A DNA stretch of 49,965 nt. It comes from a virus. Positions 1-49,965 of the stretch are shown here, piece by piece. The translations under genes and the position numbers were made by a program. The stretch lies in the IMG/VR virus record IMGVR_UViG_3300035016_000007, positions 1 through 49,965 of that record. One strand, 5' to 3'. How positions within the stretch are numbered: position 1 is the stretch's first letter; each line of letters opens with the position of its first letter. The notes under the pieces were generated by a model that was not told the origin of the DNA, did no database searches, and saw only the letters and a program-made list of their open reading frames with translations.

Positions 1-127
1 CCGAAACCGCACGGCGGTGACCGGGAAGGCCCCGGTTGCCGTCTGCTGGCAAAACTCGAAGAAATCGCCCGTGACATCACCGGACGTCATCCGCATCCAG
101 TCGTGCCGGACGGCCGCGCCGCCGGCC
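1..127. repeat. Terminal direct repeat, left copy (circle join)
   Basis: These 127 bases are identical to 49839-49965. A perfect 127-base end overlap is the usual product of a de Bruijn assembler run at k=127 on a circular or circularly permuted molecule. It is therefore read as an assembly overlap and not as a biological long terminal repeat. Closing the circle restores an open reading frame across the join, which supports this reading. Confidence 0.93.
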
Positions 128-345
128 TGGTCGATCGTCTCCATGACGACGCTCGCGAGCTGAGTGGAGAACGATGCAAAGGCCGCGATGATTTCGGCCT
201 CGGCCTCGTCGACGAGACCGGAAAGGTTTTGGTGCCCGCGCAGGAAAGCGGACTGCGGCTCGCCCTGGTCGGTTATCATCACGGTCCATTCGGGAACGCG
301 ACCGAGGACGGGCGGGGCGTGGCTGGTGGTGGCGGCAAGGTTCAT
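1..345 (-). CDS. Hypothetical phage protein, split by the circle join
   Basis: The gene starts at the ATG complementary to 343-345 and reads leftward with no stop to base 1. On the circle it continues into TGA at 49836-49838, giving 115 aa. The product begins MNLAATTSHAPPV and ends with VTAVRFR. It is mildly acidic with a helical middle, has no signal peptide or membrane segment, and I recognise no family. Its ATG overlaps the stop of the upstream gene (ATGA at 342-345), so it belongs to the leftward early operon. The next gene on the circle starts at 49823. Linear gene callers will miss or truncate it. Confidence 0.8.
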   Translation of the reverse strand, partial: MNLAATTSHAPPVLGRVPEWTVMITDQGEPQSAFLRGHQNLSGLVDEAEAEIIAAFASFSTQLASVVMETIDQAGGAAVRHDWMRMTSGDVTGDFFEFCQQTATGAFPVTAVRFR

Positions 346-743
346 TGCTGTATTCCCATTTTCTTGCGCAGCTCGGCCGGGGAGACGATCGCGCCGTTGA
401 CGGCGCGATAGGGCAGGCATCCGTTTTCGGGCTTCATGGTGCCGTCGATGAACAGCTCCGGCCCCTCCAGCATGAAGCGGTCGATATGCTCGGGATTGGC
501 GGCGAGGACCGAAACGATATGTCCGGCGAGTTCCATGGCCGGTTCCCCAGCCTGGAAGGCAACGCCGGATGCAACGTCGGCGATGCGGCGGATGATGATC
601 TTGGCGAGCTGCGCGCGGTATTCCTCGAACTCGACACGGTCGCCGGCCGTTGCCGAGGCATGCCCCGCAACGAAGCCACGGCGATAGGCGGCCTTGCGGC
701 GGCGCGTGTTGGCATAGTTGGGCTTTGGCGTGGGCGCGGTCAT
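342..743 (-). CDS. Hypothetical phage protein, 133 aa
   Basis: The start chosen is ATG at 743 (MTAPTPKPNYANTRRRKAAY), because the longer frame upstream is arginine-rich out-of-frame sequence covering the next gene. The first 25 residues are basic and the rest is a predicted helical domain ending KKMGIQQ. I recognise no family. It overlaps its upstream neighbour by 4 bp (ATGA at 740-743) and its downstream neighbour by 4 bp. It is one gene of the long leftward operon that starts near 1455. Confidence 0.75.
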   Translation of the reverse strand: MTAPTPKPNYANTRRRKAAYRRGFVAGHASATAGDRVEFEEYRAQLAKIIIRRIADVASGVAFQAGEPAMELAGHIVSVLAANPEHIDRFMLEGPELFIDGTMKPENGCLPYRAVNGAIVSPAELRKKMGIQQ

Positions 744-910
744 TTCGACACCATGCGCAGGAAGGTCACCTTGCGGACGAAGCCGCCGGGATGCTGGCGC
801 TTGGCGGCGGCCTCGGCGCTGGGCGAATTGGCGGCATTGAGCGATATGGCCCGGCCGTCGTGAAATGTGACGCGGTATAGGGCGAGGCGAGGCGCGGTTG
901 CGACGGTCAT
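740..910 (-). CDS. Small hypothetical protein, 56 aa
   Basis: ATG at 908-910 and TGA at 740-742 give a 56-residue protein beginning MTVATAPRLALYRVTFHDGR and ending RMVSK. The N-terminal strand pattern followed by an alanine-rich helix resembles the small DNA- or protein-modifying accessory proteins common in phage early operons, but I cannot name a family. ATGA-type overlaps on both sides (740-743 and 907-910) fit the operon exactly and are the main support for a gene this short. Confidence 0.72.
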   Translation of the reverse strand: MTVATAPRLALYRVTFHDGRAISLNAANSPSAEAAAKRQHPGGFVRKVTFLRMVSK

Positions 911-1119
911 GCCGCGTCCCCACCATGCACGGTGATCGCCTTTTTCGCGTCGCGCAGCGCTTCAATGTGCATGCTGATCGCCGGCAGGCTCATGGTGCCA
1001 TAGGTCACGCCGCCGCAGGACATGGGGTAGCGCTTGGGGTAGCTGATCTTGCGCGGGGTCCAATCCGGACGCTTGCCAACGTTCGCCGCAGGCGGCGAGG
1101 CTTTCTTCAGTTTCGACAT
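907..1119 (-). CDS. Hypothetical protein, about 70 aa
   Basis: The product begins MSKLKKASPPAANVGKRPDW if started at 1119. An in-frame ATG at 1137 would add six residues, and neither start has a strong Shine-Dalgarno. The sequence has a basic, proline-containing N-terminus, a central YPKRYPMSCGGVTYG stretch and a C-terminal amphipathic helix. No family is recognised. Its stop overlaps the start of the 56-aa gene (907-910). It is separated from the upstream 58-aa gene by 69 bp, one of the few gaps in this operon. Confidence 0.65.
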   Translation of the reverse strand: MSKLKKASPPAANVGKRPDWTPRKISYPKRYPMSCGGVTYGTMSLPAISMHIEALRDAKKAITVHGGDAA

Positions 1120-1188
1120 GGGAGGGGTGCCCTTCATCCGTTTCGGATGCCGGCCCTGCGCGGGCCGGTCACCGAAGCGGATCGCGGG

Positions 1189-1365
1189 TCAGGCGGCATT
1201 CGAGAGGCGCAGACGCTCGGCGACCTTCGGCGCGTAAGTCGAAATCTGATCCTTCGTGAAGCCTAGGCCGATCAGATCCTTCTCGGTCTGCGAGCCGCGC
1301 TCGATGTAAAGCTCAAGCATCTCCGCCTCGATATCGCGGGCCGGAACTTTCGCAATTTTGGTCAT
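1189..1365 (-). CDS. First gene of the leftward early operon, 58-aa putative HTH protein
   Basis: The start at 1365 is chosen because AGGAGA lies 7-8 bases upstream of ATG; the longer frame from 1395 has no such site. The product (MTKIAKVPARDIEAEMLELY...) contains a short helix-turn-helix-like stretch around EKDLIGLGFTKDQISTYAPKVAERL, suggesting a small DNA-binding protein. That function is inferred from the pattern only. It is the first gene after the operator-embedded promoter at 1427-1479, the place held by early regulators in lambdoid phages. Confidence 0.7.
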   Translation of the reverse strand: MTKIAKVPARDIEAEMLELYIERGSQTEKDLIGLGFTKDQISTYAPKVAERLRLSNAA

Positions 1366-1426
1366 GGGGTAGTCTCCTATGGGGTTGGGCTTCATCCCGG
1401 CGGCGAGTTGCGGGGTGATCGCGCAA

Positions 1427-1479
1427 AGCTAATGCGTATTTAAATACGCTGTCAAGGAGAAATACGTACGTAATTACGC
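1427..1479 (-). promoter_or_regulatory. Leftward early promoter with CI-type operators (OL/PL analogue)
   Basis: On the minus strand TTGACA (1455-1450) is followed by a 17-bp spacer and TTAGCT (1432-1427). The spacer contains the perfect 16-bp palindrome GCGTATTTAAATACGC (1434-1449). A second, weaker copy, ACGTACGTAATTACGC, lies at 1464-1479. The same 16-mer family recurs at 4023-4094 beside the repressor gene. A repressor bound at 1434-1449 would cover the -35/-10 spacer and block polymerase. Confidence 0.82.
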
Positions 1480-1577
1480 GCGCAAGCTTGGGGCGAGCGC
1501 GAAGCGAATAGAAACAAGAGGTTGACTTTCCGACGCCGCAAAGCAGACTGCCGCCGGGGTTGTCTGCGGGGGTTTTG

Positions 1578-2411
1578 ATGCGTCGGGCTGTTTGCTTGGT
1601 GGGGGCTTTGCTATTTGCCAGCGAGGCGTTGGCAGGATTCGAAAGCTGGTCGGTCGATGCGTCGCCGGACCCGTTTACGGGTGGCGCGAAAGTCGAGGTC
1701 AACTATCTCGTGAGCGCGCGCTCGGGCACATTTCTTATTTGTGATTCGTCAAAGGAGGGCCTGGAGCTTCGGGTCGTGGCCGGTTGGCAATATGTCGACG
1801 ACTTGCAGGGCTTCAAGCCGTCCGGCAAGCTCGCTATTGACGGCAAAATCCTGTTCGAGGTCCCTGGGGAAACAGGTGCGTTTGGAAGCAACGTTGCTGG
1901 GGCAACCTTCAATCTTGCGCGCCACCACGCCGAAGCGCTGGCCCTCGCAATGGAGGATGCCAAGCAGCAGATCGCCGTGCAGGACGGCATTAGCGACCGG
2001 CCGATGCTTATGAAGGCGCGGGGGAGTACAAAGGCCGGCAAGGCGCTGCGGGAATGCCTGGTCAAGCAAGCGGATGGAAAACGCAGCATCGACACCTTGT
2101 TGAAAAAGGAAGAACCGGCGCGCGTCACGGACGATCCGGATGCGATGCCGGTCGATGACGTGGTCAGGCGGGCCATGTTCATGATCCACGGGGCGGCGAT
2201 CGAGGAGCGATGCAAGGCCTACACTCTCAAGCCAAAAGCAAGAGGCTATGGCTTTGCAAGTGACGTTCAAAAGCGATCGATTGACGAACTGATTGCGCAG
2301 GAAAAGGCACGCACCGCGAGCGATTTGGAGCGCCTAAGCTGTGCGGCCGCAGCCCATGAATCTATGGAATGGACCGACCTGTCCTATGATGAGGTCTGGC
2401 AGGCGCCCTGA
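1578..2411 (+). CDS. Secreted protein of unknown function, 277 aa (lysogenic cargo gene)
   Basis: The chosen ATG at 1578 gives a clear Sec-type signal peptide: MRR, a hydrophobic core (AVCLVGALLFASEA) and an LA-G cleavage site near residue 19. The mature part has strand-rich sequence to about residue 110, then long charged helices. It has cysteines but no motif I recognise. It lies between the two operator regions, divergent from the leftward operon and convergent with the repressor. That is a typical position for a moron expressed in the lysogen. A periplasmic location is inferred. Effects on superinfection or host envelope are possible but unproven. Confidence 0.7.
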   Translation: MRRAVCLVGALLFASEALAGFESWSVDASPDPFTGGAKVEVNYLVSARSGTFLICDSSKEGLELRVVAGWQYVDDLQGFKPSGKLAIDGKILFEVPGETGAFGSNVAGATFNLARHHAEALALAMEDAKQQIAVQDGISDRPMLMKARGSTKAGKALRECLVKQADGKRSIDTLLKKEEPARVTDDPDAMPVDDVVRRAMFMIHGAAIEERCKAYTLKPKARGYGFASDVQKRSIDELIAQEKARTASDLERLSCAAAAHESMEWTDLSYDEVWQAP

Positions 2412-2438
2412 TCTGGACACCTGCCGCGAGGACGCACA

Positions 2439-3296
2439 ATGCCGTACTACGATATCCGTTTCATCAAGGCTGCAACCGGACGATCAAACAAGGCGCGAAC
2501 TTATGCCTATGATGAGGCGGAGCTTCGGCAGAAGCTGGCGCGCGACGGCGACGAATTAGTATCATTCGAGACTGCGAAAGAAACCGAAGCGTCCGAAGCC
2601 CAGCTCAACTATCTTCGCGCGTTGGGCGTGCGCATTGCGGGGCCTCTGACCTCGCCCGAGGCAAGTTCGCTCATCGACAACGCCAAAACACGGCAGGAGC
2701 CCGCTGACGCGGAAATGCGGGCGACGCTTCATGCTCTTCGCGTTGAAGTCAACAGGTTCACGTCGAGGAGAGACGCATATCATCGGATCCGCCAGGAACT
2801 TGTTAGGCGAGGTCCGGCTGAGTTAGCGCCTTGGTACGTTTATCGGGTTTATCGAACGAATTTCGACAGAGCAAAAGGCGACGGTATCAGAGATTGGAAC
2901 CACCCTGAATTCATCAGAATTGCCGGCGAGATCCGCAAGGACGAAAAACTCCTGCGATCGCTGCTAAATGCTAGCGAGACTAGCGCCTCTGGCTTTAGGT
3001 GGTTTGGGCCTTTCCACGCGCCGAATGGCGACACATACTATGGGGATAGCCGATCGACCGCCGTCCACAAGTACACAATCGCAGCTTTGCGCGAGGCGGG
3101 GCTCTGTCCTGCTGGTCATGTTGAGCGTGTTAATGCGCCCATACTGGAGAAGCGCCCCGTCGCTGAAACACGATTAGATTTAGAACGCTCTTCTTCGCAT
3201 GCCTCGCTGCCTCCAGCGACGGCCAGCCGAACTGGCTGCGCCTTGCCTGTGCTCTTCGCCATCGGGACGATTGTCGGGACCTATTGGCTGATCTAG
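2439..3296 (+). CDS. C-terminally membrane-anchored protein of unknown function, 285 aa (cargo gene)
   Basis: The protein starts MPYYDIRFIKAATGRSNKAR with a short strand-rich N-terminal domain, followed by charged helices. It ends with one hydrophobic segment (LPVLFAIGTIVGTYWLI) at its extreme C-terminus, so it is probably tail-anchored in the inner membrane with its bulk in the cytoplasm. It follows the secreted 277-aa gene by 27 bp in the same direction. Base composition is slightly less GC-rich than in the late genes, consistent with separate acquisition. A cytoplasmic sensor on a membrane anchor is a layout seen in exclusion and defence proteins, but no catalytic motif is visible. Confidence 0.68.
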   Translation: MPYYDIRFIKAATGRSNKARTYAYDEAELRQKLARDGDELVSFETAKETEASEAQLNYLRALGVRIAGPLTSPEASSLIDNAKTRQEPADAEMRATLHALRVEVNRFTSRRDAYHRIRQELVRRGPAELAPWYVYRVYRTNFDRAKGDGIRDWNHPEFIRIAGEIRKDEKLLRSLLNASETSASGFRWFGPFHAPNGDTYYGDSRSTAVHKYTIAALREAGLCPAGHVERVNAPILEKRPVAETRLDLERSSSHASLPPATASRTGCALPVLFAIGTIVGTYWLI

Positions 3297-3335
3297 GTCG
3301 CCTCCTCGGCTACAGCTAGTCAGTAACATAGCGGA

Positions 3336-4019
3336 TCACACCCCAAACAATTCATTCAATGTCAGGATCTTGTGCATGGCGTGGATCGTATCGCGCAGGA
3401 TCTGGACCTGTGCTTTCGGGTTATGCTTGTCGAGAATAATGAATTTTTCTGTCCGCTTGGCATAAATACCAACCGACGTTTCATAGGTTCCATCGCCGTT
3501 CTTGCATTGCACGATGACCGGGTCACCAAAATGCGGCGGCTTGTGAGGGTTTAGATAAACCAGGTCACCCGGCGAGTATTGCGGAATCATCGAAACGCCC
3601 TCGATGTAGAGGGCATATATGTCTCTGGCATTCATCAAGGCTGGTGGGCGCCGTACATAGTCAACGGGTTCGGTCGACAGTTGGAAGGATCCTCTCAGGT
3701 GCGAGCCAGCGGCCGTACCCATCACTGGCACGTCCATAGGCATCTCATGACGGCTCGGCAAGGGTGGAATTGCCGTTCGCCCGCGGGCAGGGGCCTGCGT
3801 GAGTTCATCCAGGCTATCAACCGCGAGTAACCATTCGGTTGACGTGTCGAGGGCGCGCGCGATCTTATGCAACGTGTCGATGCGCGGGTTCTTTGTCGTG
3901 CCGTCAAGAATTTTTCGAAGGGTTTCTTTCGCGCCCGTTGCCTCTATCGAGACCCGTTGCGCGGCCTTCCCCGTCTCCTGAAGACGTTGATTGATTCGGG
4001 AAATCAACATTTTGGTCAT
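3336..4019 (-). CDS. CI/LexA-like prophage repressor (XRE HTH plus S24 peptidase)
   Basis: This is the master lysogeny repressor. Residues about 5-65 form an XRE-type helix-turn-helix (ISRINQRLQETGKAAQRVSI through IARALDTSTEWLL). Residues about 100-220 are an S24/LexA autopeptidase. The Ala104-Gly105 bond in GTAAGS is the expected cleavage site, with nucleophile Ser143 in EGVSMIPQ and Lys188 in YAKRTEK. RecA-stimulated self-cleavage, and hence SOS induction, follows from the family. Length (227 aa) is normal. The gene faces the Cro-like gene across three operator copies, one of which (4023-4038) abuts its start codon, implying autoregulation. Confidence 0.93.
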   Translation of the reverse strand: MTKMLISRINQRLQETGKAAQRVSIEATGAKETLRKILDGTTKNPRIDTLHKIARALDTSTEWLLAVDSLDELTQAPARGRTAIPPLPSRHEMPMDVPVMGTAAGSHLRGSFQLSTEPVDYVRRPPALMNARDIYALYIEGVSMIPQYSPGDLVYLNPHKPPHFGDPVIVQCKNGDGTYETSVGIYAKRTEKFIILDKHNPKAQVQILRDTIHAMHKILTLNELFGV

Positions 4020-4022
4020 GGC

Positions 4023-4100
4023 GCGTATAATATGACGCGCCCTCCGTATTGGACAGGATATTAAATTACGTTGACAAGGCGTATTTAATTACGCACTTAT
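4023..4100 (+). promoter_or_regulatory. Right operator/promoter region (OR/PR analogue)
   Basis: Three copies of the 16-bp operator lie between the repressor and the Cro-like gene: GCGTATAATATGACGC (4023-4038), GGATATTAAATTACGT (4056-4071) and GCGTATTTAATTACGC (4079-4094). The rightward -35 TTGACA is at 4071-4076 and a weak -10 (around 4094-4100) follows 17-18 bases later, so the best operator again sits in the promoter spacer. Transcription would begin close to the ATG at 4106, so the message may be leaderless or nearly so. Confidence 0.82.
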
Positions 4101-4105
4101 GGCGC

Positions 4106-4357
4106 ATGACCCTGCGCGAAAATCTTATCTCGGTGGCTGATTCCTACTGCTCCCTGACGGGCCTTTCGAAGGCGCGCGTCTCGACGCTTGTGCTTTCTGG
4201 CGGGCGTCGCCTCGCGGTCATCGAAGCCGGCGGCGATATCGGAACCGAAGGTTACGAGCGCGCCATGCAGTGGTTTTCCGATCGATGGCCTGAAGAGGCT
4301 GAATGGCCAGAAGGCATACCGCGCCCGGAGCGCTCCATTGCGGAGGCCGCAGAATGA
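4106..4357 (+). CDS. Cro-like small HTH regulator, 83 aa
   Basis: First gene of the rightward early operon. The start at 4106 (MTLRENLISVADSYCSLTGL) follows directly on the predicted transcription start. The 19 residues encoded upstream lie over the operator and are not likely coding. Residues 5-45 look like a minimal helix-turn-helix (TGLSKARVSTLVLSGGRRLAV). Position opposite CI and size suggest a Cro-type counter-repressor. The sequence alone cannot distinguish that from an accessory DNA-binding protein. Confidence 0.75.
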   Translation: MTLRENLISVADSYCSLTGLSKARVSTLVLSGGRRLAVIEAGGDIGTEGYERAMQWFSDRWPEEAEWPEGIPRPERSIAEAAE

Positions 4358-4599
4358 TTGCGCTTCCCATGTTCTCCCCATCCGTCGCGTCTGCCTTGTG
4401 CGCGATGGTACGCCCGGAAGGTGGCCGCGCATCTTCCGGGCACCCTCTTTCCCTCCAGCCCGGCGCGACCTCCTCCCGTCGACGGGTTGTGCGCCGGAGC
4501 GCCACGGCTGTGTTTGGCCGTCTGGCTTGCTCCGGCGCTGTCCTCTTGCATTCCGTCGTTCCTGTCGCATGTGGCCCGCCCTCTGATCTGCTGACCTGA
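4354..4599 (+). CDS. Possible small protein, 81 aa
   Basis: An ATG at 4354 overlaps the stop of the Cro-like gene (ATGA) and has GGAGG eight bases upstream, so it should be translated by coupling. The product (MIALPMFSPSVASALCAMVR...) is rich in Ser, Arg and Pro and has no recognisable fold. It could be a real orphan or an untranslated leader with a chance open frame. Several overlapping minus-strand frames here are compositional shadows. Confidence 0.42.
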   Translation: MIALPMFSPSVASALCAMVRPEGGRASSGHPLSLQPGATSSRRRVVRRSATAVFGRLACSGAVLLHSVVPVACGPPSDLLT

Positions 4600-4635
4600 C
4601 CATCGCAAACCCCGCAAATTCCCACCACGGGAAAG

Positions 4636-4659
4636 CCCGCCACTTTTTACCGTGGCGGG
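4636..4659 (+). promoter_or_regulatory. RNA hairpin immediately before the CII-like gene ribosome site
   Basis: A perfect 8-bp stem CCCGCCAC / GTGGCGGG with an 8-base loop lies directly against the Shine-Dalgarno AAGGAG (4660-4665) of the gene starting at 4673. There is no U-run, so it is not a standard terminator. It may restrict ribosome entry or protect the message. Confidence 0.55.
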
Positions 4660-4672
4660 AAGGAGCTTTTCT

Positions 4673-5173
4673 ATGTCTTCAACCGAAGTCTGGCACTACC
4701 GCATGAAGTCCGCGCAACGCGATCTGATCCGCCTGTGCGGAGGCATCGATCGCTCGGCCGAAATCGCCTCGACCTCATCCTCCCATATGGGGCGGATGAA
4801 CAATGCCAAAGACCCGGAAATCATGCCCATCCCCATGGTGCTGGCGCTTGAGGCTGAATGCCAGCAGGCGCCGGTTACGGAGGTCATGGCCAATGTGAAC
4901 GGCCGGCGCCTCACGGACCCGGAAGAGGATCGCATCGCCGCCGCCTGTTTTCTCGCCACCTATTCCGAGAAGCGCCGGCAGGGTGCTGTCGTCGACACCG
5001 AGGTGGCGATCGCGATGAGCGACGGAAAGCTCTCGCCTTCGGAATTGCAGCGTCTTCGGCGCGAAGCAGGAAAAGAGCGCGATGCGATCTCCGAATTTTG
5101 CGCCGTCCTCGACGGGGCAATTGCCACCGGCGGAGCAAAGGCAACCCTCAAGATCGTAGCGTCGGGAGACTAG
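4673..5173 (+). CDS. CII-like phage regulatory protein (CP76/CII family), 166 aa
   Basis: The start at 4673 has AAGGAG eight bases upstream; the longer frame would start inside the hairpin. Residues about 10-75 (RDLIRLCGGIDRSAEIAS...NAKDPEIMPIPMVLALE) match the general pattern of the phage CII/CP76 regulators: one short helical DNA-binding region beginning with a leucine-rich helix and a PxxMPI-type turn. The C-terminal half is helical and charged. Its place, second or third gene after Cro, is the normal position of CII. Family assignment is by recognition of the pattern, not by search. Confidence 0.68.
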   Translation: MSSTEVWHYRMKSAQRDLIRLCGGIDRSAEIASTSSSHMGRMNNAKDPEIMPIPMVLALEAECQQAPVTEVMANVNGRRLTDPEEDRIAAACFLATYSEKRRQGAVVDTEVAIAMSDGKLSPSELQRLRREAGKERDAISEFCAVLDGAIATGGAKATLKIVASGD

Positions 5174-5179
5174 CCGCCC

Positions 5180-5416
5180 ATGACGGCAGTTGCCACCCGC
5201 AATCTCTTCGACCGCCCGTTGACCTTTGGCCAGCGGGCGTTTCTGCGCAGCATGCGGCGGGCTGGTGGATCCGTCCGGATCGTCGGCGTCGCTGAAATGG
5301 ATCTCGCTCGTTCATGCCTCGATGCTGGCTATGCCACGATTTCACAGAAGCGCGATCGAGCTTTCATCAGCGAGCTTGGCTGCGCCTATCTCGATCGGAT
5401 CGCGAGGGTCGAATGA
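5180..5416 (+). CDS. Hypothetical protein, 78 aa
   Basis: It begins MTAVATRNLFDRPLTFGQRAFL, six bases after the CII-like stop, and ends with LDRIARVE. The central part (VGVAEMDLARSCLDAGYATISQKR) has the look of a small winged-helix or HTH element, so it may be an accessory DNA-binding protein. No family is assigned. Its stop overlaps the next start (ATGA at 5413-5416). Confidence 0.72.
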   Translation: MTAVATRNLFDRPLTFGQRAFLRSMRRAGGSVRIVGVAEMDLARSCLDAGYATISQKRDRAFISELGCAYLDRIARVE

Positions 5417-5628
5417 AGGTGGTGCCGCCCGATCCCGCAAGCGTCAGGACCATGACCGCGTTCGACACGCTACCGGCGCCAGTGCGCGCGGTGCTGAACT
5501 ATGCGGCCTATCCGTTTCCGGTCTCGGTTGCGAAAAAGCTTCTGCGGCACGGTCGCCCTGCGAAGCACGTCGCGGTGGTGCTGTCCGACGTCGATCGGCG
5601 GACGGGCTGGAAAGGCGGTGCTGCATGA
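5413..5628 (+). CDS. Hypothetical protein, 71 aa
   Basis: The start at 5413 is set by the ATGA overlap; the product begins MKVVPPDPASVRTMTAFDTL. A small helical protein with a basic C-terminal half (RHGRPAKHVAVVLSDVDRRTGW). Short proteins of this type are common beside phage methyltransferase genes, but I cannot assign a function. It overlaps the next gene by 4 bp. Confidence 0.7.
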   Translation: MKVVPPDPASVRTMTAFDTLPAPVRAVLNYAAYPFPVSVAKKLLRHGRPAKHVAVVLSDVDRRTGWKGGAA

Positions 5629-6971
5629 TCGCGGAGCCGCTGGAGAAGATCGCCATAGCTCGGCCGATCGACACAATCGACGCCGGCGGCCGCCTGCGCA
5701 CGCTCGACGAAGGCAAGGTCGTGTCGTTCATGGAATCGATCGGCCGCAACGGCTTGCGCACGCCCATCACGGTCTTTGGCGAGGCCCTGGCGACAGGTGT
5801 GCGTCTCAGCGCCGGCGGCCATCGGCTTGAGGCGTGCCGGCGCCTCGGCTTGAAAACCATCCTCTGCTTTCATGAGGAAGGGGACGCCTACGATTGCGAA
5901 CTGTGGGAGATCGACGAGAACCTGATCCGCGCGGATCTATCGCCAGCCGATCGGGCGCTCTTCACGCATCGCCGCAAGGAAATCTATCTCATCAAGTTCC
6001 CCGAAACGGGGGTCGGCAGCAATCAGTATTCGAGGGTTCGCAAAGATTGCGAAAGCAGCCCGAAGCGGTTTTCCGCTGCCACGGCCGAGGCGACGGGCCA
6101 GCGGGAGCGCACGGTGCAGCTCGATGCCGAGCGCGGCGCGAAGATCTCGGCCGACGCGCTGCGGATGCTTGCGGGCACGCGGCACGACAAGGGCGTGACG
6201 CTCGACCAGATGAAACGGCTGGCGACGCCGGAAGAGCAGGTGGGCTTTGCCCGTTCGCTGCTTGCGGCCGATCGCGCCGTCGCGAAGGAAAACAAGTCGA
6301 TCCGCACCGTCAACATGCGCCATAGCCGCACGGTGCGCATGAGCGTCATCAGCGCGATCGCCGATCGCGGCCGCCGCGTCGCCGGTGAAATGCCGCGAGC
6401 GGCCTATCCCATCCTCTATGCGGATCCGCCATGGCAACAGGAAGCCTGGAGCGATGAGACCGGGCAGGATCGCGGCTTGAAATATCCGGCCATGCCGCTC
6501 GACGATATCAAGGCCTTGTGCGCCGGCGACAAGAGCCCGGCGACGGGCTCGGCCGAATGCTTCCTGTGGGTGCCTGCGAACCGGGTGCACCATGGCATTG
6601 AAGTGCTGAATGCGTGGGGTTTCGCCTACGTGACCTGCATGGTGTGGGACAAGGTCGATATCGGCATGGGCCGCCATGTGCGCGATCGGCACGAAATGCT
6701 GTTGATCGGCAAGCGCGGCACGATCTCGATGGCCCCGCTGCCGGGTGAAAACCCAGTCTCGCTCTATGCCGAACGCAAGACCGAGCATAGCCGCAAGCCC
6801 GTTTGGTTTGCCGAGCAGATCGAACGGCAGTTTCCGGATCTGCGCAAGCTGGAGCTTTTCAACCGCAAGGAAAGTCTTGTCGTCGGCGATGTACGGTTGA
6901 ACGGCAAATGGGACTTTTGGGGATTTGAGGCCGGCGAAGCCGCGCCCGCAACGCGGGAGGCGGCTGAGTGA
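5625..6971 (+). CDS. ParB-like domain fused to MT-A70-type adenine methyltransferase, 448 aa
   Basis: The N-terminal third (about residues 10-110) is a ParB/Srx-like nuclease or NTP-binding fold: SIGRNGLRTPITVFG, then SAGGHRLEACRRLG, then IDENLIRADLSPADRA. A helical linker follows. From about residue 260 comes an MT-A70-family methyltransferase with the catalytic DPPW (about residue 267) and the later WDK and RKP stretches. It should add N6-methyl to adenine, with the ParB part helping DNA engagement. A 17-bp palindrome inside the gene (6037-6053) recurs elsewhere in the genome. No matching restriction enzyme is present, so protection of phage DNA is the likely use. Confidence 0.85.
   Translation: MIAEPLEKIAIARPIDTIDAGGRLRTLDEGKVVSFMESIGRNGLRTPITVFGEALATGVRLSAGGHRLEACRRLGLKTILCFHEEGDAYDCELWEIDENLIRADLSPADRALFTHRRKEIYLIKFPETGVGSNQYSRVRKDCESSPKRFSAATAEATGQRERTVQLDAERGAKISADALRMLAGTRHDKGVTLDQMKRLATPEEQVGFARSLLAADRAVAKENKSIRTVNMRHSRTVRMSVISAIADRGRRVAGEMPRAAYPILYADPPWQQEAWSDETGQDRGLKYPAMPLDDIKALCAGDKSPATGSAECFLWVPANRVHHGIEVLNAWGFAYVTCMVWDKVDIGMGRHVRDRHEMLLIGKRGTISMAPLPGENPVSLYAERKTEHSRKPVWFAEQIERQFPDLRKLELFNRKESLVVGDVRLNGKWDFWGFEAGEAAPATREAAE
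6032..6053 (-). repeat. Dispersed palindromic site, copy 1
   Basis: TTCGCAAAGATTGCGAA (6037-6053), preceded by GAGGG on the plus strand. On the minus strand it matches the copy at 15769-15790 in 20 of 22 positions, including the flanking CCCTC. It lies within coding sequence, in a different reading frame from the other coding copy, so the conservation is at DNA level. Confidence 0.65.
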
Positions 6972-7618
6972 CGATGAAGATACTCATCGGCTGCGAGACT
7001 TCCGGCGTTGTGCGGCGCGCTTTTGCCGCGTTGGGGCACGACGTGTGGTCATGCGACCTCCTGCCGGCCGAGGACGCCACAAACCGTCATATTATTTGCG
7101 ATATTCGCGACGTGCTCGGCGATGGCTGGGATATGCTTGCGGTAATGCATCCGCCATGCACGCGGCTCTGCAATTCCGGCGTTCGCTGGCTGCATAGGGC
7201 GCCACCAGGTAAAACGGTCGAACAGATGTGGCAGGAGCTGCGCGAAGGCGCGGCGCTTTTCTCGGCATGCTGGAATGCGCCGATCCCCCGCATCGCTGTC
7301 GAAAACCCTGTAATGCATAAACATGCAAAGAGGCTTATCGACGGCTATCAGGCCCCGGCGCAAACCGTCCAGCCGTGGTGGTTTGGCGAACCTGCCTTTA
7401 AGGGCACATCCTTTTACCTGCGAAACCTGTCCGCGTTGGTAGCCACCAACCGTCTGACTCCGCCGGCACGGGGCACTGACGAACATAAGAAATGGTCGGC
7501 GGTGCATCGGGCTTCTCCTGGTCCCGATCGTTGGAAAATCAGGTCGCGGACATTCCAAGGCATCGCCGATGCGATGGCCCTGCAATGGGGCGGTGCAGCG
7601 TTGGCGGAGGCGGCATGA
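6968..7618 (+). CDS. C5-cytosine methyltransferase-like protein, 216 aa
   Basis: GTG start at 6968 overlaps the previous stop (an ATG follows two codons later). The N-terminus (MKILIGCETSGVVRRAFAALGH) is the AdoMet-binding start of the C5-methyltransferase fold. Residues 61-64 (HPPC) hold the catalytic Pro-Cys, and ENP at about 112-114 replaces the usual ENV. There is no clear target-recognition domain, and at 216 aa it is shorter than typical enzymes, so activity on DNA is uncertain. Related short phage proteins are often annotated as DNA cytosine methyltransferases. It is coupled to the adenine methyltransferase gene upstream. Confidence 0.75.
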   Translation: MTMKILIGCETSGVVRRAFAALGHDVWSCDLLPAEDATNRHIICDIRDVLGDGWDMLAVMHPPCTRLCNSGVRWLHRAPPGKTVEQMWQELREGAALFSACWNAPIPRIAVENPVMHKHAKRLIDGYQAPAQTVQPWWFGEPAFKGTSFYLRNLSALVATNRLTPPARGTDEHKKWSAVHRASPGPDRWKIRSRTFQGIADAMALQWGGAALAEAA

Positions 7619-7695
7619 CTTTAGCGCGTGTGGCCGCAGCTGCGCGGCGGAAACTGGAATTCATCGCCAGTCGGAACCAAGGCGGTACGCCATGA
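7615..7695 (+). CDS. 26-aa micro-ORF with coupled start and stop
   Basis: ATG at 7615 overlaps the preceding TGA, and its own TGA (7693-7695) overlaps the next ATG (7692). The product is a short basic peptide beginning MTLARVAAAARRKLEF. The two ATGA junctions suggest that ribosomes pass through it, either as a real peptide or as a relay for coupling to the next gene. Confidence 0.55.
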   Translation: MTLARVAAAARRKLEFIASRNQGGTP

Positions 7696-8234
7696 CCGCG
7701 ACGGACCTTGATGCCGAAAAGCGCATGCTCGGCCGCCTCATCGGCTATCACGACGATCTCGACGGCTATGTCTGGTCGATGGAGAGCGACGACGTCGGAA
7801 CGCATATCATCGCCTATCGCGAAGACGGCGAGGTTGAGCGCATCGCCACCATCCACAAGGCTGCGCGGACGGATGAGATCGAAGTGCTTTGCCGTGCGCT
7901 GGAAACCTTGCGCTTCACGCTTGGCATGATCAGCCGGGCGAAGGCGAAGATACGCGAGATGATCTCGACCGGCGCCGGCACGGAAAGCCGGCCGAAGCAA
8001 CAAGCCAACTTTGGCTTCATGGCGAAATCGCTGTGCGAGCAGCGGTTATTCTGGCGCTACCTCGAATATCGCGAGCCGCTGGGGCGGATCGAAAGCGAGC
8101 GGGCCGCTGACACCAGGCTGAAAGGCCTTCTGGCAATCCAATCGAAAGCGGACTTGAACCGCGATGAGAAGGCAAGGGCCGCCTTCCTGTCGCTCCGCGC
8201 CGATTATTACAGGTGGAAGAAAGGCGACGGGTGA
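7692..8234 (+). CDS. Hypothetical phage protein, 180 aa
   Basis: The start at 7692 (MTATDLDAEKRMLGRLIGYH) is fixed by the ATGA overlap. The first 90 residues alternate acidic strands and helices. The second half is strongly helical and basic, ending YYRWKKGDG. No catalytic motif is recognised. It is the last gene of the rightward early operon and is followed by a GC-rich hairpin. It could be a nucleic-acid-binding early protein, but that is only a guess from charge. Confidence 0.72.
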   Translation: MTATDLDAEKRMLGRLIGYHDDLDGYVWSMESDDVGTHIIAYREDGEVERIATIHKAARTDEIEVLCRALETLRFTLGMISRAKAKIREMISTGAGTESRPKQQANFGFMAKSLCEQRLFWRYLEYREPLGRIESERAADTRLKGLLAIQSKADLNRDEKARAAFLSLRADYYRWKKGDG

Positions 8235-8260
8235 AACAGGGGAATCAGTGGGGGAAAGGA

Positions 8261-8290
8261 AGGGCGCGCCTTGCTAAGGACGCGCCCCTT
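8261..8290 (+). terminator. Hairpin between convergent early operon and HicB gene
   Basis: GGGCGCG (8262-8268) pairs with CGCGCCC (8281-8287) across a 12-base loop, between two genes that converge. There is no long U-run on either strand, so termination may be imperfect. That would fit a processive or antiterminated early transcript continuing toward 9067. Confidence 0.55.
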
Positions 8291-8296
8291 GGTGCT

Positions 8297-8722
8297 TCAA
8301 GCAGCTTCTCGAACACGGATGACGATCTCGTGCCCCAAGACGCGCAAGGCGTCCTGCAACAGGCCGATTTTCGTTCCATGATCAGGGTCAAGGATCCTGC
8401 GACCTTCCACTTCGGTCTTGCCGAGGCGGCGGGCGAGTTCCGACTTGCTGATGCCGGCCGCGCGGAAGGCGACGACGACAGCGAGTTTCGCCGCAACGTC
8501 GGCGTCGACCGCAACGGGGATTCCCTCCGTAGCAGCCGGCGCAGGCAGTTCGCGGCCTTCCTGCAAGATGCCGCGCAGGGCAAGCCCCAGCGCTTCACGC
8601 GCATTATCCAGCGCTTCCGCGCGGGTATCGCCGGCCGTGATGGCTTCCGGCACGTCTGCGAACGTGACGACAAAGCCCCCATCCGGATCGTCTTCAAGCG
8701 TGGCCTGATAGGTAAAATCCAT
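8297..8722 (-). CDS. hicB: HicB-family antitoxin
   Basis: The N-terminal half (MDFTYQATLEDDPDGGFVVT, then FADVPEAITAGDTRAEALDNA) is the RNase-H-like HicB fold. The C-terminal part (ISKSELARRLGKTEVEGRRI...LLQDALRVLG) is an XRE-like helix-turn-helix that lets the antitoxin bind its own promoter. It is 45 bp downstream of hicA in the same direction, the usual toxin-first order of this family. It should neutralise HicA and repress the pair through palindromes upstream of hicA. The 141-aa length is normal for DNA-binding HicB. Confidence 0.9.
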   Translation of the reverse strand: MDFTYQATLEDDPDGGFVVTFADVPEAITAGDTRAEALDNAREALGLALRGILQEGRELPAPAATEGIPVAVDADVAAKLAVVVAFRAAGISKSELARRLGKTEVEGRRILDPDHGTKIGLLQDALRVLGHEIVIRVREAA

Positions 8723-8767
8723 ACAATCAATCCTTCCTTCGGGTGGTGCGGGCCGGGTAGCCCGGGA

Positions 8768-8962
8768 TCATTTGATCCCGAGCTGTCCCTTAACGAGCCG
8801 CACATACATGGGGGTCAGTTCGCCGGATTTGACGGTGGTCGTCTTGCCGTTGAGCGTTACCCGATAGTGCGAACCCTTTCCCTTGTTTTCGAAGATTTCC
8901 AATTTCCAGTCCCGGTCTTTGGCGATCTTGCGAAGGTCTCTAAGAAATTGTTCGCGCTTCAT
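8768..8962 (-). CDS. hicA: HicA-family mRNA interferase toxin
   Basis: The start at 8962 is chosen because GGAGAGG lies just upstream; a 16-residue extension from a GTG at 9010 would run into the operator. The 64-aa product begins MKREQFLRDLRKIAKDRDWK and has the double-stranded-RNA-binding-like HicA fold. The expected catalytic His (about residue 32) sits in KGSHYRV, within the usual G-S-H context. It should cleave mRNA when HicB is lost. On an unintegrated replicon this would give post-segregational stability. Confidence 0.87.
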   Translation of the reverse strand: MKREQFLRDLRKIAKDRDWKLEIFENKGKGSHYRVTLNGKTTTVKSGELTPMYVRLVKGQLGIK

Positions 8963-8994
8963 TTCCTCTCCTTTCGTGATTTTGTTTTCGCACA

Positions 8995-9039
8995 TTTTTG
9001 TACGAATCACAATAGCAATTCGTACATTTATGTACGAAT
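8995..9039 (-). promoter_or_regulatory. HicAB operator palindromes
   Basis: Three TGTACGAAT half-sites lie upstream of hicA: at 8999-9007, inverted at 9018-9026, and at 9031-9039. The last two make a near-perfect 22-bp palindrome centred on TTTA, and the first two make an inverted pair spaced by 10 bases. The region is AT-rich in an otherwise GC-rich genome. HicB with its HTH is the expected ligand. Confidence 0.72.
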
Positions 9040-9066
9040 TATTGAGGTGCCGGGGGCACCCGCGCC

Positions 9067-9807
9067 ATGAAGGAAATGGACTTCCCAGAAGAGTTTATCG
9101 AGGCCGGCGGACAGCGTGTCATGGCGGCCAAAATCGAGTGCTCCGGCTGCGCTGCGGTCGGTTACTACCCGCGCAAACGTGGCGCGGCACGGCGGCCGCC
9201 GGCGGCGATCGTCGTCCACTTCCGCAAGCAGGGATGGAATTTGAAGGGCGCGAGGGTTCGTTGCCCGGAATGCGCACGGCGGCGGCCGCGCGCTGAAGAG
9301 GAAGGGAAGAGCATGGTCAAGACAGTGCACAAACGGGCGGCGCCTGTAGTCGCCTTTGGGGTTCCCGTCGATCCGGCAACGATCGCGGATAGCGTCGTTA
9401 TCATGCCGCCGGCGGCGTCCCTGGAAGACAAGCAGCTGATCAACATGAAACTGATGGAGGTCTATGACAATCCCGACGTCGGCTATCGCCCCGGCTGGTC
9501 GGATAGCATCGTCGCGCGCGACCTCGGCGTGCGCACGGAATGGGTCGCCGATGTGCGGTCCCTGATGTTCGGGCCGCCGGGCTCAAGCCCGCAACTCGAC
9601 GCGTTTTTTGAGGCGGCCGCAGAGGCTGAAAAGCGGTTTGCGGACCTGCGGACGGAACAGGCTGCGGCATGCCGAACCGTCGATTCGATGCGAAGCGACC
9701 TCGAAAAGTTGGGCGCGGAGATCCGCACCAACTTCGCGGAACTGCGCGACTTTGTTGCCAACGTCCAGAAACAGGGCGAAGCCATCAAGACGGGGTTGGG
9801 CCGATGA
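9067..9807 (+). CDS. Zinc-ribbon and coiled-coil protein of unknown function, 246 aa
   Basis: Two CxxC pairs (CSGC at 25-28, CPEC at 66-69) in the N-terminal third make a probable zinc ribbon. The middle has a short HTH-like stretch (SDSIVARDLGVRTEWVADVR). From about residue 175 the chain is a long coiled coil (AAAEAEKRFADLR...RSDLEKLGAEI). It may be a DNA-binding regulator of replication or late genes, since it opens that gene block, but no family is recognised. It is divergent from hicA and overlaps the next gene by 4 bp. Confidence 0.7.
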   Translation: MKEMDFPEEFIEAGGQRVMAAKIECSGCAAVGYYPRKRGAARRPPAAIVVHFRKQGWNLKGARVRCPECARRRPRAEEEGKSMVKTVHKRAAPVVAFGVPVDPATIADSVVIMPPAASLEDKQLINMKLMEVYDNPDVGYRPGWSDSIVARDLGVRTEWVADVRSLMFGPPGSSPQLDAFFEAAAEAEKRFADLRTEQAAACRTVDSMRSDLEKLGAEIRTNFAELRDFVANVQKQGEAIKTGLGR

Positions 9808-10112
9808 GCCATCTCATGCCGCTTGTAGAAATCCTTGCGGATCATGACACGAACGCATCGCGGGCGGATTGGCTGCTTCGGGCACCCGACAGTGTGATCA
9901 TCCGCGATTTCGACGCCATCCGCGTTGTTCTGCAACAGGCGCACTTTCTACCTGGTGTGACCTTCTTACGGATCCGTCATGCGGCCTTGCAAGGCACGCG
10001 TGACGCCGGCGGCGACTTGCCCGAAGCAACGAAACTGCAACTTCTCGCTGCGCGAAAAGTCATGGTTGGCTTTTCGCTGGGGAAAGCTGAGACGGGGGAG
10101 GGGTTGACTTGA
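9804..10112 (+). CDS. Hypothetical protein, 102 aa
   Basis: The start at 9804 (MSHLMPLVEILADHDTNASR) is set by the ATGA overlap. It is an all-helical protein with a central FDAIRVVLQQAHFLPG segment. No family is recognised. It lies directly before the O-like replication gene, with its stop overlapping that TTG start, so it may be an accessory factor to replication. Confidence 0.7.
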   Translation: MSHLMPLVEILADHDTNASRADWLLRAPDSVIIRDFDAIRVVLQQAHFLPGVTFLRIRHAALQGTRDAGGDLPEATKLQLLAARKVMVGFSLGKAETGEGLT

Positions 10113-11443
10113 CAAAGGATCCGACAATCCGGCGCGGCGTTAGAAACGCGGGCTATTCAACGGTTCCAAACCGTATCCTTGAGGATCATCGGCTATCGAT
10201 GGAAGCGCGTTGGCTGCTCGCCTATCTGCTGTCCAAACCTGACAATTGGACCGTCGTCGTCAAAGACATTTGCAATCGCGGCGGTTGTGGTCGCGACAAG
10301 GCGCGCCGCATGCTCGCCGAGCTTGTCGAAATTGGCTACGCGGAGCGGGAACAACAACGCGAGGGCGGCAAATTCAGTTCGTCTGATCTTGTCATCTTTG
10401 ACGAGCCAACCGTCCCGATTGCAGCGCTTGGGCACGACAGTGGCAGAAGTGTTGCAAATCTACCGCAGACGGATTTGCCGGCGCCGGTGAATCCGTCGAC
10501 GGTTTTGCCGGCGCCGGTGAATCCGCCCCATAGTAATAACTCAGATATTAGTATTACTGAATCTGAGGAAGAGAGACGCGCCGGCGCGCGAGACCGTCGC
10601 GGACAGATGCCGGCAGACCTGGTGAAGCGTGTCCAGCGGTTCTGCACGGGCGAGGGGTATCGAGGCGGGCTCTGGAAGGGGTGGACTAGCTCGACCGTCG
10701 CCTACATCGCGCGGGCCTTTGCGGATTTGTCTGCGGAAGATCAGGCCATAGCCTGCCATCATCGAGATGCTTTCCTCGCGCAATGCCGGCGTGACGGCGT
10801 GGTGCCTATGCCTGTCGCGCACTATTTCCGCGATCGCGTCTGGGAGATGCTTTCGCGACAGCCGGATCCCGACGCGGGAACCGTCCATAGCGATGAGCCG
10901 ATCGAGGTTGCGCCTTACGGTGCTGTCTTCGGCGCGGTGCGGATGCTGGCGTTTCTTGATGGGCCGGTCGACGTCCAGTTGCCGCCCAATGTCCGTGATA
11001 TGGTCGCGGGCACCTATGAAGCGCACGCAAGGACGCGGCCGCAAACAGCGGCACGGTATGCGGAAGAGCGCGGGCTCATTGTGTCGCCAGAAGGGCAGTT
11101 GGTGTTCCCCGCCAATTTCGATGAGCAGGAGCTGATTCGGCGCCGGGTAGCGCAGGGCTATCCGGAGGTGGTTCGGCTGCACGCCGCAGCTCGCGGGCGG
11201 CGGCGGGTGGACGTGGCAAGCGCTTGCGAGGCACTGAAACAACTTTGCGAGGCCGTTCCCGTGGGCTCAGTCGTGTGGTGGGCGTGGCGTGATTTCCACG
11301 ATGAACGCGGGTGGGAATGGGTGCCGGATCCGGGCGATCATCCAGTCGTTTGGTTTCCCAAAGGCGGGCCGGGGGGCCTGCACAGCTTTGAGCGGGCCGC
11401 ACGCTCGCTCTTGGCAAAAAAACAAAACAATTCGGAAGTTTAG
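10109..11443 (+). CDS. O-like replication protein with N-terminal winged helix, 444 aa
   Basis: A TTG start at 10109 overlaps the previous stop (TTGA) and is preceded by GGGGGAGGGG. Residues about 10-85 (GYSTVPNRILEDHRLSMEAR...CGRDKARRMLAELVEIGYAERE) are the winged-helix domain found in phage replication-initiation and replisome-organiser proteins. A low-complexity linker (about 110-160) carries a repeated LPAPVNP motif, encoded by two 22-bp DNA repeats followed by AT-rich DNA. The C-terminal 280 residues are not recognised. By analogy with lambda O it should bind an origin inside its own gene and load host helicase. No phage helicase gene is present. Confidence 0.68.
   Translation: MTKDPTIRRGVRNAGYSTVPNRILEDHRLSMEARWLLAYLLSKPDNWTVVVKDICNRGGCGRDKARRMLAELVEIGYAEREQQREGGKFSSSDLVIFDEPTVPIAALGHDSGRSVANLPQTDLPAPVNPSTVLPAPVNPPHSNNSDISITESEEERRAGARDRRGQMPADLVKRVQRFCTGEGYRGGLWKGWTSSTVAYIARAFADLSAEDQAIACHHRDAFLAQCRRDGVVPMPVAHYFRDRVWEMLSRQPDPDAGTVHSDEPIEVAPYGAVFGAVRMLAFLDGPVDVQLPPNVRDMVAGTYEAHARTRPQTAARYAEERGLIVSPEGQLVFPANFDEQELIRRRVAQGYPEVVRLHAAARGRRRVDVASACEALKQLCEAVPVGSVVWWAWRDFHDERGWEWVPDPGDHPVVWFPKGGPGGLHSFERAARSLLAKKQNNSEV
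10474..10567 (+). other. Candidate lytic replication origin inside the O-like gene
   Basis: Two 22-bp direct repeats containing the palindromic core GCCGGCGCCGG lie at 10474-10495 and 10504-10525, 30 bp apart. They are followed by an AT-rich tract (10529-10564) carrying two nested inverted repeats: AGTAATA/TATTACT (10532-10538, 10552-10558) and CTCAGAT/ATCTGAG (10540-10546, 10561-10567). Iterons followed by an unwinding element inside the initiator gene is the layout of lambda ori. The assignment is by architecture only. Confidence 0.55.
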
Positions 11444-11472
11444 GCCGGTTTCCCGGCAGAGAGGGCATTCAC

Positions 11473-12159
11473 ATGACGGTGACAAAGGGCAAGCGGGCAG
11501 AGGTTCGCGATATCGACGCGGCTGCGCTGACAGCGATCGATCATGACCGGCTTGACCAGCGGCGTAGCCGCGTAACGCGGCGAATCCGCCTTGCACGGCA
11601 CCAGCTTTCCAAAGCGTCAAGCGAGCTTGTGATTCGATTTCCCAAAAAGGCGCGGTGGTATTGCTTGCAGATTGCCGGGGGCTTCGAATTCACTGTGGAA
11701 AAATTCTTGACGGACGTCGGTGTTGAGGTGCTGGTGCCGCGCGAAAAATGGATCTCGGTGCGCAAGGGGAAGAAATTCGAAGGCGAGCGCGCCGTGATAC
11801 CGGGTTATCTGCTTACTCGCATCGTGCCTTCCGCAGAGGCTTTTGCCGGCTTCATCATGCAAAAACAGATCGGCGTCGTGAATATCGTAGGCGGGTCAGG
11901 CGGTTATCACGCCATCCGCGATAACGACGTCGCCATCTTCAAGCGGCTCTCGACGTCCGATGTCGAGAGGATGGAGGCTGATAAAACGATCGCGGATGGC
12001 TGCGCTGCAATGATCACGCATGGCCCGTTTGCGGGGTTTCGGTGCACTGTGTTGGCGGTAAAATGGGCGCGGATCGCGCGTGGAAGAGTCCGCATCGACG
12101 TCGATGGAAAGGATTTCGACGTCGACAACGTGCCTATTGCATTTTTAGAGAAGCTGTGA
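11473..12159 (+). CDS. NusG/RfaH-like transcription elongation factor, 228 aa
   Basis: After about 50 basic helical residues the chain has an NGN domain: ARWYCLQIAGGFE, VLVPREKWISVRKGKK, AVIPGYLLTRIV, VVNIVGGSGGY. A KOW-like C-terminal domain follows (HGPFAGFRCTVLAVKWARIARGRVRIDVDGKDFDV). NusG paralogues of this kind bind RNA polymerase and suppress pausing or termination at chosen operons. Here the gene is directly upstream of a U-run terminator (12330-12356) and then the whole late operon. It is therefore a strong candidate for the late-gene antiterminator, in the role that Q plays in lambda. Confidence 0.82.
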   Translation: MTVTKGKRAEVRDIDAAALTAIDHDRLDQRRSRVTRRIRLARHQLSKASSELVIRFPKKARWYCLQIAGGFEFTVEKFLTDVGVEVLVPREKWISVRKGKKFEGERAVIPGYLLTRIVPSAEAFAGFIMQKQIGVVNIVGGSGGYHAIRDNDVAIFKRLSTSDVERMEADKTIADGCAAMITHGPFAGFRCTVLAVKWARIARGRVRIDVDGKDFDVDNVPIAFLEKL

Positions 12160-12444
12160 GAGTCATCAGCCAACGGCCACTGCGGTGTCGCCACCCTCAT
12201 TATCCCGCTGCAAGACAGCGGCAGAGATGACCACCAACGGTCACAGGGAACAGGCGCTCAGCAACCCAACCTTGACGGTCCCAACTGCGGACATCGACTC
12301 AGGGCAAATGCGAAAGCTATGTTCAAACGAAAGGCGGCCAATAGGTCGCCTTTTTTCGTTCTAGGATATAGGCGGATTTCTTCCGCACGGGACGATCCCA
12401 ACCATGGGAGGCTGTCATGTAACCCCTTCATCGAGGATCGACTG
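12160..12444 (+). promoter_or_regulatory. Late-operon leader region
   Basis: This is the gap between the NusG-like gene and the first late gene. It holds a hairpin CCGCTG/CAGCGG near 12207-12223, other short inverted repeats, and an intrinsic terminator at 12330-12356. An open frame from 12229 has no good ribosome site and runs through the terminator, so I do not call it. I see no convincing -35/-10 promoter. The region is the natural place for a recruitment element of the NusG-like protein. Confidence 0.5.
12330..12356 (+). terminator. Intrinsic terminator before the late operon
   Basis: AAAGGCG (12330-12336) pairs with CGCCTTT (12347-12353) around a 10-base loop, and six T residues follow (12351-12356). 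It lies between the NusG-like gene and the packaging genes and would stop early transcripts unless they are antiterminated. Confidence 0.75.
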
Positions 12445-13062
12445 ATGTCTATCAGCATCCGTTGGGAAAATGTCGAGGGGATGCGTCGCCTCGACAACGC
12501 GATGGGCTTGCTTTCAAGCCATCAAAAACATTTGTCGCTTCAGCGAGCGGTAAATCACACGGGCGATAAGGCCCGGACCCAAGTCATCCGAGCGCTCTCA
12601 GCGCAAACCGGCCTCAAGCGCAAAGTGATCGTCAAGGCCATCCGCATAGGCCGGGCTTGGGGCGCATCATCCAGCGAGACCAGTTTCGTCGATGGGCGCG
12701 GATCGCTTGAGTATGTTCTATCTGCAAAAGGCGGAGATATTTCGCTGAAGCATTTCGCAGCCCGCGAAACGCTCAAAGGGGTAACGGCTGCTCCATTCGG
12801 CAAGCGAAAACTCTTCGCACGCACATTCATCAAGGGCGGCCGCTTCCCTAACCGGGTTGAGGCATCCGGTCTCAACGGCCATGTCTATCTGCGATTGGGC
12901 AAGGGCCATGGCCCGCTTGAGCTTCAAGATAGTGGCGTCATCATTCCGGCCGAGATGATCAAGGGTGCGACGGCCGATGCGTTCATGCGAACGGTCGAAG
13001 CCGAGTTGCCGAAGCGGGCGATGCACGAGATCAACCGTCTGACCGGGGGCATCTTCACCTGA
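12445..13062 (+). CDS. Prophage minor tail protein Z-like, 205 aa
   Basis: The start at 12445 (MSISIRWENVEGMRRLDNAMG) is chosen because the in-frame upstream sequence covers the terminator. The pattern of the first 80 residues (QRAVNHTGDKARTQVIRALSAQTGLKRKVIVKAI) and the C-terminal RTFIKGGRFPNR...VYLRLGKGHGPLE is that of the phage minor tail protein Z (GPZ-like) family, which acts in connector or tail completion. It is placed before the terminase genes and not with the other connectors. It is the first gene of the late operon. Confidence 0.72.
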   Translation: MSISIRWENVEGMRRLDNAMGLLSSHQKHLSLQRAVNHTGDKARTQVIRALSAQTGLKRKVIVKAIRIGRAWGASSSETSFVDGRGSLEYVLSAKGGDISLKHFAARETLKGVTAAPFGKRKLFARTFIKGGRFPNRVEASGLNGHVYLRLGKGHGPLELQDSGVIIPAEMIKGATADAFMRTVEAELPKRAMHEINRLTGGIFT

Positions 13063-13109
13063 TCGGGGAGGGGGTACCCCCCCCTGGGTCAAGGGACCGT
13101 ACCCCGATC
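13061..13109. other. Nested inverted repeats next to the terminase genes (candidate cos/pac core)
   Basis: GATCGGGG (13061-13068) and CCCCGATC (13102-13109) form a perfect inverted repeat that encloses the 12-bp palindrome GGGGGTACCCCC (13070-13081) and a second CGTACCCC. It lies just after the Z-like gene and about 110 bp before the small terminase gene, where lambdoid phages carry cos. It has no U-run, so it is not a normal terminator. Confidence 0.45.
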
Positions 13110-13171
13110 GGCGACACCCTCGGGCGGAGAACGGCCCGGATTTCTGTCAGACGAACAGCCTGAAAACTTGG

Positions 13172-13219
13172 GTTAACGCGGTTAACGGGGTTAACGGCGC
13201 GGTTAACGATCGGGTTAAC
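13172..13219 (+). repeat. Five-copy phased GTTAAC array upstream of the small terminase gene
   Basis: GTTAAC occurs at 13172, 13181, 13190, 13202 and 13214, with spacings of 9, 9, 12 and 12 bp and a GG-GTTAAC-G context in nearly every copy. The last copy ends one base before the ATG at 13221. In lambda the small terminase subunit binds repeated R sites in cosB near its gene. The array is a good candidate for the packaging recognition site, or for self-regulation of this gene. Confidence 0.7.
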
Positions 13220-13220
13220 G

Positions 13221-13826
13221 ATGAGCGACGTCATGTGGTCGGTTGCGCAGATTGCCGCGCGCGATGGCGTTTCGAAACCCGCCGTCTCGAAAACCGTAAA
13301 GCGCCTTCTCGAAGAGCGGCCGGAGACGCCAGTCGAGCGAGGTTCGCAGGGGCAGGTGCTTGGGATCTCGCTCGCGCACTACGACCACTATCGCCAGCGG
13401 TTTGTGAACCCGGCGAAGGCGTCGGCACCTATCCGCCCCGTGGTCTCGGCTCCGCTGCTTGACGATGTTCCACCTTTCCAGACTCGGCAGGAAGACAGCT
13501 TCGACGAGGCGCGCCGGCAATCGGAATGGCTGAAGGTCGGTCGCGAGAAGTTGCGACAGCAGGAAGTCACCGGGCAGCTTTTGCGAAAAGACAAGATCGA
13601 CGAGGCGCACAAGACGATCGGCGCCGAGCTGCAATCCATCATCAAGCGGTTGCCCAACAAGGCCGACGAAGTGGCGGATGCGGTGTCGAAAGAGGGAATT
13701 CATGGCGCGCGCGTCGCGCTGCGGAAGATCGCTTACGAGTTGGGAAATCAGCTCGCCGACAAACTCGCCGAGATCGCGAAGGCGGCGCCCACGGAAGATT
13801 CCTTGATCGAGGAGCAAGACGCGTGA
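13221..13826 (+). CDS. terS: Terminase small subunit (Nu1/DUF1441-like)
   Basis: The N-terminal 60 residues contain a winged helix-turn-helix (WSVAQIAARDGVSKPAVSKTVKRLLEE), as in lambda Nu1. A proline-rich linker and a helical oligomerisation region follow (QSEWLKVGREKLRQQEVTGQLLRKDK...IGAELQSIIKRLPN), typical of this terminase group. It should recognise the packaging site and hand DNA to the large subunit. Its stop overlaps the GTG start of the large-subunit gene (GTGA at 13823-13826). Length 201 aa is normal for the family. Confidence 0.87.
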   Translation: MSDVMWSVAQIAARDGVSKPAVSKTVKRLLEERPETPVERGSQGQVLGISLAHYDHYRQRFVNPAKASAPIRPVVSAPLLDDVPPFQTRQEDSFDEARRQSEWLKVGREKLRQQEVTGQLLRKDKIDEAHKTIGAELQSIIKRLPNKADEVADAVSKEGIHGARVALRKIAYELGNQLADKLAEIAKAAPTEDSLIEEQDA

Positions 13827-15841
13827 CCTTCCATCCCGGCGCCTTGCAGGCGATCGCGGGCATCCTCGCGGCCGCGATCAGACCCCAGCCGCCTGTGCCG
13901 TTCCAATTCTGGTTGCCTCAGAACATCGTGCTGGTCGACGGGCCGAAAAAGGGCGAACTCTGGTCGCCGGACGATGCGCCCTATCTGGTCGAGATCGCGG
14001 AATGCCTTAGCCAAGAGCATCAGTGCAACCAGGTCACCGTTCGAAAGGCGCAGCAAACTGGCGTCTCGATCCTCGCCCTGGCATGGATGATCTACCTCGC
14101 AGAAAACGCACCCGACAACGCGCTTTACGGCGTCCCCGGCCTCGACGCCTTGCAGGACGTCAACTCCGGCAAGCTCCAGCCGCTTATCGATGAGTGGCAG
14201 AAAAAGACCGGGAAAGAGGTTATTTTCCCTGCCGCAAACCGCAACGGTGGCGGGTCGAAAACGTACGAAAAGAAGTTTCCCGGCGGGACGATCTACCTCG
14301 CCAACGCCAATACGGTCATGGACCTGTCGGCAAAAACGACTCGTTACGGCGTCAAGGATGAAGTGTCGAAATGGCAGGAACTGCCGAACGGCGCCGATCC
14401 CGAAAACCTGTTCTTTGGGCGTTTCACCGCGTTCCGCAGGCAGAAAACCTATAAAATTCTTGAGCTGTCCACGCCGGAATTGGATAGCGGAGATCCTCTA
14501 GGCGAAGGCCCCGGTCACTGCCGCATCGATCGCGCGTTCCGCCGTTCTGATCAACGGTTTTGGCACATACAGTGTCCGGCCTGCGAGACGTGGCAGGTGC
14601 AGACGGATCAAAACTTCAAGGTTGATCGGCAGCATCCGCATAAGAGCGGCATGGCCTGCATCAAATGCCCGCATCTGATCTCGGAGATGGAGCGCGTCGT
14701 CGCTGTTCGTGCCGGTCATTTCGTCCCGACTTTCACCGGTCCCGATCGGCACCCTGGCTTTCATGTCGACCAGTTCATGTCGCTCATGATGTCCTATGAA
14801 GCGATCGCCGAGGACAAGATCAATTATGAGGCCAAGGGCGAGGCTGGCGCCAAGGACTATTCGAACGTCGTTTTAGGCCTGCCCTACCAAATGAAGGGGA
14901 ACGCGCCGGACCACAAACGGCTGATGGAGAGGCGCGAAGGTTACGCTTCGGACGTCATCCCCCATGGCCCCCTCCTGTTTGTGCTCGGCGCCGACGTCCA
15001 GTCCTACGGGATTTTTGCCGAAGGTGTTGCATATGCCGAGGATCGGCAGAGTTGGAACGTGTTCGCTGAGTTTCTACCCGGTGCGACCGACAACCCGCAG
15101 GAAGGTGCGTGGGTCAAGCTTTCGGAACTTGCAGCTCGGGAGTTTCCCGACGCCTACGGCGTTTTGCGCGAGATCGATGCTATCGGCGTCGACAGCGGTT
15201 ACCGAACCAACCAGGTGCTGGAATGGTGCCGCCGAACGCCTCGGGCTTACGCGGTCAAGGGTATGCCGGGACGTGGCGTGCCTGCGATCAGTCAGCCGCT
15301 GAAAAAGTCGGTGAACAAGAAAGGCAAACGTCGCCGGTTCGGATCGACGATGGTTTGGCCGGTCGGCACTTGGGCATTGAAAGCCGAGTTTTACGGCAAT
15401 CTGCACAAGGACGGGTTGGCCGCCGGGCAAACGATCGACCCGCCTGGCTACTGCCATTTTCACCAAGAGTTGGGCGAGGAATATTTCCACCAGATCACTG
15501 CGGAGTATTTCGACCAGAAACTGGTGAAGGGCAAACTTCATGAGGAATGGAAATCGCGCCGTTCCGACAACCACTACCTCGATTGTCGGATTTACGCGAT
15601 GGCGATGGCGGAGCACCTCGGCCTGACCCGCATGAGCAAAGACGATTGGGATCGTCTGCGGGCGCAACGTGAACCAGATATCGAAGCTGACATGTTCTCC
15701 GCAGATAGCCTTAGAATCATGGCAGACGCGCCGCCGGTTGCGGTTGCGCGCCCCCAGCCGGTTGAGCCTTCGCAAAGTTTGCGAACCCTCCCACCGCAAT
15801 CCGAGCCCGCTAGGGCCAATAGATGGGCGAAGCGTCGATGA
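13823..15841 (+). CDS. terL: Terminase large subunit, GpA family
   Basis: The GTG start at 13823 overlaps terS; earlier in-frame sequence is a shadow of terS. The protein of 672 aa has the GpA organisation. The ATPase part contains QVTVRKAQQTGVSILALAWM (the Walker-A-like region), and YGVKDEVSKWQE contains the acidic pair. A Cys-rich insertion follows (CPACETW...CIKCPH). The C-terminal nuclease has ADVQSYGIFAEGVAY and DSGYRTNQV acidic residues and an SDNHYLDCRIYAMA ending. It pumps and cuts DNA at the portal. A dispersed palindrome lies in its last 80 bases. Confidence 0.95.
   Translation: MTFHPGALQAIAGILAAAIRPQPPVPFQFWLPQNIVLVDGPKKGELWSPDDAPYLVEIAECLSQEHQCNQVTVRKAQQTGVSILALAWMIYLAENAPDNALYGVPGLDALQDVNSGKLQPLIDEWQKKTGKEVIFPAANRNGGGSKTYEKKFPGGTIYLANANTVMDLSAKTTRYGVKDEVSKWQELPNGADPENLFFGRFTAFRRQKTYKILELSTPELDSGDPLGEGPGHCRIDRAFRRSDQRFWHIQCPACETWQVQTDQNFKVDRQHPHKSGMACIKCPHLISEMERVVAVRAGHFVPTFTGPDRHPGFHVDQFMSLMMSYEAIAEDKINYEAKGEAGAKDYSNVVLGLPYQMKGNAPDHKRLMERREGYASDVIPHGPLLFVLGADVQSYGIFAEGVAYAEDRQSWNVFAEFLPGATDNPQEGAWVKLSELAAREFPDAYGVLREIDAIGVDSGYRTNQVLEWCRRTPRAYAVKGMPGRGVPAISQPLKKSVNKKGKRRRFGSTMVWPVGTWALKAEFYGNLHKDGLAAGQTIDPPGYCHFHQELGEEYFHQITAEYFDQKLVKGKLHEEWKSRRSDNHYLDCRIYAMAMAEHLGLTRMSKDDWDRLRAQREPDIEADMFSADSLRIMADAPPVAVARPQPVEPSQSLRTLPPQSEPARANRWAKRR
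15769..15790 (+). repeat. Dispersed palindromic site, copy 2 (best copy)
   Basis: TTCGCAAAGTTTGCGAA (15769-15785) is a perfect 17-bp palindrome around a central G and is followed by CCCTC. It lies in the 3' end of the large terminase gene. Near-identical copies lie at 6032-6053 (inverted) and 40945-40966. Confidence 0.65.
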
Positions 15842-17448
15842 CTGAAAAACAACGGATCCGGATCAAAGCCGGATCCGCGCCCGCACGCATGACAATGCCA
15901 GCGGCGCGCGCCGGCTACATGCGCGACACCCAAGCGGGCATCATCGCGGCCCGCCCCGCCTCGCTACGGGAGCACCGCGACGAAATCCGGCGGGTCTGGT
16001 GGCGTGCCTCGGCGCTTGCGATGGACATGCTGCAGAACTCGGGCCGCCTACGCGGCACGGCAGATCAGATCCTCGCGGACACGGTCGGCGTCGAGTTGCA
16101 GTTGAACCCTCGGCCTGATCTCGCGGCGTTTGGATATGATGCGCAGGAATCGATCGCTTGGATCCGGCAGGTAAAGGCCCGGTTCAAGACGTGGGCGTGG
16201 AACCCGCTGGAATGTGACTTCCGGGCGAAATTCACCATCCCGCAGCAAACTGATATCGGCATGCGTCATTGGCTCGCCTTCGGTGAAAGCCTTGGGGTGG
16301 TTGACTATCTCATGCCCCATGAGCGGCTCCCCGGCACCCGTACGGGCACTAAGTTTCTGCTCATGCAGCCGCAAAAGTTGGTGCAGGACACAAACGAAAT
16401 CGAGGGGATGTTCCAGGGCGTCATTCATGATGCTTACGGCCGCCCTACGCATTACCGCTTTGAGGAGCGGCGGGCGGGCATCACGGTCAAGGTCGACCAC
16501 GCGGCGCGCGATAGCGAAGGCCGGCAGATGGTTATGCACGCCTTTGATCCGTTCTCTTCTGAGGATGTGCGCGGGCTATCTCCCCTTGTGCCCACATTCC
16601 GCAAATATCTCATGGCTGAAAATACCGACGAAGCGACCGCGCAGGTTCGCTTTCTTCAGACGATCTATGCAGCCATCCTGAAAAGCACTCGCCCATCGGC
16701 GGAAGCGTTCGAAGCTTTCGAAGCGATGCGCGAGAATAAGGTTGAAGGCGTTGGCGAACTCGAAAAAGACTTTGTCAATTACTTCAAGGCTGCGCTCAAT
16801 AACGCCGCTGAATCCGAAATAAGGCTAGGCGCCGGCGCCGGCATCAGCCAGCTTGCACCGGATGAGGACTTGGAATTCAAGTCGATCTCGGTTCCCGGCG
16901 ATGACTATGCCGAATTCATGGCGCGCCTCGATCGTGATACCGCCCGTGCCCTCGGCGTGAGCTACGGCGGTTACACGCTCGACTATTCCAAGGCGACCTA
17001 TGCGTCGACCAATATGGAAAACTCGGGCCTGTGGCCGATCGCACAGCGGCGCACCGATCGCATCGCCGCTCCGCATGTCCTGGTGCCTTATTCGAGCTGG
17101 CTCGATGAGGAAATCGCTGAAGGCAACGTGCCCTTCAAGGGGGGCTATGAGGCTTTCTCGGCGAACCGCGACGCGATCCTTTGGGCACTCTGCCAAGGCC
17201 CTTCGAAGCCAACGGCCGATGACGAAAAGCGCGCACGGGCGTCCAGCGAACGCCTCGCCAATGGTACGGGCGCGCTCGAAAAGGAATGCGGCGAGCTTGG
17301 CGACGACGCGGAAGAGGTGTTCGAAAGCCGTGTCTATTGGCATGGCCGCTATACGAGCGCCGGCCTTCCTTCGCCGTTTGAGCGAAACCGGCCTAGCGAT
17401 CCCGCCGGCGAAGAGAAAAAGAAGAAACCGGAGGCTGTCGAAACATGA
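15838..17448 (+). CDS. Portal protein, lambda gpB family
   Basis: The start at 15838 is set by the ATGA overlap with terL (an ATG five codons earlier is possible). Recognisable lambda-portal features are SLREHRDEIRRVWWRASALAM near the start, GFGES-type motif as LAFGESLGVVDYL, HAFDPFSSEDVRGLSPLVPTF in the middle, and GVSYGGYTLDYSKATYASTNM in the last third. It forms the dodecameric ring through which DNA enters and to which the tail attaches. Length 536 aa is normal. It is coupled to the small connector gene that follows. Confidence 0.95.
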   Translation: MTEKQRIRIKAGSAPARMTMPAARAGYMRDTQAGIIAARPASLREHRDEIRRVWWRASALAMDMLQNSGRLRGTADQILADTVGVELQLNPRPDLAAFGYDAQESIAWIRQVKARFKTWAWNPLECDFRAKFTIPQQTDIGMRHWLAFGESLGVVDYLMPHERLPGTRTGTKFLLMQPQKLVQDTNEIEGMFQGVIHDAYGRPTHYRFEERRAGITVKVDHAARDSEGRQMVMHAFDPFSSEDVRGLSPLVPTFRKYLMAENTDEATAQVRFLQTIYAAILKSTRPSAEAFEAFEAMRENKVEGVGELEKDFVNYFKAALNNAAESEIRLGAGAGISQLAPDEDLEFKSISVPGDDYAEFMARLDRDTARALGVSYGGYTLDYSKATYASTNMENSGLWPIAQRRTDRIAAPHVLVPYSSWLDEEIAEGNVPFKGGYEAFSANRDAILWALCQGPSKPTADDEKRARASSERLANGTGALEKECGELGDDAEEVFESRVYWHGRYTSAGLPSPFERNRPSDPAGEEKKKKPEAVET

Positions 17449-17711
17449 CGATGGTTCCGATCAACGGAGCGCCGGTGGATGTCGACGATCCCTGTGCGCT
17501 CTACCAAGCTCTCTATGCCGTCAAACTCCGGATCCTCGCTGGCGAAAATGTCAGCGAGATGTCCATCCAGTCGCCCGTTACCCGCGACCATATCGTGTTT
17601 TCATCTGTCAAATGGGACGCGCTGGAAGCGGAGCTTACGAGGTTGTCGACCGCGTGCGAGGCTAAACGCACTGGCAGGCGCCCGGCCCGACGCTTCTCCC
17701 TACGATTCTGA
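17445..17711 (+). CDS. Small gpW-like head-tail joining protein, 88 aa
   Basis: It starts in the ATGA overlap with the portal gene (MTMVPINGAPVDVDDPCALY). One helix (LYQALYAVKLRILAGENVSEM), a strand pair (QSPVTRDHIVFSSVKWD) and a second helix (ALEAELTRLSTACEAK) match the small alpha-beta gpW connector fold. That protein closes the portal before tail joining. In lambda the W gene lies just before the portal, so the order is locally swapped. The C-terminus is a basic tail. Confidence 0.75.
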   Translation: MTMVPINGAPVDVDDPCALYQALYAVKLRILAGENVSEMSIQSPVTRDHIVFSSVKWDALEAELTRLSTACEAKRTGRRPARRFSLRF

Positions 17712-17720
17712 GGGGTTCTC

Positions 17721-18641
17721 ATGAGCTTTCATTATGCGCGTATCGCGCAGCGCGTGTTTGACACGCCGCTGATGTACGATCCCCGGAAGGCGGAAGCCTT
17801 TCTTCAGGGGCTTGGAAGCCGGATCGCTGGCGACACAGTCGTCGTGAACAATCCGGGCGGCATGGTCGATCACATCGCCGGCTCCAACGGCCAGCCGCTT
17901 GCCGGCAAGATCGGGCGGAGGATCGAGCGGGTCTATGCTCGCGCAAACGCCTTGCCTTTCGACATGATCGGCAATGTGGCGATCATTCCGGTGGAAGGTA
18001 GCCTTGTGCACAAGGGCGGCTGGATTGGATCCCAATCCGGCGAAACCTCCTATCAGGGACTTCAAGCGCAGATCGCGACAGCCAAGCGGCTTCCGGAAGT
18101 GAAAGGGATTGCCTTCGAGGTCGACAGCTACGGTGGCGAGGTGAATGGCGGCTTTGAAACGGCGGCTGCGATCGCCGATCTGTCGCGCGCCAAGCCGACG
18201 ATCGCCATCTTGACCGATTTCGCCTACTCGGCCGGCTATCTGCTCGCTTCGCAGGCGCGCCAGATTGTCATGCCGGCATTTGGAGGGGCTGGCTCGATCG
18301 GCGTTATCATGTTGCACGCCGACTATTCAGAAGCACTTGCCGACGCCGGGATCAACGTGACGATCATTCGGGCAGGTGCACGGAAGGCCGATGGCAATCC
18401 ATATGAACGCCTTTCGCCCGCCCTTGCGGAGAAGTGGCAGGCGCAGGCGGAAGACATGCGGCAGATCTTTGCGACAACTGTCGCCAAGGGCCGCGCCGGC
18501 AAACTCACCAAAGCGCAAGCTCTGGCAACCGAGGCGGATGCTTTCACCGCGAAAGAGGCGCTTTCGCTCGGCCTTGTCGATGCCATCGCTGATCCCGTCG
18601 AAACCTTCGAACTCTTCATCAAGAACATCAACCGGAGCTGA
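17721..18641 (+). CDS. S49-family head maturation protease (lambda gpC-like)
   Basis: An SppA/S49 serine peptidase: VAIIPVEGSLVHKGG opens the domain, IAFEVDSYGGEVNGGFE follows, the nucleophile Ser (about residue 170) is in DFAYSAGYLLAS, and GAGSIGVIMLHADYSEAL contributes to the active site. It processes portal or scaffold inside the procapsid. At 306 aa it lacks the extended C-terminal scaffold region of lambda gpC; the separate downstream gene at 18646 probably supplies it. Confidence 0.92.
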   Translation: MSFHYARIAQRVFDTPLMYDPRKAEAFLQGLGSRIAGDTVVVNNPGGMVDHIAGSNGQPLAGKIGRRIERVYARANALPFDMIGNVAIIPVEGSLVHKGGWIGSQSGETSYQGLQAQIATAKRLPEVKGIAFEVDSYGGEVNGGFETAAAIADLSRAKPTIAILTDFAYSAGYLLASQARQIVMPAFGGAGSIGVIMLHADYSEALADAGINVTIIRAGARKADGNPYERLSPALAEKWQAQAEDMRQIFATTVAKGRAGKLTKAQALATEADAFTAKEALSLGLVDAIADPVETFELFIKNINRS

Positions 18642-18645
18642 CCCG

Positions 18646-19224
18646 ATGGGAAATCTGCTCGCTACCGTCATGGCCGCGATCCGGCCGGGCGCGATGCCCC
18701 ATGACCTCGACGATATCGAGGTTGAACCGGATGCTTCGGCGTCCATCCTCGCAACGCCTCCGCTGGAGGCTACCACTCCCACCGGAGGTACTATGACTAA
18801 CCTGACTTTGGCTGCCGCTGCACCTGGTGCGGCCGCCGCCATCGCCGCCGCGACCGCCGGTGGCGATGGTGCCGCCGCATCGTTTGCCGCTGTTGCGGCC
18901 GTGATGTCGGCTGATTCCATCAAAGGCGATGCCGGCCGCATGTCTGCGGCTGTCGCGCTGATGGCGATCGCGCCTTCGCTGTCGGCCGAGGCGGTAACCG
19001 CCTTTGTCGCCGAATATGTGCCGACGGGCGCGGCTAGCGCTGCGGCACCCGAACCGGCTGCTACCGCAGCCGCGCCGGCACCCGCCCCCGCGCAGACCTA
19101 TGCGGAGCGGCGCGCCGCAGCCGCCTCGCTCGCAATGCCCTCGCCGGTCAAGTCCACCGCAAAGGATGGCCTTGACCCCTCGAAAGTCTTCGCCGCACGC
19201 CGCGCGGCCGTAAAGGGTTCCTGA
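18646..19224 (+). CDS. Probable scaffold-like Ala-rich head protein, 192 aa
   Basis: It lies between the protease and decoration genes, where lambda carries scaffold Nu3. The chain is extremely Ala-rich and low in complexity (LAAAAPGAAAAIAAATAGGDG, then AAAPEPAATAAAPAPAPAQT), with a basic C-terminus as expected for a capsid-binding scaffold. An internal ATG at 18793 has a strong GGAGGT just upstream, so a shorter product of about 143 aa may also be made. The scaffold role is inferred from position and composition, not from a recognised domain. Confidence 0.65.
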   Translation: MGNLLATVMAAIRPGAMPHDLDDIEVEPDASASILATPPLEATTPTGGTMTNLTLAAAAPGAAAAIAAATAGGDGAAASFAAVAAVMSADSIKGDAGRMSAAVALMAIAPSLSAEAVTAFVAEYVPTGAASAAAPEPAATAAAPAPAPAQTYAERRAAAASLAMPSPVKSTAKDGLDPSKVFAARRAAVKGS

Positions 19225-19225
19225 C

Positions 19226-19606
19226 ATGGCTACCGCTACTGAAAAGCCCCGCCCGCTTGCCTTCCTCCTCAGCGAGGCGGACGGCTACCTCTCCCGCGAC
19301 ACGCTGATCATCGCGTCCGGCGCGGGCAAGCTGGAAGCCGGAACCGTGCTCGGCATGGTGACCGCTTCCAAAAAATACGTCGTCGCTCCGAATGCTGAAG
19401 TCGCGGGCAAGGAGGGCGCCGAAACGGCTGTTGCCATTCTCGCCTATCCCGTCGACGCGACCAGCGCCGACGCGGAAGCCGTCTGCATCACCAATCATGC
19501 GGAGGTGAAAGACCCGATGCTGATCTTTGACGCATCGGTCAATGACGCCACCAAGCGCGGCACCAAGCTGACCCAGCTGCGCGCAAAAACCATCAAGGCT
19601 CGGTAA
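19226..19606 (+). CDS. Head decoration protein, lambda gpD family
   Basis: The 126-aa product (MATATEKPRPLAFLLSEADG...) has the gpD-like pattern SRDTLIIASGAGKLEAGTVLG followed by AVAILAYPVDATSADAEAVCIT and NHAEVKDPMLIFD. Trimers of this protein cap the capsid lattice and stabilise the expanded head. It is immediately followed by the capsid gene, as in lambda. Confidence 0.92.
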   Translation: MATATEKPRPLAFLLSEADGYLSRDTLIIASGAGKLEAGTVLGMVTASKKYVVAPNAEVAGKEGAETAVAILAYPVDATSADAEAVCITNHAEVKDPMLIFDASVNDATKRGTKLTQLRAKTIKAR

Positions 19607-19618
19607 GGAGATCCCCCG

Positions 19619-20629
19619 ATGACTTCTCAGAATGCACATACGGGCGATCCCTTCAGCCTCGAAACGCTGACGGCCGCCGTAAACACCGGATCCTATCGCC
19701 CCGGTCAGATTACCGCCTCCGGCATCTTCGACGAAGACAGCGTCACCACGATCCACGTTTCGGTCGAGCTTCGCGATGGCAAGCTGTCGCTGGTGGAACC
19801 GAGCGCACGCGGCAGCGATGGCGAAACCACGGGCGACGATGACCGCAAGAAAGTGCCGTTCGCCGTCGACCACTACCAGCGCAACGATTCGATTGCGGCT
19901 GATGAAGTGCAGGGCGTTCGCGCCTTCGGCACTGAAAATGAAGCCGAGCAGCTCGAAACCCGCGTTGCCTCCAAGGCGCGCCGTCATGCCAGCGACCTCA
20001 CGATGACGTTGGAGCATCAGCGCGTCGGCGCGATCAAGGGCATCGTTACCGCGAAGTCGGGGAAAACCCTGCACAATCTCTACAGCGTCTTCGACATCTC
20101 CGTTCCGGCGGCGATCTCGCTGGAACTCGATAACGCGGACACGAAGGTTGGCGACCTCTGGCAGGACGCACTTTACGGCATCGAAGACGCTCTCGATGAG
20201 CCGTATGATGGCCTGCATGTTTTCACCGGTCGCACGTTCCACAAGTCCTTGTGGCTTCACAAGGCTGTGCGCGAGACCTTCCTTTTCGGGGCGGGCGCCG
20301 GTGTGCTTCGTCAGGATGTTCCCGACGTCTTCGAATTCGGCGGCGCCACCTGGGAGCGCTATCGTACCGGCGCAAAGGCGACGGCCGATTTCGGCGCGCC
20401 TTACATCGCGCACGATCGCGCACGCGTCGTGCCGAAGGGGGTTCCGGATCTCTTTATCACCCGGTTCGCGCCGGCTGATTATAACGAGACCGTCAACACG
20501 CCGGGCCTGCCCTTCTATTCTCGCGCGATCGAGAAGCGGAATGGCAAGGGCTATGACCTCGAAGTGCAGATGAACGCGATTTCGCTCTGCACCCGTCCGC
20601 AGGTTCTGCGCGAGTTGACCCTCACGTAA
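19619..20629 (+). CDS. Major capsid protein, lambda gpE family
   Basis: 336 aa, the usual length of the E family. Recognisable parts are DPFSLETLTAAVNTGSYRPG at the N-terminus, the acidic strand region, HASDLTMTLEHQRVGAIKGIV in the middle, and DLFITRFAPADYNETVNTPG with an FYSRAIEKRNGKGYDLEVQM ending. It builds the icosahedral shell with the decoration protein. A good ribosome site (GGAGATCCCCCG) precedes the start. Confidence 0.95.
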   Translation: MTSQNAHTGDPFSLETLTAAVNTGSYRPGQITASGIFDEDSVTTIHVSVELRDGKLSLVEPSARGSDGETTGDDDRKKVPFAVDHYQRNDSIAADEVQGVRAFGTENEAEQLETRVASKARRHASDLTMTLEHQRVGAIKGIVTAKSGKTLHNLYSVFDISVPAAISLELDNADTKVGDLWQDALYGIEDALDEPYDGLHVFTGRTFHKSLWLHKAVRETFLFGAGAGVLRQDVPDVFEFGGATWERYRTGAKATADFGAPYIAHDRARVVPKGVPDLFITRFAPADYNETVNTPGLPFYSRAIEKRNGKGYDLEVQMNAISLCTRPQVLRELTLT

Positions 20630-20707
20630 GTCAAAACAGGTTGGCGATCAGCGATTGAGCTGATCGCTTCACCCTTCAGCCCTTGAGGCGCTCAAAGGAA
20701 AACTCCG

Positions 20708-21040
20708 ATGACAAAGAAGATACTTACGATCGCGCTCTTTAATAGCTGCAAGCTCTCCGCAGCCGCGATGGGAGAGGCAGAAGACATTCCGGTCGGCGCA
20801 CACGAACCGATCGAGGTGCCGGAAAAGTATGCTCTCGATCTCCTCGAAAACAAATTCGCCTATCGGCTTGGCGATGACGAGGCCGGCGGCAGCAAGCCGA
20901 CGAAAAAGCAGATCGCAGCCGCGGAGAAAGCCGTGGCGGCCGCCAAAGCCGCACTCGAAAAAGCCGATGAAACCGGCAAAACTGCGGCAGAAACGAACCT
21001 TGCCGAGGCCGAGGCGGAGCTTGCCACGCTGAAAGGCTGA
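20708..21040 (+). CDS. Small head-tail region protein with Lys/Ala coiled coil, 110 aa
   Basis: The first 55 residues (MTKKILTIALFNSCKLSAAA...VPEKYALDLLENKFAYRL) form a small folded unit. From about residue 60 the chain is an Ala/Lys/Glu helix (KKQIAAAEKAVAAAKAALEKA). It sits between capsid and connectors, in the place of lambda FI, which helps packaging, and a similar helper role is possible. No family is certain. The 78-bp gap before it contains a short inverted repeat (GCGATCAGCGATTGAGCTGATCGC) that may attenuate transcription. Confidence 0.68.
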   Translation: MTKKILTIALFNSCKLSAAAMGEAEDIPVGAHEPIEVPEKYALDLLENKFAYRLGDDEAGGSKPTKKQIAAAEKAVAAAKAALEKADETGKTAAETNLAEAEAELATLKG

Positions 21041-21044
21041 CATC

Positions 21045-21431
21045 ATGGATCTAGCCGCTGCACGCGCCGCGCTTCCCGGGATTACCCGGGCGGCGCTGGG
21101 CGAACTCATCTCCATACGTCCGATGCGCGAAGGTAAGATGAAGCAATCTCCTGATGAGACTCGGACTGTGCTTGTTGACCTTCCGGCGCGGGTCGATATC
21201 TGGCCCGACCTGGTGCAAATGGGCGGCGGTCGGGAAAAGCCGACTGTTTCGCTTGCGCAGGGTGAGCACGCAACAGCATCGATCGTCCGCCGTGCCGGAG
21301 ATTGGGAGCCTCGACAAGGCGATCACGTCTTACGCGGTGCGGCAAAGGGCGCTGGGTTGTTTCGCATCACTCGCACCGGTGAAGACGGGGACGGGCGAAT
21401 GATGCTTTATCTGTCGGCGGCCGCGTCATGA
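21045..21431 (+). CDS. Head-tail joining protein (FII-like position), 128 aa
   Basis: Product MDLAAARAALPGITRAALGE..., with a central strand-rich part (TVLVDLPARVDIWPDLVQMG...HVLRGAAKGAGLFRITRT) consistent with the small beta-barrel connectors that join portal and tail. Assignment rests on position and strand pattern. It overlaps the next gene by 4 bp (ATGA at 21428). Confidence 0.65.
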   Translation: MDLAAARAALPGITRAALGELISIRPMREGKMKQSPDETRTVLVDLPARVDIWPDLVQMGGGREKPTVSLAQGEHATASIVRRAGDWEPRQGDHVLRGAAKGAGLFRITRTGEDGDGRMMLYLSAAAS

Positions 21432-22219
21432 GTATCGTTCGCCAGCTCCTCCAAATTTCGGCCGTTGAGGCCTTGCGCGGCCGGACACTTGCCCTTGGTA
21501 ATGTGCACGACAGCATGATCGAAAGTATCGGCGGCGTTCTGAAGAAAAGCCGGCTGCCAATCATCGTCGTCTCTGTCGAGGCGGCAGACCAGCGTGCGCA
21601 AGGCAACGATCGCGGCTTTTTCGGGCGGCAATCGGTTTTCAAGATGCAGGTTCAAGCGGCGATCTTTGAACTGACAAAGGTCGGCGAAGATGAGGGCGGC
21701 GCTCCGGAGGAGCTCGTGCTTGTGCTCGGCGAGACTGACGCCGCGCTTGAGGGCATGCTCAATATCCTCGATCGGCAATGGCGGGTGGCGCTCACGGATC
21801 CGCGCAACGCGTGGGGCGATGTGTTTCGTGGCCTGGTGCTGCGGATTGGCAAGGTGCAGGACATGCGCGCAGCCGATCCGGAGTTACCGCGTCGGCATGC
21901 CATGCGCCTTTCCGAAGTCGACATCGAGGCCATCGGCGAGCCGACGCTTGGTGAAGCGATCCCCCCGCCGATCGAGGCCGGGCTAGCCCTTTTGGAAGCG
22001 GATCCGGAATATCTGGGAATGGCTACTGAATGGCGGGCGCTGCTTACTGCCGGCGACAGCCTTGAGGACTGGGAAAAAGAGCAAGCGGCTCTTTTCGCCG
22101 ATCGCGCGCAAATAAACGCGCTGGGGCTTGGCCCGCTCGATCCCGAACTGATCACAGACTTTAACCAGGCGACGATCGAGATGGGCGGAATTTCCGAGAT
22201 CACGACCGTCACGGAATAG
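21428..22219 (+). CDS. Tail completion or terminator-like protein, 263 aa
   Basis: It starts MSIVRQLLQISAVEALRGRT. The N-terminal 120 residues show the helix plus strand order of phage tail terminators (RLPIIVVSVEAADQRAQGND, KMQVQAAIFELTK, EELVLVLGETDAALEGMLN). The second half is acidic and helical. It is the last connector before the baseplate genes, so a role in capping the tail is likely but not proved. Confidence 0.62.
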   Translation: MSIVRQLLQISAVEALRGRTLALGNVHDSMIESIGGVLKKSRLPIIVVSVEAADQRAQGNDRGFFGRQSVFKMQVQAAIFELTKVGEDEGGAPEELVLVLGETDAALEGMLNILDRQWRVALTDPRNAWGDVFRGLVLRIGKVQDMRAADPELPRRHAMRLSEVDIEAIGEPTLGEAIPPPIEAGLALLEADPEYLGMATEWRALLTAGDSLEDWEKEQAALFADRAQINALGLGPLDPELITDFNQATIEMGGISEITTVTE

Positions 22220-22228
22220 GTTGCCACA

Positions 22229-22750
22229 ATGATCGATGTCATTGTCGGCATGGCGGTTGATATCGCCATGCTGAAGACGGCTTTCGGCAATTCGCTGAAG
22301 GTGGGGCCGGTTGCGCAGGTCGATGCGCAAAAGGGCTATCGGATCCGGCTCGGCGGCGGCGAAGAAAAGCCAGTGCTCTCGAATTGGTATCCGCATCCCG
22401 AAACCGGCAAGACCAGCGTTCCGCTAAAGGTCAACCAGATCGTCGGGATGCTCAACCCGACCGGCGATCCCCGCAAGGGCCTTCTCATTCGCGGCGGCTA
22501 CTCCAACGAAAATTCCAGCCCCAATGCGGACATGGACGCAAATGTCTTCAAGGACGCCGGCGTCGAAGTGACGATCGCGGGCGGGGCACTTGTCATATCG
22601 GCCGGCGGAACAACGGTGCGGATCTCCGGATCCGGCCTCGATGTCGACGGCGGTCACATCAAGAATGACGGCGTTGCTGTCGACAAGACCCATCGGCACA
22701 CGGAAGTCGTGCACGGCGGAGATACTTCGGGGGTGCCGGTCGGTGGCTGA
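22229..22750 (+). CDS. V: Baseplate assembly protein V (tail spike hub)
   Basis: A P2 gpV-like protein: an OB-fold N-terminal part (GPVAQVDAQKGYRIRLGGGEEKPVLSNWY), then GMLNPTGDPRKGLLIRGGYS, a short beta-helix of repeated hydrophobic strands (VEVTIAGGALVISAGGTTVRISGSG), and a C-terminal HRHTEVVHGGDTSG that holds the His residues binding the iron of the spike tip. It forms the membrane-piercing needle. Length 173 aa is close to P2 gpV. Confidence 0.92.
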   Translation: MIDVIVGMAVDIAMLKTAFGNSLKVGPVAQVDAQKGYRIRLGGGEEKPVLSNWYPHPETGKTSVPLKVNQIVGMLNPTGDPRKGLLIRGGYSNENSSPNADMDANVFKDAGVEVTIAGGALVISAGGTTVRISGSGLDVDGGHIKNDGVAVDKTHRHTEVVHGGDTSGVPVGG

Positions 22751-23153
22751 CTATGATCGTTCCACGGGCGCGCCGATCGACAATCTCACGTCGGCGCTGC
22801 AAAGCCTTGAGATCCTCTTCACCATCCGCATCGCATCGCTTGCGATGCTGCGCGAATTCGGCGCCGGCGTGATTGAGCTGCTCGGCCGGCGCATCACACG
22901 AAAGCTCTTTCCGATCTTCCTTCAGCTTGTCGCCACGGCAATCGACCTTTGGGAGCCTCGCTTCAAGGTGCGGCGCATCGTGCCGTCCGGGTCTGTCGAC
23001 GACATCCGCAAGGGCATTCTTAAGGTCTCGATCGAGGTCGATTTCCGGCCGCGCGGCCATCTTGGCGACGAGACGGTCGAACGTCGGCTCAACTTTTCCA
23101 TGACGTTCCGGAAGTCCGGGGTCTCGGTTCTCAATGAGGGCATAGTCGCATGA
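22743..23153 (+). CDS. W: Baseplate wedge protein W (gp25-like)
   Basis: The GTG start at 22743 overlaps the V stop. The 136-aa product shows the GPW/gp25 pattern: SALQSLEILFTIRIASLAML, REFGAGVIELLGRRITRKLF, then the strands RFKVRRIVPSGSVDDIRKGI and VSIEVDFRPRG. It forms the inner baseplate wedge that initiates sheath polymerisation. Its stop overlaps the J gene. Confidence 0.87.
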   Translation: MADYDRSTGAPIDNLTSALQSLEILFTIRIASLAMLREFGAGVIELLGRRITRKLFPIFLQLVATAIDLWEPRFKVRRIVPSGSVDDIRKGILKVSIEVDFRPRGHLGDETVERRLNFSMTFRKSGVSVLNEGIVA

Positions 23154-24103
23154 CACTCGTCGTCGCTGAGACGCTTGATCTTTCTCGCCTGCCGGCGCCG
23201 GACTTGATCCCGATCGACTACGAGACGGATCGGCAAGAGCGCATGGGGAAGCTGACCCAGCTTTTCGACGCGGTGGGCATTTCCTACGACGTGGCGAACC
23301 TGCGCGCCAATCCCGGCGCCATTCACCAGCAACTCGACAACAATCGGGAAATGCTGGTCAAGATCGCGATCAATGACACCTATGCCAAGAAAACGCTGAT
23401 CGCGTTCGCAGAGAAAGCATCTCTCGACTGGTGGGGTGTGAGCTTCCTTGGTGTCGAGCGCATGGCAGGGGAAACCGATGCCCGCTACCGGGTTCGGCTT
23501 TTCCTTGAATTCGAGAACAAGAGCGGCGGGCGGCTCACGGGCTACAAGGCGGAGGCTCTCAAGGCGTCCGCCGATGTTGCCGACGTCGGCGCATGGATTG
23601 ACCGCTCGGATTCGAGGCAACCCGTGATCCGCCTTGCAATCATGGTCGCGAGCGCTCGGGCGTGGATCTCCGATCCATCTGCCGGCAATGGCATCACCCG
23701 GCTCATTCGTGCCAATGGCGGAGGCAACGGCGCTGCATCGTCGACACTTGTGGCGGCCGTGCAGGCGCACATTGACCAAGAGCACGTAAAGCAAGGCACC
23801 GACGTCGTCGTCGTACAGTCTGTCATCGTGACCGAAACCCCGATCGCCTATGCGCTTTATCACCGGCGCGGCCCTGACCCGACGCTTCTGCGCTCGGCCT
23901 CGGCCAAAGCGGTCGCCGCGATGGTCGACGAACGTCACACGCCCGGACGCGACCTGCCTGATTCCTCGATCGTCGCCGCAGGTTCTGTCGGTGGCGTCGA
24001 GCGTCTAGCCGTTGGGACGCCGGCAGGCGGCATCGTCATCCCGTATGGCGGCCTGGTTTACGTCACCAGCATCAACGTAGAGAGCGCATACACCGATGGT
24101 TGA
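23150..24103 (+). CDS. J: Baseplate protein J
   Basis: 317 aa, normal for P2 gpJ. Features include LSRLPAPDLIPIDYETDRQE at the start, FAEKASLDWWGVSFLGVERM, ETDARYRVRLFLEFENKSGG (the conserved D-x-x-Y/F-R-x-R core) and, in the last third, the beta-rich AVGTPAGGIVIPYGGLVYVT. It forms the wedge arm with W and I. It overlaps the I gene by 8 bp. Confidence 0.9.
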   Translation: MTLVVAETLDLSRLPAPDLIPIDYETDRQERMGKLTQLFDAVGISYDVANLRANPGAIHQQLDNNREMLVKIAINDTYAKKTLIAFAEKASLDWWGVSFLGVERMAGETDARYRVRLFLEFENKSGGRLTGYKAEALKASADVADVGAWIDRSDSRQPVIRLAIMVASARAWISDPSAGNGITRLIRANGGGNGAASSTLVAAVQAHIDQEHVKQGTDVVVVQSVIVTETPIAYALYHRRGPDPTLLRSASAKAVAAMVDERHTPGRDLPDSSIVAAGSVGGVERLAVGTPAGGIVIPYGGLVYVTSINVESAYTDG

Positions 24104-25364
24104 CATTCTCCATCCGTCGCCCACGCCCTACGAACAGGCGATCGAGCAGACGAGTGCCGAGCGTTGGGAAAAGATCGACGTCGATCTGATCTGGCGTGCG
24201 CAGGATCCCTATCGCTGCCCGGCGCGTCTTCTGCCCTGGCTCGCTCACAATCGCGGGGTCTCGATCTGGTATGACGATTGGCCGGAGCACCGCAAGCGCA
24301 CGGCCATTGCCCTGTGGCCGGCTATCCAGCGACGGTTCGGGACGATTTGGGCTATCCGCCAATGCCTCGCACTGGTCGACGCCCGGCTCTGTAAATACGA
24401 TTTGCCGCCGCAGCGTCCCTATCTCGGTACGTCGCTGACCGGCGAACGCCGTGAGCGCTGGCTCGCTCATCTTCCCCAACTCCGCCTCTATGAGCACCGG
24501 AACCGGTATCCGGCGGGGCCGGCGGCACGGTTTGTCGGCTCGCACTTTGTCCTGAAGCCTGGCGGCGCGATCGTGTCGCCCGATCCGGCGGCGGCGTATT
24601 ACGGTGTCCGCGCGTTTCTCTGGCGCAAAGGCGTCGAGACCCCGCTCAAAGTCGTCGAGCTGGTCCGTCGATCGGAAACCGTGCTGACAAGCAAGCTGGT
24701 CCGGATGCAGCTTCCGCCCCGCAAAATCGGGGGATTCAAGGTGCCGGGGCCTCTTAGCTACCTTCGGCCGACAGGGGATGCGGCCAAGCAATACATGACC
24801 GTCGAAATGACGGAGAGCGGCGTCGTCAACAAGACTGACGTGATGGTCAACGAAGTGCGGCCGGGGATGGATCCCGTCGAGCCGCGCTTCGAAGAGGTCG
24901 CGGAGCCATACAAGCCTTCGCTGAAGGCCCGCTTTATCGGGCGTTCGCACCCAGGCGGGCAAAGCAGCCGCAGGCGGATGATCTGCTCGTCTGATCCCGC
25001 CTATCTGCACCTCTACCAAAGGGTGTTCCTCTATGACGACGCTGCGACGAAATACGCGCATCGCCCGCATGGAACGTTCGTCACCAACAAGGCGCGCCTC
25101 GGCATGCGGCCGTTCACCGGCGACCTCTACATTGATCTGCGCGCCCCCGCGCGCCCCGGCGGCTTTGTTGTCCCCGGACCTCTCGGGGTCGCTCGCCTTC
25201 GTCAGCACGAACGCCTCAAACGGGCGGTCGCCGCCGTTCGCGCCAGTCAGGGCGGAACGGATGTCTGGCGCATCCATACCGATATTTTCTCGCCGCTCAC
25301 GCTCGGGGACGCTCCGACGCTCGACGGGTCTGTCCGTCTCGGCCAATCCATCAGGAGATTCTGA
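24096..25364 (+). CDS. I: Tail protein I with a long, internally repeated C-terminal extension, 422 aa
   Basis: The first 190 residues are P2 gpI-like (LHPSPTPYEQAIEQTSAERW, IDVDLIWRAQDPYRCPARLLPWLAHNRGVSIW is the hallmark stretch). P2 gpI is about 176 aa, so the extra 230 residues are unusual. They contain two related blocks: RFVGSHFVL...YYGVRAFLW...GGFKVPGPLSYLR and RFIGRSHPGG...LYQRVFLYDD...GGFVVPGPLGVAR. Each is about 95 aa. The duplicated unit may be an added adhesin or fibre-docking domain. Confidence 0.85.
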   Translation: MVDILHPSPTPYEQAIEQTSAERWEKIDVDLIWRAQDPYRCPARLLPWLAHNRGVSIWYDDWPEHRKRTAIALWPAIQRRFGTIWAIRQCLALVDARLCKYDLPPQRPYLGTSLTGERRERWLAHLPQLRLYEHRNRYPAGPAARFVGSHFVLKPGGAIVSPDPAAAYYGVRAFLWRKGVETPLKVVELVRRSETVLTSKLVRMQLPPRKIGGFKVPGPLSYLRPTGDAAKQYMTVEMTESGVVNKTDVMVNEVRPGMDPVEPRFEEVAEPYKPSLKARFIGRSHPGGQSSRRRMICSSDPAYLHLYQRVFLYDDAATKYAHRPHGTFVTNKARLGMRPFTGDLYIDLRAPARPGGFVVPGPLGVARLRQHERLKRAVAAVRASQGGTDVWRIHTDIFSPLTLGDAPTLDGSVRLGQSIRRF

Positions 25365-25366
25365 CT

Positions 25367-27661
25367 ATGCGCATCGTCAATTTCGGCGACAACCAGCACG
25401 TCGAAACCAGGGACATGAAAAACATTGGCGAATTCCAGCGCGAGGCGCACGATGCCCTCGTCGCCATGGGCGTCGGGCGTGGCAAGGGCTGGGACGGGTT
25501 CAACGTCCAGATCGACGGCACGACGTCCGTCAATGTGACGATGGGCGTCATTGCGTACAATGGCGCGCTCTTCGGCCTCGCAGATCTCGCCACGACGCCG
25601 GTCGATCTGCTTGCGGCTTCCCCGTCCAACTCCAAACGTATCGTCACGATCGTCGCGACCGGCGCTCCCACGCTGTCGGCGCCGGAACCCCGCAGCTTCG
25701 AAGTGGTCTCGATCGACCCGGACACGGGAGAAGAGACCAGCACTGCCGTTCCCCAGCAGCACTATACCGAGAGCCGCCGCAAGGTTGCGGTGACGCATGT
25801 GCCGGGGGATGAGGCCGCCGTGCCGACAAGGCCGGCGCTCCTGCCGAACTATGTCCCGATCGCCTATGTCACCATGCAGGTGGGCGCCGGCGTGGTCGGG
25901 ATCGAGATGGCACTCGACTACCAGGTGAAAAGCCTTCAGGCTCTTGAGGCTCGGCTTCTGGCGGCCGAGGCTACCCTCGCTGTGGCTGGCTCGCAGATCG
26001 AAACTCTCAGCCAGACGATCGCGAACACCCGCGCTGCGATCTCCAACATCAACGTGCCGCTGATCAACCAGCTTGCCCGCGTTACGGCGGAAATTCAGCT
26101 TGCCATGGGCCGTGATGACGACGGCCTGCTTTTCGGTTTCGAGCGGTTCATGACCGCCGACAACTCGAATGAGGCGGCCGTGGGTTACAAGGCTCGCGTT
26201 GAGGAAGGGTTGCGCTTTCCATGGGCTATGAGCGCGGAAATCACGCCGCAGCTCCTCAACCCGTCCAACTCTCGCGTCAAATCGATCGGTGGTTGGTTGC
26301 TGCCGGCGTGGCAACCCAAACTCCGCCTCGACGTCTGGCGGCAGGATACCGCGGTATCCGTCGCCGACTACAATTATTCGAACGTCTCGGCGACTGTCTT
26401 CCCCGGCGCCAAGACGCGCCGGCGCAGCGGCCCGTCCATGATCGTCTCGGAAAACGAACGGTTCTGGCAGGACGTCGAATATACCTACAATTATCTGACA
26501 GGGACGTTTTCGGTCGGCGATGAAGACTGGGTTGTTACCGACGAATGGATTCAGGATGGCGTCGTGCAGCGGCGCGTCGAGCAGTATTTCTCGGACAAGA
26601 TCCCGTACTGGAACGGCTATCGCAGTGTGACGGATGCGGTTTCCGGGAACCTGCTTGCGCAAACCTTCCTTAACGCGCAACCGGGCTGGCTGGTGCAGGC
26701 CGGCTTGCGTTTCGCCAAGGTCACGGCGAACGATCTCAAGCTCTATATCACCGGCGTCAAGAACGGTCAGCCGAGTTTCGACATCACCTATGTGCAGGGT
26801 CTGCTTGAGGCCGAAGATGCGCAGGCATCCGTAGCGGGCGACCGTGTTGGCGTCGAAAACAGGGTGGACATGCAACCGCTGTTCATGCTGCCGGGGCAAT
26901 CCTACGCTTCGCAGATGGTGACGGCGGGCGACTTCGCGGTGGCGTGCCGGGCGGACAACTTCCTGACCAACGGCATGCTGTTCAACGGCGATGGCCTTGC
27001 CTATGTCGCCGACCCCGGCAAGGACGCCAACCTGCGCCTCTACTACGCACAGTTCGATCAGAACTATGTCGAGGTGGAAATGCAGTCGCTGACCCTCACG
27101 GGCGGCATCACCGACATCGACATCACCACGACGGAATATGTGCCTGACGGTAACGAGCTGATCGCCAAAATTCAGGTCGGCGGCGTTTGGCATGCACTCG
27201 ACAAGATCGCAGGCACGCACCCGCTTGCGACCTTGCCGCCCACCGTGCCGTTCAAGTTCGTCATGGTCGGCACGCGCGATGCCATGCCCGGCCTCAACCT
27301 GGCGGAAAGCAAGGTCCAACTCCGCCGGGCGGATGACGATTTCGTGTGGCAGTCGGAGACGAAGAACTGCGGCACGAATGCCAGCACGATCACGGTCGAG
27401 CTGGAACTCGTCAACTGGAAGCCGGTCGGAGGTGGCGGAAAACATACGCTGGCGACGACGGTCCTGACCGGTGGCGGTCTCGCCACCTCCGACACGCCGG
27501 ACACGACCACGGATGTCGTTCTGCCGAACGGCAACGTGCGGCGCGCCATGGTGTTCACGCCGACGCCGAGCGCGACCTTCGCGGTCAAGCTTGTCGGCAC
27601 GACCACCGACATCGCCGACGGGTTTGTTGTGCGGTCCATGTACTTCCTCGCGAGCGCATAA
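25367..27661 (+). CDS. Large tail fibre / baseplate-associated protein, 764 aa
   Basis: The N-terminal 190 residues form a folded attachment domain (MRIVNFGDNQHVETRDMKNI through IAYVTMQVGAGVVGIE). A heptad coiled coil follows (about 185-240: ALEARLLAAEATLAVAGSQI). The remainder is beta-rich and Gly-, Thr- and Val-rich, as in trimeric fibre shafts and tips. It holds the place of P2 H. It should carry host-binding or baseplate-decorating functions. A very long antisense open frame (25247-27817) is only a compositional shadow. Confidence 0.8.
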   Translation: MRIVNFGDNQHVETRDMKNIGEFQREAHDALVAMGVGRGKGWDGFNVQIDGTTSVNVTMGVIAYNGALFGLADLATTPVDLLAASPSNSKRIVTIVATGAPTLSAPEPRSFEVVSIDPDTGEETSTAVPQQHYTESRRKVAVTHVPGDEAAVPTRPALLPNYVPIAYVTMQVGAGVVGIEMALDYQVKSLQALEARLLAAEATLAVAGSQIETLSQTIANTRAAISNINVPLINQLARVTAEIQLAMGRDDDGLLFGFERFMTADNSNEAAVGYKARVEEGLRFPWAMSAEITPQLLNPSNSRVKSIGGWLLPAWQPKLRLDVWRQDTAVSVADYNYSNVSATVFPGAKTRRRSGPSMIVSENERFWQDVEYTYNYLTGTFSVGDEDWVVTDEWIQDGVVQRRVEQYFSDKIPYWNGYRSVTDAVSGNLLAQTFLNAQPGWLVQAGLRFAKVTANDLKLYITGVKNGQPSFDITYVQGLLEAEDAQASVAGDRVGVENRVDMQPLFMLPGQSYASQMVTAGDFAVACRADNFLTNGMLFNGDGLAYVADPGKDANLRLYYAQFDQNYVEVEMQSLTLTGGITDIDITTTEYVPDGNELIAKIQVGGVWHALDKIAGTHPLATLPPTVPFKFVMVGTRDAMPGLNLAESKVQLRRADDDFVWQSETKNCGTNASTITVELELVNWKPVGGGGKHTLATTVLTGGGLATSDTPDTTTDVVLPNGNVRRAMVFTPTPSATFAVKLVGTTTDIADGFVVRSMYFLASA

Positions 27662-27671
27662 GGAGGCTCCC

Positions 27672-27845
27672 TTGCCTATTCCGAAGAAAATCGATCCGCA
27701 GGCGCAATACCGCGTGACCCTGACCGACGTCGTCATGGTCGGTAAAACGCGCCTGCTTCCCCGGCCGGATCTCCAGCACACGATCAAGGGGTCTGTGCTG
27801 GAGGCAAACCTCGACAAGGTGTCCGATGCAGCAAAAGTTGATTGA
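27672..27845 (+). CDS. Small tail-fibre module protein, 57 aa
   Basis: A TTG start at 27672 follows a strong AAGGAGG. The product (LPIPKKIDPQAQYRVTLTDV, first residue read as Met) continues VVMVGKTRLLPRPDLQHTIKG and is a compact strand-turn-strand protein. Small conserved proteins of this sort accompany fibre genes and may cap or dock the fibre. It overlaps the next gene by 20 bp in another frame. Confidence 0.7.
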   Translation: MPIPKKIDPQAQYRVTLTDVVMVGKTRLLPRPDLQHTIKGSVLEANLDKVSDAAKVD

Positions 27846-28371
27846 GACCATCCAGCTCGATCGCCGGACGAAGCTCAATCACGAGCTGTTCATCCGGATC
27901 CTGACGGAAGTTCAAGCGCGGCTCGACCCGCTTGAGATCCTCCGGGACGGGCTGGAGACCGCGATCAAGCGATACGCCGATTTCGTGCGTGATCGGACCG
28001 ACCTCATCCTGGGGCCGAAGACGATCGAGATCAACGCGCTGATCGAGGAGCTGACCGAGGCGACCGCGACGGCCAAGGCGGACTTGGAGGAGGGGGCGAC
28101 GAATGCGCTTGCCCAGATCCAGCCGCAGATCGACGAGGCGCTCGAGGATGTCGACACGGCGCTTGCCGCGATCGTCACGGCGATTACGACCGCAAATGCT
28201 GCTATCGCCGCCGCCATCGGGTCGGCGGGCACAGCGACAACAAATGCGGCGAATGCCGCAACCCTCGCCAACGCCGCGGCCGCCGGCGTCGCGGCGGCAA
28301 TCGCGACTTCACTCGCATCCACCCAAGCGCAGGCCCGCCGGCAGGCAATCGCCTTCGCCGTAGCCCTCTAA
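27826..28371 (+). CDS. Coiled-coil tail fibre-associated protein, 181 aa
   Basis: MQQKLIETIQLDRRTKLNHE begins a helical head domain of about 100 residues. The last 80 residues are an almost pure Ala/Ile/Thr heptad repeat (TALAAIVTAITTANAAIAAA, then ATTNAANAATLANAAAAGVA). Such repeats form trimeric coiled coils in phage fibres. A hinge or shaft component is likely. No enzymatic motif is seen. Confidence 0.7.
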   Translation: MQQKLIETIQLDRRTKLNHELFIRILTEVQARLDPLEILRDGLETAIKRYADFVRDRTDLILGPKTIEINALIEELTEATATAKADLEEGATNALAQIQPQIDEALEDVDTALAAIVTAITTANAAIAAAIGSAGTATTNAANAATLANAAAAGVAAAIATSLASTQAQARRQAIAFAVAL

Positions 28372-28386
28372 TTTCAGGAGACTGCA

Positions 28387-28788
28387 ATGGCAGTTAGCCA
28401 TGAACCTGTGTTCGCGCAGGCAGGCCGGACCGTGTGCGCAACCGCCACGGCGGCGAAGACAACCTATAATGACATCGCGAATGCGGTCCTCCTGTGCACC
28501 GGGGGCGCGGACGGGTCGATCTTCAAGTCGCTTTCGGCAATGCCGCTTGCTACCGTGACGGCGTCGAAATTGATGCTCTTCCATGTCGATGCCGCTGGCA
28601 CGGTTGTGACTTTGGTGGACAGCGTTCTCATGGGCGCGCACACGATCGCTGTGACGACGGCAACCCCGATCTCTACCTTCACCGGGTTTTCTGAAATCCG
28701 TCTGAAGGCCGGCGAAAAGCTTTACGTCGCGTCGGGTGTGGCTTTGGCGGGGGGCATTTCCTTCACCGGTCAAGTCGAGGACTTCTAA
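28387..28788 (+). CDS. Beta-rich fibre-module protein, 133 aa
   Basis: MAVSHEPVFAQAGRTVCATA... is a beta-sandwich-like sequence of alternating hydrophobic strands (LPLATVTASK-type, AAGTVVTLVDSVLMGAHTIA) ending GGISFTGQVEDF. It has no signal peptide. It looks like a structural knob or fibre accessory. Its stop overlaps the next ATG by one base (TAATG). Confidence 0.68.
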   Translation: MAVSHEPVFAQAGRTVCATATAAKTTYNDIANAVLLCTGGADGSIFKSLSAMPLATVTASKLMLFHVDAAGTVVTLVDSVLMGAHTIAVTTATPISTFTGFSEIRLKAGEKLYVASGVALAGGISFTGQVEDF

Positions 28789-29483
28789 TGGTGGGAGCGG
28801 TCATACCCCGCCGGTTCGGTCTCAACGGCCTATCCGCCGCGCGGGGGCCGTTTCCTGTAGACCCGCCAAAGATTGGCGGTATCGGCATCAAGTATATCGG
28901 TTCGTTTGCGCTCGCTAACGCACAGGTCGCATTTAGCGGTCAAGTAGACGTCGGTGCCCCGGCCCCAAATAAAGTATTGGTTGCGATCCCTAGTTGCTTT
29001 TTAAACGCCAACGGCGGGGCTGTTGACTATGTAAAAGTGAACGGTCGAAATGCTGCCGTTTTCAGCAATTCTCATCTGTCATCTTCGCAGATGGTCTTGA
29101 CCGGAATTTGCTACATCCCTTTTTCGGAAGCGAGATCGAAGGTCAACTTTGAAGTAGGTTACAACGTCTCAGCTATTACCGCCAACTACGTTTCGATCTA
29201 CAGCGTGTTGTGCTCAAGTCCTATCCCGTCTTGGATTGGCCGAGACTTAGGAAACAGCGCTATTCTTACTGTCCCTGTAAATAAGGGGTCGGTAGGCGTT
29301 TTCTGTACTGGCTCTGGTCAAGCTTCTTCGCTGGTGAGCCTGAAAAATGGCGTGGTGGACTTCGACAACACGGGCACCGGCCGCGTGACAACTCAAGGGC
29401 GGCTTATTCGAGCTAACCAGCCCGTTACCGCCGAAAACAGCGATAGCGATGGTTTCGCCCTCGCCGCCGCTACTTGGAACTAG
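28788..29483 (+). CDS. Putative receptor-binding fibre tip, AT-richer, 231 aa
   Basis: The first 35 residues are a Pro/Gly-rich connector (RRFGLNGLSAARGPFPVDPP). The rest is a Ser/Asn/Val-rich beta domain (ALANAQVAFSGQVDVGAPAP, NYVSIYSVLCSSPIPSWIG, KNGVVDFDNTGTGRV). Bases 28900-29340 are visibly richer in A and T than the flanking genes, and codon choice shifts with them. That is typical of a receptor-binding tip exchanged by horizontal transfer. No lectin motif is recognised, so the ligand is unknown. Confidence 0.65.
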   Translation: MVGAVIPRRFGLNGLSAARGPFPVDPPKIGGIGIKYIGSFALANAQVAFSGQVDVGAPAPNKVLVAIPSCFLNANGGAVDYVKVNGRNAAVFSNSHLSSSQMVLTGICYIPFSEARSKVNFEVGYNVSAITANYVSIYSVLCSSPIPSWIGRDLGNSAILTVPVNKGSVGVFCTGSGQASSLVSLKNGVVDFDNTGTGRVTTQGRLIRANQPVTAENSDSDGFALAAATWN

Positions 29484-29491
29484 GATCAACC

Positions 29492-30118
29492 ATGGACTAT
29501 CAACGCATCATCCTTTCTGGCCCGACAATTGACGGCGAGCCCGGCCTTCCGGATGCTCTCGTGGGTCTGGCCGACGAAAGCCTCGTCGACCTCGAGGCCG
29601 CTCTCGATCCTTGCCCGGTGGAATACGTCGGCGTCGGCTATTGGCCCATCCTGCCGGCCGAGCCGCTGCCACCGAACAAGGTTCCGGTGGGGCGAGATCG
29701 CGAGATCATCGGCGGCGTGGTGCAGTGGGTCGACGACCTGGCGGACGCTCCGCACCCGAGCGGTGAGGAAATTAACGCCGAGCGCGATCGCCGCATCGCG
29801 GTCGGAAAGACTTTCGCAGTGGCAGAGTATGGCGACATACCGCTGCAAGGTCGTCTGCAAGACCAGATCAATTTGCAGGCTCGTTTGCTGGCAGCTCAAG
29901 GCGCGAAGGCTCTTGGCGTCTCGGGTCCTGTGCTCATCATCCGCGACGCACAGAACGTCAACCACATGCTCACACCCGACCAGGTGATCGAGCTTGTCAC
30001 GATGGGCACGGCATGGATCGAGGCGACCATGAAGGTGTCATGGGACATGAAGGATGGCGTTGCGCCGTTCGAGCAAGGCCCGCCCTACGACTTCGCAGAC
30101 GACGCTTACTGGCCATAG
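29492..30118 (+). CDS. Tail fibre assembly-like protein (DUF4376-like C-terminus), 208 aa
   Basis: Start at 29492 (MDYQRIILSGPTIDGEPGLP). The C-terminal 100 residues begin with the charged INAERDRRIAVGKTFAV, the usual opening of the DUF4376 domain, and continue RLQDQINLQARLLAAQGAKA and MLTPDQVIELVTMGTAWIEA. Proteins of this type sit after receptor-binding fibres and are thought to aid fibre folding or attachment. The name is by pattern recognition. Confidence 0.72.
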   Translation: MDYQRIILSGPTIDGEPGLPDALVGLADESLVDLEAALDPCPVEYVGVGYWPILPAEPLPPNKVPVGRDREIIGGVVQWVDDLADAPHPSGEEINAERDRRIAVGKTFAVAEYGDIPLQGRLQDQINLQARLLAAQGAKALGVSGPVLIIRDAQNVNHMLTPDQVIELVTMGTAWIEATMKVSWDMKDGVAPFEQGPPYDFADDAYWP

Positions 30119-30289
30119 CCCCGCGCATTCCAGTTTGTAGCGTGCCTACGGGCGGCGGGAATATCCCCGCCTTCCGCCGGGGCGGCTGACGCCCCCTAAC
30201 CTTCCCTCCCCTTTTTCATCCCTGCCGCATGCCGCGCCGACTGATCGTCCGCGCGGGCGACGGCGCATGTCCCGCGAAAGGATCCATTC
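30119..30289 (+). other. Gap between fibre module and sheath gene, with GC-rich hairpins
   Basis: A 171-bp non-coding gap. It contains nested GC-rich inverted repeats (around 30149-30195, GGCGGG and CCCGCC arms, and GGGGCGGCTGACGCCCC) followed by a pyrimidine-rich stretch. This may slow transcription or mark a recombination seam between exchangeable fibre genes and the conserved sheath module. GAAAGGA (30278-30284) provides the sheath ribosome site. Confidence 0.5.
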
Positions 30290-31525
30290 ATGACCGCACC
30301 GATTTTCGGCATGCAGTTTTCCCGCACGAGCAATGAACCGGTGTCGGTGCTCGGGCCGGACTTTTCCAAGATCATCGCAATCGAAGCATCTTCCGACGCC
30401 TCGGCCTCTGAATTCCCGCTTGAGACGGCCGTGCGCTTCTCGTCCAGCGACAAGGCGGCCCGCACGGCGCTGGGCACCGGCCCGCTCGCCGACATGGTGC
30501 GCGGGGTGCACGACCAGCTGAACGGCCTGAATGCCGGCGCCGATATCACGGTCGTGCGCGTCGCCGAAGGCGAAGACACGGCGGAGACCTGCGCGGCGAT
30601 CGGCGAGATCCTCGACGGGATCGGCGGCATTCCCTCTTCGACCAACAGCACGCCGCGCATCATCCTCGTCGGACGCACCGACTATCGCGAAGATGCGGAG
30701 ACGATGAACCCGGTGCTGGCGAAGCTCGACGCCGCCTGCGGCAAGCTGCTCGCCATTGCGCCGGTGGACGTGAATTCCATCACTGCGGCGCTGGCGATCG
30801 ACGATCGCGAAACGCTCAACAGCCAGCGCATCATGCCGATCGGCATCAAGGCGAGGGTTTACGAGGGCAGCACGCTTGTCACCCGCCCGATGGCCTCGCG
30901 TATCGCCGGCCTCTTCGTCCGGCGCGACAACGAGAGCTTCGGCAAGCCATTCGAGACGATCGCCAATCAGCCGATCCTCGGCATTGCCGGCCTCTCGCGC
31001 AACATCCCCTTCTCGCTGCTCGACGGTTCCACCGAAGGTCAGCAGATGCTCGAGGCGAATGTCTCGATCGTTGCTAAGGGCGAAGTCGGCGTCGACGGCG
31101 CGATCGCTGACGGTGGGTTTGTCTTCATCGGCACGGATGCTGCCACCACCTCCGGCGACCTGTGGACGCAGATCCACCAGACGCGCGGCACGGATTACCT
31201 GGTCGCGAAGATGGCGCAGATCACGCGCCGCTTTCTCGGCCCGCGCATCACGGCCGAGAGCGTCGAAGCCTGGTTGCATTCGATCGCCTTCATGCTGCGC
31301 GACCACAAGGCGGCCGACGACATCCTTGGCTATACGCCGCTCAACCAGATGTTCGTGCCGAACCAGAATTCGCCGGAAAACATCCGCCTTGGCAACCTGA
31401 AGATCGACGTCGGGATCGAAACCGCGCCGGCCTTCAAGCGCGCCGACCATGAGATCCGGCGCTATCGCCCCGCTGTCGAAGGTCTCGTCGAAGAGATCGT
31501 CGCGCGCCTCAACGCCGTCGCCTGA
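30290..31525 (+). CDS. FI: Tail sheath protein, P2 FI family
   Basis: 411 aa, standard for P2-like sheaths. It shows the N-terminal FSRTSNEPVSVLGPDFSKII with the strand-loop TAVRFSSSDK, the central VVRVAEGEDTAETCAAIGEI, RIILVGRTDYRED, NSQRIMPIGIKAR, and the C-terminal TRGTDYLVAKMAQITRRFLG and GNLKIDVGIETAPAFKRADH. It polymerises around the tube and contracts on infection. This proves a contractile-tailed particle. Confidence 0.95.
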   Translation: MTAPIFGMQFSRTSNEPVSVLGPDFSKIIAIEASSDASASEFPLETAVRFSSSDKAARTALGTGPLADMVRGVHDQLNGLNAGADITVVRVAEGEDTAETCAAIGEILDGIGGIPSSTNSTPRIILVGRTDYREDAETMNPVLAKLDAACGKLLAIAPVDVNSITAALAIDDRETLNSQRIMPIGIKARVYEGSTLVTRPMASRIAGLFVRRDNESFGKPFETIANQPILGIAGLSRNIPFSLLDGSTEGQQMLEANVSIVAKGEVGVDGAIADGGFVFIGTDAATTSGDLWTQIHQTRGTDYLVAKMAQITRRFLGPRITAESVEAWLHSIAFMLRDHKAADDILGYTPLNQMFVPNQNSPENIRLGNLKIDVGIETAPAFKRADHEIRRYRPAVEGLVEEIVARLNAVA

Positions 31526-31583
31526 CGTCCCGCCCCGCGCCTCGCGCGCGCGGCCCTTCTCCGCTTCCTGAAAGGTCTTCAAT

Positions 31584-32093
31584 ATGGCGCTGCCAACTCT
31601 TCTCACGGCCGTCGACGTCCGTCGTGCCGAAAAGGCCGGGACGTCCCGTGCCAACATCGTCAGCAAGGTGGTTATCCCGCCGATCAAGTTCGTCAAGGTC
31701 GACAGCAATCCGGGCGGCGGCGTCATGGGTGTTCGCCACGTCCTGCCGCGCATCGAACCGCTGGAGCCCGCCTTCACCTCGATCGGCCTCGATGAGGATA
31801 TCTTCGACGGCATGGGCGAACTCGACAAGTGGGTGCTCGCCGGCTCCTATTCCCACGCCCGTCGCGGTGTGCTCGCCGCGCGCTGCATCATCGAGGGCGT
31901 CATCTCGGATTGGGAACCCGACGAAAGCGACCCGGCGGAATTCCAGGGCTGCAACCACGTCTTCTCCGGCATCCTGCACTTCGAATTCCATCTCGCCGGC
32001 AAGGAACTGCTCTACGTCGATTTCGAAGAGCGGATCCTTCGGCGCAACGGCGTCGACCTGTGGGCCAAGTACCGTCAGGCGCTGGGGGCGTAA
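31584..32093 (+). CDS. FII: Major tail tube protein, P2 FII family
   Basis: 169 aa, the expected size. VVIPPIKFVKVDSNPGGGVM, MGELDKWVLAGSYSHARRGV, IIEGVISDWEPDESDPAEFQ and FEFHLAGKELLYVDFEERIL match the FII strand order. It forms the inner tube through which DNA passes. The gene is 58 bp after the sheath gene. Confidence 0.92.
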   Translation: MALPTLLTAVDVRRAEKAGTSRANIVSKVVIPPIKFVKVDSNPGGGVMGVRHVLPRIEPLEPAFTSIGLDEDIFDGMGELDKWVLAGSYSHARRGVLAARCIIEGVISDWEPDESDPAEFQGCNHVFSGILHFEFHLAGKELLYVDFEERILRRNGVDLWAKYRQALGA

Positions 32094-32096
32094 GGC

Positions 32097-32471
32097 GTGG
32101 AAGATTTCGCGATCGTTTCCGACGACGTGGATCCGGGTGACGGCGCGGGCGAAAGCCCGGCTGTTGCTGCGGACCCCTCCCCTGGCCCGACCATCGACGC
32201 GCGCGGCGCTGTCGCCTGGTCGCGGCGCCTTCTCCTGCCGTTCAAGGTCGACGGCCGCATGCTGCGCACCGTCGCTCTTCATTATCCGACGCAAGGCGAT
32301 ATCGACGATTTCGCGTCCGGTGAACTGGAGACTTTGCGGCATGTCCTGTGCAGGCTCACCGGCCTGCACCCTTCCGTTATCCGGGCGCTTCGGTGGCCGG
32401 ACAGTGAAGCCGTGCACCAGGCGTTCAAAGACCTGTTGCCATCCTTTATCGTTAAGGAGCTGGAAGACTAA
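32097..32471 (+). CDS. Tail assembly chaperone (P2 E / Mu gp41-like), 124 aa
   Basis: GTG start at 32097. After an acidic, Pro-rich 45-residue leader comes the chaperone core (LLLPFKVDGRMLRTVALHYP, QGDIDDFASGELETLRHVLC, LTGLHPSVIRALRWPD). Position between tube and tape-measure genes is diagnostic. In P2 this gene makes a frameshifted E+E' product. Here the tape-measure ATG overlaps the stop (TAATG) and I see no slippery site with an open extension, so a single product is likely. Confidence 0.8.
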   Translation: MEDFAIVSDDVDPGDGAGESPAVAADPSPGPTIDARGAVAWSRRLLLPFKVDGRMLRTVALHYPTQGDIDDFASGELETLRHVLCRLTGLHPSVIRALRWPDSEAVHQAFKDLLPSFIVKELED

Positions 32472-34639
32472 TGGGAAGTCTCTCCGCATCGCTTGTCGTT
32501 TCCCTCACCGACCGCACGGCGGCCGGCGCGCGTAGCGTCAAGAAATCGCTGTCCGATATTCAGCGGGCGGAGCGTGACCTTGCCCTTGCCCGCAACAATC
32601 GCCGCCTCACCCGTGTCGATCGGGCCGAGGAGGCGTTGCAGCTTGCGCGGGACCGCGAGGCCCACCGGCTGGAGATGGAGCGCGAACGCGCGCTTGAGCA
32701 ACGGCAGCGCCGTATGGGGGTGTTCTTCGGTGGGGTGACGCTGGCGGCAACGGCCGCCGGCTATGCTGCCGCCCGGAGCTATTCCAAATTCGCCGAAGTT
32801 GAACGTCAGGTCGGGCGGACTGCGCTCAATGCGGATCAAAGCGCGGACATCGTTGGGCCGACGATGACAAAACTACAGCAGATTGCGCATCATACCGCAT
32901 TGAGTTTCGAGGACGTGGCAAACGGCCTCGATACCCTTGTCGCATCGGGGCGTAGCCTTGACGATTCGATGGCATTTCTGCCGGCTGTCGCGATGACCGC
33001 GCAGGCTTCCGGCGCGGCGATCGCGGATATCGCGCTCTCCGCAGACGCCCTTGCCGGATCGATGAAGATCAATGCCGGCGAAATGCAGAAGGCGTTCGAT
33101 ATCCTCGTTGCTGGGGGCAAGGCCGGCAAGTTCGAACTCAAGGACATGTCGCAATACCTCCCCTCGCTCCTGCCGGCGTTTTCCGCGCTCGGCTATCAGG
33201 GGACGGAAGGTCTGCAAAAAGTCGTCGCCATGTTGCAGGTCATGCGCAACCAGGCGGGATCGAGCAGCGAGGCGGCAACTTATCTCAGCAACGTGCTGAA
33301 CAAGATGTACTCCGCCGACACGGCAAAGAAGTTCAAAAACTTCGGCATCAATTTGCCGAAGGCGCTGGATAAGGCGAAGAAAGAAGGCAAGGATCTGTTC
33401 GAGGTTTTCCTCGATCTGACAAGCCTCGCCACCAAGGGCGATCTTTCCAAGCTGCCGCTGCTCTTTACCGATGCAGAAATGCAGAAAGGTATGCGTGCGC
33501 TGATAACGCAACGCGATACCTTTCGGGAGCTGACCCAATCGCTTGGAAAGGTCGACGGCACGGCGCTGAAGGACTTCAACCAGATTGCCAACGATTCTGC
33601 GGCGAAGATCCAGAAGCTTTCGACATTGTGGGACACCTTCATGTCGCAGCTCGGCGGCGAGGTGGCCGACGTTGCCAATCCAGTTCTTGAGAAGGTGACG
33701 GGCGCGATTACGGATGCGCAGGCACGGGCCAAAAGCCGGAGGGAACAAGGCGAGCTTCGCGACAACAATAAGGAAGAGTTTGCCCGACGCCATCGCCGCC
33801 TCGACCCGGAAAAATACGACTTGGACAAAAACCCGTTTGCCAAGGCACTCCTCGATGAACTCTTCCGTGAGGCGGAAACACAGCAGGGCAAAGGCCAATG
33901 GAAAACTGTCTTCGACCAGGTCGACGATCAGCTCCGAACGAAGACGGCCCGACAACAATACCTTGATCAAACAGCGAAAGCTTCCACGGGGCGACAGAAC
34001 CGCTCCACGCTAGGCGCGAAGACGAACCATGGCGCTGCGGTCGACGAAGACGGAAATTATACTACTGACGTACCTGTGCCCGGCACGCGGCCAACGGCCG
34101 AAAGTGACGCGGCAGAACGCCGGCGGAACGCATACCGGTACGGCACGGGCCGGCAATTCGTCAATGACGAGGCGGTCAAGAAGTCACGGGACTGGAGCCG
34201 CGAGAACTGGCAGAACCTCAGCCGGGAAGAGCGGCGCAAACGCCTTCGGGAAGCTGATCCGCGTCAACTCGGCATGGACGGTATGTTCGGCGTCGAGATG
34301 GAAGAACAGCAACGCAAGCAGCGGACCATTGGTGTTGGTAAACCCGGCATCCTCGATGATCTCGATGGGTCCGCGCCAGTTGGCGCTTCTGCGGGCGGTC
34401 CCCGTGAGGTCACGCTCATGGGTACGCCTACCGTGATTTCGCAGCCTTCGGGCACACAGCAGGTGCAGGTGATGAACCCGACGCCGGTTCTGGCGCCGAT
34501 CACTGTCAGCGTGAGCGTGACGGCGACCAGCAATGCGGATCCTGCGGCGATCGGGCAGCAAGTCGGCAATGCGGTCGGGCAGAAGATCAAGGCGGAGCTT
34601 GCCGGAATTCAAGCCGATACAGGATGGGAGGTGGCGTAA
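32471..34639 (+). CDS. T: Tape measure protein, P2 T-like, 722 aa
   Basis: A long helical protein with an N-terminal coiled coil (SVKKSLSDIQRAERDLALAR, QLARDREAHRLEMERERALE). A hydrophobic segment follows (FFGGVTLAATAAGYAAARSY). The conserved tape-measure core follows (TKLQQIAHHTALSFEDVANG, AGEMQKAFDILVAGGKAGKF, DMSQYLPSLLPAFSALGY), then charged linker sequence. It sets tail length and may reach the inner membrane on injection. Its stop overlaps the U start (TAATG). Confidence 0.92.
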   Translation: MGSLSASLVVSLTDRTAAGARSVKKSLSDIQRAERDLALARNNRRLTRVDRAEEALQLARDREAHRLEMERERALEQRQRRMGVFFGGVTLAATAAGYAAARSYSKFAEVERQVGRTALNADQSADIVGPTMTKLQQIAHHTALSFEDVANGLDTLVASGRSLDDSMAFLPAVAMTAQASGAAIADIALSADALAGSMKINAGEMQKAFDILVAGGKAGKFELKDMSQYLPSLLPAFSALGYQGTEGLQKVVAMLQVMRNQAGSSSEAATYLSNVLNKMYSADTAKKFKNFGINLPKALDKAKKEGKDLFEVFLDLTSLATKGDLSKLPLLFTDAEMQKGMRALITQRDTFRELTQSLGKVDGTALKDFNQIANDSAAKIQKLSTLWDTFMSQLGGEVADVANPVLEKVTGAITDAQARAKSRREQGELRDNNKEEFARRHRRLDPEKYDLDKNPFAKALLDELFREAETQQGKGQWKTVFDQVDDQLRTKTARQQYLDQTAKASTGRQNRSTLGAKTNHGAAVDEDGNYTTDVPVPGTRPTAESDAAERRRNAYRYGTGRQFVNDEAVKKSRDWSRENWQNLSREERRKRLREADPRQLGMDGMFGVEMEEQQRKQRTIGVGKPGILDDLDGSAPVGASAGGPREVTLMGTPTVISQPSGTQQVQVMNPTPVLAPITVSVSVTATSNADPAAIGQQVGNAVGQKIKAELAGIQADTGWEVA

Positions 34640-35082
34640 TGCTCTACATGCTCGGCACTGTCGTCATCGACACCTCGCCATTCTCGATCGACGAAATGGA
34701 GCGCACGGCCGAGGCGTCGATCGTGGCGAAGCCCGTGATCGGCGGGCGACAACCGAAGGAATTCACCGGAGAAGGCGAGGACGATATTGTCCTCTCCGGC
34801 CAGCTCCTGCCCTATCATGTCGGCGGGCTCGACGAGCTGGAGACGCTGCATGAAATGCGCCGGCAGGGGGCGCGCTTTCCCGTGCAGCGCGGCGACGGGT
34901 GGCGGCCGGGCTGGTACGGCATCACGCGGATAACGGAATCGCATCGCGAGCTTTCCGGCGATGGCGTCGGCTATTTGATCCAACACCAAATCACCATGAC
35001 GCGTGTCGAGGCCGACCAGGGCGAGGGCCAGCAGCTCATTATCGGCCTCATCAATCTTTTCTCGGCGCTGACCGGTCAATAA
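34639..35082 (+). CDS. U: Tail terminator-like protein U
   Basis: The start at 34639 follows from the TAATG overlap with the tape-measure gene. The 147-aa product (MLYMLGTVVIDTSPFSIDEM, RQPKEFTGEGEDDIVLSGQL, HEMRRQGARFPVQRGDGWRP, WYGITRITESHREL) is a clear P2 gpU-family protein. It is a LysM-region or baseplate hub helper in this group. Confidence 0.9.
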   Translation: MLYMLGTVVIDTSPFSIDEMERTAEASIVAKPVIGGRQPKEFTGEGEDDIVLSGQLLPYHVGGLDELETLHEMRRQGARFPVQRGDGWRPGWYGITRITESHRELSGDGVGYLIQHQITMTRVEADQGEGQQLIIGLINLFSALTGQ

Positions 35083-35092
35083 GGGCTTTGCA

Positions 35093-35320
35093 ATGGCGGA
35101 GACAATCACTGTTCGCGGCGAGGGTATCACCGTGGACCTCTTACTCTGGCGAAAATACGGGGTGAGGTCGCGCAGCGTCGTCGAGGCAACGTTTGCACTC
35201 AATCCGGGCCTTGCCGCGCTGGGTCCTATTCTGCCGCTCGGCACGCTGGTGACGCTTGCCGATCTGCCGGCGGCGGCGACAAAGGTCGACGAACGACTGG
35301 CGATCTCCCTCTTTGATTGA
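35093..35320 (+). CDS. X: Tail protein X (LysM-like), 75 aa
   Basis: MAETITVRGEGITVDLLLWR...VVEATFALNPGLAALGPILP is the compact P2 gpX fold: a LysM-like unit with the conserved N-P-G-L-A turn. It links the hub to the tape measure or binds peptidoglycan. Order U-X-D is conserved. Confidence 0.9.
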   Translation: MAETITVRGEGITVDLLLWRKYGVRSRSVVEATFALNPGLAALGPILPLGTLVTLADLPAAATKVDERLAISLFD

Positions 35321-35330
35321 TGGAAATACA

Positions 35331-36353
35331 ATGAACTGGAAAGTTGATTGGCAGGTGCGCATCAACGGGCGCGACCTTTCGAGCCGTATGGCTCCGCTCC
35401 TTATCGACATCGAGGTGACCGACCAGGAGGGCACCGCAAGCGATAGCTGCTCGCTTAGCTTTGATGATGCCGGGGGGCAGATCAAACTGCCGCCGAAGGG
35501 TTCGCTTGTCGAGGTATCGCTCAATGGCGTGGTCGTTTTTCGTGGGCCCAGCGATGCGCCTCGATCGACAGGGACACGAGGGGGCGGCTCCATCCTGCGC
35601 GTCGGCGCCAAGGGGTTCGATACGCGCGGCCCGGCGAAAAGCCAGCAACTGTTCCACAAGGACGATGCGTCGCTGAAAGATTTTCTTGGGGAGGCTGCAC
35701 AGAACGCCGGCTTTTCCCTGAAAATCGATGAGCAGCTCGGCGCGATCGCGCGCGATTATTGGCTCTCGGATGGCGAAAGTTTTCTCGGCTTAGGGCAGCG
35801 GCTGGCGCGCGAATTGAACGCCACGTTCAAGTTGCGCGGTCAGGAAGCCGTCTTCATCCCCCGTGGCGCAAGTGCGCTCGCCGCCGTAGACGCCAAAGTC
35901 GGTATCGGCGGGAATGTCATCTCCTGGGATATCGAGCCATTCGCCGGACGCGGTGTCTACAAGAGTGCGAAGGTCCGTTGGTTTGACCGCGAGAAGGCGC
36001 GCTTTGAGGAAAAGGAAGTCCAATTCGATGAGGTGGACGGCGAGGCGTCCCGCGACGTGCGCACGCTCGCGGCCGACGAAGATCAGGCGGAGGGGATCGC
36101 CAAAGGCCGCAAAAGCGAGGCGGAACGTGATGCGGGAAGCGGGACAATCCAATTGGACCTTGTTGCCCATGCCCGTGCGGAGGCGCCGTTGAACCTGACC
36201 GGTTGCCGGCCGGGTGTCGATGGAACATACCGCATCACCAGCGTCACGCATCGCGCCTCGCGCACCGGCGGCGCCACCACGCAATGTCAGGTCAAGCAGC
36301 CCGGCGGCGGTGCTGGCAAGGATGATAGAAAATCTGGCGGCGGCGGCGGTTGA
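35331..36353 (+). CDS. D: Baseplate hub / late control protein D
   Basis: 340 aa, start at 35331 (MNWKVDWQVRINGRDLSSRM). The P2 gpD pattern is clear: DSCSLSFDDAGGQIKLPPKG, RTLAADEDQAEGIAKGRKSE and the final TGCRPGVDGTYRITSVTHRA. It is the central hub that carries the V spike. It is not a transcription factor, despite its old late-control name. The C-terminus is Gly-rich (GGGAGKDDRKSGGGGG) and overlaps the next gene. Confidence 0.92.
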   Translation: MNWKVDWQVRINGRDLSSRMAPLLIDIEVTDQEGTASDSCSLSFDDAGGQIKLPPKGSLVEVSLNGVVVFRGPSDAPRSTGTRGGGSILRVGAKGFDTRGPAKSQQLFHKDDASLKDFLGEAAQNAGFSLKIDEQLGAIARDYWLSDGESFLGLGQRLARELNATFKLRGQEAVFIPRGASALAAVDAKVGIGGNVISWDIEPFAGRGVYKSAKVRWFDREKARFEEKEVQFDEVDGEASRDVRTLAADEDQAEGIAKGRKSEAERDAGSGTIQLDLVAHARAEAPLNLTGCRPGVDGTYRITSVTHRASRTGGATTQCQVKQPGGGAGKDDRKSGGGGG

Positions 36354-36675
36354 CTCTTTCGCACGCCGTGAACAAATATGGAACATGAAACATCGCCGGG
36401 GCATAGATCTGGTCGGGCGGGAAAGCCGCTATGACGTCGTCTATCTGGGACCATTGCTGGATCCGGTGCATACAACGTTTGACGATATTCCGGAGTGGCA
36501 CGCCTTGGGCGGTCATTGCGCGAAGTGCGAGCGAACCGGTTGGGTCAATCGTTGGGACCTCGCAATGAAATGGGGCAAGGATACCTATCTCGGTTCGCTG
36601 GCAGTCCGGCTGCGGTGCCTTGGCTGCGGCAACCGGGACGGCAATAAGTGGATCCTCGGGAAACTTCCCCGATGA
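36322..36675 (+). CDS. Zinc-ribbon protein of the tail-operon end, 117 aa
   Basis: Started at ATG 36322, within the end of gene D in another frame; an alternative start is 36385 (MKHRRGIDLVGRES). Two CxxC pairs (CAKC at 66-69, CLGC at 99-102) form a zinc ribbon after a strand-rich segment (SRYDVVYLGPLLDPVHTTFD). Function is unknown. Because it follows D and precedes the lysis genes, it may be a late regulatory or DNA-end-binding protein. Confidence 0.7.
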   Translation: MIENLAAAAVDSFARREQIWNMKHRRGIDLVGRESRYDVVYLGPLLDPVHTTFDDIPEWHALGGHCAKCERTGWVNRWDLAMKWGKDTYLGSLAVRLRCLGCGNRDGNKWILGKLPR

Positions 36676-36962
36676 CCTGGCAGAAAAAGTATCGCTGGTC
36701 GCGGACGTGGGGCGACGAGCGGGGCTTCGATGGCAAGCTCCATGAGGATTACGCCGGCTATGACGGCGAGGACAATATCGGCCGCATCTATCTCGATCGC
36801 CAGACGCTGAAGGCCGGCAAGTGGTTTTGGGCCGGGCAGCACCCGAAAGGCTCCGGCCGGCCGATCATGCCGCATTCCGGTTGGCTCCCGACTGCGGGTG
36901 AAGCGGCCCGTCAAGTCGAGGAATACTGGGATAAAATGAAGGCTCGGCTTCAAGACGGATAA
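36672..36962 (+). CDS. Hypothetical protein, 96 aa
   Basis: The start at 36672 is set by the ATGA overlap (MTWQKKYRWSRTWGDERGFD). It is rich in Trp, Tyr, Gly and Asp (GQHPKGSGRPIMPHSGWLPT), with a helical end. Small aromatic-rich proteins like this are frequent in rhizobial prophages, but I know no function. The last gene before the leader of the lysis cassette. Confidence 0.7.
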   Translation: MTWQKKYRWSRTWGDERGFDGKLHEDYAGYDGEDNIGRIYLDRQTLKAGKWFWAGQHPKGSGRPIMPHSGWLPTAGEAARQVEEYWDKMKARLQDG

Positions 36963-37111
36963 TTGAAACTTATCGCTCATTTCGGTGAGCGCTGAAAGCG
37001 TGCGGTTTATGCGCGCCTGACAGGGCGTTTCCGCCCTCCCTCTACCGTCGCTTGCCTGTTTGCGACGGCACCTAGCCGCTTCGGCGGCGCTTTTCTTTCA
37101 AGGACATATCC
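36963..37111 (+). other. Leader of the lysis cassette with three hairpins
   Basis: A 149-bp gap holding GCTCATTTCGGTGAGC (around 36976-36991), AGGGCGTTTCCGCCCT (around 37021-37040) and AGCCGCTTCGGCGGCGCTTTTC (around 37074-37096). The last has a short U-run. Tandem hairpins may act as weak terminators or as message boundaries that delay lysis-gene expression. Confidence 0.5.
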
Positions 37112-37330
37112 ATGCGTCTCGCCCCCAATTGGCGCGCGGTGCTCCGCTATGCGTGGAGCATCCGCCTCATCCTGATTGCTGCCCTCCTCTCCGGCGCCGA
37201 AGTCGCCTTGCCGCTTGTCGGCGACGCGCTGCCCGTGCCGGATCGACTGTTCGCGGCGCTTTCCTTCCTCACAACCGCCGGCGCCTTCCTCGCCCGGCTC
37301 ACTGCACAGAAAGGTGTTTCCGATGAATAG
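37112..37330 (+). CDS. Putative holin, 72 aa
   Basis: MRLAPNWRAVLRYAWSIRLI has an N-terminal basic amphipathic part. Two hydrophobic segments follow (IRLILIAALLSGAEVALPLV and LFAALSFLTTAGAFLARLTA) with a short charged C-terminus. This is a small two-TM class II holin-like layout. It overlaps the endolysin start by 8 bp. It should open or depolarise the inner membrane, which also activates a SAR endolysin. Assigned by topology and position. Confidence 0.77.
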   Translation: MRLAPNWRAVLRYAWSIRLILIAALLSGAEVALPLVGDALPVPDRLFAALSFLTTAGAFLARLTAQKGVSDE

Positions 37331-37796
37331 CAGGCTCAAAAAGAGCGGCGCGCTGATGGCTGCGGCCGTGGCGCTGGTCGGCTCGTGGGAAGGGCTGCGC
37401 ACCGTCGCCTATCCCGACAAGCTGGCTTACGGCATCCCGACCGTCTGCTTCGGCGAGACGCGCGGCGTCAAGCTCGGCGATCGCTACACGGTCGACGAAT
37501 GCAAGGCGATGCTCGGCGACGCCCTGGTCGAATTCGAGCAAGGTATGCGCAAGTGCCTGAAGGCGCCCGACCAGGTGCCGGCGAAGAGCTATACCGCGTT
37601 CCTCTCCGTATCCTACAATATCGGCACGGGCGCCTTCTGCCGCTCGACGATCGCGCGCCGCGCCAATGCCGGCGACATTCGCGGCGCCTGCAACGCTATC
37701 CCGGCATGGAACAAGGCCGGCGGCCGCGTGGTGAAGGGCCTCGTCAACCGGCGTGCGGAAGAGCAGCGCATCTGCCTTGAGGGGGTGGCGGGCTGA
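37323..37796 (+). CDS. SAR-type endolysin, GH24 muramidase, 157 aa
   Basis: ATG at 37323 (MNSRLKKSGALMAAAVALVG). Residues 9-20 are a weakly hydrophobic Ala-rich segment, as in signal-arrest-release endolysins, which reach the periplasm by Sec and fire on membrane depolarisation. The GH24 active site is WEGLRTVAYPDK with Glu23 and Asp32, then PTVCFGET with Thr40. FLSVSYNIGTGAFCRSTIAR is the conserved late core. It cleaves the glycan backbone of peptidoglycan. Confidence 0.92.
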   Translation: MNSRLKKSGALMAAAVALVGSWEGLRTVAYPDKLAYGIPTVCFGETRGVKLGDRYTVDECKAMLGDALVEFEQGMRKCLKAPDQVPAKSYTAFLSVSYNIGTGAFCRSTIARRANAGDIRGACNAIPAWNKAGGRVVKGLVNRRAEEQRICLEGVAG

Positions 37797-38242
37797 TGCC
37801 GACGCTGTTCGCCTTCGTCCGCTTTCTCGGCCTGCAAGGCCTCGTCGTGCTTGCCGCCTTCATCTTCTATGAGGGTGTGCCGGCCGCCAACTACGTCACC
37901 CCCTACCTGCGCTTCGTGCCTGCGCTGGGGCCGATGGTCGACGATCTCGCGCAAGGTCGCGTGGGGCGCGCCCGCGAGGGCGGCCGCCTCGATGAACGGC
38001 TCATCTGGCAGGAGCGACAGAGACGGGCAGACCTCAAGCGCGACGCCGATCGGCGGCAAGCGCAAGCCGAGATTGACGCGATAGAGCGGGATTACTGGTC
38101 TCGCCAAGCGGCCGACGCCCTGAAGATTTCCGAACTGGAGAAAACCCTTGAAGAGGATCCGAAGAACGGCGACGCTGCTGGCGATCGCCCTGCCCTTTCT
38201 CGCCGGGTGCGGGATGCTATCAACCCGATCGGGCGATATTGA
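37796..38242 (+). CDS. Inner-membrane spanin (Rz-like), 148 aa
   Basis: It has an N-terminal membrane anchor (FVRFLGLQGLVVLAAFIFYE) and a charged periplasmic coiled coil (QERQRRADLKRDADRRQAQA, SRQAADALKISELEKTLEED). Its stop is beyond the start of a lipoprotein gene in another frame, the classic overlapped Rz/Rz1 arrangement. Together they fuse the inner and outer membranes in the last step of lysis. It starts in the endolysin stop (TGATG). Confidence 0.83.
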   Translation: MPTLFAFVRFLGLQGLVVLAAFIFYEGVPAANYVTPYLRFVPALGPMVDDLAQGRVGRAREGGRLDERLIWQERQRRADLKRDADRRQAQAEIDAIERDYWSRQAADALKISELEKTLEEDPKNGDAAGDRPALSRRVRDAINPIGRY

Positions 38243-38450
38243 TCCGCGCGCGGTAAACCCTGCAGCAATCCCTCAAAGCCTGAAACAGCCCTGCAAGCCG
38301 GTCTCAAACCTGCCCGCAAGTGACCTGTCATCGGCGACGACGGCACGGCTTTGGGGTCAGGACCGCGCGTCGCTGGGTGAATGCGGGCGACGCCATGGCG
38401 CGTTAGTAACCGCCATCGGTGCGCTCGAAACGCAAGGGGGGCGGCCGTGA
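38148..38450 (+). CDS. Outer-membrane spanin lipoprotein (Rz1-like), 100 aa
   Basis: MKRIRRTATLLAIALPFLAGC is a lipoprotein signal with lipobox LAGC (Cys21). The mature part is short, with Pro and Gln (NPAAIPQSLKQPCKPVSNLP), as in Rz1. The first 95 bp overlap the Rz-like gene in the +1-type frame. It forms the outer-membrane half of the spanin complex. Confidence 0.85.
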   Translation: MKRIRRTATLLAIALPFLAGCGMLSTRSGDIDPRAVNPAAIPQSLKQPCKPVSNLPASDLSSATTARLWGQDRASLGECGRRHGALVTAIGALETQGGRP

Positions 38451-38902
38451 CGGAAGAGGGCAACCACGGACCCGGTGTGTGGATCCGAATCCAGCATCGG
38501 TTTCATACGCGCATGACGGAATGGCAGTTGGCGGTAGTCACCTTCCTGTGGGGGTTGATGCTGCTGCATCCAGCAAGCACCTTCGACCAGCCGGATTTTT
38601 CCGGGTTCAAGGAAATCTTCAAAAGCGAAACATTGCTCGGCGCCGGGATGGTATTCCTTGGCGTCCTTCGCATTGGGGGGCTCATCGTCAACGGCGCCCG
38701 ACAGAACGTCACTCCGCACATTCGTGTGCTTTCGGCCGGCGTGGGTTGCATGATCTTTGCCGGCATCACCTGGTTCTACATGCTCTCCGAGATCTGGAGC
38801 CCTTGGCTCGCTGTCTACCCCGTCTTCGTGGTGAGCGAGTTTATCAACGTGTTTCGGGCCGCTCACGATGTCGGGGAGAGCAGGAATGGACAAACTACTT
38901 GA
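38447..38902 (+). CDS. Polytopic membrane protein of the lysis cassette, 151 aa
   Basis: GTG start at 38447 overlaps the Rz1 stop (GTGA). It has four predicted membrane segments (EWQLAVVTFLWGLMLLHP, LLGAGMVFLGVLRIGGLIV, VLSAGVGCMIFAGITWFYML, LAVYPVFVVSEFINVF). It may be a second holin, an antiholin or a superinfection-exclusion protein. No family is named with certainty. It overlaps the next gene by 17 bp. Confidence 0.72.
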   Translation: MTEEGNHGPGVWIRIQHRFHTRMTEWQLAVVTFLWGLMLLHPASTFDQPDFSGFKEIFKSETLLGAGMVFLGVLRIGGLIVNGARQNVTPHIRVLSAGVGCMIFAGITWFYMLSEIWSPWLAVYPVFVVSEFINVFRAAHDVGESRNGQTT

Positions 38903-39221
38903 GGCGGCGGCGAATAACCCGTTCACCGCTATCGCCTTCGGCGTCGTGCTGGCGATGATTTTTGCAGTAAGGCAGTTCGGCATTGTCATGGGTGCGAAAT
39001 CGACGCCCGCGCCCACGCGTCAAGCGGAGGTGGCGGCCGTCATCGTGGACCCCACGGCGCTCAATCGTCTCACCGACCAGGTCGAGGCCGTGAATGAAAC
39101 CTTCTCGGAACTGGTCGACGTCGGAAAGGACATGGCGAAGAATACCGCGTTTCTGACAACCGAGATCAATCGCTTTCGTGAAGAGCTGCGCATTCATCGC
39201 GAGATCCGGCGCGCAAACTGA
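38886..39221 (+). CDS. Single-TM, coiled-coil protein of the lysis cassette, 111 aa
   Basis: The start at 38886 (MDKLLEAAANNPFTAIAFGV) gives one membrane segment (FTAIAFGVVLAMIFAVRQFG). A periplasmic or cytoplasmic helical domain follows (RLTDQVEAVNETFSELVDVG, FLTTEINRFREELRIHREI). This topology fits a bacteriophage membrane helper such as an antiholin or Rz-like accessory. It is the last gene of the late operon and is followed by a strong terminator. Confidence 0.7.
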   Translation: MDKLLEAAANNPFTAIAFGVVLAMIFAVRQFGIVMGAKSTPAPTRQAEVAAVIVDPTALNRLTDQVEAVNETFSELVDVGKDMAKNTAFLTTEINRFREELRIHREIRRAN

Positions 39222-39228
39222 ACGTATA

Positions 39229-39261
39229 AAGGCCCTCCGCTTCCCAGCGGGGGGCCTTTTG
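39229..39261 (+). terminator. Intrinsic terminator of the late operon
   Basis: AAAGGCCCTCCGC (39229-39241) pairs, with one mismatch, with GCGGGGGGCCTTT (39248-39260) around a 6-base loop, and ends in TTTT. It closes the 27-kb late transcript. Confidence 0.85.
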
Positions 39262-39348
39262 CGTTTGGTCAACCTTCCCCGCACCGGAATGCCGCCCGAA
39301 CCGTTGGGATAGCCGAGCGTGCAAGCGCTGTCTCGATAGCGGTCTTTT

Positions 39349-39693
39349 TTATTCGCCGCACCACGGCTGGCGCTTGCCCTTCCAAGGCCGCGCCAGATCC
39401 TCGGCGACCAGGCGATCGCCAACGTCATCGCCATGCACCGACACCCGGGCGAGCGTGCGGCCGTAACGATCCGTCATGCGCTTGCCGTCGCCCCGGGTGA
39501 TGACGATCTCGCCATCGTCCAGCAGCTCTTGCAGCCGGCGCTTGGCGACGTGGCCTAGCCGCCGCTCCGCATCGCATTTGGCGTGCCGGGTTTCCGGCGC
39601 GTCGATATTCAGGATCCGGATCGTCTCCGGGCCGGCCTTCAGCGTGTCGCCGTCGACGGCCGTCAAGGTCAGGGCAAAGAGTAGTGCGAGCAT
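39349..39693 (-). CDS. Secreted thermonuclease-like protein (SNase family), 114 aa
   Basis: A short hydrophobic signal (MLALLFALTLTA) precedes the SNase OB-fold: VDGDTLKAG, ETIRILNIDAPETRH (catalytic Arg and the metal-binding Asp of the family) and, in the last third, RYGRTLARVSVHGDDVGDRL (second catalytic Arg region). The length matches compact phage and plasmid SNase proteins. It should cut DNA or RNA outside the cytoplasm. It lies on the opposite strand to the late operon, 11 bp downstream of the partition genes. Confidence 0.85.
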   Translation of the reverse strand: MLALLFALTLTAVDGDTLKAGPETIRILNIDAPETRHAKCDAERRLGHVAKRRLQELLDDGEIVITRGDGKRMTDRYGRTLARVSVHGDDVGDRLVAEDLARPWKGKRQPWCGE

Positions 39694-39704
39694 CCCCCTC
39701 CCCT

Positions 39705-40055
39705 TCAGCGGCCCTGCGCCGCAAGGTCGCGCTCGAATGCGTCCATCATCGCGATCAAAACCTCTTCGCCGACCGTGCTACCGATGCGCTGCGCCAGCGT
39801 CCAGAAGCGCTGCCGGCTTTCTTCTGTCGTCGCAATATTGAGTTTCGCGCTCCGATTGGTGCGGCGAAGGCTGCGCGCATCGAAGACGGCGGGGGCCGGC
39901 GTTGCTGCCGGCGCCGGCGCTGGGGGCGCGTGCCGGGCGGTGAAGCCGCTGCGCTCGGCTATTTCCTTCACCTCGGCCGGGATGGCTTCTTTCGGCCGGC
40001 TGCGCGGTTGAAAGTCCGGCATATCGAGGTCGAGACCAATGCGCTCTTTCGTCAT
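39705..40055 (-). CDS. ParB-type partition protein, RHH-like (stability determinant), 116 aa
   Basis: The N-terminal half is Pro/Ala-rich and probably disordered (APPAPAPAATPAPAVFDARS), as in partners that stimulate ParA through a flexible arm. The C-terminal half (RRTNRSAKLNIATTEESRQR, FWTLAQRIGSTVGEEVLIAM) fits a ribbon-helix-helix DNA-binding fold. It is coupled to parA by a 4-bp overlap (40052-40055). It should bind the repeat cluster upstream of parA (40748-40902). Small ParA plus small RHH partner is type Ib partition. Confidence 0.77.
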   Translation of the reverse strand: MTKERIGLDLDMPDFQPRSRPKEAIPAEVKEIAERSGFTARHAPPAPAPAATPAPAVFDARSLRRTNRSAKLNIATTEESRQRFWTLAQRIGSTVGEEVLIAMMDAFERDLAAQGR

Positions 40056-40735
40056 GCTGCTTTCTCCTCCTGGTCGCGCAGGACGCCGACGACGGCCATG
40101 GCGAGCTGCTTTGCGTCCGCGACGGCCGCGGCCGGCTTCGATACGTCGGCGTCGGTCAAGTCAAAGATGGTTCCGCCGAGCTGAAACATGGCGCTGTAGG
40201 CCGCGCGCTCCGGCAACCCGGCTTCCAGAACCGGGATCCCCTTCTCCGCCAGCGTGCCGCGAATGTGCTTGCTCTCGCGGCTAAGCAACGTCGAGGTCAT
40301 GGAAAAGACAACACGATAATCGATAGCCCGGCGATAGGCCTTGCTTTCGCGCTCGATGAGCGCAACCACCCTGCCCGCCTGGTCGGCGTCCAGTTGCTTG
40401 CCGCGCATGGGAATCAAGACCAGGTCAGCGCGGCCGATCGCGTAGGTCGCGGTGACGTTCGCGGAACCTTCAAGGTCGACGATGACAAAGGGATGCTTCG
40501 CGGCGGCCCCGTCTATCGTGTCGACGATCGTCTCTTCGTTTACGCCGCCGATGACATGAAGGTTGGCGGGGACGGTGGCGGCAAAGCGCTTGGCCCATGT
40601 GGCGAGCGGCTGGTTTGGGTCGGCGTCGATGAGGGTGACGTCCTTCGCGGCTGCACTGAAAACCTGCGCCAAGATCAACGCGGTCGTGGATTTTCCGACG
40701 CCGCCCTTAGTCGAGCACAAGACGATAACTGGCAT
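40052..40735 (-). CDS. parA: ParA-family partition ATPase, 227 aa
   Basis: Deviant Walker A KGGVGKST at residues 10-17, DADPNQPLATWAKR as the A' region, and VIVDLEGSANV as Walker B. It lacks the N-terminal HTH of long ParA proteins, so it is the short type Ib form. It positions plasmid copies on the nucleoid with its small partner encoded next. On a phage genome lacking an integrase, it points to plasmid-like lysogeny. Upstream lies repeat-rich non-coding DNA. Confidence 0.93.
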   Translation of the reverse strand: MPVIVLCSTKGGVGKSTTALILAQVFSAAAKDVTLIDADPNQPLATWAKRFAATVPANLHVIGGVNEETIVDTIDGAAAKHPFVIVDLEGSANVTATYAIGRADLVLIPMRGKQLDADQAGRVVALIERESKAYRRAIDYRVVFSMTSTLLSRESKHIRGTLAEKGIPVLEAGLPERAAYSAMFQLGGTIFDLTDADVSKPAAAVADAKQLAMAVVGVLRDQEEKAA

Positions 40736-40747
40736 GGATGCGCCTTC

Positions 40748-40902
40748 CTTTTCGGTTCCTTTCCACTTCCATATCGGAAACTGGTTACCACTTGGTAACT
40801 TCGTGGGCGGTTCCGTCCAATATCATACCGACATGGAAGCGGCAACAATGCCGCCACAAGCTAACTTGGAACCGACCGGGAACCCGGTTCTTACTGAGAA
40901 CC
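40748..40902. repeat. Candidate partition site (centromere) upstream of parA
   Basis: At least six GGTTCC or GGTTCT boxes lie in both orientations (near 40754, 40808, 40867, 40878, 40886 and 40897). There is also an inverted repeat GTTACC-ACTT-GGTAAC (40784-40799) and a perfect GGTTCT-5-AGAACC pair (40886-40902). The region is non-coding and abuts parA. Binding by the small RHH partner and autoregulation of parA are expected from type Ib systems. Confidence 0.63.
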
Positions 40903-40944
40903 AATATTAGAGTGTACAAACTCATTCTGCGGCATGCGGGAGCT

Positions 40945-40966
40945 GTCGCAAAGTTTGCAAACCCTC
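40945..40966 (+). repeat. Dispersed palindromic site, copy 3
   Basis: GTCGCAAAGTTTGCAAA followed by CCCTC; it matches the copy at 15769-15790 in 20 of 22 positions. It is the only copy in non-coding DNA and lies between the partition and replication genes, beside two iteron-like repeats. Confidence 0.65.
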
Positions 40967-40972
40967 CGCATC

Positions 40973-41007
40973 CATCTTCATTCGCAAATCGCATCTTCAT
41001 GCGCAAA
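40973..41007 (-). repeat. Tandem iteron-like repeats (candidate plasmid origin)
   Basis: CATCTTCATTCGCAAA (40973-40988) and CATCTTCATGCGCAAA (40992-41007) are 15 of 16 identical and repeat with a 19-bp period. The neighbouring palindrome shares the GCAAA core. They sit downstream of the replication initiator gene. Two copies are few for an iteron origin, so this is a candidate only. Confidence 0.5.
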
Positions 41008-41104
41008 CGCCTAGACCGGATCGCCGACGCTTCCTCACCCGTTCAAGAGCCGTACACCCTCACCGCACAAGAAAGGTTTCCTATTTGATTGAGACGGTGC
41101 CGAA

Positions 41105-41129
41105 CCGGCCCGCAATTTGCGCGGGCCGG
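41105..41129 (-). other. Strong hairpin after the replication initiator gene
   Basis: CCGGCCCGC (41105-41113) and GCGGGCCGG (41121-41129) form a perfect 9-bp stem with a 7-base loop, 45 bp beyond the initiator stop. No U-run follows, so it may be a Rho-aided terminator or an origin structure. Confidence 0.5.
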
Positions 41130-41173
41130 AACCGCCGCAGGGGCGCGTGAGCGGCCCGGACGGCGGCGTCCGT

Positions 41174-41890
41174 CTATTCTCTCTCCCTATTAAAGAATCC
41201 AGATAGGGATTCAGTCTGTCTGGCGGACTCACGTTGGAAAGAGATATTCCGGCCGAGGCGGGCGAGGGCGCGGCCGATCGGATTGTCGCCGACCTCGAAC
41301 AAGGCGAGCTGATCAAGGGGGAGGGTGGTACGGTAAGCGTCCAGCGCGGTTTGGCGTTCGGTATCCGCTTGTTGTCGATCGTCGGGCACGGGGGCGGCCA
41401 GGCCGTAGCGGCCGAGGAAGGCGCGGGCACGCTCCGGCATGACAAGGCGATAGGCATTGCTGGTCTGCTTCACCTGCGGTCCCTTGCCGCCGGCATCATC
41501 GGCCGCCACATAGCGCCGGAGCCAATCGACAAAGCCATGGCTGCGCAGCGCCTTCAATCCTCGCACGATCGCATCGCGCGATCGCCGCAGCTTCTTCATC
41601 ATGGTGTCGATCGACGGTTCCAGCCGGCCGGTGCGGTAATCCACCAGGTTGGACAAGAGGTCGAGGATTTCCAACGCCACGGATCCGAGCGGCCCATTGC
41701 GGGCGCCTGGCTGTTTCATGGCGACTTCATAACGGCGCGCGGCAAGCACGATATGGCGCACGTCCTGCCGGTTGGTCTTTTTCCAGATGCCCGTTTCGCA
41801 ACGGCCGGCCTCGCGGGAATGGCGGTGCACTGGCGTACGCGAGCGCTTTGCGGTCGCTCTAGCGAGCACCGCACCGAGTTGATCAAACAT
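41174..41890 (-). CDS. Plasmid-type replication initiator (winged-helix, RepA-like), 238 aa
   Basis: ATG 41890 (MFDQLGAVLARATAKRSRTP) follows GGGG and is preferred over a TTG-started extension from 41953 that runs through a hairpin. The core (WKKTNRQDVRHIVLAARRYE, then NGPLGSVALEILDLLSNLVD, IDTMMKKLRRSRDAIVRGLK, ALRSHGFVDWLRRYVA) is the wHTH of the RepA-like initiators found on alphaproteobacterial plasmids. The C-terminal third is not recognised. Being next to parA strongly supports a plasmid replication role; a transcription factor is the alternative. Confidence 0.72.
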   Translation of the reverse strand: MFDQLGAVLARATAKRSRTPVHRHSREAGRCETGIWKKTNRQDVRHIVLAARRYEVAMKQPGARNGPLGSVALEILDLLSNLVDYRTGRLEPSIDTMMKKLRRSRDAIVRGLKALRSHGFVDWLRRYVAADDAGGKGPQVKQTSNAYRLVMPERARAFLGRYGLAAPVPDDRQQADTERQTALDAYRTTLPLDQLALFEVGDNPIGRALARLGRNISFQRESARQTESLSGFFNRERE

Positions 41891-41949
41891 AGTCCCCAAC
41901 GTCCTCTCGATGGAGGGCCGCGACTCGGAGGCAAAAAAACTTCGTTCCG

Positions 41950-42018
41950 GCAAGAGCGGACTCTTGCAGGTTCTTCAGCTTCAGACTATGTTTGGAGCGT
42001 TATCTAGGCTCTCCAAAC
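41950..42018 (-). promoter_or_regulatory. Leader hairpins upstream of the replication initiator
   Basis: Two perfect hairpins: GCAAGAG-CGGA-CTCTTGC (41950-41967) and GTTTGGAG-13-CTCCAAAC (41990-41997 with 42011-42018). They lie 60-130 bp upstream of the initiator ATG. Structured leaders of this kind set copy number in many plasmids, through antisense RNA or repressor binding. No antisense promoter is proved. Confidence 0.55.
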
Positions 42019-42037
42019 ACAGACGCCTCGTAATCCC

Positions 42038-42070
42038 AAAAACCCCGGCCGCGCCAACGGCGGGGTTTTT
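42038..42070 (-). terminator. Bidirectional intrinsic terminator closing the leftward operon
   Basis: A run of A, then ACCCCG pairs with CGGGGT followed by a run of T (42038-42047 with 42061-42070). The U-runs on both strands allow termination in both directions. On the minus strand it follows the last gene of the leftward early operon by a few bases and insulates the replication gene. Confidence 0.82.
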
Positions 42071-42074
42071 TCTT

Positions 42075-42281
42075 TTAAGCCCTCGTGTTTTCTATATAAA
42101 ACCTCACGGCTTCGACGATCAGCGGGGCACGCGATGCATCGCCTCGCTCTTTCTTGATTCGGTCCATCTCGGCGATAAGATCCGCCGGCATGACCGCCTG
42201 AATATTCACCAAGCCAGCGGCGGCTTGGCGCGCACGGGTTGCTGCAACTCTGTCGCGGCTGGGTCGGGAATCAGTGCTCAT
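42075..42281 (-). CDS. Ribbon-helix-helix (CopG-like) protein, 68 aa
   Basis: Started at 42281 (MSTDSRPSRDRVAATRARQA). After a basic N-terminal arm the chain has the RHH order: strand VNIQAVMPADLIAEM, then helices DRIKKERGDASRAPLIVEA and VRFYIENTRA. Small CopG-type regulators often control plasmid copy number or neighbouring promoters. Here it may act on the leader of the adjacent replication gene. It ends at the bidirectional terminator. The last gene of the leftward operon. Confidence 0.75.
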   Translation of the reverse strand: MSTDSRPSRDRVAATRARQAAAGLVNIQAVMPADLIAEMDRIKKERGDASRAPLIVEAVRFYIENTRA

Positions 42282-42383
42282 CGTTTCATGTAGCCATTGC
42301 TTGCTCTGATTCTGCAAGCCCGCTCGGCGGCAATTCACCGGATCCGCGGCTTGGCGCCCGCATCTCCCGGCCCCACCATGTTG

Positions 42384-42662
42384 TTATTCGCCCTCGTGCT
42401 CGATCAGCATCTTGCTGAAATCGTCATCGGGACCGGAAATGAACATCCAATAATGTGACTTCACGGCCTCGATGATCATCAGCGGCTCCGCTGCAAAGGC
42501 CTCCGCTGCGGCCGCCACATGGCTAGGCCTGCCGGCCTCTTCATTTCGTATGGCCCACACCTGCACGGCATTGGCAAAATGCTGGATGCCGACACGGCCG
42601 GTGCCGTCGACGTCCCATCCGTCCGGATCGTTCCCGAAATACTCGCTTGCCATGTCATTCAC
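42384..42662 (-). CDS. Hypothetical protein, 92 aa
   Basis: MNDMASEYFGNDPDGWDVDG starts an acidic N-terminus. A helical part (NAVQVWAIRNEEAGRPSHVA) and a C-terminal IEAVKSHYWMFISGPDDDFS follow. No family is recognised. It overlaps the preceding gene by 8 bp (junction with NTKGE tail), typical of this cassette-like operon. Confidence 0.72.
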   Translation of the reverse strand: MNDMASEYFGNDPDGWDVDGTGRVGIQHFANAVQVWAIRNEEAGRPSHVAAAAEAFAAEPLMIIEAVKSHYWMFISGPDDDFSKMLIEHEGE

Positions 42663-42996
42663 CCTTGGTGTTTGTCGCCACTAGATGCTTGCAATTGGCC
42701 GTCGCAGCGCGAACGGCATCCGGCGACGCATCGGCGAAGATTTTAATCGCCACGGGACCGAACCGATGGTCGCCCGTCAGCTCGCCATGGCATTCGCGGC
42801 GCTCGGCAAGAGTGAGGTTCTTCCATTTTGCGATGATGAAATCCCCAAACAGGATCCCGCAGGGTGCGCCGCGCTGGCCTTGACCCCATGAGAAGCCGCC
42901 AGCCTTCAACCATTCCTGCGCGGCGTGGTAGGCTTTCCACTCACCATCCTGGGTGAAGGTCAATTCAACCACGGCCGCGCGCTTGTCGTTTTCCAT
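42655..42996 (-). CDS. Hypothetical protein, 113 aa
   Basis: Start 42996 (MENDKRAAVVELTFTQDGEW) is preceded by AGGAG; an upstream GTG is less likely. The central stretch WLKAGGFSWGQGQRGAPCGI and FGDFIIAKWKNLTLAERREC is aromatic- and Gly-rich. The protein has single-domain alpha-beta character. No known function; conserved-looking small early protein. Confidence 0.72.
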   Translation of the reverse strand: MENDKRAAVVELTFTQDGEWKAYHAAQEWLKAGGFSWGQGQRGAPCGILFGDFIIAKWKNLTLAERRECHGELTGDHRFGPVAIKIFADASPDAVRAATANCKHLVATNTKGE

Positions 42997-43007
42997 TGGC
43001 AGCACTC

Positions 43008-44126
43008 CTATGCCGCGATCTTCGGGAATTCGTTGTGCTCGACATCATCCAGCCGCCGGCCGGCCCGTCGCTTGCCGACGCGGGAAACAGTGTCGTCGTC
43101 GATGTCGTCGCACCACATGGGACGGTAGGGCTCGCCCCAGCGACCATCCTCCCAATCGCGATGGTCAATGCGGCTGATCTCGGGATCGTCGTTTATCGTC
43201 CATCCATCCACCGCGCCGACTTGGGGAACCCATTCGCCCCACTGCTTGAAGAGGAACGGGACGCCGGCGGCCGTGCACTGATCCCGCAGCGCGCGAATCC
43301 ATTCGACATGCATCGGGCGGGCATCGGGGCCGCTCTCGCCGCCTGCGACAACCCAATCGAGGCGGGGAAGTATGGGGCCAGTCGCCATCTCTTCGAGGTT
43401 GAACCAATCGAGAAAGCTGGCTTCCCAATCCGGCGTGCTGTCGCGCCAATTCTCGATTTCCTGTTCCCACGTGCGAATGTTGAGGGCGTCGACAAAGCTG
43501 TCGCCGTCGATATCGATGGATGTCAGGTCGACGCGGCCGAGCAGCGGTTCGGCGCTGACCCACCGGATCGCCGCCGGTGTTTGCAGCAGCTCGGGGATCC
43601 GCTCTTCCGCGCGGCGCTGGTCTTCGACAGAAACGCCGAGCCAGACATTCGGGAGGATCGGGGCGATGTTATCGCTGGTGACTTTGGGCGTGTAGGCGGG
43701 CGTGGCCGCCATCCGCCGGCTATATTGGCGTGGATCAGACAGATATTCCCGCATGCGCTTCGCCCTCTTGGTGAGAACCTGAAACGTGTGCTGCGGGGCA
43801 AGCGCCATGATGGCGAACACCTGGTCAATCCATTCGTCCGGAACCCCCTCTGCGAAAAGGTCGCCATGGGCGCAAACGAAGATCATGCGCGGGCGCGACC
43901 ATTTCAGCGGCTGGGTCAGCCATTGTTCATTGAGCCGCACCTCGCCCGTCCAGACGGGGCCGGCCTTGCTGTCGCGTGTCAGGCCTTCGCGGCTCGGATG
44001 GTTCTTGAGACGCGTTCCGGCAAGGCGCATGGCGTAGCAATTTGTGCAGCCGGGGGAGGCGATCGCGCATCCCGTGATCGGGTTCCACGTCGCGTCGGTC
44101 CATTCGATAGCGGTATGGTCAGCCAT
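43008..44126 (-). CDS. Phage Gp37/Gp68-family (DUF5131) three-Cys protein, 372 aa
   Basis: Start 44126 gives MADHTAIEWTDATWNPITGC, the hallmark opening of the family, with Cys20, Cys27 and Cys30 in GCAIASPGCTNCYAM. This resembles a radical-SAM-like metal site. Further conserved parts are VFAIMALAPQHTFQVLTKRA, NIAPILPNVWLGVSVEDQRR, AEPLLGRVDL and GGESGPDARPM with HVEWIRALRDQCTAAGVPFL. These proteins often pair with a TcmP methyltransferase-like partner; none is evident here. The biochemical role is still unsettled. Confidence 0.88.
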   Translation of the reverse strand: MADHTAIEWTDATWNPITGCAIASPGCTNCYAMRLAGTRLKNHPSREGLTRDSKAGPVWTGEVRLNEQWLTQPLKWSRPRMIFVCAHGDLFAEGVPDEWIDQVFAIMALAPQHTFQVLTKRAKRMREYLSDPRQYSRRMAATPAYTPKVTSDNIAPILPNVWLGVSVEDQRRAEERIPELLQTPAAIRWVSAEPLLGRVDLTSIDIDGDSFVDALNIRTWEQEIENWRDSTPDWEASFLDWFNLEEMATGPILPRLDWVVAGGESGPDARPMHVEWIRALRDQCTAAGVPFLFKQWGEWVPQVGAVDGWTINDDPEISRIDHRDWEDGRWGEPYRPMWCDDIDDDTVSRVGKRRAGRRLDDVEHNEFPKIAA

Positions 44127-44370
44127 TTGCGTCTCCGTCGCTGGCGCTGGGGGTAGGGAGGGGCTTGGCGCGGCCGGCAAGGATGTTGGCGGCCTGAAGG
44201 TAGATCCGCGCGCCGTTGAAGAGCTGCTTGGCGACGGCTGCGCGGGCAAGGCCATCTTGCGCGGTGATCTTTCCGGAGCGCATCTGTTCCAGATCGCCGG
44301 CAAGACCGCGAATGATGGCGGCAAGGTCAAGGTGTTCGGCGACGGGCGCGCTCTCATAGTCACGTTCCAT
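44119..44370 (-). CDS. Hypothetical protein, 83 aa
   Basis: Start 44370 (MERDYESAPVAEHLDLAAII) gives a compact helical protein (RGLAGDLEQMRSGKITAQDG, LARAAVAKQLFNGARIYLQA) with a polar tail. The same general pattern is frequent in rhizobial phages beside DUF5131 genes. No function is known. It overlaps its neighbours by 8 and 11 bp. Confidence 0.73.
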   Translation of the reverse strand: MERDYESAPVAEHLDLAAIIRGLAGDLEQMRSGKITAQDGLARAAVAKQLFNGARIYLQAANILAGRAKPLPTPSASDGDANG

Positions 44371-44611
44371 AGGGATACCTCGGATTATTTCGGCGGTAGG
44401 CTTCAGCGGAAAGCGCCTCGGCAAGAGCGCAGCCCTGTCGGATGATGCGTCGATCGCGAAATGCACCCTTCGGCGGCACGCGGCGGCCCCATACATTTTC
44501 GCAATAACGGCAGACGGGCGGGAGCGACATGGTCTGTCGTGCGCCGGGAAATCGGTTGTCGACGGGGCGCTCGCAGATCGCGCATATGAAGTCGGGCGGA
44601 TGGTCAATCAT
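44360..44611 (-). CDS. Small zinc-finger protein, 83 aa
   Basis: Start 44611 (MIDHPPDFICAICERPVDNR). Cys10/13 and Cys34/37 (CAIC, CRYC) form a treble-clef or zinc-ribbon site. A basic C-terminal half follows (WGRRVPPKGAFRDRRIIRQG). Likely a nucleic-acid or protein-binding accessory protein. It resembles the HNH-type small zinc fold but lacks the catalytic His-Asn-His pattern. Confidence 0.74.
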   Translation of the reverse strand: MIDHPPDFICAICERPVDNRFPGARQTMSLPPVCRYCENVWGRRVPPKGAFRDRRIIRQGCALAEALSAEAYRRNNPRYPYGT

Positions 44612-45227
44612 CGCGGTCCGCCTGGTGGATGTCCGGCGCGCATGCGGAATCAGTCTGGCAGATCGCCACGGCCGCCAGCCAAAGTTCGTCGGGAACATGC
44701 ACCCAATTGCCGGATGAGATCAGGCCTTCGCGCGCCTCTTCCTCGCCCTCGTCGGCAATCTTGTTGGCCAGCTCGTCAATCGCATTCTCGCCGCCCTCGG
44801 CCATGAGGTCCGCGAACGTGAAGCAGCTCTCGCAGACGGCTTGGCCCGCGACGACACGCGCGCCGGCGTCACGATGGGTCTCATAGCCGCAGCGTTCGCA
44901 GCAATGCCCCATGTCGGCGTCAATCCAGTCGGCCGGGTTGACCTTTTTCAGATGGTCCCACGACTCCACGCGGGTGACGCACTCAGGATCGAATTCGATC
45001 TCCTCTTCGTCGTCCCAAGCCGTTTCTTGAGCCCATATCTTGAAAGCCTCTTCGGCGCTCGGCGCCTGGATCGCCTGCCAATCAAATTCGCCCGGCGTTC
45101 CTACGGCCCACATGGGTTTCAGGGCGCGAGCTGTTGCGGTGACCGCCGGCGCGGCTGAGATGGCCGGAAGGGCTGGGGCGACGACAAGCGCCGAGGTGCC
45201 GATCAGGAAGGCGCGGCGGCTAAGCAT
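44604..45227 (-). CDS. Tat-signal protein with a zinc ribbon, 207 aa
   Basis: The N-terminus MLSRRAFLIGTSALVVAPAL carries a textbook twin-arginine motif (SRRAFL, Arg4-Arg5) and an AISA cleavage region. The remainder is acidic (WDDEEEIEFDPECVTRVESW) with Cys110/113 and Cys132/135 (CERC, CESC) forming a zinc ribbon. Tat export of a folded metal protein is therefore plausible. An internal start at Met39 (MWAVGTPGEFDWQ) would make a purely cytoplasmic protein. The two parts may have been fused by recombination. Confidence 0.7.
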   Translation of the reverse strand: MLSRRAFLIGTSALVVAPALPAISAAPAVTATARALKPMWAVGTPGEFDWQAIQAPSAEEAFKIWAQETAWDDEEEIEFDPECVTRVESWDHLKKVNPADWIDADMGHCCERCGYETHRDAGARVVAGQAVCESCFTFADLMAEGGENAIDELANKIADEGEEEAREGLISSGNWVHVPDELWLAAVAICQTDSACAPDIHQADRDD

Positions 45228-45271
45228 TAGAAGCTCCGTCCGTGGTTATGGTGGGTTTCATCGCCTCGCCC

Positions 45272-45811
45272 TCAATGGAAATCGACGGCGCCAGCGTCGG
45301 CGGCCATCTCAAACGCCTTCCGCCAGTTCTGGTATCGAGGGTAAAACGTCGGATCATCAACCGCCTGAGCAGCGGCGTCGAACGCGGCGAAATCAGCTGC
45401 GAGCTTCTTGCTGACGGCTGTACCGATGACGCCTTCGCAGTCCGAAAAGTTGATCAGTTCCCAGAATGGACCGTCTGCGACCGTCCATGCGCCAGCGTCG
45501 TGCCGATGCTCTACGCGGCCATAGGTTTCGATGGGGGCTTGGGGATATCCGGCAAGCTCGGCTAGACGCTCCCTCCAGCGATTGTAGCCGCTGTATGCGC
45601 CGGCGCCGAAACCAAAGCTGTCACCAGAACTATAGACGCCGCGATCCTCGATATCGTCGGCGCGGCCGGGAAAATCGGGATTGAGGCGGGCAACGAAGTC
45701 GTAGGTGTCGTATTCAACAACCTCAAGGGCGTGATTGTAGACTTCGCCTTCGAGATACTTGACGCCTTCGATCTTGGTAAGACGCGCGTGCGCGATGATG
45801 TCGAGACCCAT
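45272..45811 (-). CDS. Hypothetical protein, 179 aa
   Basis: MGLDIIAHARLTKIEGVKYL begins an aromatic, acidic alpha-beta protein (DFVARLNPDFPGRADDIEDR, GFGAGAYSGYNRWRERLAEL, GPFWELINFSDCEGVIGTAV). The opening M-G-L-D-I-x-x-x-A is conserved in a broad phage and bacterial hypothetical family whose role is unknown. It starts one base before the stop of the next gene upstream (45811). Confidence 0.72.
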   Translation of the reverse strand: MGLDIIAHARLTKIEGVKYLEGEVYNHALEVVEYDTYDFVARLNPDFPGRADDIEDRGVYSSGDSFGFGAGAYSGYNRWRERLAELAGYPQAPIETYGRVEHRHDAGAWTVADGPFWELINFSDCEGVIGTAVSKKLAADFAAFDAAAQAVDDPTFYPRYQNWRKAFEMAADAGAVDFH

Positions 45812-46071
45812 TATGCGTCTCCTTTCTCGGTGCCAGATGTGTTTAGGGCGGAGCGAGCGTCAGACGACCGGTCGAGCGAGGTCTCAACCAGCTCGGTCAA
45901 GGACACGAACTGAGCATCCGCCGCCTGACGTTGCACATGTGCGATTGCGTCTTCGAAAGATCGGAAAGACTGCCGACCTCGCATCGGATCGGGATGCACA
46001 GGCGGTCGTGCTCCAGCGATCCATTCCAGCGAGAAACGGCGCTCACGAATTTCCTTCACCGGTTCATTCAT
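45811..46071 (-). CDS. Hypothetical protein, 86 aa
   Basis: Start 46071 (MNEPVKEIRERRFSLEWIAG). The sequence has a basic start, a helix (FRSFEDAIAHVQRQAADAQF) and a tail ending ALNTSGTEKGDA. The TSGTE tail resembles a segment in the 135-aa protein encoded at 46278-46685, evidence of segment sharing between neighbouring genes. No function is recognised. Confidence 0.7.
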   Translation of the reverse strand: MNEPVKEIRERRFSLEWIAGARPPVHPDPMRGRQSFRSFEDAIAHVQRQAADAQFVSLTELVETSLDRSSDARSALNTSGTEKGDA

Positions 46072-46285
46072 CGGAGTTGCCTTTCCGATTTGGGGCGGTG
46101 TCGCCGTACCGGTAGGTTTCCATCGGCCCATCGACCTCCTCGCCAGTCTCCAGATCGACGGTCGGAGAGCCCTCAAGGCACGCTGCGTGGCAGATACCCA
46201 TCTCGATATCCGTTGCGCAGATATCGTCATCAAGCAGCGGCTCGGCGCAGATCGGGCAGGTGTCGATGTCGGGATGATCACTCAT
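46064..46285 (-). CDS. Duplicated small Cys-rich protein, copy 1, 73 aa
   Basis: MSDHPDIDTCPICAEPLLDD has a CPIC pair and a later HAAC in GICHAACLEG, suggesting a zinc knuckle. The first 41 residues are identical to those of the 46678-46899 product and 63 of 73 match overall. The end (NRKGNSDE) differs. Function unknown; the duplication indicates dosage or divergence within the operon. Confidence 0.78.
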   Translation of the reverse strand: MSDHPDIDTCPICAEPLLDDDICATDIEMGICHAACLEGSPTVDLETGEEVDGPMETYRYGDTAPNRKGNSDE

Positions 46286-46685
46286 CGGCCTGGCCTTTCG
46301 ATTTTGTAGTGGCAGCCAGATCACGCAATGCGGCATTTACGGCCGCGTTCTCTGATTTGTACCCGTCGTTCCATGGCCCACCTGGCGCCTGCCAGTGCCA
46401 CTGCCTGTCGGCGTCCGAGCCGCACACGACATAGCCGGCGCCCACAAGGCGTGGATCCTCGCAGCTACCCCGAAGATTCATCGGATCTTCGTTACCTTCC
46501 GTGCCAGATGTGCTTAGGGCGTCGCGGGGCTCTGCCTCGCCGTCGAACAGGTCAACGCCCTCTTCGAACATGACGGCCATCATTTCGACTTCGTCGGGCG
46601 TGAGGCGGACGCCTCTGCCTTTCGCTGCGTTGCGGTGGCACTTGCGCAGGATCGAATGCCAAAGGGACCGGTCGATCTCAGCCAT
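46278..46685 (-). CDS. Hypothetical protein, 135 aa
   Basis: Start 46685 (MAEIDRSLWHSILRKCHRNA). The N-terminal half is helical (RGVRLTPDEVEMMAVMFEEG). The middle contains DALSTSGTEGNEDP, like the end of the 86-aa neighbour. The last half is Gly- and Trp-rich (GSDADRQWHWQAPGGPWNDG). It ends TKSKGQADE, a C-terminus shared with other genes here. A chimeric origin is likely. Located between the two copies of the duplicated gene. Confidence 0.7.
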   Translation of the reverse strand: MAEIDRSLWHSILRKCHRNAAKGRGVRLTPDEVEMMAVMFEEGVDLFDGEAEPRDALSTSGTEGNEDPMNLRGSCEDPRLVGAGYVVCGSDADRQWHWQAPGGPWNDGYKSENAAVNAALRDLAATTKSKGQADE

Positions 46686-46899
46686 GATCGGCGCCTTTCG
46701 ATTTTGGGGCGGTGTCGCCGTACCGGTAGGTATCCATTGGGCCGTCGCGCTCGTCGCCAGTCTCCAGATCGACGACGGGAGAGCCCTCAAGGCATGCCGC
46801 GTGGCAGATACCCATTTCGATATCCGTTGCGCAGATATCGTCATCAAGCAGCGGCTCGGCGCAGATCGGGCAGGTGTCGATGTCGGGATGATCACTCAT
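46678..46899 (-). CDS. Duplicated small Cys-rich protein, copy 2, 73 aa
   Basis: Nearly identical to the 46064-46285 product: same MSDHPDIDTCPICAEPLLDD start, CPIC and HAAC pairs, ten substitutions, and a different end (KSKGADHG). The DNA identity extends over about 220 bp including the upstream overlap, so the event was a recent direct duplication of gene plus ribosome site. Function unknown. Confidence 0.78.
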   Translation of the reverse strand: MSDHPDIDTCPICAEPLLDDDICATDIEMGICHAACLEGSPVVDLETGDERDGPMDTYRYGDTAPKSKGADHG

Positions 46900-47584
46900 C
46901 GGCCTGACCTTTCGTGGTTATGGTGGGTGCCAGCGCGGCGTTGAGAATGTGGGAGATTGCGGCCCGGCCGAGATACTCGGAATAGACGGGCGGGATTGCT
47001 TCGCGCAGGCCGTCACGAGACGCCCACGGCATGCCCATAATTTCCCTCGCCAGATCGGCGCCGGAGAAGTTGCCGACGATGTGCATGAACTCACCATCCC
47101 GAACCGGGCGCCCCATCTTCCGGAGTGGTGCTTCATGCTTCGGGTGCTCTGGCTGTTGAACCGGGTACGAGCACTCGAACAGGCGGTGACGGTAGGTCCT
47201 GATGCCGAACATCGAGCCACACAGCATGACGGGATTGCGAAGGGGGGCACCCTCGACGTTCTCGATGCAGTATGGAATGCCACTCCGGCATAGGCGATCC
47301 CTGATAGGGTCGATCAAATCCGGGTGGTCGTTTCCACGGATCTTCTGCGCAATCGTGTGTGCCTGGCACGGCGGGCTTGCCCAGATAAAATCGAACCCCT
47401 CAAGCGGGAATTCCAGCGCGTCGGCGCGGTGGAACTCGAACGGGTATCGGTCCCGCTGCTGGATATCGACGCCAACGACTTCGAACCCTGCGCGGTGCAA
47501 ACCTACGCCCGCACCACCTTCGCAGCAGAAGAGATCGAGCGCCCGCAGGCGGCGGCCATCGGTGATGTGTGAAACGAAGTTCAT
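46892..47584 (-). CDS. C5-cytosine DNA methyltransferase, 230 aa
   Basis: Start 47584 (MNFVSHITDGRRLRALDLFC). Motif I is DLFCCEGGAGVGLHRAGFEV. The catalytic SPPCQ has Cys73, and the ENV motif (IENVEG) is at about 108-112. A phage-type compact form follows without a long target-recognition domain (RHRLFECSYPVQQPEHPKHE). It should methylate cytosines to shield phage DNA. It ends TTKGQADE, the shared gene-end sequence. No partner endonuclease is visible. Confidence 0.88.
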   Translation of the reverse strand: MNFVSHITDGRRLRALDLFCCEGGAGVGLHRAGFEVVGVDIQQRDRYPFEFHRADALEFPLEGFDFIWASPPCQAHTIAQKIRGNDHPDLIDPIRDRLCRSGIPYCIENVEGAPLRNPVMLCGSMFGIRTYRHRLFECSYPVQQPEHPKHEAPLRKMGRPVRDGEFMHIVGNFSGADLAREIMGMPWASRDGLREAIPPVYSEYLGRAAISHILNAALAPTITTKGQADE

Positions 47585-48345
47585 TCGCCACCCCCGGTGC
47601 CAGTCGTGTTTCTGGTGGTGACCGACGTGGCAGTTTTTGCCGGTGAGTGCGGCGTTTCTCCATTGATGGCAATGGGTTGCTGCCGGTGATCGTCTCCGGT
47701 CGTGCCTTTGGTGGGCGCGTCGATGTTCCGGCGCTCGACGGTGAAGGTGTAGGCGGCAACCCACGGGTTTGCCTCCCATGCGCCGGGGCCATTGATTTCG
47801 GTCCAGAGCGATGCATAAGAGCCGACGGCTGTATCGACGTAGCCGTTCCAGCCGCCATCTCGATACCGCTTCCAAAACCGCAAGCTCGGGTCACTAGGCG
47901 CAACCTCGCGTGTTACGTCCTCGATGCCTTCTGCTATCGCATCCTCTTCGCTGATCGAGCACAAGCGCTCGACGCGCACGTCGGTGACGGTAAGCGTCAG
48001 GCGGGACGCCCAACGGGGCATGAATATCGAAGGTACGTTCCAAAGCGTCTCGTCATCCCTCGAATAGCGCTCGACAATAGCGTCCGCTCGCTCGTCTCTC
48101 AGGAAGTGCTCCTCGCTCGGGCCGATGCCGCCGTGAGCGTCGTAGAAGAGTCCCCAGTCTATGCAGCAAGCCAGCGTTTCCCGAACCCAGAGACGATCGC
48201 CAACGCAAATTCGCAACTGCTTCGGCAATTGCCCTTCAATCAGCCGATCAGGATGGGGCTTCACTAGGCGCCGCGTCTGGGTCTTGCGACCTTCAACCAG
48301 CGCGCGGACCATCGGCCCGCTGAAAAGGATCGGGCGGTCAGCCAT
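47581..48345 (-). CDS. ASCH/PUA-like phage protein, 254 aa
   Basis: Start 48345 (MADRPILFSGPMVRALVEGR). The opening KTQTRRLVKPHPD and the following VGDRLWVRETLACC are the familiar start of phage ASCH/PUA-like proteins, which bind nucleic acid or modified bases. LTLTVTDVRVERLCSISEED closes the domain. The last 60 residues are a low-complexity polar tail (APTKGTTGDDHRQQPIAING). It overlaps the methyltransferase gene by 4 bp. Role in RNA or base binding is inferred. Confidence 0.8.
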   Translation of the reverse strand: MADRPILFSGPMVRALVEGRKTQTRRLVKPHPDRLIEGQLPKQLRICVGDRLWVRETLACCIDWGLFYDAHGGIGPSEEHFLRDERADAIVERYSRDDETLWNVPSIFMPRWASRLTLTVTDVRVERLCSISEEDAIAEGIEDVTREVAPSDPSLRFWKRYRDGGWNGYVDTAVGSYASLWTEINGPGAWEANPWVAAYTFTVERRNIDAPTKGTTGDDHRQQPIAINGETPHSPAKTATSVTTRNTTGTGGGE

Positions 48346-48628
48346 CGGTCTGGCCTTTCGTGAATAGGGCGTCCTCGACGGCCCTGATCGCGTCCGAGAA
48401 GTCGTATTCATCGGAAACGCCGGGAAGCGCGCTCGCCAACTTCATTGCAACAAGCGCCGTTTGCAGAGCGCGACGCAATTCGGGCTGGGCATGTTGGAAA
48501 GCGGTGGCGAGGGCAGCGCGCATTGCCTCGCGTCGAACCTTTCGCGCGTCACTGCTCATGCTGGCAAATCTCACCGCATGATAAGTGTTCAAGGCTTTGT
48601 AGACGATGTCATCGGTGATCTGACGCAT
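48338..48628 (-). CDS. Hypothetical protein, 96 aa
   Basis: Start 48628 (MRQITDDIVYKALNTYHAVR) after AAAGGAGG. An all-helical protein (RREAMRAALATAFQHAQPEL, RRALQTALVAMKLASALPGV) ending FTKGQTDG, the shared gene-end motif. No family assigned. Its end overlaps the next gene start within the repeated junction sequence. Confidence 0.72.
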   Translation of the reverse strand: MRQITDDIVYKALNTYHAVRFASMSSDARKVRREAMRAALATAFQHAQPELRRALQTALVAMKLASALPGVSDEYDFSDAIRAVEDALFTKGQTDG

Positions 48629-49019
48629 TGTCCTGGCCTCCTTTCGATGATGTGGCGGTGCCTTGTCGCGGAAAGGGGCAACCCGACAGGCTGCACCAGT
48701 TCCCGTCGTTGTCGCCGCAGGGGCAGGCGTCGGCCTGCGGGGACGCGTCATCAAGCTTGGCGATAACCTGCTTGATCAGGTCTTCGAAATGCTTCCAGTC
48801 GCGCTTAAACTCGATCTTGATGCTGCTGAGTGGCGGCGCGTCTTCGTAGGTCATTTCCATGAACGTTGGGACTTCGAGCCATTCGTAATGACCAGCCATG
48901 TGGCCGCTGGCTTCATCGACGGTGACAACGGCAAAGCTTTGCTGCAGCACACGATCGTCACCGCGGCCGATCCAACGTAGCGACGGTGTGGCGGTAGAAC
49001 TGATGATGCGCTTGGTCAC
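48609..49019 (-). CDS. Hypothetical protein, 136 aa
   Basis: GTG start at 49019 overlaps the upstream stop. N-terminal strands (ISSTATPSLRWIGRGDDRVL, QQSFAVVTVDEASGHMAGHY) lead to an acidic helix (FEDLIKQVIAKLDDASPQAD). A Cys-containing end follows (ACPCGDNDGNWCSLSGCPFP) with a possible metal site. No family is recognised. Confidence 0.7.
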   Translation of the reverse strand: MTKRIISSTATPSLRWIGRGDDRVLQQSFAVVTVDEASGHMAGHYEWLEVPTFMEMTYEDAPPLSSIKIEFKRDWKHFEDLIKQVIAKLDDASPQADACPCGDNDGNWCSLSGCPFPRQGTATSSKGGQDNASDHR

Positions 49020-49270
49020 TGGCGCGCCTCCGCTGCGGCGATCGCTGCTTCCATGCCGGCGATATTGTTGACAGCGCTGATGATCATCGCAGCGATCGCG
49101 GTCACCTGGTCATCGCTGCGATCGCCGTTGACGTCGATGGTTATGACGTCGACGCCTTCGTCGTCGAGGATCACGCCGATATCACTGTCGGAAAGCCGCA
49201 GCGGGAGCGCAACATCGACATCGCGGAAGGCGGCGACGACGGCGGTGGGGGAGATGCTGAGGCTGATCAT
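49016..49270 (-). CDS. Hypothetical protein, 84 aa
   Basis: Start 49270 (MISLSISPTAVVAAFRDVDV) gives a small acidic alpha-beta protein (DIGVILDDEGVDVITIDVNG) with an Ala-rich C-terminal helix (IISAVNNIAGMEAAIAAAEA). No family is assigned. It is coupled on both sides by ATGA- and GTGA-type overlaps. Confidence 0.72.
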   Translation of the reverse strand: MISLSISPTAVVAAFRDVDVALPLRLSDSDIGVILDDEGVDVITIDVNGDRSDDQVTAIAAMIISAVNNIAGMEAAIAAAEARQ

Positions 49271-49569
49271 GGCTGCTTTCCCTCGCCGCCGCCGGGATGG
49301 AAGTCGCGGGTCAGAATGGTCTCGATGCCGTGCTCCGAGCAATATGGCAGGACAGGCGTGCCGTCCTCGAATTCCAGCTCACCCCGGCGCTCGATCTCGG
49401 CAAGGCAGCGATCGGTCAGGTACTGCCCGACCGTAATGAGCTTGTCGACTTCATAGGAGGAAAGATCCTCGACGATGCGCCCTCCGGCAATCAAGGAAGC
49501 GGCAGCTTCAAGATCTTCCCTTGTCAGAATGTCAAGTTCGGCGCTTTCCACTTGTGTCTGCTTGTTCAT
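49267..49569 (-). CDS. Hypothetical protein, 100 aa
   Basis: MNKQTQVESAELDILTREDL opens a helical acidic protein (AAASLIAGGRIVEDLSSYEV, DKLITVGQYLTDRCLAEIER) ending YCSEHGIETILTRDFHPGGG. No function is recognised. Overlaps of 4 bp join it to both neighbours. Confidence 0.72.
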   Translation of the reverse strand: MNKQTQVESAELDILTREDLEAAASLIAGGRIVEDLSSYEVDKLITVGQYLTDRCLAEIERRGELEFEDGTPVLPYCSEHGIETILTRDFHPGGGEGKQP

Positions 49570-49823
49570 GGCTGAAACTCCTCGGTGCTTGAAGGTGTCT
49601 GCGACTCGTGAACGACGGCCATTTCAAGCGCGAGGGGAAGCGTGCCCACTTTGATGATGGACTCCATCTCCTCGGAGCGGATCCGCTTCACTTTGCGGAC
49701 AAGCTCGCCCGGCCACACGCCCTTGGCCGCATCTCGGGCGGCCTCGGGAGAAGTGGCGAAGGTGTCGTACGGCGGCACGTCATCCCCTTCGAAATGGACG
49801 CGAAAGGCAGTTCGATTTGTCAT
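49566..49823 (-). CDS. Hypothetical protein, 85 aa
   Basis: MTNRTAFRVHFEGDDVPPYD is followed by TFATSPEAARDAAKGVWPGE and KVKRIRSEEMESIIKVGTLP. The first half resembles the 56-aa protein encoded at 740-910 in general layout (an N-terminal strand, then an S-P-x-A-A helix, then V-R/K-K-V), so the two may be distant relatives. It starts 12 bp after the stop of the join-spanning gene. Confidence 0.72.
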   Translation of the reverse strand: MTNRTAFRVHFEGDDVPPYDTFATSPEAARDAAKGVWPGELVRKVKRIRSEEMESIIKVGTLPLALEMAVVHESQTPSSTEEFQP

Positions 49824-49835
49824 GGCGTTACGCCC

Positions 49836-49965
49836 TCACCGAAACCGCACGGCGGTGACCGGGAAGGCCCCGGTTGCCGTCTGCTGGCAAAACTCGAAGA
49901 AATCGCCCGTGACATCACCGGACGTCATCCGCATCCAGTCGTGCCGGACGGCCGCGCCGCCGGCC
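49836..49965 (-). CDS. 3' end of the join-spanning hypothetical gene (duplicate of bases 1-127)
   Basis: TGA at 49836-49838 closes the frame that starts at 345. Bases 49839-49965 repeat 1-127 and so encode the same last 42 residues (to VTAVRFR). It is not a separate gene; it is listed so that the stop codon, absent at the left end of the window, is recorded. Confidence 0.8.
   Translation of the reverse strand, partial: AGGAAVRHDWMRMTSGDVTGDFFEFCQQTATGAFPVTAVRFR
49839..49965. repeat. Terminal direct repeat, right copy (circle join)
   Basis: Exact copy of bases 1-127. Removing one copy leaves a 49,838-bp circle. Confidence 0.93.

Follow-up and report, generated by a model that had tools for sequence, protein, structure and literature searches.

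Bacteriophage P1 is a temperate myovirus that persists as a low-copy plasmid with a rep gene, ParAB-type partition, a toxin-antitoxin system and a separate lytic initiator. Its par system is of type Ia, its replicon consists of RepA and iterons, and it carries Cre. The window analysed here is the whole of a 49,965-bp IMG/VR record (IMGVR_UViG_3300035016_000007), which probably works like P1 in lifestyle, at about half the size of P1; neither P1 relatives nor gene content shared with P1 are among the matches listed. Phage-plasmids are a known kind of element, defined by carrying, besides phage genes, those for plasmid replication and partition (PMC11652158). Among hosts of the same order, a plasmid prophage has been demonstrated (PMC5492332) for the Ochrobactrum phage POI1126, a podovirus unlike the myovirus in the window, and Sinorhizobium pLM21S1 is a plasmid-like prophage (PMC5537653) of 117.5 kb with a RepC replicon, against ~50 kb and a pAgK84-type RepA in the record. 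Agrobacterium pusense plasmid B has been described as an intact prophage related to Aurantimonas phage AmM-1 (PMC5081363). AmM-1 itself (AB967974) is, like the virus in the window, a temperate contractile-tailed Hyphomicrobiales phage with a ParA (38% identity), a small gene downstream of it and a similar tail, but it has no RepA of the pAgK84 type and its capsid protein is only 25% identical.

The likeness of the replication region is to ordinary plasmids. The pAgK84-type replicons (pAgK84, pSmeRU11a, pAtCFBP4996c and others) share with the record RepA, a four-hairpin leader, a palindrome after repA and a ParA nearby. They differ in that several are conjugative or mobilizable, that the stretches read contain no phage genes, and that their ParA and partner alleles are different (~45%).

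In the window, genes for the virion, lysis and lysogeny form a near-complete set and are combined with a plasmid-homologous initiator and a partition system. We conclude that the dormant virus is very probably an autonomous, low-copy, circular plasmid prophage of a temperate myovirus of soil bacteria, the Rhizobiaceae, and that the record represents a new, well-supported phage-plasmid group with a pAgK84-type replicon. We infer the low copy number and autonomous replication of the element, as we do its stability, its inducibility, the location of its origin and every regulatory step described below.

Circular assembly and phage gene content

The first and last 127 bases of the record are identical, so that it closes on itself; 127 is a common assembler k-mer, and the match shows a circular assembly rather than a physical repeat. 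For the record itself the circular state is read from these ends only, and for its relative in Rhizobium rhizoryzae from a closed extrachromosomal plasmid. A crude gene call yields 78 genes. The initial annotation described a complete myovirus genome with a lambda-type head and a P2-type tail, and both the identical ends and a full late operon on the plus strand agree with this. Packaging and head genes occupy positions 13221-20629 (small terminase, large terminase GpA, portal, S49 protease, decoration and major capsid proteins), followed by a P2-type contractile tail and baseplate at 21045-36353 (sheath, tube, tape measure and homologs of gpI, gpX and gpD) and by holin and endolysin at 37112-37796 (PHROG 1356 and PHROG 7). 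A phage replication initiation protein, which likely serves lytic replication, is encoded on the same strand at 10109-11443 (PHROG 270, E 4e-28).

The repressor and HicAB genes lie on the minus strand. The repressor proposed earlier is found as a CI-like protein with an S24 peptidase domain at 3336-4019 (Pfam Peptidase_S24 above cut-off, PHROG 4), 55% identical to the CI of the R. rhizoryzae phage-plasmid. The HicAB pair proposed with it holds at profile level for the HicB antitoxin (8297-8722; Pfam HicB_lk above cut-off, PHROG 497), and HicA (8768-9010) is probable from its position and GSH motif only.

A plasmid that captured a phage, forming a defective and non-infectious cointegrate, would likewise unite phage genes, which could be relics, with a backbone of the ordinary-plasmid pAgK84 type. 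Nevertheless, none of the head, tail, lysis, repressor or CII-like genes is missing, and they follow phage order with open frames, the element is of phage-like size, and the combination has been kept in at least four independent genomes; we regard capture as extremely unlikely. Almost no credence is given to a virulent or pseudolysogenic phage whose ParA and RepA serve intracellular replication only: circular assembly equally fits a permuted or replicating genome, and ParA has other roles in some phages, as seen in many weak phage matches, but the window encodes a CI-like S24 repressor, a CII-like activator and HicAB, and a relative resides as a plasmid in R. rhizoryzae. In the plasmid prophage that we favour, the CI-like repressor would silence the lytic genes and HicAB would add post-segregational stability. 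Upon induction, the phage initiator would take over replication, and the GpA terminase would package the DNA into the lambda-type head with its P2-type tail.

Two further loci on the minus strand were observed. The gene at 43008-44126 encodes a DUF5131 or radical-SAM-like protein (Pfam E 2e-93) that also matches PDC-M41B and PDC-M30B, candidate defence models of PADLOC; many of the phages compared encode relatives. At 46064-46285 and 46678-46899 lie nearly identical 73-aa genes (MSDHPDIDTCPICAEPLL...) with one other gene between them, a recent local duplication as judged from the sequence.

Replication region and the repA leader

The initial annotation placed a plasmid backbone at 39705-41890, and repA, parA and the partner gene are indeed found there in that order, all on the minus strand. 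The backbone as a whole extends from 39.7 to ~42.28 kb, and includes the repA leader and an RHH gene that had been missed. The predicted plasmid-type HTH initiator is RepA, a 238-aa protein encoded at 41174-41890; it is identified by homology to the annotated RepA proteins of pAgK84 and other plasmids, along with a Pfam match to HTH_36 below the cut-off (E 0.0017). Its predicted structure is of very low confidence (pLDDT 43). The repA gene is ~70% identical in DNA to that of pAgK84 and to the repA of ~100 Rhizobiaceae plasmids. The region at 41.1-42.0 kb matches plasmid DNA at 68-72% identity over ~0.9 kb in many plasmids of Rhizobium, Agrobacterium, Shinella and Sinorhizobium, and the matching genes, that of pAgK84 included, are annotated as replication protein A. 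RepA of the R. rhizoryzae phage-plasmid is 55% identical. A second, more distant repA is present in R. rhizoryzae on another contig (G226:C6:27062-27757), and two related replicons may thus coexist in one strain.

The synteny of pAgK84-type replicons is kept on both sides of repA, with an RHH gene upstream, the four-hairpin leader, and the palindrome downstream. The RHH (CopG-like) gene lies at 42075-42281 on the minus strand and is 46% identical to its RHH counterpart at the corresponding position of a Ciceribacter plasmid; several other plasmids have an RHH/CopG annotation at the matching place upstream of repA. The non-coding block 3' of repA (41096-41173, minus strand) shares 75 of 84 bases with pAgK84 and contains the palindrome CCGGCCCGC-n7-GCGGGCCGG (41105-41129), which makes the block a candidate oriV or RepA target. 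The palindrome recurs at the same offset in R. rhizoryzae, in the metagenomic genome G003 and in most of the 12 plasmids compared; in R. rhizoryzae and G003 it is preserved through compensated changes, and in the metagenomic genome G001 and an R. oryzihabitans plasmid it is not intact. Two 16-bp direct repeats (CATCTTCATKCGCAAA) separated by 19 bp at 40973-41007 are weakly iteron-like. No sigma-70-like promoter was found within the plasmid block.

The repA leader (41891-42071, minus strand) is predicted from pairing and covariation to fold into four hairpins: IV at 41901-41919, III at 41947-41970, II at 41986-42022, and I, a bidirectional terminator, at 42038-42071. In an alignment of 16 sequences, the three internal helices are paired in 85% of cells, against 38-46% in slid versions, and contain 26 doubly changed cells, against 3-9; none of 500 shuffles reached the covariation score. 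The leader has no match in Rfam, and in the sequences extracted the four-hairpin arrangement is common to phage-plasmids and ordinary pAgK84-type plasmids. Counts of G-U pairs indicate a clear strand preference for hairpin III (16 G-U against 1 A-C) and none for hairpin II (19 against 18); as the preference is clear for hairpin III alone, the leader and an antisense RNA are indistinguishable. A long-range pairing of 10 nt that would link the leader to the start of repA, exact in the window, was dropped as it is absent from most plasmids. The conserved structure is possibly a new copy-control RNA, acting either as leader or as antisense, and it offers a testable copy-control mechanism for pAgK84-type plasmids at large.

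In the mechanism we propose, RepA made from the leader-controlled transcript would start plasmid replication at the palindromic block just 3' of repA. The leader and the RHH protein would keep RepA, and with it the copy number, down, and an antisense RNA terminated by hairpin I would probably act together with the leader in copy control.

Partition module

The partition ATPase ParA (227 aa, 40052-40735, minus strand) starts with MPVIVLCSTKGGVGKST and carries at residues 10-17 the deviant Walker A motif KGGVGKST noted in the initial annotation. Its assignment is reinforced by profile matches to PHROG 164, 'ParA-like partition' (E 8e-33), and to Pfam VirC1/CbiA. The nearest solved structures are ParF (4dzz) and ParA (5u1g) in the PDB, of the ParF/TP228 type. 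ParA falls into type Ib, being short, without an N-terminal HTH and nearest to ParF. It is 78% identical to the ParA of the R. rhizoryzae plasmid.

The putative ParB-like centromere-binding partner (116 aa, 39705-40055, minus strand) is recognised by its position after parA, with a 4-nt overlap with the parA stop, and by its orthologs. These lie directly 3' of parA on the R. rhizoryzae plasmid (64%), in G001 (65%), on Aureimonas plasmid pAU20d (53%) and on two Rhizobiaceae contigs. In PLSDB, partner homologs were found in two plasmids only, those of R. rhizoryzae and Aureimonas, and a close partner gene is present in 3 of 395 Rhizobiaceae genomes, one of which is R. rhizoryzae; the contigs of the other two show no homologs of the virion genes of this phage in the stretches read. 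The protein has a conserved xLDLxxxxF motif in a predicted disordered N-terminal half, and a low-confidence model adds a C-terminal strand-region/helix/helix arrangement. The small gene described earlier as an RHH-like partner is thus present beside parA, and an RHH fold is plausible for its product, with which the topology of the model is compatible. The protein has no profile match in Pfam or PHROGs, a fold search returned nothing significant, only weak TCP/MatP-like matches, and profile comparison with the Rhizobium sp. X9 'stability/partitioning determinant' revealed no homology.

A gene at 5625-6971 (plus strand) fuses a ParB-like N-terminal domain to an MT-A70 methyltransferase (PHROG 21315, E 4e-137, function not assigned) and has a 60% identical relative in G016. 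It was rejected as the ParA partner, being far away from parA and lacking from relatives with the same ParA.

The repeat-rich DNA described earlier between the rep and par genes is an array of CGGTTC/GAACCG boxes (40753-40902, minus strand) that precede parA at -167, -155, -149, -138, -78 and -23, some of them spaced 11 bp apart. The region 40701-40920 is the densest place for GGTTC/GAACC in the record, with 6 boxes in 200 bp against a mean of 0.44. The spacing is kept in relatives: boxes precede the R. rhizoryzae parA at identical positions (-167, -155, -149, -138 and -23) and the G001 parA at nearly the same ones, and the box at -22/-23 recurs before parA in pAU20d and G192. By analogy with type Ib systems, the array is likely the parS site and operator. 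The ParB-like partner would bind it and, together with ParA, would segregate plasmid copies and autoregulate the par operon.

The par module also occurs elsewhere. A 46,790-bp Rhizobiaceae contig (G200:C24) has the same ParA (75%), the partner and nine CGGTTC-type boxes, with neither virion-gene homologs of this phage nor a pAgK84-type RepA; it is another plasmid sharing the module. pAU20d is typed as mobilizable (MOBQ, traA), and no phage genes were found in the 30 kb of it that were read.

Plasmid relatives and integrase-bearing kin

The initial annotation proposed a search for relatives among plasmids and phages, which led to a closed plasmid in R. rhizoryzae and to two circular metagenomic genomes with RepA and ParA, G001 (52.6 kb) and G003 (54.8 kb); among the metagenomic members only those with RepA and ParA have circular ends. 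The decisive relative is plasmid unnamed1 of R. rhizoryzae DSM 29514 (NZ_CP049247.1), a closed circle of 54,249 bp with orthologs of RepA, ParA, the partner, CI, portal, protease, capsid (77%), baseplate, sheath, tube, tape measure and late control protein. Like the record, it has a contractile-tail operon and no integrase. It differs in its large terminase (27%), in its primase/helicase early genes, in having BrnTA where the record has HicAB, and in its rep and par genes, which lie at separate places; its annotation is that of a plain plasmid. As this closed circle bears orthologs both of the rep-par block and of almost all late-operon genes, genomes of this type occur extrachromosomally in cells, in support of the earlier proposal of a temperate myovirus maintained as a plasmid. 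The 'plasmid' of DSM 29514 is in fact a prophage in a named, experimentally tractable isolate, and the group described here brings to rhizobial phage-plasmids one with an available isolate. It also links pAgK84-type plasmids to phages, and implies that their backbone can spread by phage infection too.

Directly beside repA, G001 carries a small serine recombinase (8118-8747) of plasmid resolvase/invertase size. The record has no such gene.

An ordinary integrating prophage with accessory ParA and RepA-like genes, inserted by an unrecognised or host recombinase or by homologous recombination into resident prophages, would be in keeping with its kin, as its close relatives by capsid lie in chromosomes as prophages and have tyrosine integrases. 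In the record, however, no integrase, resolvase or transposase was found. A profile search gave no match to PF00589 or PF00239, and a PHROG scan of the predicted genes, except a few very small ORFs, detected no integrase, recombinase or transposase, in line with the absence of a recombinase noted earlier. A distant integrase, named in the initial annotation as evidence that would count against a plasmid prophage, was not found by profile search in any of the four RepA- and ParA-bearing genomes (the record, the R. rhizoryzae plasmid, G001 and G003), all of which lack a tyrosine integrase. Given also that the plasmid backbone is complete, its non-coding replication elements being conserved, and that R. 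rhizoryzae has a closed circular relative, we consider an ordinary integrating prophage very unlikely.

The search with the capsid protein retrieved prophages in bacterial chromosomes and trimmed IMG/VR prophage records. Nine relatives with capsid proteins 62-75% identical have a tyrosine integrase and lack RepA: integrases were found in G002, G006, G008, G010, G011, G012, G014 and G015, and near a prophage on a 2.2-Mb scaffold of Agrobacterium genomosp. 13. The ParA of the window is absent from the virus records among the nine. G009, in which an integrase is apparently missing, shares ~89% identity with the Agrobacterium prophage and is probably trimmed, since it ends exactly where the integrase of that prophage lies. 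Across all records, an integrase is present in none of the 4 RepA-bearing genomes and in 9 of the 15 others (Fisher p 0.087, post hoc), or in 9 of 12 when fragments and one trimmed record are left out (Fisher p 0.019, post hoc). These counts, which come from few independent genomes, suggest that integrase and RepA exclude each other.

The large terminase of the record is 59-73% identical to those of several RepA-less relatives, integrated ones included, and only 27% identical to those of plasmid relatives, which indicates an exchange of virion modules between integrated and plasmid lifestyles. A tree of the capsid proteins is compatible with one or several origins of the plasmid type. The genes for integration and those for plasmid upkeep resemble cassettes that can replace each other beside a common set of virion genes, and the integrating relatives with similar capsids provide a natural comparison for the switch of temperate phages between chromosome and plasmid. 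For a broader reading we put the chances about even: a single Rhizobiaceae myovirus lineage would lie dormant either integrated or as a plasmid, depending on whether it carries an int or a pAgK84-type rep-par cassette, and the plasmid cassette would bring an undescribed copy-control leader RNA common to this class of Agrobacterium and Rhizobium plasmids.

Chromosomal attachment junctions, which the initial annotation likewise held to speak against a plasmid prophage, did not come up in RepA- and ParA-bearing relatives, with one ambiguous scaffold. In Rhizobium sp. FKY42, a relative similar to G003, with RepA and ParA, occupies 1-52.4 kb of a 169-kb scaffold and continues into the late operon of a second prophage at a tail gene that the two share, an arrangement that would speak for integration. 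The scaffold starts inside a copy of this same tail gene. The join would be expected if the assembler had opened a ~52-kb circle at a repeat; it may also be a real cointegrate, the product of occasional integration through homologous recombination.

Another rhizobial plasmid, MesoLjLa5 of Mesorhizobium sp. L-2-11 (NZ_AP023261.1, 56.7 kb), has no RepA or ParA of the present type. Its late operon, of the contractile-tail type, is full, and it gives a weak match to a tyrosine recombinase; it is a candidate for a different phage-plasmid.
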